This document shows, piece by piece, positions 1-33,509 of a stretch of 33,509 nt of DNA. The first letter of the stretch is position 1. Every line of letters begins with the position of its first letter. The notes beneath the pieces were generated by a model. The model had not been told where the DNA came from and made no database searches. It saw only the letters and a program-made list of their open reading frames with translations. Made by a program: the position numbers and the translations under genes. This DNA comes from Desulfobacterales bacterium (GTDB lineage Bacteria > Desulfobacterota > Desulfobacteria > Desulfobacterales > JAFDCJ01): the NCBI GenBank assembly GCA_030066155.1, contig JASJCE010000008.1:1-33509 (forward strand). The letters run 5' to 3'.

Positions 1-2
1 TT

Positions 3-1034
3 AAGAACCCGGGCGGTCTGGTGCTGGGGCAAAAATTTGAAAACCTAATATCGTTGTATTCGAAGCTCGGCGTTGAATATGAAATCTGGGATATGGACGA
101 CGTCATCCGGCGCATGCCGATTTATTCTGATGGGGATTATTCTCCGCCCAGACGGCCGGAGGATGATACCTTCTTTGACCAACCGTCGCGAAAACTCGTT
201 TCGGCCATTTACACCCCCTCCAGCGGCTACATGAGCGATCCCCAGCTGTCTGCCCGCAATTTGCAATCTGCAGCCGAATCGCTGGGAAGCCGCTTTTTTT
301 TCAAAAGCCCGGTGATTGAAATCCGCTGTTCCGGCGGAAGCATAACCGGCGTAACGCTGGATGGTGGACAGCAAATCGATGCACCGATAGTTGTCAATGC
401 GGCCGGACCCTACTCATTTGTGATCAACGACATGGCCGGGATTCAAAACGGAATGAACATCAAAACCAGAGCCCTGCGGCATGAAGTGCATGTCGTACCG
501 TCTCCCAAAGGATTCAATTTTGAAAAGAAGGGGATGGTCATTTCTGACTTTACGAATGCGACCTATCACATGCCGGAAGTCGGCAACCGGATACTGGTCG
601 GCAGTCAGGACCCGGCATGCGATCCGAAAATATGGATACCCGATCCGGATCGCTTCAATCGTCAGGTTACCACCGACCAATGGCGGGCCCAGGTTTACCG
701 ATTGGCCCAGCGAATTCCAGGTCTGGGGATACCCGATAAACCCAGAGGACTGGCGGATCTCTATGACGTGTCCGATGATTGGATTCCGATCTATGACAAA
801 TCCGATCTGAATGGATTCTATATGGCGATCGGCACCAGCGGCAATCAATTCAAGAATGCTCCGGTTGTCGGAAGATTAATGGCGGAGCTCATCCATGCAT
901 GTGAAAACGGGCATGACCACGACCGGGATCCGGTTAAAATCAAAGGCCGTTATACCGGTCATGTGTTAGACGCCGGATTTTACTCCCGACTCAGACCTAT
1001 CCATCGGGATAGCAGCTTTTCGGTAGTCGGATGA
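3..1034 (+). CDS. FAD-dependent oxidoreductase, DAO / sarcosine-oxidase-beta-like (5' truncated)
   Basis: The reading frame is open to the window edge, so the gene starts upstream and lacks its N-terminal dinucleotide-binding GxGxxG motif here. The visible part resembles the DAO fold of glycine/sarcosine oxidase-type flavoproteins: a substrate-domain stretch, then VVNAAGPYS, the typical strand preceding the FAD contact, and near the end GFYMAIGTSGNQFKNAPVVG, which matches the C-terminal FAD-binding segment of the family (G-x-SG-H-G-x-K-x-AP-x-G, with Asn-Gln instead of His-Gly). The role is probably oxidation of a secondary or tertiary amine or amino acid in the cytoplasm; the substrate is unknown. 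A GTG at 21 could be read as a start, but the upstream in-frame codons and missing N-terminus argue for truncation by the window. It ends just before a block of 7-nt periodic repeats. Confidence 0.8.
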   Translation, partial: KNPGGLVLGQKFENLISLYSKLGVEYEIWDMDDVIRRMPIYSDGDYSPPRRPEDDTFFDQPSRKLVSAIYTPSSGYMSDPQLSARNLQSAAESLGSRFFFKSPVIEIRCSGGSITGVTLDGGQQIDAPIVVNAAGPYSFVINDMAGIQNGMNIKTRALRHEVHVVPSPKGFNFEKKGMVISDFTNATYHMPEVGNRILVGSQDPACDPKIWIPDPDRFNRQVTTDQWRAQVYRLAQRIPGLGIPDKPRGLADLYDVSDDWIPIYDKSDLNGFYMAIGTSGNQFKNAPVVGRLMAELIHACENGHDHDRDPVKIKGRYTGHVLDAGFYSRLRPIHRDSSFSVVG

Positions 1035-1037
1035 AAA

Positions 1038-1225
1038 GGTTTCAGTGTTCAGGTTTCAGGATTTATTGATATAAGTTCCTCGGCTGCCCCTGACACTAGA
1101 ACTTTATCATCTGTCGTCTAACTTCTGTCATCTGCCTTCTGTCATCTGCCTTCTGTCATCTGCCTTCTGTCATCTGACTTCTGTCCTCTGCCGTCCGTCA
1201 TCTGTCCTCTGTCCTCTGTCTCCCT
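1038..1225. repeat. 7-nt periodic low-complexity repeats (two blocks)
   Basis: Directly after the oxidoreductase stop, ggtttca/gtgttca/ggtttca forms three heptamers at 1038-1058. From about 1104 to 1225 a longer tract alternates cttctgt and catctgc, a 14-nt unit made of two heptamers, and decays to cctctgt units. No ORF with coding character is present. The blocks belong to the window-wide family of heptamer-periodic spacers described in the findings. Confidence 0.8.
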
Positions 1226-1328
1226 ATGCCTTTTTTTCTTTAGAATAAACTAAAGCATACCGATAACGCATCTTGGACGACGAGAAACGCCATGCACAAT
1301 GAAAATTTAATATTTGAGGAGATTAGCC

Positions 1329-1598
1329 ATGTTGGATATGACGATATTTGCTGAATATACTCTTCAGGATATATTGACGTGGGCCGGGATTGCAATTGGA
1401 ATTTTAGTCGCAATTTCGATTCTTAAAAAGATTTTCAGACCAGAAAAAGTCGATCCCTATATGCAAACGGCAACATGCAGCGGCTGCGGGTGGCAGGGCC
1501 AGGTAAGCCGCCACGCCGGAAAATGCCCGGGCTGCAATCGACCTCTCGGTGACCGCACAATCAATTCGACCCCCGGAAACGATGCCCAGATCACATAA
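1329..1598 (+). CDS. Small membrane-anchored zinc-ribbon protein
   Basis: An 89-residue protein. The start at ATG 1329 is chosen because GAGGAG (1316-1321) lies 7 nt upstream; an earlier in-frame start at 1314 would overlap this ribosome site. Residues about 15-36 form one hydrophobic helix (DILTWAGIAIGILVAISILKK). The C-terminal half carries C50-x2-C53 and C66-x2-C69 with a basic and aromatic spacer, which is a typical treble-clef/zinc-ribbon arrangement. The likely topology is a membrane anchor with a metal-binding knuckle in the cytoplasm (inference). I do not recognise a named family beyond zinc ribbon. It stands alone between repeat-rich spacers, so context gives no role. Confidence 0.75.
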   Translation: MLDMTIFAEYTLQDILTWAGIAIGILVAISILKKIFRPEKVDPYMQTATCSGCGWQGQVSRHAGKCPGCNRPLGDRTINSTPGNDAQIT

Positions 1599-1760
1599 AA
1601 AAAGTGATATGCAGTATCGGCGTAACGGAATGCTGAAATACCGAGTATGATGGATTGAATTTCGGCTTATTAATCCAGAACCTATTAGCCGCTGAATTCC
1701 AAAACCAGATCCTTGAACTCCTCGTATGAAAATTCAAATGACTTAAAACGTGAAAATATT

Positions 1761-1812
1761 TAACGTCCAACGCCCAACGTCCAACATCGAACTTCCAATG
1801 TTGGACGTTCGT
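1761..1812. repeat. Heptamer repeat with perfect 12-bp inverted arms
   Basis: Units such as cgtccaa, cgcccaa, catcgaa and cttccaa recur every 7 nt. AACGTCCAACAT (1776-1787) and ATGTTGGACGTT (1798-1809) are exact reverse complements separated by 10 nt, so the block can fold into a hairpin on either strand. The rest of the 1599-1987 spacer shows no gene. Confidence 0.8.
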
Positions 1813-1861
1813 TAGTTTCCTTTTCGATCAAACTCGCCGCTCTTTGGGCCAGAGGCGGGGC

Positions 1862-1900
1862 TGACGCCTGACACCTGAAACCTGAACACTGAAACCTTCC
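1862..1900. repeat. Heptamer repeat, CTGAAAC/CTGACAC type
   Basis: Consecutive units ctgacac, ctgaaac, ctgaaca, ctgaaac follow in strict 7-nt phase. The same unit type returns at 31746-31773 and, degenerate, at 16748-16792. Confidence 0.8.
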
Positions 1901-1910
1901 TTCTGTCTCG

Positions 1911-1938
1911 TTGACATACCGTATATCAATCGTATTTT
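1911..1938 (+). promoter_or_regulatory. Candidate sigma70-type promoter for the DJ-1/PfpI gene
   Basis: TTGACA at 1911-1916, a 16-nt spacer and TATTTT at 1933-1938 lie about 50 nt upstream of the ATG at 1988. The -35 is a perfect match and the -10 matches 4 of 6. It sits immediately after the CTGAAAC repeat block. Confidence 0.45.
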
Positions 1939-1987
1939 CCTCTAAAACTTGAGTAATTAAATCTAACCACACTCTAAGGAGGTAACG

Positions 1988-2512
1988 ATGCGGCTTGATG
2001 GAAAGGTAATCGGTATTCTTGCCGGGCCCGGGTATGAAGATTTGGAATTCTGGGTGCCCTGCATGCGGGTACAGGAAGAAGGTGCGGAAGTCAAAGTCAT
2101 CGGCACCAAAGCCGGACAATCCTATACCAGCAAAAGCGGTGGGCTGACAGTTGAATGTCAGGTCGCCGCCAACGATATTTCCGCCGATCAGCTGGATGCC
2201 CTTCTCGTACCGGGTGGTTGGGCTCCGGATAAGCTGCGACGGGATAAAAGTATTTTGAAACTGGTGCAGGATATGAACGATCAGGGCAAGATTTTAGGAT
2301 TCATATGCCACGCCGGCTGGGTTGCGGCCAGTGCCGGCATCTGCAAGGGTATACGGGCAACGGGCAGCACCGGCATCAAAGATGATATGGAAAACGCCGG
2401 CGCCAGATGGGTGGATGAACCCGCCTTTCGAGAGGGAAACCTGGTCTGGGGGCGCGTGGTGGAAGATATCCCGGATTATTGCCGGGAATTGATCAAGGCC
2501 CTAATCACCTGA
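1988..2512 (+). CDS. DJ-1/PfpI family protein (class I glutamine amidotransferase-like)
   Basis: A 174-residue protein of the usual single-domain PfpI/DJ-1 length. AAGGAGG just upstream fixes ATG 1988. The Rossmann-like core begins VIGILAGPGYEDLE, where E17 occupies the position of the conserved Glu that hydrogen-bonds the nucleophile in DJ-1 relatives. LVPGG follows at residues 73-77, and the nucleophile elbow GFICHAGWVAASAG places C107 next to H108, as in the PfpI group (AICHGP). Members act as peptidases, deglycase/glyoxalase-like enzymes or stress chaperones, and the sequence does not choose between them. A small winged-helix-like gene follows after 22 nt and may be co-transcribed. A sigma70-like promoter lies about 50 nt upstream. 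Confidence 0.85.
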   Translation: MRLDGKVIGILAGPGYEDLEFWVPCMRVQEEGAEVKVIGTKAGQSYTSKSGGLTVECQVAANDISADQLDALLVPGGWAPDKLRRDKSILKLVQDMNDQGKILGFICHAGWVAASAGICKGIRATGSTGIKDDMENAGARWVDEPAFREGNLVWGRVVEDIPDYCRELIKALIT

Positions 2513-2534
2513 TTTGAAAAAAGGAGATCGGGTC

Positions 2535-2768
2535 ATGCCCACCGATGAGGAAACTAAAATTCTCAAATTGCTTGCCAAAGAATGGGACCTCAGCGGTCCT
2601 CCCGGTATCCTTGATATCAGCGATATCATTGCTGCCCTTGACCTTGCACCCAGCGAAACCATGCAAGCATTAAAGTCGCTTTTTGAAAGCGGTCTGATCG
2701 ATATGAACTCGCTGAAAACCAGTGCTTTTATGACGCCTGAAGGCTATTCAACACTCGAAGCGCTGTAA
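2535..2768 (+). CDS. Small winged-helix-like protein
   Basis: A 77-residue product. AAGGAG at about 2521-2526 lies 8 nt before ATG 2535 and decides that start over an in-frame TTG at 2514. The sequence reads as helix, helix, recognition-helix-like segment (ISDIIAALDLAPSETMQALKSLFESGL), then a short turn and TPEGY, the pattern of a minimal winged helix such as those of MarR-like or DprA C-terminal type. It has no other domain. Its position 22 nt after the DJ-1/PfpI gene suggests a two-gene unit. Whether it binds DNA is not shown. Confidence 0.65.
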   Translation: MPTDEETKILKLLAKEWDLSGPPGILDISDIIAALDLAPSETMQALKSLFESGLIDMNSLKTSAFMTPEGYSTLEAL

Positions 2769-3178
2769 ACACGCCGGCAGTTTTTTTTCTCTTCCTTTGT
2801 TCTATAGCTACTTGCCGATTTGGATTTTGCATTCGGTCAAGAATAATGGTAGTGGATACCCTATAATGGATATCCTTAAGCCAGCAATTTCCACCCGAAA
2901 CCTGTCTACGATCCCGTCAGAAGCGCAGCGGAAGCGGGGACACCTGCCGTCGGCGCTCTCGTACCCAACAATTAGCCGAATCATCAATTAGGGTGGACCA
3001 CAGCCGGGTTTAATGAATCCGCATCTGTACTCGCGGTCGCGACTTTCTGGCATCAGCTGATGCTATCTCTTTGAAACCAGTTGACCGTCAGATCATCTGA
3101 TTCCCATTACAGGTCATCCCGCTATAACGGGATGAGAATTGAAGGTTCTCGAAAATTCATAACGAAAGGAGATTGGCG
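2769..3178 (+). other. Spacer upstream of the first TTT transporter, with a 7-bp dyad
   Basis: There is no credible gene here; a 64-codon frame at 2797-2991 lacks a ribosome site and protein-like composition. CATCCCG (3115-3121) and CGGGATG (3128-3134) form a perfect 7-bp inverted repeat around CTATAA, 45 nt before the tctC start. It has no T-run, so an operator fits better than a terminator. Confidence 0.45.
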
Positions 3179-4171
3179 ATGAAACTTAGATCTGTATTCA
3201 CTTTTTTCTTGATTTCAGCAATTTCGCTGGTAACTGTGCCCGGCCATTTCGGGTGGGCAGAAACCTGGGAGCCCACTGAGGCCATTGAGTTCATTGCGCC
3301 TGCAAATCCGGGAGGCGGCTGGGACACCATTTGTCGTACATCAGCGCGTGTGCTTCAGAAGACAGGCGCGATCACCAAACCGATTTATGTGGCCAACATG
3401 CCCGGAGGCAGCGGATCGGTCGCCATCGCTTATGTTGTGCAAAAGCGAAAGGCCGATGCGCACCTTCTTGTGGCGGCCTCCAATTCCGTCACATTCAGTA
3501 TGGCTATCAAAAGAGCGCTGTATACCTATGACGACGTGACACCTCTGGCCCAGATCGCCAGTGAATACGGGGCCTATGTCGTCCGTGCGGACTCGCCCCT
3601 TAAAACACTCGGGGACCTGGTAGCGGCGCTCAAAGCTGATCCGAAGTCCGTCACCTTCAGCGGCGGTTCGGCACCGGGCAGCATGGATCATATCAAAGTC
3701 GCCCTGCTGGGAAAAGCAATCGGCAAGAATCCACTGGAACTTGTTTATGTGCCCTTTCAGGGTGGCGGCGAAGCACTGGCCTCCCTCCTGGGCGGTCACA
3801 CAGCGGTCGCTTCTCTGGATGTTTCTGAGGTGGCCGGTCAGCTTGAGGCCGGCAAAGTGCGCATACTGGCGGTTCAGTCGGAGAATCGACTGAGCGGATT
3901 TCCGGATTTACCGACAGCCCGAGAGCAGGGCATTGATGTCGTCTTTCCGGTCTGGCGCGGACTGTACATGGCTCCCGGCGCGCCCCAACCGGCAGTGGAT
4001 TTCTGGACGAAAACCATCAAGAATATGGTTGCCAGCCCCGAGTGGAACCAGGAACGGCAAAAACTGGGCTGGGAACCCGTCGTTCGCTTTGGAGGCGATT
4101 TTAAGACCTATGTCAAGAATGAACTGACCGGTTACCAATCGCTGCTAAAGCAGCTTGGCTTTTTAAAATAG
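3179..4171 (+). CDS. tctC: TTT transporter substrate-binding protein (TctC/Bug family), set 1
   Basis: A 330-residue periplasmic receptor. AAAGGAG (3165-3171) 7 nt upstream selects ATG 3179 over a TTG at 3173. The N-terminus is a Sec signal peptide (basic start, hydrophobic core to about residue 28, GWAETWEP after it). The mature part opens with IEFIAPANPGGGWDTICR, the ligand-loop signature of Salmonella TctC-like proteins (GGGWD), followed by NMPGGSGSVAIAYV, the second ligand-contact loop. Bug-fold receptors bind carboxylates such as tricarboxylates, dicarboxylates or aromatic acids; the ligand cannot be read from sequence. It heads a tctC-tctB-tctA cluster with gaps of 30 and 15 nt and has a 7-bp dyad about 45 nt upstream. 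Confidence 0.92.
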   Translation: MKLRSVFTFFLISAISLVTVPGHFGWAETWEPTEAIEFIAPANPGGGWDTICRTSARVLQKTGAITKPIYVANMPGGSGSVAIAYVVQKRKADAHLLVAASNSVTFSMAIKRALYTYDDVTPLAQIASEYGAYVVRADSPLKTLGDLVAALKADPKSVTFSGGSAPGSMDHIKVALLGKAIGKNPLELVYVPFQGGGEALASLLGGHTAVASLDVSEVAGQLEAGKVRILAVQSENRLSGFPDLPTAREQGIDVVFPVWRGLYMAPGAPQPAVDFWTKTIKNMVASPEWNQERQKLGWEPVVRFGGDFKTYVKNELTGYQSLLKQLGFLK

Positions 4172-4201
4172 ATCTTCATTCTGACAAAAGGTGATGAAGG
4201 A

Positions 4202-4687
4202 ATGACCAGAGTGCGTTTCGAAGCTGTGATAATGCTCTGCATTGTGGGCTTTTATGTATGGGAGGGCCTGAAAATACCCGCATACTACAGCTTGCCGGGC
4301 GTTCCCGGCCCTTCCATCTTTCCGGTTATACTTGGCGTTGTGATGACCGCAGCAGCCCTGTGGCTGTTTATATTTCCGGGTTCTCCATCCAGAAAAGAGA
4401 AATCCGCATCCGCAGTTCCTCGCTGGCAGGGTGTCCTGCAGGACAGCTGGCGTTTTTACCTGATGTGGGTATTGTTGATCGCCTACGTATTTTTACTGCC
4501 GTTTTTGGGATTTATCATCTGCAGTATCGCTTTACTGGCGGTCTTTTTCTTTTTGCTTGGCGAAAAGCGCTGGTATATCGGAATTTTGATTGCCTGTGTT
4601 TTTTCAATCGGCATTTATTTGCTGTTTGCTAGGGCCCTGCAGATCAACTTACCCATGGGAATTCTGGAAGGTATTTTGAAGCCATAG
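4202..4687 (+). CDS. tctB: TTT transporter small membrane subunit TctB, set 1
   Basis: A 161-residue protein with four hydrophobic segments, starting VRFEAVIMLCIVGFYVWEGL and continuing with LPGVPGPSIFPVILGVVMTA, the loop and helix typical of TctB (PGPxxFP). Length and topology match the family (about 150-170 residues, 4 TM). It is the small integral membrane subunit of the Na+-driven tripartite tricarboxylate transporter and pairs with the TctA channel subunit encoded 15 nt downstream. The start ATG 4202 follows a weak AAGGA-type ribosome site. Confidence 0.88.
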   Translation: MTRVRFEAVIMLCIVGFYVWEGLKIPAYYSLPGVPGPSIFPVILGVVMTAAALWLFIFPGSPSRKEKSASAVPRWQGVLQDSWRFYLMWVLLIAYVFLLPFLGFIICSIALLAVFFFLLGEKRWYIGILIACVFSIGIYLLFARALQINLPMGILEGILKP

Positions 4688-4702
4688 CTCTGAAGGCGAT
4701 GT

Positions 4703-6217
4703 ATGCTTGACAATCTCATATACGGATTCGGTGTGGCTTTTACGCCGTTCAATTTGCTGCTCGCTCTGGCCGGTTGCCTGGTCGGCACCGTGATTGGTGT
4801 TCTGCCTGGACTGGGGCCGACAGGAACGATTGCGATATTGCTACCTCTGGTCTTTAGCTTGCCGGCCCCCTCGGCTTTAATCATGCTGGCCGCTGTTTAT
4901 TACGGCGCGATGTACGGCGGATCGACGACATCCATCCTAGTCAATATCCCGGGCGAATCTGCATCGGTGGTCACAACCATAGATGGGCATAGGATGGCGA
5001 TGAAAGGCCGCGCCGGACCGGCACTGGCGATATGTGCCATTGGTTCTTTTATCGCGGGTACCTTCAGCATTGTCATTTTGACATTTATCGGTGAACCGGT
5101 CGCCGGTTTTGCCCTGCGTTTTGGACCGGCCGAATTCTTTTCATTGATGCTATTTGGCTTATCGACGGTCGCCAGCCTGACCGGAAAGTCGGTCGCAAAA
5201 GCGATTATCTCCACCGGACTGGGGTTGATGACGGCCACCATCGGGATCGATCTGGTTTCCGGAGCACCGCGCTACACGTTTGGGAATCCGTTTTTGCTCG
5301 ATGGTATCGATTTTATCGTGGTTGCGATCGGGATGTTTGCCATTTCCGAGGTGGTCATAACGGCCGAAGAGCTCAGATCCGGCAAACGCCAGCAGATCGT
5401 AAAGGCTAAGCGGCTGTGGATATCGATGAAGGAATTTATTTACAGCATCGGGGCCATTATCCGCGGAACCGTTATCGGTTTTTTTGTGGGGATACTTCCG
5501 GGAGCCGGTGCCACGCTGGCGTCCTTTTTGTCCTATGACATCGAAAAACGAGTTGCCAAACACCCTGAAAAATTTGGGCAGGGCGAAATTAAAGGGGTTG
5601 CCAGCCCGGAATCGGCCAACAATGCCGCCAGCGGTGGCGCACTGCTGCCGCTGTTGACCTTGGGGATCCCGGGCGGCGGCGCCACGGCGGTGATGCTGGG
5701 GGCCCTGATGATGCTCGGCATCACCCCGGGACCGCTGTTATTCCAGAAACATCCGGACCTCGTATGGGGATTGATCGCCAGCATGTATCTGGGGAATCTC
5801 GTGCTGGTGGTGCTCAACTGGCCGCTCGTCAATCTTTTTGCCCGTATCATGTACATTCCCGCGCGTTACCTGATGCCGATCGTACTGGTGATTTCAACGG
5901 TCGGGGTCTGGTCTTTGAACCACAGCAAAATGGATCTGGTGCTGATGGGCATCTGCGGTGCGATCGGCTACTACATGCGCAAACACGATTACCCCCTGGC
6001 ACCGGTCCTGCTCGGTCTAATTCTGGGCGGAAGGATGGAACAGTCCTTCCGCCAGGCGTTGATACTATCCCGGGGAGACCCCATGATTTTTTTGCAGAAG
6101 CCCATATCGGTGATTTTGCTGTGTGGGGCACTCCTTTTTTTAGCCCTGCCTTATCTCCTCGAAAAATCCCGCCACCTGCGTCTGGCCAGAGAAACAGCAA
6201 TGGATGATGAGGGCTAA
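4703..6217 (+). CDS. tctA: TTT transporter large membrane subunit TctA, set 1
   Basis: A 504-residue polytopic membrane protein of normal TctA length with about 12 TM segments. Diagnostic motifs are GVLPGLGPTGTIAILLPLVF near residue 40, YYGAMYGGSTTSILVNIPGE around residues 66-85 (the family signature), and the repeat-related GILPGAGATLASFLSY in the second half, reflecting the internal duplication of TctA. It forms the transport channel with TctB and receives substrate from TctC. A stem-loop lies just past the stop codon (GCCGC 6231-6235 with GCGGC 6241-6245). Confidence 0.93.
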   Translation: MLDNLIYGFGVAFTPFNLLLALAGCLVGTVIGVLPGLGPTGTIAILLPLVFSLPAPSALIMLAAVYYGAMYGGSTTSILVNIPGESASVVTTIDGHRMAMKGRAGPALAICAIGSFIAGTFSIVILTFIGEPVAGFALRFGPAEFFSLMLFGLSTVASLTGKSVAKAIISTGLGLMTATIGIDLVSGAPRYTFGNPFLLDGIDFIVVAIGMFAISEVVITAEELRSGKRQQIVKAKRLWISMKEFIYSIGAIIRGTVIGFFVGILPGAGATLASFLSYDIEKRVAKHPEKFGQGEIKGVASPESANNAASGGALLPLLTLGIPGGGATAVMLGALMMLGITPGPLLFQKHPDLVWGLIASMYLGNLVLVVLNWPLVNLFARIMYIPARYLMPIVLVISTVGVWSLNHSKMDLVLMGICGAIGYYMRKHDYPLAPVLLGLILGGRMEQSFRQALILSRGDPMIFLQKPISVILLCGALLFLALPYLLEKSRHLRLARETAMDDEG

Positions 6218-6254
6218 AAGCTGTATCAATGCCGCTTAGGGCGGCAACTTTAGC
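6213..6254 (+). terminator. Possible transcription terminator after tctA set 1
   Basis: GCCGC (6231-6235), loop ttagg, GCGGC (6241-6245) form a hairpin inside a longer imperfect stem GCTAAA (6213-6218) / TTTAGC (6249-6254). The U-tract is weak (aacttta), so intrinsic termination is uncertain. Confidence 0.35.
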
Positions 6255-6780
6255 TAAATCAGCAGATTATATTTGCTTTTCCTTTCCTCGCAGCGTTTCG
6301 ACAACGTCGGGACTGTACTTGAACTTAGCGGAAGCGTGTGTTGGTTCGTCACCTCTTGACTTAAAACCGTCATCTGCCAGAACTAGCAGGGAAAGGACCG
6401 CAATCGGCCAAATATTCTGATCTATTAATTAATTCAGAATCTATACTCTCCTGCAAACGATCTGGATGCAATACAGAATTCCATAATAATCGAAGAAAAA
6501 TCAAATAAATTCAATGGCCCAGCTGCAAATTGGCTATCGGTAAGTAGATAATTCTTGACAACATTGGTGCAGCCTGATACCTGAAGCTTCAGCCATCAAT
6601 TGCTTTTATGGTGGTTTTGAGAATCTTGCCGATTTTTCCGGGGTGCTTCATTGCACACCTGATCCTGCTTCAAGTACGACTAAATAAACGCCGAATTGCT
6701 ATTTTTCTCGTTTATAGAGAGTGACAGAAAGGGGTGCCGTTTAAGGCAATTAACGTTTACTCAAATAAGGAGGAGACATC
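6255..6780 (+). other. Spacer between the two TTT sets
   Basis: About 525 nt without a supportable gene; the one short frame lacks a ribosome site. A perfect -35 hexamer TTGACA (6555-6560) is followed 17 nt later by a poor -10 (TACCTG). A faint heptamer run (ctgatac/ctgaagc) overlaps that place. A strong AAGGAGGAG ribosome site precedes the next ATG at 6781. Confidence 0.4.
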
Positions 6781-7779
6781 ATGAAAAGCAGATTTAGGTT
6801 TGACAACGGCAGCAAAGGCATTTTGACGGCGATTATGGTTTTAGTCGCCGTTTTTTTTGGAATTTCAAATGCGCTTGCCGATTTCCCGGAGCGTCCCATC
6901 ACCCTTATTTGTCCATGGGGTGCCGGCGGGGGCACAGATACGGTGGCGCGTGCTCTGGCCGCTGCCATGGAAAAAGATCTCGGCCAACCTGTCAATGTAG
7001 TCAACCGCACCGGCGGTTCAGGCATTATCGGACATTCGGCATTGGCCAATGCGAAGGCGGACGGATACACTATCGGCACCATTAATGTCGACCTGTCGCA
7101 GCTGGTATGCAAAGGTCTGACAGATCTGAGCTACGACAAGTTTACCCAAATCGCGCTGATCAATGCTGCTCCCGCCGGATTGGAAGTCAATGCCAAATCG
7201 CCTTTTAAATCCGCCCAAGAGCTGTTGGATGCCATCAAAAAGGATCCCCCCCGAACTTACAAAGCATCCGGAACGGGCACCGGAGGCATCTGGCACCTGG
7301 CCTGGGCCGGCTGGCTATATAAATCGGGCGTTGATCCCAACAAAGTTCCATGGGTTCCGACCAAAGGCGAAGCACCTTCTCTGAAAGATTTGGCTTCCGG
7401 ATCGGTCGATGCGGTAACGGCACCGTTGTCCAGCGCACTGCCGTTGATCAAAGCCGGCAAAGTCCGTCCTCTGGCCAATATGGATACCGAACGGTTCGGT
7501 CCGTTGCCGGATGTTCCGACTCTGCAGGAGGCCACCGGTACGGAATGGTCATGCTTTACCTGGCGCATGATAGGCGCTCCTGCCGGTTTACCGGATGATG
7601 TTAAAAGCAGACTGGTGCAGGCCGTCAAGGCAGCCTTTGATAGCGAGGAGTTCACTGCCTTTATGGCAAAAAGAGGTTTCAAAAAAACCTGGAAAGCACC
7701 TGCGGAAGCCAGGGCTTTCCACCAGCAACAAGATCAATCCATATGTGAAGTCATGAAGGCCGTAGGCATGGCAGAGTAA
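6781..7779 (+). CDS. tctC: TTT transporter substrate-binding protein (TctC/Bug family), set 2
   Basis: A 332-residue periplasmic receptor with a very good ribosome site (AAGGAGGAG). The signal peptide ends near GISNALADFPERP. The mature start is the classical Bug arrangement: FPERPITLICPWGAGGGTDT, then NRTGGSGIIGHSALANAKADGYTIG, the two loops that clamp the ligand carboxylate. It is clearly diverged from the set 1 receptor (GGGWD there, GGGTDT here), so the two transporters probably recognise different ligands (inference). It is followed by tctB after 136 nt and tctA further on, and then by the regulator and catabolic genes, which makes it the better candidate for the cognate importer of that pathway. 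Confidence 0.92.
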   Translation: MKSRFRFDNGSKGILTAIMVLVAVFFGISNALADFPERPITLICPWGAGGGTDTVARALAAAMEKDLGQPVNVVNRTGGSGIIGHSALANAKADGYTIGTINVDLSQLVCKGLTDLSYDKFTQIALINAAPAGLEVNAKSPFKSAQELLDAIKKDPPRTYKASGTGTGGIWHLAWAGWLYKSGVDPNKVPWVPTKGEAPSLKDLASGSVDAVTAPLSSALPLIKAGKVRPLANMDTERFGPLPDVPTLQEATGTEWSCFTWRMIGAPAGLPDDVKSRLVQAVKAAFDSEEFTAFMAKRGFKKTWKAPAEARAFHQQQDQSICEVMKAVGMAE

Positions 7780-7915
7780 TGATTTTCGCACATTGAGTAT
7801 GTTTTCAAGAGAATTGATTCTTCTTTAGCTGAAATCGTCGGGTGGCTTGCAAATTCGGAAAATCTTGACCGCAATTTTTGTCAGTTAAAGAGAACGGCAA
7901 ACGGGAGACGCATAG

Positions 7916-8392
7916 ATGCGCATCAACGACGCGATATTGGGAATCATTACAGTGGCAACGTCGATTTTCATAATAGTGGTCGCACGTACGTTTCCCGCAT
8001 TGCCGGGCGTACCATACGGTCCCGGCGTGTTTCCCACCATCATTGCCGGATGCATGATGTTGGGCGGCGTTATCCTTATTTTTAATGGAATCCGGCAACT
8101 GCCTGAAATCGGATGGCTCAAGCTGGACCCATGGGCCAAAGCCCTGCGAAGCTATATAACATTGGGTATAATTTTTACGGCATTATTGTTCTATATTTTA
8201 TTCTCCGACAAACTCGGATTCATCATTACCTGCGTGCTGATTTTATTCCCGTTGCTTCTCTGGACCCGGGGTTCTGAACGCATTCTTTCATCATCGATTA
8301 TCTCGGTTTCCTTTTCATTGATTATCTATCTGGTCTTTGTGAAATTTATGCGGGTACCCCTGCCCAGTGGCTTGCTGCTTGGGATCTTTTGA
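7916..8392 (+). CDS. tctB: TTT transporter small membrane subunit TctB, set 2
   Basis: A 158-residue protein with four predicted membrane helices. The first helix is followed by LPGVPYGPGVFPTIIAGCMM, the TctB loop motif (PGxxPYGPGxFP), and the C-terminal helices include SLIIYLVFVKFMRVPLP, the usual end of the family. GGGAG at about 7903 serves ATG 7916. It lies between tctC and tctA of the same set and provides the small subunit of that transporter. Confidence 0.85.
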   Translation: MRINDAILGIITVATSIFIIVVARTFPALPGVPYGPGVFPTIIAGCMMLGGVILIFNGIRQLPEIGWLKLDPWAKALRSYITLGIIFTALLFYILFSDKLGFIITCVLILFPLLLWTRGSERILSSSIISVSFSLIIYLVFVKFMRVPLPSGLLLGIF

Positions 8393-8437
8393 GATGAGTT
8401 GCCGTCTTAATTCGCAGTACGGTTTAATCAGGCTCCT

Positions 8438-9973
8438 ATGGAAAATATTCTCCCGGCAATAAAGCTCGTTTTCAGCTGGAAAGTTCTGTTGGTAATTATC
8501 GGTTCGTGTGGCTTCGGTCTATTCACCGGGGCCATGCCGGGTATATCCGCCACTGTGGCAGTGGCGCTGCTGGTTCCCGTCACGTTTTACCTTTCACCGG
8601 AGGCAGCTCTGGCGGCAATGGCCACAGCCGTGGCCCTGGCTATTTTCGCCGGCGATATCCCGGGCGCATTGCTGCGTATTCCCGGAGTGCCTTCTTCGGC
8701 AGCTTATGCGGATGAAGCTTACGCCATGACCCGCAAAGGTTTGGGAGAAAAAGCCCTGGGTGTGTCCCTGGTATGCTCCGTGCTCGGAGGCTTGTTAGGA
8801 GCCGTTGCACTCAGCCTCTCAGCGCCGATGTTGGCGGAATTCGCTCTCGAGTTTCAGTACTACGAATATTTTTGGTTGGCTTGTATGGGATTGACTACAG
8901 CAGCATTTGTTTGCGGCGATGAACCGGTAAAAGGCATGATCTCGATTTGTATCGGCCTGCTTCTGTCAATGGTGGGTTTTGATATGATATCCGGAACCCC
9001 TCGCTTCACTTTCGGCATTCTGAGTTTGATGGAGGGAATTCATTTTATCTCGGCCCTGATTGGCGTTTTTGCCGTGGGAGAAGTATGCCGCAATTTGACT
9101 CGCGTCGGCAAAGGTCCGGTTGTTGTCGGGACTGGGGGCGGACATGTTTTCAAAGGCACCGGGCGCATCGTTTGGAAGTATAAATGGAACCTGGCGAGGG
9201 GACCGATCATCGGTACCGTCATCGGCGCGCTGCCGGGGGCAGGCTCTGACATGGCGGCGTGGGTGTCTTATGCCGTTGCCAAAAAATTTTCCAGAGAGCC
9301 GGAGAAGTTTCTGACAGGCCATCCTGAAGGAATCGTCGCAGCCAGTTCATCCAACAACGCCAGTACCTGCGCAACCTGGATCCCTTCGATTGTGTTCGGT
9401 ATTCCAGGGGATTCGGTAACTGCCATTGTGATCGGCGTGCTGTTTCTCAAAGGATTGGAGCCCGGCCCGGCCGTATTTCTCGAGAATGCCCCGCTGGTAT
9501 ACTCAATTTTCGTTTCGTTTTTTATTGCCAATATTATCCTGTTGCCGATGGGATTTTTGGCGATTAAGATTTCCAAACAAATGCTGCGTGTCCCCACGGA
9601 AGTTTTGATGCCGCTGGTGCTGATATTCTGTATTGTCGGCAGTTTTGCAATTAATAACTCCATTATGGGCGTCAGTATAATTTTGGTATTGGGATTCCTG
9701 TCGTTTATAATGCAGGAAAACGGGTTTCCCGTGGCACCGCTGATTCTCGGCATGATCATGGGCGAGCTGCTGGAAGAAAACTTCATGCAGGCAATGATAG
9801 CGGCCGACGGCAATGTTTTGGCGTTTTTCAGCCGTCCCATTGCGGCTTCACTCGGAATTGTAACTATTCTGGTATGGTTTTCACCTCTGCTCAGAATGGT
9901 GTTTGCCCGAATTCGGCAGCAGGTCGGCTGGAAGGCCAAATCGAACCGTAACGAAAATCCATGTGGATCCTGA
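8438..9973 (+). CDS. tctA: TTT transporter large membrane subunit TctA, set 2 (divergent)
   Basis: A 511-residue polytopic membrane protein. GAMPGISATVAVALLVPVTF matches the N-terminal TctA motif, and IGALPGAGSDMAAWVSYAVA matches the duplicated second copy. The central signature is altered: where TctA normally reads YGGSTTAILLNIPGE, this protein has IFAGDIPGALLRIPGVPSSA, keeping only the IPG core. It therefore belongs to a divergent TctA subgroup, which may reflect a different ligand. The regulator gene begins about 36 nt after its stop codon, consistent with one transcription unit. Confidence 0.9.
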   Translation: MENILPAIKLVFSWKVLLVIIGSCGFGLFTGAMPGISATVAVALLVPVTFYLSPEAALAAMATAVALAIFAGDIPGALLRIPGVPSSAAYADEAYAMTRKGLGEKALGVSLVCSVLGGLLGAVALSLSAPMLAEFALEFQYYEYFWLACMGLTTAAFVCGDEPVKGMISICIGLLLSMVGFDMISGTPRFTFGILSLMEGIHFISALIGVFAVGEVCRNLTRVGKGPVVVGTGGGHVFKGTGRIVWKYKWNLARGPIIGTVIGALPGAGSDMAAWVSYAVAKKFSREPEKFLTGHPEGIVAASSSNNASTCATWIPSIVFGIPGDSVTAIVIGVLFLKGLEPGPAVFLENAPLVYSIFVSFFIANIILLPMGFLAIKISKQMLRVPTEVLMPLVLIFCIVGSFAINNSIMGVSIILVLGFLSFIMQENGFPVAPLILGMIMGELLEENFMQAMIAADGNVLAFFSRPIAASLGIVTILVWFSPLLRMVFARIRQQVGWKAKSNRNENPCGS

Positions 9974-10009
9974 GGAGAAGATTCGCTTCTGCAATTGGAA
10001 AATCGGGAT

Positions 10010-10705
10010 ATGGCTGATTTAAACAACAAAAAAGCGCCCATTGATATAACCAATATCAATGAAAAGATATACAGTTTAATTAAAGGACGCATTACGCATT
10101 TTGAATACCCCCCGGGTTACCCGCTGAATATCCGCAAGCTGCAGGTTGAATTCGGCGTCAGCAACAGCCCGATCAAGGATGCGCTATTTCGGCTGGCCGG
10201 CGAGGGGCTGGTTGAAATAACCTCGAGAAAAGGCACTTATGTCAAAGATATTTCGGTCGAGGACCTTTATGAAATTGAGGAAACCCGGGTCATCCTGGAA
10301 GTCGGTGCAGTGGAAATAATTGCCGGTGAGATTACCGACGAGCAGTTGGAGCGCCTTGAATCGCTATACCAAGGGACCCTTATCCCGGAAGAACAATTTG
10401 AATACAGTCGGTTTATGGAAAAGGACAGCCGGTTTCATCTGGAAATTATCAAGATGACAAACAATAAACGGCTTCTCGACATTTACAAACAATTAAATGC
10501 TCACGTACACATCACGCGCTTTCAATATGCCCGCAATCGCAAAAAACCGCTGGCCTGGACCCATCAGGACCATTTGGATATTCTTGCAGCGCTGAGGGAG
10601 CGGGACCCGGACAAAGCCAAAAAAGCGGTTCGCATTCATCGAATCAAAGCCCGGGATGCGTTTCTCAAGAAGCGAAAGCAAAAAGAACCCATTGAATCTA
10701 AATGA
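10010..10705 (+). CDS. GntR family transcriptional regulator with FCD ligand domain
   Basis: A 231-residue regulator from ATG 10010; TTG 9995 is an alternative start, since the better GAGGAG (9972-9977) is 17 nt from it and neither start has an ideal ribosome site. Residues about 15-80 form the GntR winged helix (NINEKIYSLIKGRI, then LQVEFGVSNSPIKDALFRLAGEGLVEI and the wing RKGTYV). The all-helical FCD domain follows, with RFHLEIIKMTNN, THQDHLDIL and RIHRIKARDA supplying the His positions of its metal/carboxylate site. FCD regulators of this kind usually sense an organic acid substrate of the adjacent operon. It sits between the second TTT set and the catabolic enzymes and probably controls both (inference). 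Confidence 0.9.
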   Translation: MADLNNKKAPIDITNINEKIYSLIKGRITHFEYPPGYPLNIRKLQVEFGVSNSPIKDALFRLAGEGLVEITSRKGTYVKDISVEDLYEIEETRVILEVGAVEIIAGEITDEQLERLESLYQGTLIPEEQFEYSRFMEKDSRFHLEIIKMTNNKRLLDIYKQLNAHVHITRFQYARNRKKPLAWTHQDHLDILAALRERDPDKAKKAVRIHRIKARDAFLKKRKQKEPIESK

Positions 10706-10720
10706 GGAAAGGATAAAATT

Positions 10721-11731
10721 ATGACCTGGCCAATCGAGCATTTTCACTATATTCCCGCGTCATCGAGCTTTATCGAAATGATGCCCGGGGCAATGAAAGC
10801 CATGACACAGTGTGCCGGAGTCAAGCCGGGGGAGAATGTGGTTATCGCCTGCGACACCAACAAATTACGCCTGGCAGAAGCCCTGGCTGCGGCGGCTTAC
10901 GCCGTTGGTGGCATGCCGACCGTGGTTTCATTTCCGCCCACCGGGGCACATGGAGCGCAGGTTCCAAAGGCTGTCGTCGGTGCCTGCGCCGTTAGTGACG
11001 TCTTGTTTATGCCGACCAGTTGGTCAATGACGCATACCGATGCCCGCATCGAGGCCATTAAAAACGGATCAAGGGTTTGCACGATGTGCGAGGTCACCGA
11101 AGACTGCCTGTGTGCCGGGGGTATTTTAGGTGATTTCGAAGAGAATGATCGCATCGGACGCAAGATTGGAGAACTGTTGGCCGGCGCAACCGCTATTCGC
11201 ATGACCTCTGCCGGGGGCACCGATCTGACCGCCGAAATAACCGGAAGGCCGGTCCAATATGAGACCGGGCTTTTTCGGGAACCGGGCCAATTTGCGGCGT
11301 TGCCCAACAGTGAACTGAACATATCTCCAATTGAAGGTACCACCGAAGGGCTGATTGTGGGAGATGTACGTTTAATGGGGTACGGCATCATCCGTGCAGA
11401 GCCGGTCACCATCGAGGTCAAAGCAGGCGAAGTGGCCGGCATCACCGGCGGAAAAGCCGCTGGTTATTTAAGAGAAACCCTCGAGGCGTTTAACGACCGT
11501 CGTGCATATAATTTGGCCGAGTTTGCAGTAGGGCTTAATCCGGCCAGCCGAACCTACGCCACCAACCTTGAAGATCTTGGCAAGCTGGGTTTCGGTCATC
11601 ACGGAATCGGCAGCAACTATGCCATTGGCGGTTCGGTGGCAGCCCCCTGTCACATCGATATCATCTACGCTGAAGCCAGCCTCTACATTGACGACAAACT
11701 TATTCTGGACAAGGGGAAGATCTTGATTTGA
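10721..11731 (+). CDS. M29 aminopeptidase / 2,5-dihydroxypyridine dioxygenase (NicX)-like metalloenzyme
   Basis: A 336-residue protein starting 15 nt after the regulator, with GAGGAAAGGA upstream. The C-terminal third (GFGHHGIGSNYAIGG, then APCHIDIIY) matches the metal-binding core shared by M29-type thermophilic aminopeptidases and NicX, the Fe(II) enzyme that opens 2,5-dihydroxypyridine; HxD in CHIDIIY corresponds to the metal His-Asp pair. The N-terminal half (GENVVIACDTNKLRLAEALA) is the nucleotide-like fold of the same superfamily. The actual reaction is unknown: NicX itself needs O2, which would be odd beside anaerobic genes, so a hydrolase or an isomerase-like activity is equally possible. 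Its stop overlaps the next start by one base (TGATG), implying translational coupling with the dehydratase. Confidence 0.7.
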   Translation: MTWPIEHFHYIPASSSFIEMMPGAMKAMTQCAGVKPGENVVIACDTNKLRLAEALAAAAYAVGGMPTVVSFPPTGAHGAQVPKAVVGACAVSDVLFMPTSWSMTHTDARIEAIKNGSRVCTMCEVTEDCLCAGGILGDFEENDRIGRKIGELLAGATAIRMTSAGGTDLTAEITGRPVQYETGLFREPGQFAALPNSELNISPIEGTTEGLIVGDVRLMGYGIIRAEPVTIEVKAGEVAGITGGKAAGYLRETLEAFNDRRAYNLAEFAVGLNPASRTYATNLEDLGKLGFGHHGIGSNYAIGGSVAAPCHIDIIYAEASLYIDDKLILDKGKILI

Positions 11732-13416
11732 TGAAGAATCTCAGAAGCCAAAAAATTCTTCACAGACCCCGGTGGTCAAAAGTGCGGGCCCTGTTTAAGT
11801 CGATGGGTTACAGCGATGCCGATCTTGCGCGCCCCCTGATCGGGATCGCCAACTCGTGGAACCGCATAGTTCCCGGACACTACAATCTGCGAAGGGTAGC
11901 AGAATATGTGACCCAGGGAATTCTGCAGGCCGGCGGCACGCCTTTAGAGTTCGGCGTCATTGCCGCCTGTGACGGCATTGCCACCGGCCATGAAGGCATG
12001 CATTACGTGCTGCCGTCCAGAGAGATTATTGCCGGCAGCATCGAAATCATGGTGCAGGCCCATAAGCTGGACGGCATCGTGATGCTGGGCTCGTGCGACA
12101 AGATCGTGCCCGGTATGTTGATGGGTGCCGCCCGGCTGGATGTGCCCGCCATCCACGTTGTCGGCGGACCGGCAGAAGGCGGCTGCGAATTCGACGGCCG
12201 GGCTGCAGATACGACTTCAATTGCCGAAGGTCTGGGAATGCTCAAAGCCGGCAGAATCGATGAGGAAACTTATAACCGGCTCGAAGATCAGGTAATGCCG
12301 ACCTGCGGCTCATGCTCGTTTATGGGGACCGCCAACTCCATGGCCTGTGCAGCCGAGGCCATGGGCATGAGCCTTCCGGGAACGGCCAACATTCCGGCAA
12401 CCCATGCCGATCGTCTGCGTGCCGCCCAGCATTCCGGCCGGCAGATAGTGGAACTGGTGCGCAGCGGAATCTCATCCCGTCAGATTATCAGTCGCCTGGG
12501 CATCGAAAACGCTATTCGCCTGACGGCTGCCATCGGCGGGTCGACCAATATGGCATTGCATTTGCCGGCGATTGGATACGAAACCGGAGTGCAGATTTCC
12601 ATGACGAATTTTGACGAGCTGTGCCGGACAACCCCCCATATTGCCAAAATGAATCCGGCAGCCGCGGCAAATGTCGCTGACTTTCACCTGGCCGGCGGCG
12701 TGAAAGCCGTCATGAGTGAAATCCTGCCGCTGCTTCATGGGGACGCAATGACGGTGACCGGAAAAACCGTTGCCGAGAACCTGGTAAACACACCCAAAGG
12801 CGATCCGACTGTTATTAGAACCTTTCAGAATCCGTGGAGCAGTCAGGGAGGGTTGGCGGTTCTACGCGGGAACCTGGCTCCGGATTCCGCCATTACCAAG
12901 CCGGCGGCCATTCACCGCGACATGCAGACATTTGCCGGTCAGGCCAGGTGCTTTGACTCCGAGGAAGACGCCAACCAGGCGATCATCGACGGTAACATAC
13001 AACCCGGAAACGTCGTTGTAATTCGCTACGAAGGACCCAAAGGTGGCCCGGGAATGCGGGAGATGGCCACGGCGATGAAACTGCTCTACGGCTGCGGAAT
13101 GGCGCTTAAAACAGCGGTCGTCACCGACGGCCGCTTTTCCGGGACCAACAATGGTTGTTTTGTCGGTCACATTTCCCCCGAGGCCGCAGAAGGAGGGCCC
13201 ATTGCTGCTGTCCGTGATGGGGATACCATCACCATTGACATTCCAAACCGGACCATACGTCTCGAGGTAGACGACGAGGAAATCTCCACCCGCCTTGCCG
13301 GTTGGCAAAGGCCGGTGGATAAAATTACCAGCGGATACCTTGGCTTATACGCCAGGTTAGCCTCCTCGGCAGCTGAGGGAGCCGTCCTGAAAATAAATTC
13401 TATGTCAGATATCTAG
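11731..13416 (+). CDS. IlvD/Edd family Fe-S dehydratase (dihydroxy-acid or sugar-acid dehydratase)
   Basis: A 561-residue enzyme of full family length. ATG 11731 overlaps the preceding stop by one base. Cluster and active-site motifs are GSCDK (C122) and TCGSC (C192, C195), with the substrate/Mg loop around AACDGIATGHEGM and the C-terminal VTDGRFSGTNNGCFVGHISPEA, where Ser of RFSG is the general base in characterised members. The third Cys seen in [2Fe-2S] sugar-acid dehydratases is absent in NSWNRIVPGH, so an oxygen-sensitive [4Fe-4S] form like E. coli IlvD is more likely (inference). The enzyme removes water from 2,3-dihydroxy acids to give 2-keto acids. Its setting in a transporter/regulator island points to a catabolic rather than branched-chain biosynthetic role. 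Confidence 0.88.
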   Translation: MKNLRSQKILHRPRWSKVRALFKSMGYSDADLARPLIGIANSWNRIVPGHYNLRRVAEYVTQGILQAGGTPLEFGVIAACDGIATGHEGMHYVLPSREIIAGSIEIMVQAHKLDGIVMLGSCDKIVPGMLMGAARLDVPAIHVVGGPAEGGCEFDGRAADTTSIAEGLGMLKAGRIDEETYNRLEDQVMPTCGSCSFMGTANSMACAAEAMGMSLPGTANIPATHADRLRAAQHSGRQIVELVRSGISSRQIISRLGIENAIRLTAAIGGSTNMALHLPAIGYETGVQISMTNFDELCRTTPHIAKMNPAAAANVADFHLAGGVKAVMSEILPLLHGDAMTVTGKTVAENLVNTPKGDPTVIRTFQNPWSSQGGLAVLRGNLAPDSAITKPAAIHRDMQTFAGQARCFDSEEDANQAIIDGNIQPGNVVVIRYEGPKGGPGMREMATAMKLLYGCGMALKTAVVTDGRFSGTNNGCFVGHISPEAAEGGPIAAVRDGDTITIDIPNRTIRLEVDDEEISTRLAGWQRPVDKITSGYLGLYARLASSAAEGAVLKINSMSDI

Positions 13417-13445
13417 TCTCAGGCATAAAATGTGAGGGTACAAAA

Positions 13446-14240
13446 ATGGACTTACATCTATCGGGCAAGACAGCGATCGTAACCGGCGGCAGTGCAGGAA
13501 TTGGTTTGGCCTGCTGCAAAACACTTTATATGGAAGGTACCCGAATCGTCCTGGCAGCCCATGAAGGGGTTGATTCGGCGGCTGAGTCCATCCGGCAGCA
13601 GGCTGACGGCCAAAGAAATGATGAGGTTATTCCGGTTCAGGTTGACCTTTCCCAGGCCGATCAAGCCGAGGCGGTCGTTCAAACGGCTATAGAAAAGACG
13701 GGTCGGGTTGATATTCTGGTGAATTGCGCGGGGGCGGCACGCGCTGGCGCTTTTCTCGAACTGACCGATCAGGATTTCCTTGACGCCTGGACCCTGAAAT
13801 TACTCGGCTATATCCGCATGATTAAAGCGGTTATACCCCAAATGAAGCAGCAAAAAGATGGGCGAATCATTAACATAGTAGGAGCTGCGGCAAAAACGCC
13901 TTCGGCAACATTTCTAACCGGAAGTACGGCGAATGCCGCTCTTGTCAATTTTACCCGCGGCATCAGCAAAGAACTGGCACCGCTGCATATACGGATAAAT
14001 GCTATATCGCCTGCTCCGACGGAAACGGAACGTGCCAGAAGACTGGCAGAGCAAACTGCCGAAGCGCGGGGGGTCAGTCTGGAAAAGGTGATGGAGGAGT
14101 CAACAAAAAGTATTCCCATTGGCCGCATGATCAAGCCGGAGGAGATTGCGGCATTGGCAGCTTTTTTAGTGTCTGATCTCGCCGCTTCGATCACCGGTGC
14201 TGAAATTCTCATAGATGGCGGATTGACGCCAGGTGTCTGA
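13446..14240 (+). CDS. SDR-fold protein lacking the catalytic Ser-Tyr-Lys
   Basis: A 264-residue short-chain dehydrogenase/reductase fold starting after GAGGG (about 13433). The cofactor site is intact: TGGSAGIG (residues 13-20), VDLSQA and VNCAGAARAG (92-101), the NNAG-equivalent. The C-terminus ends in the normal GAEILIDGGL. The catalytic residues are not there: the strand that should read N-I-S-S reads NIVG, and the YxxxK helix reads GSTAN (159-163), so Ser, Tyr and Lys are replaced by Gly146, Gly159 and Asn163. I recall other SDR proteins with a G-S/N-A-x-N-A-A-L pattern at this place, so this may be an established variant rather than damage. It is the last gene of the + strand catabolic cluster; a hairpin covers its stop codon. 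Confidence 0.85.
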   Translation: MDLHLSGKTAIVTGGSAGIGLACCKTLYMEGTRIVLAAHEGVDSAAESIRQQADGQRNDEVIPVQVDLSQADQAEAVVQTAIEKTGRVDILVNCAGAARAGAFLELTDQDFLDAWTLKLLGYIRMIKAVIPQMKQQKDGRIINIVGAAAKTPSATFLTGSTANAALVNFTRGISKELAPLHIRINAISPAPTETERARRLAEQTAEARGVSLEKVMEESTKSIPIGRMIKPEEIAALAAFLVSDLAASITGAEILIDGGLTPGV

Positions 14241-14256
14241 CAGGCGGACAGACACC
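14232..14256 (+). terminator. Hairpin at the end of the catabolic cluster
   Basis: GGTGTCTG (14232-14239) and CAGACACC (14249-14256) form a perfect 8-bp stem with a 9-nt loop; the SDR stop codon TGA (14238-14240) lies at the top of the left arm. No U-run follows, so it may stabilise the mRNA end or terminate weakly. Confidence 0.4.
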
Positions 14257-14294
14257 AGATCTCATCTCCAGATACAGGGGATCAAAGGTATGCG

Positions 14295-14598
14295 CTACTG
14301 TCTAGCTCCCCCGACTTGGAAGTTGATGGCTGTACCGACGGCGATGAGTTCGATCTCGGTTCCGATTCGTTGGATATTTCATCGACGCCTTGAGAAGCAA
14401 CTGTAATTTTTCAGGCCCAATCGGCGGGGCAATAGGCCGGTCGCCGTGACTGAGTCAGCCGGATTCTCCTGCCTGCCAACACAACGATCAGCGGACCAAC
14501 CAGCAGCCAGCCGGCCGCTGTATCGGCCCCGGTGTCGTCGGAGCAACATCCAGGACCATCGTATTCAGCACCTGATTCCAATCATCATTCTGTTCAGG
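14295..14598 (-). pseudogene. Decayed minus-strand reading frames including one hydrophobic segment
   Basis: Between the SDR gene and the amidohydrolase, minus-strand translation gives protein-like pieces in different frames: PEQNDDWNQVLNTMVLDVAP from 14598, then after a frame change a hydrophobic stretch followed by arginines (TAAGWLLVGPLIVVLAGRR) with stop at 14411-14413, and a shorter piece ending at 14295. It looks like a broken gene whose C-terminus was a membrane anchor. The family is not recognised, and chance cannot be excluded for such short pieces. Confidence 0.3.
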
Positions 14599-14608
14599 GT
14601 GAATGAGC

Positions 14609-15742
14609 TTAACCCAGCCGCAGTATCCTTTGCGCATTGTCTCGAAATATGGCCTGCCGATTGGCTTTTGATGTATTCATGCCGGCAACGCTGGCAATGG
14701 CATCACCCGTGAAGGCTCGACCGGCGGTGGCTTCCATTGGTGCGTCAGTCCCGAAGAGAACTCGTTCGGATCCGAAAAAATCGCTGGCGATTTCCAACAG
14801 TTTAGGCTGGTTACCCTGGGTTGCGGTGTCACAATAAAATTTTTTGAAGTGTTCGATATATGGCTTTGATATCGTGGTGGGTTGATTTTTACCGGTATTT
14901 TGTTCGAAGTAGTCCCAGCCATATTGCATCCGCTGGGCATATAAGGGAATCAGCGCACCGGCGTGATGTATGATCAGCTTGAGATCCGGGTAGCGATCGA
15001 ACACGCCGGCAAACACGATCCGCACCATGGCTGTCGAGCTGTCCTCCAACCAGGTCAGCGTCTGCCAAACCTGGAATTTGGATACGGACTCATCAATGTA
15101 GTCCGGATATATCGGCGGCCGTGACGGATGGATCCATAAGGGTACATCGAGTTTGGCTGCTTCAGCGTAAAGCTGTTCGTAGTCCGGGTGATCTGGCCGC
15201 TTGACTGTTGGTCCGACCACAAACATGCCCCCGACCATATTAAGCTCTTTAACCGCTCGGTTCAGCTCAGCGAGCATGATTTGGGCATTGGTCGCGGGAA
15301 GAACGGCAACTGCCGAAAATCGATCCGGATGTTTGGAGACAATTCGAGCCATCTCGTTATTTAAAATTTGAGCCGCTTTCAGACATTTTTGTGAATCGAT
15401 ATGGACTGCCGGAGCGGTTTCCAGCCAGGGCAGCGGCACGAGCACGGATCTTGTAACGCTAAAGTCGTCCATCAACCGCAGGCGTTTATCCGAATCGATG
15501 AGGGTTGGCGTGTTTGCAAAGAGACGGCGGAAGACATGCGGTTTCGGCCCGCCGGCGGCTTCTAAATAATCAATTATTTTCATCGTGGAAAAGTGACAAT
15601 AGAAGTCGATTTTCTCTGTTTTGAGGTCATTTGCTTCGGATTGCTCGTTTTGCGATGCATGCGCCTGACGAATCGGCCATTTACCCAGGAGGATTCCGGC
15701 AGCCGATAGCCAGGCATTTTTCAAAAAATTTCTGCGGTTCAT
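14609..15742 (-). CDS. Tat-exported amidohydrolase-2 family hydrolase/decarboxylase
   Basis: A 377-residue protein from the ATG at 15742-15740, preceded by GGAG and starting MNRRNFLKNAWLSAAGILLG. This resembles a twin-arginine signal (RRNFLK), so the enzyme is probably exported folded. A further 20 codons upstream are open but would bury this signal. The body is the ACMSD-like TIM barrel: EKIDFYCHFS, LWIHPSRP, IIHHAGALIP with an HH pair, and LFGTDAPME with the metal Asp. The first metal motif, normally D-x-H-x-H, reads DFYCH, so Tyr48 replaces the first His while H50 remains. Family members hydrolyse or decarboxylate cyclic carboxylic acids. It is convergent with the catabolic cluster and could work on the same compound in the periplasm (inference). 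Confidence 0.83.
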   Translation of the reverse strand: MNRRNFLKNAWLSAAGILLGKWPIRQAHASQNEQSEANDLKTEKIDFYCHFSTMKIIDYLEAAGGPKPHVFRRLFANTPTLIDSDKRLRLMDDFSVTRSVLVPLPWLETAPAVHIDSQKCLKAAQILNNEMARIVSKHPDRFSAVAVLPATNAQIMLAELNRAVKELNMVGGMFVVGPTVKRPDHPDYEQLYAEAAKLDVPLWIHPSRPPIYPDYIDESVSKFQVWQTLTWLEDSSTAMVRIVFAGVFDRYPDLKLIIHHAGALIPLYAQRMQYGWDYFEQNTGKNQPTTISKPYIEHFKKFYCDTATQGNQPKLLEIASDFFGSERVLFGTDAPMEATAGRAFTGDAIASVAGMNTSKANRQAIFRDNAQRILRLG

Positions 15743-16013
15743 CCCTGATTCTCCAATCCATTTGTTAAACGTACTTTTTTGCACATATTTTAGGATTACC
15801 ATATAATCGGATAATTCAAGTTGCTCGTCTTGCTCGTCGCGGAATCAATTGCAGTATGTGCAGTATGGGGACGGTGTTTTTTTTTCTGCGTTTCTAAATT
15901 TTTATCCACAGATTTACCCAGTTAAATAGCTTGAGGTGCGGTGTAATTCATATACGTTTTGCAGAGTGAGAAAGATAAAGCATTTCATGTTGGTTTTCCT
16001 AAAGATCTCAAGC

Positions 16014-16065
16014 TAAGATTTGAGCACCACTCAAAGTAGATTTCTTTACTAACGCTCAAATCTTA
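16014..16065. repeat. Perfect 12-bp inverted repeat
   Basis: TAAGATTTGAGC (16014-16025) and GCTCAAATCTTA (16054-16065) are exact reverse complements around a 28-nt spacer. It could be a large stem-loop or the ends of a tiny degenerate element. No flanking duplication was noticed. Confidence 0.6.
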
Positions 16066-16164
16066 TTTAACCGGGTGAACAGATACTCCCGATGAAATAG
16101 AGAAAAAAGATTTCATTGGGCAGGCACAGATTACACTGAATGCGGGATGCAGACTTCGAAATTT

Positions 16165-16240
16165 GCTGGGGTTAATTCCCCCAGCTTGCTGCGTTAAGGA
16201 TAGAATTTATCATCCGTTGATACTCCGCGGCTTGCCGCGG
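16165..16240. repeat. REP-like palindromes
   Basis: GCTGGGG (16165-16171) pairs with CCCCAGC (16179-16185) around a 7-nt loop. About 45 nt on, a second GC-rich palindrome CCGCGGCTTGCCGCGG follows, and both are followed by the shared motif gcttgc/cttgcc. The arrangement resembles REP-type extragenic palindromes. The 98-codon frame over this stretch is judged not to be a gene. Confidence 0.5.
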
Positions 16241-16784
16241 GGCGGTTCATTTAGCCTTAATTTCATTTCTGAGGCGATGTTCTCTCTTAGGGCAACACTG
16301 CGATTGACGGTTGAACTGGTCATCTTCGATTTTTGCTATTTGGGCGATGATATGCGAAAATATTCATACGAATATTCTGCTAAAAAATCTCAAAGCCCGG
16401 GTTATTTTCAACCCTATATTGCGCAGGCTGATCATGCGATGGGGGATACAGAGCATTGAGGTCAGGGAGGCGTAATTGTATGAACAAGAAAAGTAGCCGT
16501 TCAGGAGTTTGGGACTTTGCCCTTCAGTCTTCGCTTTCAGCTTCGACCAGACACGTCGGGCTACGACCCCACACGCAGGGTTTGAAGTTCAAAGGTTAGG
16601 GTTAAAGTCCGATCGCAATCATTGTTTGACAAGGCCTGAGGTAAACCCAATAAAAACAGAGATTGTTTTCCCCAACCAAGGGATTCAGTAGGTTGGGATC
16701 CGGTCGCAAATACTGTGCGGCTAAAATTGTAAATGCCTGTAAACAAGAGAAACCCTGAACGGTGAACCCTGAACCTGAGAACCC

Positions 16785-17105
16785 TTACCTATCGCTTTTT
16801 CTTTTCCGATCTTTCTTTTTGAATAATTTCTCTTTGGCCCACCGATATGCAGCTGTTGTTTTATCCTTGATCTTCACGACCAGCGGCTGATCGACGTATT
16901 GATACCCCTTTTGCACATAAACATTGCGGGCGTCATTCGGCGGCTGGGTGTCGGTGAAATGTTTGGTCCCCTCTTCATCGGTCCATGAATAGAGGGTAAC
17001 CCGCTGGTCATCCTTTTGAATGGTTGTTTTTTTATGCCAGTCGTAAGACAGGAAACCAACAAACCCGAAGATTAGAATCAACGTAATAATTATTGTCTTT
17101 TTCAT
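16785..17105 (-). CDS. Membrane-anchored DUF4124-domain protein
   Basis: A 106-residue protein from the ATG at 17105-17103 (an in-frame TTG directly precedes it). The N-terminus KKTIIITLILIFGFVGFLSY is a single hydrophobic segment, a signal anchor or an uncleaved signal. It is followed by VTLYSWTDEEGTKHFTDTQP, the hallmark of DUF4124 (Y-x-W-x-D-x-x-G-x-x-H-x-x-D-x-x-P). The C-terminus is very basic (KKKDRKRKSDR). DUF4124 proteins are envelope proteins of unknown biochemical role. It is divergent from the YHS gene across a 385-nt spacer that carries a good promoter for the latter. Confidence 0.75.
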   Translation of the reverse strand: MKKTIIITLILIFGFVGFLSYDWHKKTTIQKDDQRVTLYSWTDEEGTKHFTDTQPPNDARNVYVQKGYQYVDQPLVVKIKDKTTAAYRWAKEKLFKKKDRKRKSDR

Positions 17106-17313
17106 CAATTAATCTGCCCTCATTAATGGATAATATCTGGTTGAAAATAGTTTTTTGGAAAATTGCGAAATTCGCCAATTGAAAATTCCACGGATCTATT
17201 TTCTCTTAACGCAAAGACATAAATCACTCTTTGATCCATTTGCTTTCTCATAAACATCATTTTAGCACGATTAAGGTATGCGAAACAAAATTCTGATAAA
17301 ATTTTTTTTACAC

Positions 17314-17342
17314 TTGACAGCCAATGCAAATGGCTGCAGAAT
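17314..17342 (+). promoter_or_regulatory. Sigma70-type promoter with an operator-like dyad in its spacer
   Basis: TTGACA (17314-17319), a 17-nt spacer and CAGAAT (17337-17342, 4 of 6) point at the YHS gene 147 nt downstream. CAGCCA (17318-17323) and TGGCTG (17331-17336) form a perfect 6-bp inverted repeat that fills the spacer, a position where a bound repressor or MerR-type activator would act. Confidence 0.5.
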
Positions 17343-17489
17343 GTAACATCGTGGTACCTTCAATGGAGCGGTAGCTGAATTCTGACTTTATATTTTGTTT
17401 CCTGCACTTAAGATTCCCGTTCATTTACAAAAACGCTACTGCATCCTTAACTCTTTTCTCAATTATTCCAGCCTTAAAGGAGAGATATC

Positions 17490-17894
17490 ATGTTTGAAGA
17501 CTCTCTAAAACCACCCCAATTTATGATTTTATTAGTTTTATCGATTTTCGCCTTCAGTTCCTTCGCTTATGCAGAAAATACTCTCAGTGAACTTGATAAA
17601 GACAGTTTTGGCGTTGCCATTCAAGGTTACGACGCGGTGGCCTATTTTACCAACAACAAGGCGATCAAAGGCAGCGAAACGTATTCGTATACCTGGAACG
17701 AGGCTGTTTGGCATTTCTCGAGCGCTGAACACCGCGAATTGTTTGCGGCCAATCCAAAGAAATATGTGCCTCACCGCGGCGGATGGTGAGCGGTAAGCAT
17801 GCTGACGGGCCGGTCGGCGCCGGAAGATCCTGAAAATTGGATGATCGTTAACGGTAAGCTCTATTTAGGACGGGCGAAAACAAAAGCAAATTAG
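17490..17894 (+). CDS. YHS-domain protein, probable selenoprotein (in-frame TGA = Sec100)
   Basis: AAAGGAGAG lies 5 nt before ATG 17490. The N-terminus has a Sec signal peptide (hydrophobic 12-28, ending AYAENT). The mature domain FGVAIQGYDAVAYF, YTWNEAVWHFSSAEHRELFA and NPKKYVPHRGGW is a YHS domain, which normally continues G-G-Y-C-A-Y/V. Here the Cys codon is TGA (17787-17789). The frame stays open and family-like afterwards (AVSMLTG, then APEDPENWMIVNGKLYLG) to TAG at 17892, giving 134 residues with position 100 as U. A hairpin whose loop is GGTC lies 22 nt after the TGA (separate entry). I recall that annotation pipelines name a YHS (seleno)protein family, which supports Sec. YHS domains are thought to bind metal. 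The alternative is a nonsense mutation leaving a 99-residue truncated product. Confidence 0.78.
17806..17822 (+). promoter_or_regulatory. Candidate bacterial SECIS hairpin in the YHS gene
   Basis: CGGGCC (17806-17811) pairs with GGC (17816-17818) plus CCG (17820-17822), leaving one bulged G (17819) and a 4-nt loop GGTC (17812-17815). The loop starts 22 nt after the TGA, inside the range for bacterial SECIS elements. From memory the E. coli fdhF SECIS also has a bulged stem and a GGUC loop recognised by SelB; its bulge is on the 5' side, here it is on the 3' side. Confidence 0.6.
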
Positions 17895-18082
17895 CTATTT
17901 CCGTCGTCAGGATGTTAATCTGGCAAGCAATAGTCGGTATAGTGATTTAGCAAGAACTCTGTTAATCAGAACAATGTTCGACTGCGTCTTTTCAACGAAA
18001 GCAAATCTTTTATCATTTAGGTTCGAACTAAAATCGATAAGATCCCGCGAATATTCAATCCGCAATATTGACGGTCTCGTAT

Positions 18083-18110
18083 AAAGTCAAAATTGTCGAA
18101 TTTTGACTTT
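18083..18110. terminator. Bidirectional terminator between convergent genes
   Basis: AAAGTCAAAATT (18083-18094) and AATTTTGACTTT (18099-18110) form a perfect 12-bp stem with loop gtcg, extendable by three more pairs including one wobble. It lies between the ends of the YHS gene (+) and the cyclase gene (-). A second dyad, AAAGTTAACTTT (18137-18148), lies inside TTGATATA (18119-18126) / TATATCAA (18174-18181), giving a second structured region next to the cyclase stop. Confidence 0.6.
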
Positions 18111-18196
18111 GTAACCTATTGATATAACTGATAGCGAAAGTTAACTTTTGCGCTTTTTGCGCCTTTTTGCGGCTATATCAATATTCAATCTTCCAT

Positions 18197-20086
18197 TTAT
18201 TTCAATCCGGCAACGTGTAGACCATCAACGATCTTTCTGCGATGGTCCGGATTGTAAAACGCTTCCCCATAAAAGTCGACTTCAAAAAACGGCGCTATTT
18301 CCATTACTTTCCGGGCTTCTTTTTGAGCTTGATCGAGATTACCCAAATGGCCATGGACGGCCGCCAGCACGATGTGGGCGCCTAAAAAAGTCGGCCATTT
18401 GGCGGTGCATTTGTTCAGCCAGCTCAAAGCCTCCTCGTACTCGTCCTTAAAAAAATTCGCAATTCCCATATTCATCAATAGGCCGGGCGATATGTAAGGA
18501 TCATATTTCAGGCTGGTATGATACCAGTGCAGGGCCTCACCCGGTTTGCCCGAGTAGAGCAGGACGGGGGCCAGCAATCGATAGGTGCGCCAGTCATTGG
18601 GATTGAGTTCGATGGATCGCTTCATTTCACTGATGGCCAGATCGTATTCTCCTTTGCGCATGTAGGTGTAACCCAGTTGAGCGCGCGCAAAGGCATTTGA
18701 TTCATCCAGAATGATGGCCTTTTCAAATAATTCTTCGGCCTGCTGCATGGCCAGATCGGGAAACTCAGTCCACCCATAGCCGGCGTCCCATCTGCGGACA
18801 TGACCAAGACCCGCATAAGCATCCGAGTAGTTGGGATCGAGCTCAATCGCCTTCTTAAAATATTCTTTCGCTTTGAGGCTTGCATCCCGTTTCCGCTGCA
18901 AGAAATGGTGATAGCCTTTCATCACATAATCGTAGGCTTCTAAATTGTCGGTTGGTTTGGAGAATACACGCTCACGTTGGGTTTGATCGATTTTGAGTGC
19001 TAATTTCCTGACAATATTTTCGATAATCTCATCCTGCAATTTAAAGATATCGGCCGTACTTCGATCGAAGCGGTCAGCCCAGACATGATTGCCGTCAACC
19101 GCATCGATGAGTTGGGTGTTGATCCGAACGCGGTCGGCTGCTTTTTGAATGCTGCCCTCAAGAACATAGTCGACCTTGAGATCTCGACCCACCTCTCGAA
19201 TATCCACTGCTTTTCCTTTATATTTAAATACCGTGTTACTTGCCGCCACCGTCAAATCGCTGAACTTTGATAAATCGGTGATAATGTCGTTGGTGATGCC
19301 GTCGCTGAAATATTCCTGTTCTTTGTCGTCGCTTAAATTGGTGAATGGTAGAACGGCAATCGAGGGTTTTACGGAAGATGACGGTGTCGGCTGTTGCTGA
19401 AGGTGGGTTGTTTCTGTGATAGATCCTTGCCGTTGGAATCCCTGCCAGACATAAAATGCTGCAGCACCAAAAATGAGGATCAATACCGCAGCAACCGCCG
19501 GCCACAATCGCCGTGCACCGGCGGTTTTTTTTTCCATTGCAATGCGGCCGTCAGCTTCAGGATCTGACCAAATTTTGTAGACCTTGATGGGGGTTGCAAT
19601 GTTTTTTACCTGCTGCTCTCCGATATACTCCCCGCCAAATGCCAATTTATTTTGAATCTGATCATAGGCGCTGCCGGATATGCAAATTCCCCCGGCATCT
19701 GCCAGGCTCTCCAATCTTGCGGCGATATTGACCCCATCGCCGTATATGCGTTCTCCGTCGACAATAACGTCGCCCAGATTGACGCCGATGCGAAAAGGCA
19801 TTCGCTGATCCTCGGGTATTCCCGCCTCAAACTGATTCAAACGTTTCTGGATAATCAATGCACATTTGACCGTATCTACGATGCTGGCAAATTCCGCTAG
19901 AAGATTGTCGCCGGGAGAATCGATGACGCGTCCGTGATGCTGTTGAATTTCCGCCTTCATAATGTCATGGCAGCGCTTCAGGGTTTGAACGGTGGTGACA
20001 TCATCCTGGCCCATGAGACGGCTATATCCCTTGGCATCGGCGCTCAAGATGGCTGTCAATTTACGCTTGATTTGCTCTTCGTTCAT
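18197..20086 (-). CDS. Class III adenylate/guanylate cyclase with TolB-like and TPR domains
   Basis: A 629-residue protein. ATG at 20086-20084 follows AAAGGTG. Residues about 8-175 are a class III cyclase catalytic domain: AILSADAKGYSRLM supplies metal-binding D17, SPGDNLLAEF supplies D60, and YGDGVNIAARLESLAD carries the Asn/Arg transition-state pair. A single membrane helix lies near residues 195-215. Next comes a TolB/FlgO-like domain (PSIAVLPFTNLSDDKEQEYF, then the GTP-cyclase-associated VDYVLEGSIQ) and, from about residue 370, several TPRs. This order is common in proteobacterial stand-alone cyclases, where the C-terminal part is a protein-binding sensor. It makes a cyclic nucleotide second messenger; the signal is unknown. 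It is divergent from the qhp locus, and a link is not shown. Confidence 0.9.
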   Translation of the reverse strand: MNEEQIKRKLTAILSADAKGYSRLMGQDDVTTVQTLKRCHDIMKAEIQQHHGRVIDSPGDNLLAEFASIVDTVKCALIIQKRLNQFEAGIPEDQRMPFRIGVNLGDVIVDGERIYGDGVNIAARLESLADAGGICISGSAYDQIQNKLAFGGEYIGEQQVKNIATPIKVYKIWSDPEADGRIAMEKKTAGARRLWPAVAAVLILIFGAAAFYVWQGFQRQGSITETTHLQQQPTPSSSVKPSIAVLPFTNLSDDKEQEYFSDGITNDIITDLSKFSDLTVAASNTVFKYKGKAVDIREVGRDLKVDYVLEGSIQKAADRVRINTQLIDAVDGNHVWADRFDRSTADIFKLQDEIIENIVRKLALKIDQTQRERVFSKPTDNLEAYDYVMKGYHHFLQRKRDASLKAKEYFKKAIELDPNYSDAYAGLGHVRRWDAGYGWTEFPDLAMQQAEELFEKAIILDESNAFARAQLGYTYMRKGEYDLAISEMKRSIELNPNDWRTYRLLAPVLLYSGKPGEALHWYHTSLKYDPYISPGLLMNMGIANFFKDEYEEALSWLNKCTAKWPTFLGAHIVLAAVHGHLGNLDQAQKEARKVMEIAPFFEVDFYGEAFYNPDHRRKIVDGLHVAGLK

Positions 20087-20657
20087 CGGGGCACCTTTAG
20101 AAAAGGTTCGATAGTTGGAGGGATGATCAGAAGGCTAAAAACCTCAGTAGCAGATCTAAAGCCGGTTAAGTTAGATGAGACGCTGGAAATTGCAGAACCA
20201 ACCAAATTTGTTTTCGGCTTAAGACATTCGAAGACAATATATAAAGTTATCTAAACACAGAAATCAACAATGTCAAATTTACCAAACTGCAGGACAGTTT
20301 AATATTGCCGGGCGATACACGACTATTTCAAGTCAACTATAAGCCACTGTAAATTTTAGTCGACGTCCGCTGGATTAAATCGTTGACAATCCAAACGCGA
20401 TTGGATATTTCAAGCTTAATTCTTCCCGCGCATTTGACGATTCTACGCGCATTTGGCGTTTCTTTATATTAGGCTACAGCTGATTCCGATGTATAAGTCA
20501 TTATTTTCACTTTCTTCGGCACTCACAACGCAACAAGAACTCACTTTTAAATATTACTCATCCAATCATTAAATTAGGTGTTGTGTTTTCAGTTTCTTAG
20601 AACTGACTGTCTCGTTTAAATTGAATAAGTTCCAGTCCAAACAGAAAGGAGGATCTT
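20087..20657. other. Spacer between the cyclase gene and qhpA
   Basis: About 570 nt with no credible gene. It contains the candidate promoter and direct repeats listed separately; otherwise it is AT-rich and unremarkable. AAAGGAGG at 20644-20651 is the ribosome site of qhpA. Confidence 0.5.
20383..20458 (+). promoter_or_regulatory. Candidate qhp promoter with spacer dyad and downstream direct repeats
   Basis: TTGACA (20383-20388), a 17-nt spacer and TATTTC (20406-20411, 3 of 6) precede qhpA by about 250 nt. ATCCAA (20389-20394) and TTGGAT (20401-20406) form a dyad filling the spacer. Downstream, GCGCATTTGACG (20428-20439) and GCGCATTTGGCG (20447-20458) are direct repeats 19 nt apart, close to two helical turns, as for a dimeric regulator. 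The weak -10 would suit an activated promoter. Confidence 0.4.
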
Positions 20658-22295
20658 ATGAGGGTTGTGAGACTTGGCACCATCACCTTTGTTGCGCTCT
20701 GCGTATTTCTCTTTATGGAGGCCCTGGTTTATGCCAAAACGCCATTCGTGGAGTTCGGGGTTGTCCGGCAAAAATGCTCGGTCTGTCATAAGCTGGATCG
20801 ACAGGGGCGCGTGGAGGTGATCGAGGAGACCCGCAAGACACCGGAGGAATGGAAGGTTGTGGTCGAGCGCATGATCCGCATCAACGGCGGGCCGATCGCC
20901 GACGCAGATTTCAATCCGGTGATCAAGGAGTTAAGCCAACATCTGATTTTGACACCCGAGGAAATGGCGGAAGTGGCCTACATTAACAGCGACGAGAACA
21001 GCCAGTACCGGGAAATACCCAAAAACGAAACCGAAAATCGCATTTTCGCCGCCTGCGTCCGCTGTCACACCTATGGCAAGATCCGCTCCCACCGCAAAAC
21101 CCAGGAGCAATGGGTCGAAAACATGAATCTGCATCTTGGGTATTATCCTACAACTCTGGGTCAAATGCGGGAAATGGATTGGCCCAAAGAAGCCATGGCA
21201 CTGGCGGATGTGCTTGCCAAAGAGCTTCCCATGGACACCCCGCAATGGCAATCCTGGATGCAACAGAGAAAAGATCAGGATCTTTCGGGAAACTGGACGG
21301 TGGCCGGTTTTCAGCCGGGCATGGGGTATTATGAAGGCGCTTACGCATTTAAACCCAATCCCGCAAAAGGGGAAGATGAATACCTGGTTGAAAAAGAGGT
21401 TCGTTATTTGAATGGCGTCGGCCTCAAACTGGGCGGTGAGGCAACGCTGTATGGAGAATATCATTTGCGTTACGCTCTGGCACCGACCCCTCTAACCGGT
21501 CGAATTGAAGGTGTCTTTGATTTGGATGCTGACAACATGGGTTTTGAGGGCAAATGGTGGACGGTCGTGCAGGATACCAATGCCTTCGGCAACGAGGCGT
21601 TTTATAAGGCCGGTGGAGAGCCCCGAGCCTTTGCCCTTTTTCCGCAGGCCTTGAAGAAGAGCGATGGGGGACAGGAACTCGCGTTGATTGGTGCGGATTT
21701 ACCATCCGGTTTGACTGCGGCAGACTTTAAGTTTGCAGATTCCAATGTCAAGGTCATGCAAGTCAAACGCATGGACAACGGTAAACTGATGTTGGATATC
21801 GTTGCCGGCGCCAATGCCGCAAATGGTCCATCCAAACTCAGCGTCAACGGCGTTGCAGGTGATTTGTCTCTGGTTATTTTTGACAAGCTCGACGGGATCA
21901 GAATCCTACCGGCACTGGGACGCGCGCGGGTCAGCTGCGGTGCCGCATATCCGCCGCATGGAGTCCAGTTTGTGGCCCGGGGCGTGAACTACGGTGCGGA
22001 CGGAAAACCGGACACGGCCGATGACTTGATGCTGGAACCGGTGGCGGCGCAGTGGTGGTTGGAAGAGGAAAAGACTCGCGATAACGATGACGATTTAAAG
22101 TATCTGCAGACGTCGGTGCTCAATGGCCTATACACACCGGTTACGACTTACGGGCCGATTGAATCCCGGTTTCAGCGCCGGGAAGGCGTCGGGCTGATCG
22201 CCATCGGCGCGTCGTATACGGACGGTGGACAGGAATTTAAAGCCCGCTCATTGTTGGGCGTAACCGTGCCGGATTTTATTACCCATATAAAATAA
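20658..22295 (+). CDS. qhpA: Quinohemoprotein amine dehydrogenase alpha subunit (dihaem cytochrome)
   Basis: A 545-residue periplasmic subunit with an AAAGGAGG ribosome site. The signal peptide covers about residues 1-26 (MEALVYAKTP at its end). The cytochrome domain carries two haem c motifs, CSVCH (40-44) and CVRCH (133-137), with MRMDWP-type Met ligand candidates nearby. After about residue 200 it changes to beta-rich domains (LSGNWTVAGFQPGMGYYEG onward) as in the alpha subunit of Pseudomonas and Paracoccus QHNDH, whose length is similar. In the enzyme, the two haems pass electrons from the CTQ cofactor of the gamma subunit to an external acceptor. The identification rests on the architecture plus the adjacent qhpD, qhpC and qhpB. 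It is the first gene of the operon; qhpD begins 12 nt later. Confidence 0.93.
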   Translation: MRVVRLGTITFVALCVFLFMEALVYAKTPFVEFGVVRQKCSVCHKLDRQGRVEVIEETRKTPEEWKVVVERMIRINGGPIADADFNPVIKELSQHLILTPEEMAEVAYINSDENSQYREIPKNETENRIFAACVRCHTYGKIRSHRKTQEQWVENMNLHLGYYPTTLGQMREMDWPKEAMALADVLAKELPMDTPQWQSWMQQRKDQDLSGNWTVAGFQPGMGYYEGAYAFKPNPAKGEDEYLVEKEVRYLNGVGLKLGGEATLYGEYHLRYALAPTPLTGRIEGVFDLDADNMGFEGKWWTVVQDTNAFGNEAFYKAGGEPRAFALFPQALKKSDGGQELALIGADLPSGLTAADFKFADSNVKVMQVKRMDNGKLMLDIVAGANAANGPSKLSVNGVAGDLSLVIFDKLDGIRILPALGRARVSCGAAYPPHGVQFVARGVNYGADGKPDTADDLMLEPVAAQWWLEEEKTRDNDDDLKYLQTSVLNGLYTPVTTYGPIESRFQRREGVGLIAIGASYTDGGQEFKARSLLGVTVPDFITHIK

Positions 22296-22307
22296 CGCCA
22301 GGCAGAT

Positions 22308-23747
22308 ATGAGAAATTACCAGGTTGCGGAAACGAAAACGATCCAGGTAGATGGCCAGGACTATCTCTTTCTGGTGGCGGATAAAGCCATCTTCGAGATG
22401 GATCGGTCAACTAGGGCCACGCTTGTTGAACTGGGTCGAAAAAAACCGCTGACACGGCAAGAAATTCTGGCTGGCCTGACGGGAATTCCCGCCGAAGACC
22501 GGGATGAATTTTTTCGAGAACTGCTGAAACGTCGCGTGCTCATTGCGAAAAATGAATCCGTTTCAGGGCATGACAATTCTCAAATCCATCAAGCATCGAT
22601 ACCGCTGAAGACTTTAATCCTTCACCTGACAGATGCCTGCAATCTGCGCTGTGACTATTGCTATCACACCGAATGGTCCGACAAACCTGTGGAAAAAAAG
22701 GTGATGGACACAGCGGCAGCCCATCACGCGGTTGATTTTCTGATTGAGCAATCGGGAGATCTGGGTGAGATTGTGCTGGTCTTTTTCGGCGGAGAGCCCC
22801 TGTTGAATTTTAAGCTGATTCCGGCGGTCGTGGATTATGCTCGCCAAAAGGCCTCCGCCAAGGGCAAAAAAGTCAATTTCGCCGTTACCACCAATGGTAC
22901 CCTTCTGCGAGACGAGATCGTTGAATATCTTCAGCACAACAACATCGGGGTCACGGTGAGTCTGGACGGCTTCGATGATATTCATGATCGGTATCGCCGC
23001 TTTCCGGATGGCAGTCCGTCGTATGCCGTTACGCTCCCGAAGCTCCAACGACTGCTGGACCAATCCAATCACCGTCCGGCGGTTGCCAGGGTGACCCTGG
23101 TCGATAAACCGGATCGGGTGCCACAAATTTTGGATCACTTGCTCAAACTAGGTTTTGCGGAAGTCGGGTTCGCTCCGGTGACAACCGGTCATCCGGATTT
23201 TCAATTGGACGGTCAGGCGATGGACCTACTGTTAAACGAATTTGAAACCCTCGCCGAAAATTTTCTGCAAGCCGCCCGGGAGGGGAAGTTTTTTGGTTTT
23301 TCCAACCTGATCGATCTGCTGGTGTCGCTTCACCAGGGGGAGGTTATGAATTATCCCTGCGGAGCGGGCCTGGGTCTTTTTGCGGTTGATCCCCTGGGGC
23401 GCCTGTATCTCTGCCAGCGGTTCACCGGAATCGATGAGTTTAATATGGGAGACGTATTTGACGGATTCAACCACAACAAGCTTGCGAAATTCAGAGAGGA
23501 AGCGGAAATCAGCAACAAAACGGACTGCAGAAAATGCTGGGTGCGCACCATCTGCACCGGCGGGTGCTATCACGAGGCCTGTGTCAGGGAAGGAAGTCAT
23601 CTCAAACCCAATCTGCACTATTGCGAATGGATCAAGCGCTGGTCTGAAATCGGCCTGGAGGTATACTGCCAGCTTGCCGTGGAACACCCGGAGTACCTGG
23701 AACAACTGTGCCTGTCACGGGGCTATCCGGCAGAACCCGGCCTTTGA
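22308..23747 (+). CDS. qhpD: Radical SAM thioether-crosslinking maturase QhpD
   Basis: A 479-residue radical SAM/SPASM enzyme. An N-terminal domain of about 95 residues (peptide-recognition type) precedes HLTDACNLRCDYCYH with the SAM cluster cysteines C111, C115 and C118, then FFGGEP (160-164). The C-terminal SPASM region supplies C351, C369, C407, C410, C416, C420, C425 and C439 for two auxiliary clusters. QhpD makes the Cys-to-Asp/Glu thioether bonds in the gamma subunit before export. Its position between qhpA and qhpC, 20 nt from the latter, is the canonical order. It is oxygen-sensitive chemistry that suits an anaerobe well. Confidence 0.93.
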   Translation: MRNYQVAETKTIQVDGQDYLFLVADKAIFEMDRSTRATLVELGRKKPLTRQEILAGLTGIPAEDRDEFFRELLKRRVLIAKNESVSGHDNSQIHQASIPLKTLILHLTDACNLRCDYCYHTEWSDKPVEKKVMDTAAAHHAVDFLIEQSGDLGEIVLVFFGGEPLLNFKLIPAVVDYARQKASAKGKKVNFAVTTNGTLLRDEIVEYLQHNNIGVTVSLDGFDDIHDRYRRFPDGSPSYAVTLPKLQRLLDQSNHRPAVARVTLVDKPDRVPQILDHLLKLGFAEVGFAPVTTGHPDFQLDGQAMDLLLNEFETLAENFLQAAREGKFFGFSNLIDLLVSLHQGEVMNYPCGAGLGLFAVDPLGRLYLCQRFTGIDEFNMGDVFDGFNHNKLAKFREEAEISNKTDCRKCWVRTICTGGCYHEACVREGSHLKPNLHYCEWIKRWSEIGLEVYCQLAVEHPEYLEQLCLSRGYPAEPGL

Positions 23748-23767
23748 GAAAACAAAAGGAGGATCAA

Positions 23768-24094
23768 ATGAAAAAGAAAGGGCTCAAAGCCTTGAACAAA
23801 CGCGCCAAAAAACTGGAGGACCAGGATGTATTTGGTATGCAGGAGGTCGACGTGTTGACCGGCCAGCCGATTGGATGCACAACTGTCTTTGATACCGGCT
23901 GGGAGACCAATCCACGTCCGACAACCCCCATGGGAAATTGCGTTTCCAGCGCCAGGGATTTTACGAGCTGCTCCGGCCCGTGCTGGTGGCCGGCCCAGAC
24001 TCCGGACAATATTACCAACTGGCCGGAATTTCAAAATCAATGTCTGGCCGTTGAGAGGGACTGGAGAAATTTGAATTTTGTGGTGAAACGATAA
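23768..24094 (+). CDS. qhpC: Amine dehydrogenase gamma subunit, CTQ-bearing crosslinked peptide
   Basis: A 108-residue precursor. AAAGGAGG 4 nt before ATG 23768 fixes the start. Residues 1 to about 28 (MKKKGLKALNKRAKKLEDQD) are a basic leader of the non-Sec type removed by QhpE. The mature part keeps every crosslink position at the spacing known from the Pseudomonas/Paracoccus gamma subunit: C37-E46 (9 apart), C58-D64 (6), C72-D80 (8), and C68-W74 (6), the pair that becomes cysteine tryptophylquinone within SCSGPCWWPAQTPD. One additional Cys, C92, has no partner in the known scheme. This peptide is the substrate for the radical SAM enzyme, the unknown hydroxylase, the exporter and the protease encoded around it. 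Confidence 0.95.
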   Translation: MKKKGLKALNKRAKKLEDQDVFGMQEVDVLTGQPIGCTTVFDTGWETNPRPTTPMGNCVSSARDFTSCSGPCWWPAQTPDNITNWPEFQNQCLAVERDWRNLNFVVKR

Positions 24095-24108
24095 GAAGGG
24101 AGGCTCAC

Positions 24109-25143
24109 ATGAGGCACCGTCGCAAAAGAATTATCGGCATGCTTGTGGTGGTTAGTTTTTTGATCGGCCTTTCCTCTGCGGTTATGGCCAAAGATTACAT
24201 TTACGTGCCCAGTGTCAATCACCTGCATATCATCGATTGCGACTCGGACACCATTGTGAAAACCATCAGTTTCAACGACTATATCGTGAATGGCATTTCA
24301 TCTCCCGATGGGAAGCGGTATTACATGAATGCCTGGCATTCGGTCTATGCCGTTGATACCCAATCACAGCAGATCGTCGACAATTACCCACTCTGGTCCG
24401 ATCTGAACCGCGTCGTCGTCATGCCCGGGATCGCGGTATCGCCGGACAACAAATTCCTGTATCTGAGTGTTGCGATTACCAAGAAAAAGCTCAACATTCC
24501 GCGGCTGAATGTGCTGCCGCCCCAGCTGGCGGTGTTTGACATCAAAAAGAAGCAGGTTGTCAAAAATTTCGAGATTCCGCCCACTTGCACCGCGCTGGTC
24601 AGCCCTCCCGATGATCGCAACCACGTGATTCTGCTGGCCCAGGATATTTTCAAAATCAATATCAAGAACGGCAAACTCACCAAGATGTTGGGAGTGCTTC
24701 ATCCCGAGAACGGGCGACCCGGTCTGAATGCACTGGCCATCTGGAACAATTGGAGTCCCGGCAAAAACGGGGTTGTCAGCCTTCCGGCATACTCGGCCGA
24801 GGAGTTGTTTTACGTGCAGTTCGACAAGAAGGGTAAGATGAGCATGCTAAAAGCCGAGGAGATTGTTTTCGCTTATTCAAGTATTGTATCACCGGATCGG
24901 AAATATCTTTATGCCGTGATGGATGAGGTCTACAAAATCGATTACCAGACCGGTAAGACATTGGCCATGGATCCACTCGAACGGGGTACCTGCTATTCCG
25001 TGGCCCTGACATCGGACGGGAAAAAGCTCTACGTCGGTCCGGGCGGACCGGATCTGAGCGTTTATGATACGGCAACCATGAAACGTACGGGTATTATCCC
25101 CCTCAAAGGAGACGGGGTGACGATCAGTATGATCAGCAGATAA
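24109..25143 (+). CDS. qhpB: Amine dehydrogenase beta subunit, beta-propeller
   Basis: A 344-residue periplasmic protein with AGGGAGG upstream. Its signal peptide runs to about residue 27 (SFLIGLSSAVMAKDY). The rest is a run of WD/YVTN-like blades: KDYIYVPSVNHLHIIDCDSD, GISSPDGKRYYMNAW, AVSPDNKFLYLSV, IVSPDRKYLYAVMDEVYKID and ALTSDGKKLYVGPG, consistent with the seven-bladed propeller of the QHNDH beta subunit that packs on the gamma subunit and forms part of the amine pocket. It is 14 nt from qhpC. A heptamer-repeat spacer separates it from the maturation genes. Confidence 0.9.
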   Translation: MRHRRKRIIGMLVVVSFLIGLSSAVMAKDYIYVPSVNHLHIIDCDSDTIVKTISFNDYIVNGISSPDGKRYYMNAWHSVYAVDTQSQQIVDNYPLWSDLNRVVVMPGIAVSPDNKFLYLSVAITKKKLNIPRLNVLPPQLAVFDIKKKQVVKNFEIPPTCTALVSPPDDRNHVILLAQDIFKINIKNGKLTKMLGVLHPENGRPGLNALAIWNNWSPGKNGVVSLPAYSAEELFYVQFDKKGKMSMLKAEEIVFAYSSIVSPDRKYLYAVMDEVYKIDYQTGKTLAMDPLERGTCYSVALTSDGKKLYVGPGGPDLSVYDTATMKRTGIIPLKGDGVTISMISR

Positions 25144-25167
25144 ATGAAGTTTCAGATAAGCGCCGCC

Positions 25168-25208
25168 TCTGGCCTGAAAAAACGGCCAGTCTGATCGAGA
25201 AAAGAAAC
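25168..25208. repeat. Dispersed repeat with hairpin, copy 1
   Basis: AAAAAACGGCCAGTCTGATC (25177-25196) recurs exactly at 31388-31407, and both copies are followed closely by aagaaac. In this copy CTGGCC and GGCCAG also pair around tgaaaaaac, giving a hairpin directly downstream of qhpB. Confidence 0.65.
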
Positions 25209-25212
25209 GAAT

Positions 25213-25415
25213 GAACTTCCAACATCGAACATCGAACGTCCAACGCCGAATAATGTATTCTATCAATTTAAATTGAACAATCTATTGCACCTGATTTACT
25301 TCAGAAGTTGTAAAGTTGGAAATTCTGAGGTTCATTTCTTTTTTTAATCGATAGAGCGCAGCGTCATCAATATTGGACGTTCGATGTTGGGCGTTCGATG
25401 TTCGACGTTCAATCT
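25213..25415. repeat. Inverted pair of heptamer-repeat tracts between qhpB and the U32 genes
   Basis: The left arm, 25213-25250, is built of aacttcc/aacatcg/aacgtcc heptamers. The right arm, 25372-25415, is the complementary type (tggacgt/tcgatgt/tgggcgt/tcgacgt), so the two tracts can pair across about 120 nt of AT-rich sequence. It occupies the only large gap inside the qhp locus before qhpF. No ORF lies in it. Confidence 0.75.
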
Positions 25416-25465
25416 GTTCACAGTTCCGTCTACGTGAAGTTTCATAAGAGGTTTATCCAGTCAAA

Positions 25466-26341
25466 ATGGAACTCGGCGTCCACATCAGAGATGTTGATCA
25501 GGCGGCAATGATTTACGATGTCCCCGGGCATCTGGCCGGCCTTTATGGGCAGGAACAGGGCTGGTCGGCTCTGGTACCCCAGGATTCCGTGCGCTTGTAC
25601 GTCGGCGAGGAGTTCTGCGTGCATCGACTGCCGCATCAGGATGAACTGGATGCCTTGCTTCAATTGGCGACAGAGAACCGATGGGAGGCTACGTTTCTAA
25701 CGCCACCGCTCAGCGATCGGGGATTGGAACGGTGTGAGCGGCTGTTTGACTATTTGGAGCGAAACCTTCCCAGAACGGAAGTGGTCGTCAATGATTGGGG
25801 TGTATTATTATTTTTAAAACAGAACTATCCTTCCTTACAGCTCTCCGTCGGTCGGTTGCTGAACAAGGGGTTCAAAGATCCTCGTCTGCCGGATGCAACC
25901 AGCGCCACTCGTTTTTCGGCCGAAGCTGCTGCACTTTTCGACTGCAGCACTTTTGAGTTTGCCGGATTTCAGCAAAAGCTGCTCGATCTTCAGGTAAGCC
26001 GTCTCGAGCGAGACGTGACGCCTTACGAAGACCTCACATTGGAGAGGCCGGCGGGGATGAATGCATCTATCTATTTTCCTTTCGGTTACATTACGACAGG
26101 CAGAATCTGTTGGATTGCATCCTTTAATCAACCTGCCGCGAAAAAGTATTGCATGTCCGATGGATGCCAGCGGACATGTAATCAGATGTCTTTGAGGCTG
26201 AAGCACAGCTCCACGTCTTTGCCCATTTATCAGGCTGGAAATACGGTATTTTACCTTTATCCAGCGGATAAATTGCGCCGCCTGGTTGCGGCGACCAAAC
26301 AAAAAAAGATTCGCCTGATTTATCAGGGTTTCGTTATTTGA
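25466..26341 (+). CDS. U32-family protein, UbiV-like (putative O2-independent hydroxylase partner)
   Basis: A 291-residue cytoplasmic protein with no signal peptide. The TIM-barrel-like body of the U32 'peptidase' family is seen in VVVNDWGVLLFLKQNYPSLQ, as in UbiV (NDW). Cysteines C51, C215, C234 and C238 reproduce the UbiV cluster pattern (one N-terminal Cys, then C, a gap of about 17-19, C-x3-C; from memory C39, C176, C193, C197), with an extra C229. Motifs around them are YFPFGYITTGRICWIASF and CMSDGCQRTCN. UbiU/UbiV, RlhA and TrhP are [4Fe-4S] U32 proteins that hydroxylate ring substrates without O2. The ribosome site is weak (AAGAGG, 15 nt away). It is 4 nt from the next U32 gene. Its function in tryptophan hydroxylation is inference. 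Confidence 0.8.
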   Translation: MELGVHIRDVDQAAMIYDVPGHLAGLYGQEQGWSALVPQDSVRLYVGEEFCVHRLPHQDELDALLQLATENRWEATFLTPPLSDRGLERCERLFDYLERNLPRTEVVVNDWGVLLFLKQNYPSLQLSVGRLLNKGFKDPRLPDATSATRFSAEAAALFDCSTFEFAGFQQKLLDLQVSRLERDVTPYEDLTLERPAGMNASIYFPFGYITTGRICWIASFNQPAAKKYCMSDGCQRTCNQMSLRLKHSSTSLPIYQAGNTVFYLYPADKLRRLVAATKQKKIRLIYQGFVI

Positions 26342-26345
26342 AGCG

Positions 26346-27329
26346 ATGAAGATTACCGCACCGATCAGTTCTGCCAAGGAAGTTGAAATGCTGCTTCACT
26401 ATGGTGCCGACGAACTCTATTGCGGTGTTCGGACTCCGGAGTGGGAGGCGCATTTTGGCGATCATTTATGGATGAATCGCCGAAGCCCGAAAGGTGCGAA
26501 CCTTGGATCGTGGGAAGAAATCCGTGCAGTGGCGGAAGGTGCCCACAAGGCGCAGGTTGCAGTGCACGTGACCCTGAATGCTCCATTCTATACGCAGGCG
26601 GGAATTGACTATTTGCTGAGACTGGCAGAGAAATTGGTCAGCGAGCTTAATATCGACAGCCTCATCGTCAGTGACATCAATTTCTTGATGTTGTTGGCCG
26701 AAAAGAATCTGCCCGTCGACTTTCACCTGAGTAGTTTGGGAACCTGTATCAATTCCTATGCCGTCGATTTTTATCGCTCTTTGGGTATCAACAGAATTAT
26801 CCTGCCGCGGCAAATGACGCTGGCGGAGATAGAAAAAGTAGTCGCAGCCAACGGTCACAACATGGAGTTTGAGGTTTTTGCGGTAAATGACGGCTGTTTT
26901 TATGAAGAAGGCTTCTGCCAGACCACCCATGCGCTTGGCGGTCCTTTTTGTTTAACGGAGTGGCAAATCCAGGCATCTGGAAAACAGATTTCATCGACAG
27001 AGACCAAACAGCGATTCGAGGAGCTGCAGGAATATCTCTGGTATCAAAATAACTGCGGCTCTTCCTTTCAGGACGATGGACTACCCAACGGACCCTGCAG
27101 CCTTTGCTGGTTCGGCTACTTTCGCCAGTGGGGGGTGCAGTCTGTGAAAATTGTGGGGCGTGAAGCTTCTTTCTATCGTAAAATGAGGAGTCTTCAGCTG
27201 GTCAAGACCGTTATGGATGAAGTAGACGGTGATGCGGCCCCCGACGAAATCATCCGGTATGCCCGGAACTTGCGCAATACACCGGAGTACTGCGATAAAG
27301 GGTATATGTGCTATTTTAGGGATTGGTAA
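26346..27329 (+). CDS. U32-family protein, UbiU-like (putative O2-independent hydroxylase)
   Basis: A 327-residue protein. The start MKITAPISSAKEVEMLLHYG-ADELYCGV is the classic U32 opening (G-A-D-E-x-Y-x-G). The signature region reads FEVFAVNDGCFYEEGFCQTT with C184 and C191 seven residues apart, then C202 and the C251/C254 pair, a UbiU-like cluster set (from memory C169, C176, C193, C232). The C-terminal VQSVKIVGREAS is also typical. It forms a compact unit with the UbiV-like gene (4 nt) and with qhpF (3 nt), so it is almost certainly co-expressed with gamma-subunit maturation. UbiU works as a heterodimer with UbiV, and this pair probably does too (inference). Proteolysis, the historical family name, is less likely because qhpE is present. 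Confidence 0.83.
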   Translation: MKITAPISSAKEVEMLLHYGADELYCGVRTPEWEAHFGDHLWMNRRSPKGANLGSWEEIRAVAEGAHKAQVAVHVTLNAPFYTQAGIDYLLRLAEKLVSELNIDSLIVSDINFLMLLAEKNLPVDFHLSSLGTCINSYAVDFYRSLGINRIILPRQMTLAEIEKVVAANGHNMEFEVFAVNDGCFYEEGFCQTTHALGGPFCLTEWQIQASGKQISSTETKQRFEELQEYLWYQNNCGSSFQDDGLPNGPCSLCWFGYFRQWGVQSVKIVGREASFYRKMRSLQLVKTVMDEVDGDAAPDEIIRYARNLRNTPEYCDKGYMCYFRDW

Positions 27330-27332
27330 TCC

Positions 27333-29114
27333 ATGCAAGCTCCTTTTATAGAGCAGATCCGCTATTTGGGCCAATATGTGCGACCCCATAAAAGGGTTCT
27401 GGTCCTTTCATTGGCGCTGAGTATTGTGAGTACAGTATTAGGAATGATCCAGCCGCTTTTCGCTAAAGTACTCATCGATCATGTTTTGCTGGGTCAGAAC
27501 TATACCTTCTTGATGACGCTGCTTGCCGCCGTCATTTTGCTGCTCATCATCGGTTTTCTGATTCGGGTCAGCAATAGCTATATTTACACCCGTTATTCCG
27601 CTAAAGTCCTGTTTCGGATGAGAGAGGATCTTTTTGCGCATTTGCAGAAGGTGCCGCTAGGCTTTCTGTCGAAACGCAAAATCGGGGATATTTATTCCCG
27701 CATCGCCTCGGACATGTCCGACATCCAGAGCCTCGTGACCGATACCCTTCCCGGTTATCTTTTCAATTTTCTGACCTGCTTGATAACCGCCGCGATTTTA
27801 ATTTGGTTGAACTGGAAAATGGCCCTGCTCAGCTTCTGTTTTCTGCCGTTGGCCTTCTATCTGGTGTCCTTGATCAAACCCAGGATTTTAGGGCTTTCGA
27901 AACGAGTCGCCGAAACCAATGCCGACCTGTCCCACTTCCTGTTTGAATCATTGGCCGGCACGCATATCGTGCGGGCCTTTGGTGCCGAAAAATTGGAATC
28001 TCAGAAACTGGAGAAAAAACACGCGGGACTGTTGAAAACGCTGCTGCAATACCAGGTTACCGGCGCTGCTTCACGATCCGTGCCGATGCTCTACACCATT
28101 ATCAACACGGTTGTGGTGTTTGGATACGGCGGCTACCTGGTGATCGAGGGTTCGCTCACCATCGGTAGTTTAGTGGCATTTACGATCTACCAGGGCCGCG
28201 TTTTCGGACCGCTGCAAGGATTGATGGATGGTTTTCTGGCTATGCAGAAATCCAAAGTCGCTCTAAGCCGGGTAAAGGAAATCCTGGATGTTGAGCCCGC
28301 TTTTATCGAAAATGGGAATGTTGTATTGAAAGACGGGCTGTTGAAAGGGGACATTACATTTGACCGGGTCTCTTTTGACTACGAGAGGGAAGAGCCCCTT
28401 TTCCGGCACCTTTCTTTTCATATACCGGCAGGTAAAGTTACGGCACTCGTTGGACCCAGCGGAGTTGGGAAAACTACAATTTGCCATTTGGTGATGCGGT
28501 TGTTTGATCCGGCCGACGGCTATATAAGGCTGGACGGATTCGATCTGAAACAGTTCAAATTGGAATGGCTGAGGAGTCAGATTGCCCTGGTATCCCAGGA
28601 GCCATTTCTCTTTCACAGCACGATTTTGGAGAATATCAGATTTGCAAATCCCGGGGCTGATGATGAAGCGGTGATCGAGGCATCCCGGGCGGCTTGCATC
28701 CATGATTACATCCAAACCTTGCCGGAACGGTATCAAACCGTTGTGGGCGATCGAGGAGCGCGGCTCTCAGGGGGGCAGAAACAGCGAGTTAGTATTGCAC
28801 GAGCCATTTTAATGGACCCCAAAATTCTTATTCTGGACGAAGCCATGGCGTTTTTGGACCAAACCGTCGAGGCGCGTCTAAAACGGACCATTCAAACGCT
28901 AATGGAAGCAAAGACCATTATCGTCATCAGCCACCGGCCATCAACCATTCAGAACGCCGAAAAAATTATCGCGTTAGGCGAAGGCGGGCTGCTGTATGAA
29001 GGACCGGCGACCGGATATTTGAGTGAAGAATCGAAGCGAAGCGGTATTGGCGATGGTGCCCCCATGAGTGGTGATAGAGTTGATCAGCAGTCTTCAGGTG
29101 TCATTACGCATTAA
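27333..29114 (+). CDS. qhpF: ABC exporter for the crosslinked gamma subunit, QhpF-like
   Basis: A 593-residue half-transporter: an exporter-type membrane domain with six TM segments (about residues 15-320), then an ATPase with Walker A GPSGVGKTT (373-381), Q-loop LVSQEPF, signature LSGGQKQR (about 479), Walker B ILILDEA (about 499-505) and H-loop ISHRP (about 533). The D-loop is MAFLD instead of TSALD. It has no N-terminal C39 peptidase domain, consistent with a separate leader protease in the locus. In Paracoccus QhpF moves the crosslinked gamma subunit to the periplasm. It starts 3 nt after the UbiU-like gene. A lipid A/peptide exporter would look alike; the context decides. Confidence 0.88.
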   Translation: MQAPFIEQIRYLGQYVRPHKRVLVLSLALSIVSTVLGMIQPLFAKVLIDHVLLGQNYTFLMTLLAAVILLLIIGFLIRVSNSYIYTRYSAKVLFRMREDLFAHLQKVPLGFLSKRKIGDIYSRIASDMSDIQSLVTDTLPGYLFNFLTCLITAAILIWLNWKMALLSFCFLPLAFYLVSLIKPRILGLSKRVAETNADLSHFLFESLAGTHIVRAFGAEKLESQKLEKKHAGLLKTLLQYQVTGAASRSVPMLYTIINTVVVFGYGGYLVIEGSLTIGSLVAFTIYQGRVFGPLQGLMDGFLAMQKSKVALSRVKEILDVEPAFIENGNVVLKDGLLKGDITFDRVSFDYEREEPLFRHLSFHIPAGKVTALVGPSGVGKTTICHLVMRLFDPADGYIRLDGFDLKQFKLEWLRSQIALVSQEPFLFHSTILENIRFANPGADDEAVIEASRAACIHDYIQTLPERYQTVVGDRGARLSGGQKQRVSIARAILMDPKILILDEAMAFLDQTVEARLKRTIQTLMEAKTIIVISHRPSTIQNAEKIIALGEGGLLYEGPATGYLSEESKRSGIGDGAPMSGDRVDQQSSGVITH

Positions 29115-29116
29115 TT

Positions 29117-29218
29117 GAGGGATTTAGGGATTAAGGAATTGAGGAATTCAAAAATTAAAAATTAGATCGACAGAATACATTCAATCCCTAAATTCCTAAA
29201 TTCGCAATTCCTAAATTA
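29117..29218. repeat. AT-rich heptamer repeat with inverted arms
   Basis: The left arm is gatttag/ggattaa/ggaattg/aggaatt in 7-nt phase. The right arm is aatccct/aaattcc/taaattc/gcaattc/ctaaatt, its complement type. The two face each other across roughly 35 nt. It fills most of the 202-nt gap between qhpF and qhpE, and a single ctgacacctgaaac follows at about 29226. Confidence 0.75.
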
Positions 29219-29316
29219 TTTTCCCTGACACCTGAAACCCGATATCGATTCAAACTACGGCAGAGCCGAACATCTCTGAGCTGGCCATAATTAACAGGCT
29301 CTTATCACAGAAAAAA

Positions 29317-30033
29317 ATGAGCATCGATATTGCAATCATCGACAGCGGCGTGAATCCATGGCATTCTCATGTTCAGGGCGTGGCCGGTGGAGTGTGCCTG
29401 CGACGACATGACACCGGAGATATTACGGAAAGTAAAGACTATCTGGATTCCCTGGGACACGGAACAGCGATTGCCGGGATTGTTCGGGAAAAGATCCCCG
29501 AAGCACACCTTTATGCGGTCAAGATTTTTGAGCGGAAATTGGCGGCACCTGCCAGCCTGCTTCTGGCGGCGATGAAGTGGGCGATGAAGAGACAGGTCGA
29601 TATCATACATCTCAGTCTTGGATTGGAGAAACGTGAATTTCGACAAGATCTGGAGCGGCTCTGCCGGGAGGCATTTGAAAGGAATATCGTCATTGTCGCA
29701 GCGGCCAGAACTGCTGATGATCACGTATATCCGAGCATATTTAAAACGGTTATCGGTGTCTACTGGAACCGCGACTGCGATATGGACTGCCTCGTTTACC
29801 ACCCCGGGAATTCAATTGAATTCGGGACCTTTGGACAGCCGCGTGCCCTGCCGGGTATGCCGCAGAAACTCAACTTTCGCGGGAGCAGTTTTGCGGCCGC
29901 GCACGTGACCGGAATGGCCGCTCGACTGTTGCAACAAAACCCTTCCGGCGGGCATGATTGGTTAAAAGACGGCCTGATAAAGAAAGCCAAGGAGGATATT
30001 TGGCACCATGAAGAAAAAGCGATTTTCACTTAA
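29317..30033 (+). CDS. qhpE: Subtilisin-like leader peptidase QhpE
   Basis: A 238-residue subtilase without signal peptide or pro-domain, the short cytoplasmic form expected for QhpE, which cuts the leader from the crosslinked gamma subunit. The catalytic triad is D9 (IAIIDSGV), H48 (DSLGHGTAIAGI) and S191 (NFRGSSFAAAHVTG). The stretch that normally provides the oxyanion-hole Asn (AAGN) reads VIVAAARTADDHVYPS, with Arg131 at the Asn position, an unusual replacement. There is no good ribosome site before ATG 29317; no better upstream start is seen. Its 3' end overlaps the cytochrome gene by 26 nt. Confidence 0.87.
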   Translation: MSIDIAIIDSGVNPWHSHVQGVAGGVCLRRHDTGDITESKDYLDSLGHGTAIAGIVREKIPEAHLYAVKIFERKLAAPASLLLAAMKWAMKRQVDIIHLSLGLEKREFRQDLERLCREAFERNIVIVAAARTADDHVYPSIFKTVIGVYWNRDCDMDCLVYHPGNSIEFGTFGQPRALPGMPQKLNFRGSSFAAAHVTGMAARLLQQNPSGGHDWLKDGLIKKAKEDIWHHEEKAIFT

Positions 30034-30583
30034 ATTTATCTACAAGACCAAAACCGGCATTTTCCTGGTGTTGCTGCCTTTGCTCCTCGTCCTGGGAATT
30101 ACCTCGCATGAACTATCAGTTCGATACGCACAGGATAAAACATGTGTGGTCTGTCACGAGATGATAGCGCCCATAAAAAAGTGGCAGGAGTCGGGTACTG
30201 CAACAAATCACAATAACTGTGCCAGTTGCCACTATGATGCTGATTTCAATGGATGGATGGCGATGAACCGGTCTGCGATAAAACAGCTGGTGGAACATTT
30301 TAAGCGAGATCCGGAAGAACCCATCAAACCGCCACCAGAGCCGCTATTTATCGATATCAACCAGGAGCCGGGTTATTACAGCATGGTTCCCAATCGTCGG
30401 TGCTATCAATGCAAGGATGCCAAAAATCACAAACAGATCGAACAGCAGATGATACATCGAAAACTGATCAATGACATTTCGAAACAGCCCTGTAAAGATT
30501 GCCATAACCACGAGATGCGAAACGGGCAGAAGTTTTACGAGAAAATTATTCCCAAAGAAGACTCATCCGGACAAGCCGGTTGA
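30008..30583 (+). CDS. Membrane-anchored tetrahaem-type cytochrome c, NapC/NrfH-like
   Basis: A 191-residue protein. GGAGG at 29991 serves ATG 30008 inside the end of qhpE. An N-terminal hydrophobic anchor (GIFLVLLPLLLVLGITSHEL) precedes four CxxC sites: CVVCH (46-50), CASCH (71-75), CYQCK (132-136) and CKDCH (162-166). Anchor, length and haem order resemble NrfH/NapC quinol-linked cytochromes. The third site has Lys in place of His, as in the active-site haem of NrfA, so either it is a Lys-ligated haem or it is not loaded by the ordinary maturation system. Overlap with qhpE suggests it is the electron acceptor of the amine dehydrogenase, passing electrons to the quinone pool (inference). Confidence 0.85.
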   Translation: MKKKRFSLKFIYKTKTGIFLVLLPLLLVLGITSHELSVRYAQDKTCVVCHEMIAPIKKWQESGTATNHNNCASCHYDADFNGWMAMNRSAIKQLVEHFKRDPEEPIKPPPEPLFIDINQEPGYYSMVPNRRCYQCKDAKNHKQIEQQMIHRKLINDISKQPCKDCHNHEMRNGQKFYEKIIPKEDSSGQAG

Positions 30584-30642
30584 AGCGAAGCGAAAATCCC
30601 GCCTGACCGGGGAATTGAAGATTGAAGATTTGTGGATGTCGA

Positions 30643-31029
30643 TCACACCACCCCCACCCAGGCGAATACAGCGACAAATACAAACAACGTCCATTGAAAA
30701 AACTTGAAGAGCGCATTGGGGACGCCGGAGGTAGCCGCAATGACGATTTGAACCAGTGCGAATACGCCGTAATTGGCGGCGATGAACCGAACCAGCCAGG
30801 TGGTTGTCTTTTCGTCATCCAGATACCCCAATCCCATCAACAACAGAAATATTGCCGACAGCAGCAAATAGACTGAGACATAATGGAAGACACAATGGTT
30901 CATCTTTTTTGGCAGATCGTCAAATGAAGCCCGGAGCATGGGCTTCAGGTATTGTTTGCTGCCGATTGTAACGTGGCCGATGGTAATAAACGCGGCAGCC
31001 AGTCCGGCCACAAAAATGGGGGCATTCAT
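30643..31029 (-). CDS. Small four-helix membrane protein, unknown function
   Basis: A 128-residue protein with AGGAGG upstream of the ATG at 31029-31027. It has four hydrophobic helices (about 4-24, 50-70, 80-100, 105-127) and a polar loop LKPMLRASFDDLPKKMNH between the first two. Histidines at 19, 45 and 49 lie near helix ends. I do not recognise the family with certainty. It is convergent with the cytochrome gene, so it is not part of that operon. Confidence 0.75.
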   Translation of the reverse strand: MNAPIFVAGLAAAFITIGHVTIGSKQYLKPMLRASFDDLPKKMNHCVFHYVSVYLLLSAIFLLLMGLGYLDDEKTTTWLVRFIAANYGVFALVQIVIAATSGVPNALFKFFQWTLFVFVAVFAWVGVV

Positions 31030-31229
31030 AGTTTCCTCCTAATTTTTCCGCCAATTTATCCGCCTGAGAATCTAATATTTTTCAAAGCTAATGTTATTTC
31101 CACGCCATAACCCGGAACATCCGATGAACCAGGGCGGCGGAAAATTTTTTTTTTTGCTGCGCAAATTTTTTTGAATTCAAATTAAGCCACAATTAGCACA
31201 TGTGTCAAATCGCCCGTTATTTTCCCGCC

Positions 31230-31258
31230 TTGACAGCATATTTGGGTTCGCCTATACT
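31230..31258 (+). promoter_or_regulatory. Strong sigma70-type promoter without a nearby ORF
   Basis: TTGACA (31230-31235), a 17-nt spacer and TATACT (31253-31258, 5 of 6) make one of the best promoters in the window. The next gene on this strand, purB, starts 610 nt away. Just downstream, AAGAAACTT (31346-31354) and AAGTTTCTT (31359-31367) form a perfect 9-bp hairpin, so the transcript may be a small RNA or a long purB leader. Confidence 0.5.
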
Positions 31259-31387
31259 CCTGCGGCGGCTAGACAAAGCCGCTTCCGCAACCGAAATTTG
31301 GGTGTCAGCCTGCTGTTGGCCGGGGAGCGTCCAGTTTTAGTGTGGAAGAAACTTGAAGAAGTTTCTTACTAGCACGGCCTACGGCCA

Positions 31388-31407
31388 AAAAAACGGCCAG
31401 TCTGATC
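31388..31407. repeat. Dispersed repeat, copy 2
   Basis: An exact 20-nt match to the copy at 25177-25196, preceded here by the small palindrome GGCCtacGGCC and an A-run. Confidence 0.65.
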
Positions 31408-31440
31408 AAGTAAGAAACTCTAATTTTTGAATGAAAAAGA

Positions 31441-31588
31441 GGAATGGATTCGGATCTTAAAAAAAATTGGACAGGATCAACAGGATCATTTGGATCATAC
31501 GGCCTTCGGCCGACAGGCCCCTCGCCGCAGGCGAAAAAAATCCTGATAATCCTGTCTAAATAAAAATAATAAAAATCGAATCCATTCC
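31441..31588. repeat. Palindromic element of about 148 bp
   Basis: GGAATGGATTCG (31441-31452) and CGAATCCATTCC (31577-31588) are perfect inverted ends. Inside, GACAGGATCAACAGGAT (31470-31486) faces ATCCTGATAATCCTGTC (31540-31556), 15 of 17 complementary. The centre has two hairpins, CGGCC-TTC-GGCCG (31500-31512) and TCGCC-GCA-GGCGA (31522-31534). There is no coding capacity; it resembles a MITE-like or dispersed palindromic unit. ACAGGAT-type repeats are common between genes of proteobacteria as far as I recall. Confidence 0.65.
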
Positions 31589-31745
31589 ACATATCTTGAT
31601 CATTTTGAAGTTTAACACGAAAGCGGATCGCAAAATCCTGAAACCCCTGGCCCAGACCTAAATTCTATTTATTCTGGAAAATACGACATTACTTGACTCA
31701 CCTAAAATGGACATTAAAAAATCCCTTGCATCGCGCCAGGGCGGG

Positions 31746-31773
31746 CTGAACACTGAACACTGAACACTGAAAC
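31746..31773. repeat. Heptamer repeat, CTGAACA type
   Basis: Three perfect ctgaaca units followed by ctgaaac, same unit as 1862-1900. It lies about 100 nt upstream of purB. The remaining sequence up to 31870 shows only a ribosome site AAAGGACGG before the purB ATG. Confidence 0.85.
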
Positions 31774-31870
31774 CTATTATCGCAACATGATGGCAGAAAA
31801 AGGCTCACAAAGAATATAGCTGAGCGATTTCAGTTCAATCAGAGACTTACAAAAAGGACGGACAGTTACC

Positions 31871-33214
31871 ATGGAATTCAGCTCATTGGAAGCCATTTCT
31901 CCGGTGGACGGTCGCTACCGGCGGGCAACTCAAAAGTTGGCGGATTATTTTTCCGAAGGTGCTCTAATCAAATACCGGGTCATGGTGGAAGTGGAATATT
32001 TTATTGCCCTGTGCGAGTTGCCGGTGCCGCAGCTGAAAGACTTTAACCGTGATTTATTTGAACCGCTCAGGCAGGTTTACCGGGATTTCAGTCTGACGGA
32101 CAGCAGCCGGGTCAAAGATATCGAAAAAGTGACGAATCATGATGTCAAGGCCGTCGAGTATTTTCTCAAGGAAAAATTCGATGAGCTGCAGTTGCAGAAA
32201 TTCAAGGAATTCATTCATTTCGGGCTGACATCACAGGACATCAACAACACGGCCACACCGTATTCCTTGAAGCAGGCCTGGCTGGAAGTTGTCGGCCCGG
32301 CTCTGGATCAGGTCATCGACACGCTTAAAACCAAGGCGAATGAATGGAAAGATGTCTCCATGCTGGCCCGGACGCACGGCCAGCCGGCTTCACCGACCCG
32401 GCTCGGCAAGGAAATCCGGGTATTCATCGAGCGGCTTGCGGTACAGGCCGACCAGCTCAAAGCGATCCCGTTTTCAGCCAAATTCGGGGGCGCTACCGGC
32501 AACTTCAATGCCCATGTTGTTGCTTACCCAGACGTTGACTGGCCCGAATTTGGCGACCGTTTGGTCAACGACATCCTGGGACTCAGCCGCTCGAATACGA
32601 CCACCCAGATCGAGCACTACGATAACCTGGCCGCCTTCTGCGATTGCCTGAAGCGCATCAACACCATTTTGATCGACCTCGACCGCGATATCTGGACCTA
32701 CATTTCGATGGATTATTTCAAACAGAAGATCAAAAAAGGCGAGGTGGGCTCTTCCACCATGCCGCATAAAGTCAATCCCATTGACTTCGAAAATTCGGAG
32801 GGTAACCTGGGAGTCGCTAACGCGGTTCTCGAGCACCTGTCCGCCAAACTTCCCATCTCCAGACTGCAGCGTGACCTGACGGATTCGACCGTGACGCGCA
32901 ATATCGGCGTTCCCATGGCCCACACCCTGATCGGTTTGAAATCTCTGCTGCGGGGTCTCAACAAACTCATTTTGAACGAGGACGTGATCCGCGACGACCT
33001 GCAGCAAAATTGGGCAGTCGTCGCCGAAGCCATTCAGACCATCCTGCGGCGCGAAAACTATCCCGAGCCCTACGAAGCCCTGAAAGAACTGACCCGTACC
33101 CATACTGTCATCGATCAGCAAGCCATCGCCGAATTCATCGAGACACTCGATGTATCCCGTGACGTCAAGGATGAGTTACTACGAATTACCCCGGAAAATT
33201 ACACAGGTGTGTGA
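31871..33214 (+). CDS. purB: Adenylosuccinate lyase
   Basis: A 447-residue enzyme of the fumarase/aspartase superfamily, close to the 456-residue E. coli PurB type (opening SLEAISPVDGRYRRAT). The superfamily signature GSSTMPHKVNPIDFENSEGN is present near residue 295, with the mobile-loop Ser as general base. TSQDINNTA (about 117) and ARTHGQPASPT (about 165, catalytic His) are the other conserved regions. It catalyses two steps of purine synthesis: SAICAR to AICAR plus fumarate, and adenylosuccinate to AMP plus fumarate, in the cytoplasm. It is transcribed alone behind a long repeat-rich leader. A housekeeping gene, it argues that the window is chromosomal. Confidence 0.97.
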   Translation: MEFSSLEAISPVDGRYRRATQKLADYFSEGALIKYRVMVEVEYFIALCELPVPQLKDFNRDLFEPLRQVYRDFSLTDSSRVKDIEKVTNHDVKAVEYFLKEKFDELQLQKFKEFIHFGLTSQDINNTATPYSLKQAWLEVVGPALDQVIDTLKTKANEWKDVSMLARTHGQPASPTRLGKEIRVFIERLAVQADQLKAIPFSAKFGGATGNFNAHVVAYPDVDWPEFGDRLVNDILGLSRSNTTTQIEHYDNLAAFCDCLKRINTILIDLDRDIWTYISMDYFKQKIKKGEVGSSTMPHKVNPIDFENSEGNLGVANAVLEHLSAKLPISRLQRDLTDSTVTRNIGVPMAHTLIGLKSLLRGLNKLILNEDVIRDDLQQNWAVVAEAIQTILRRENYPEPYEALKELTRTHTVIDQQAIAEFIETLDVSRDVKDELLRITPENYTGV

Positions 33215-33221
33215 ATTGTAA

Positions 33222-33272
33222 TTTCGGTATTTAAGGATTCAGGGATTTAGGAATTTAAGATTCGAGGGATTA
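33222..33272. repeat. AT-rich heptamer repeat after purB
   Basis: Units ggtattt/aaggatt/cagggat/ttaggaa/tttaaga/ttcgagg follow in 7-nt phase. The sequence type equals the left arm at 29117. Confidence 0.7.
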
Positions 33273-33301
33273 AATGAAATGCAAAACCTTCTTCATATAG
33301 C

Positions 33302-33508
33302 CTATTTGGTGTCGGGTGTTTTTAAGCCCAACTGTCCGATGCTCGCGACGTCACAGGGGTGCGCTTGGTGGGCTCCCAGATGAACGAAAGGCGCCAGCAG
33401 AGCCAACGGACCGACCGCAAGGGAACCGAGGGTCTCAGCGCCTTTTGTTAACAAAGCAACCTTGTCGGGGCTCACCTTGGGATCCATTATGGCGCCTTTA
33501 ACCCGCAG
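33302..33508 (-). CDS. C-terminal end of an unrecognised protein (runs off the window)
   Basis: The minus-strand frame is open from the window edge to TAG at 33304-33302, 68 codons visible. An internal ATG at 33487 exists but has no ribosome site and the codons before it are also open (LRVKGAI), so the true start lies outside. The visible part reads PDKVALLTKGAETLGSLAVG, then LALLAPFVHLGAHQAHPCDV, ending LGLKTPDTK. I do not recognise the family. The composition is protein-like and the frame is convergent with purB. Confidence 0.5.
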   Translation of the reverse strand: MRVKGAIMDPKVSPDKVALLTKGAETLGSLAVGPLALLAPFVHLGAHQAHPCDVASIGQLGLKTPDTK

Positions 33509-33509
33509 G

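Follow-up and report, generated by a model that had tools for sequence, protein, structure and literature searches.

A very probable YHS-domain selenoprotein gene lying convergent to a class III cyclase gene in a Desulfobacterales bacterium

Does the in-frame TGA of a YHS-domain gene (17490..17894, + strand) in a Desulfobacterales genome end the gene, or is it read as selenocysteine (Sec), and if so, in the service of what function? The gene lies within a 33,509-nt stretch of DNA (the window, meaning the whole stretch that was analysed). Its frame comprises 134 codons with UGA counted as Sec, is preceded by a Shine-Dalgarno-like AAAGGAG (17476..17482, + strand) 7 nt 5′ of the ATG, and contains a single in-frame TGA (codon 100; 17787..17789), after which it continues for 34 codons to a TAG. 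These limits, the TGA and the 34 further codons had been claimed in a first-pass annotation and are present in the sequence as described there; the same annotation anticipated that a standard gene caller would cut the gene at residue 99, a truncation that the selenoprotein call would mend. Residues 1-28 (17490..17573; ending ...SSFAYA and followed by EN) form a probable signal peptide, to judge from their sequence and from a helix at residues 10-27 of the structure model, and the protein is therefore likely to be exported.

With the TGA read through, the protein matched NF041384 YHS_seleno_dom over residues 42-130 at 123 bits (curated cut-off, 70; E 6.8e-36). Pfam YHS (PF04945) scored 19.2 bits (E 0.0012) on the window protein, below its gathering cut-off of 30.3 bits, and matched eight of the nine members of A1 (best, 2.8e-9); on these scores, the window protein is a divergent relative of the Pfam YHS domain. 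A named family of YHS (seleno)proteins, which the first-pass annotation had mentioned, does exist in the selenoprotein literature: the GOS study of 2008 lists it under the name ‘YHS domain protein (OS)’, reviews credit the YHS selenoprotein family to a 2007 study of Olavius algarvensis symbionts, and a 2026 review gives it with NF041384 and the motif GxU. The selenoprotein family is already known, and the pairing with a cyclase gene set out below is the part not found described. The window protein resembles NF041384 in exceeding the curated cut-off, in having its predicted Sec at the GxU position and in its deltaproteobacterial-type host, but differs in carrying GGWU where GGYU is common, in a shorter C-terminus and in belonging to a cyclase-paired subclade, of which no description was found in the literature searched.

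A rival reading takes the TGA for a true stop, be it in a pseudogene or in a functional 99-residue form, or for a read or assembly error. A profile of the region past the Cys was built from 62 relatives and searched against the 974 stop-to-stop six-frame segments of the whole window. The 34 post-TGA codons were the sole clear match (E 1.6e-10; next segment, 0.65), which bears out the claim that family-like sequence goes on 3′ of the TGA and argues against a true stop. What fits a true stop is the C-terminus itself, which falls ~22 residues short of that of most family members, the match spanning positions 2-91 of a 113-position profile, and a search 3′ of the gene's TAG found no remnant of the missing part. 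The YHS protein of L052 is also short at this end, which corresponds to 17834-17894 of the window.

Homologues were sought in 194 genomes of the order plus public species genomes, which yielded 108 usable rows, the window's included, under a motif pattern that permitted several other residues at the Cys/Sec column but not TAA or TAG. The GG[Y/F/W]C column held Cys in 89 rows, TGA in 19 and nothing else (Cys in 89 and TGA in 18 of the 107 rows other than the window's), so that the TGA does occupy the place of the conserved Cys of GGYC, as had been claimed, and Sec100 would stand in for the one Cys that the family never loses. The TGA-bearing rows came mostly from Desulfobacterales-type genomes, a Nitrospirota and another deltaproteobacterium supplying one each, and in the YHS tree Sec and Cys intermingle, with a minimum of five changes, of which well-supported branches require two or more. 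Three YHS copies are present in the window genome: that of the window (TGA), C256 (TGA) and C299 (TGC).

Since nine more genomes of the order, from several genera, have TGA at the same codon, a read error at the window TGA is very unlikely; the closest relatives of the window gene, L052 and L156, also have TGA there, which speaks against a true stop as well. In favour of a true stop or an error, other stops do occur in relatives, namely YHS copies with an in-frame TAA (L051) and TAG (L153), which are possibly decayed genes, and the window genome is a MAG of 6.66 Mb in 543 contigs (87% complete, 5.2% contamination). However, this genome holds the full Sec machinery. Profile matches over cut-offs were found for SelA (617 bits), SelB (390 bits) and SelD (355 bits), and a single tRNA-Sec scored above the Rfam cut-off (75 bits), called by ARAGORN as tRNA-SeC with anticodon tca (TCA). 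All of selA, selB, selC and selD, whose absence the first-pass annotation had named as evidence against Sec, are thus present, and selD is itself of the Sec type, with an in-frame TGA in its CGU motif (...TCGU...). Across the order, selB exceeded the cut-off in seven of ten TGA-bearing genomes, the window's included, and the remaining three are MAGs of 70-82% completeness; as a discriminator, the presence of selB was uninformative, nearly all relatives carrying it. With TGA shared across genera, conserved codons behind it and the machinery in place, a true stop or an error is a very improbable account of the window gene.

Reading of the TGA by a near-cognate tRNA or under a recoded genetic code, in place of SelB and tRNA-Sec, would find some support in the YHS gene of L025 (− strand, about 1489-1950), which has Cys at GGYC but in which an in-frame TGA falls on the codon of a conserved Trp, for which a decayed gene, an error or something else can be suggested. 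Yet TGA goes with Cys homologues and hairpins, and an ordinary TGA stop ends 11 of the 25 window genes, which argues against general TGA reassignment; the probability left to such decoding is close to negligible.

Insertion of Sec at UGA is directed by SelB together with a downstream hairpin. A SECIS-like hairpin (17802..17826, + strand; −10.8 kcal mol−1) is found in the window gene, with its core at 17806-17822, a GGUC loop (GGTC in DNA) at 17812-17815 and a 6-bp stem with one bulged base; the first stem base lies 16 nt and the loop 22 nt past the TGA. The bSECIS model specifies a loop of 3-9 nt, a stem of 4-16 bp, G in the first two loop bases, a spacing of 16-37 nt and an MFE ≤ −7.5 (PMC13188914), and the window hairpin falls within every one of these limits (loop of 4 nt with G first), although its stem departs from the model by the bulged base and the likeness is one of sequence and fold. 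The form and position claimed for this hairpin therefore stood, but taken alone it was weak: synonymous shuffling within the gene gave equal or better folds in 31 of 960 cases, and codon-usage redraws did so in 108 of 960 (P about 0.03-0.11), so that on its own it is weakly better than chance and, against the codon-usage redraws, not significant. Over a longer stretch around the TGA it competes with other folds.

Folded as a single sequence, the SECIS region had z-scores close to zero, and the hairpin was therefore tested at the level of the family. The mean hairpin energy near the codon was −11.9 kcal mol−1 in Sec copies versus −4.4 kcal mol−1 in Cys copies (P value=2.7e-8; Mann-Whitney test), a P value that is too small inasmuch as the family tests count related genes as independent. 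Each of the 19 Sec copies has a better fold than its own synonymous shuffles give on average, and four Sec copies found later pointed in the same direction, three of them weakly (z of −0.09, −0.65, −1.25 and −2.17). Most Sec copies, though not all, reach −7.5 kcal mol−1; such hairpins are carried by the Sec copies and mostly missing from the Cys copies. L052 and L156 share the distance of 22 nt from TGA to loop start, with AGUU as their loop sequence. The weight for the SECIS reading rests on this family comparison, and that of the hairpin alone is modest. The window gene thus very probably encodes a secreted, probably periplasmic NF041384 selenoprotein, in which UGA100 would be decoded as Sec by SelA, SelB, SelC and SelD under the guidance of the hairpin 22 nt 3′ of it.

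What such a protein might do was considered from its conserved residues and predicted fold. The invariant residues of the family are G46, D48, V50, F76, F85, P94, G98, C/U100 and L124; Asp48 is among them, conservation of Cys is confined to position 100, and a search of the family alignment found neither a second invariant Cys nor a CxxU motif. The three Cys ligands that accompany Asp in copper-type YHS/TRASH modules are not conserved in the family, and copper binding would therefore need a different site. In a structure model computed from 63 aligned sequences (mean pLDDT of 83.9; near 97 for residues 41-90), Sec100 is placed at the start of a helix (99-106) directly past the YHS core. A fold search returned C-terminal regions of toluene monooxygenase, an enzyme in which the YHS domain is known (PMC4626032), as a weak match (Z 2.6-3.2); the best Foldseek match, to an unrelated-looking chain, was also weak (E 0.013), and a PDB sequence search with the window protein gave no meaningful match.

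The second gene of interest (18197..20086, − strand) encodes a protein of 629 aa with a single TM stretch, in which Pfam recognizes a class III nucleotide cyclase domain, TPRs and, just below its cut-off, an FlgO-like region. This gene is convergent with the YHS gene, 302 nt from it; the corresponding gap is roughly 16-90 nt in most Sec relatives. A cyclase neighbour was found at 12 of the 19 Sec loci and nine of the 89 Cys loci, in Thermodesulfobacteriota and Alphaproteobacteria, and all pairs are convergent with the exception of L070, which is divergent. The YHS tree places the window gene in a clade of 18 members (support 89/95), every one of which is cyclase-linked (12 Sec and 6 Cys), while a second clade contributes three further cyclase-linked rows, all alphaproteobacterial. 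In a later draw of genomes, a cyclase was present at all five new loci nearest linked rows and at none of the eight nearest unlinked rows; at three of these five the YHS protein was identical to that of earlier loci, and independent replication thus amounts to two of two (L151 and L156). L149 and L153 lay outside what the motif script parsed.

Tree likeness was judged by shared groupings, without a formal cophylogeny test. On this basis the YHS and cyclase trees have in common the groupings window/L052, L035/L083, L080/L111, L034/L057 with L054, L036/L045 and L037/L046/L047, and differ in the inner order of the last of these and in the position of L070. Eight full-length cyclase relatives are encoded in the window genome, among which two adjoin a YHS gene, five fall in a separate clade and one (C137) is an orphan within the linked group. 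This last gene (L134, G000:C137; 315-2201, − strand) is a cyclase/TPR gene that groups with the YHS-linked cyclases and has no YHS neighbour on its contig.

The YHS protein is proposed here to act in the periplasm as the input through which a metal or redox signal reaches the neighbouring cyclase. A precedent comes from Mycobacterium phlei, where an adenylyl cyclase carries a fused YHS domain that makes it copper-activated (PMC4626032). In the open-access literature, which leaves out most subscription journals, this was the only paper found on a YHS domain together with an adenylate cyclase. Both systems pair a YHS module with a class III cyclase, and both have an Asp where the domain begins. 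However, the M. phlei cyclase is one cytosolic protein with Asp and three Cys as ligands (PMC4626032), whereas the window pair consists of two genes, has a presumably exported YHS protein, lacks those Cys and carries its Sec just outside the core. Under the proposal, the exported protein would bind a soft metal (for example, copper) or react with an oxidant through its selenolate, perhaps with the invariant Asp48, and would then report to the product of the convergent gene, in which the single TM stretch would separate the FlgO/TPR part from a class III cyclase domain in the cytoplasm. A disulfide link between Sec and cyclase was considered and dropped, as the cyclase alignment contains no conserved periplasmic Cys.

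Such an input role is a tentative proposal, against which it counts that convergent genes are not co-transcribed and that other Sec copies adjoin msrA or neither gene. Three Sec copies outside the clade of the window gene (L029 and L044, both at 1387-1848, and L109, at 4929-5426) are each followed immediately by msrA or msrA-msrB, a placement suggestive of a link to methionine sulfoxide or peroxide. These copies favour the alternative that the protein receives Sec but works on its own in the periplasm, as a redox enzyme (for example, of peroxide or methionine-sulfoxide chemistry) or metal chaperone, to which the cyclase is a mere neighbour, as do the sole invariant redox residue at the beginning of a helix and the fact that most selenoproteins of known function are oxidoreductases (2008 GOS paper). 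Conversely, a cyclase link that is clade-specific, extends across phyla and shows similar groupings in both trees is seldom seen between mere neighbours, and the absence of a CxxU motif and of a second invariant Cys also speaks against a stand-alone enzyme. We give the stand-alone role not quite an even chance, and it and the cyclase partnership are close in probability.

A fuller version of the cyclase partnership, held with greater reserve, is that of a two-gene envelope unit, in which an exported YHS protein with interchangeable Sec and Cys would act as sensory subunit to a class III membrane cyclase whose TPRs would face the periplasm. Were this so, selenocysteine would serve metal or redox sensing for a second messenger rather than catalysis. 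The clade-wide and partly co-inherited pairing, with its natural Sec and Cys versions, offers a testable signalling hypothesis for an uncharacterised selenoprotein family.

Elsewhere in the window, a quinohemoprotein amine dehydrogenase gene set occupies 20658-30033, its names being taken in part from Pfam matches. It presumably comprises the alpha subunit (20658-22295), a radical SAM protein (22308-23747), a small Cys-rich subunit (23708-24094), a likely beta subunit (24109-25143), an ABC exporter (27333-29114) and an S8 protease (29317-30033). At 3173-9973, the translations alone point to two consecutive transporter sets of the tripartite-tricarboxylate type, each with a binding protein and small and large membrane subunits.
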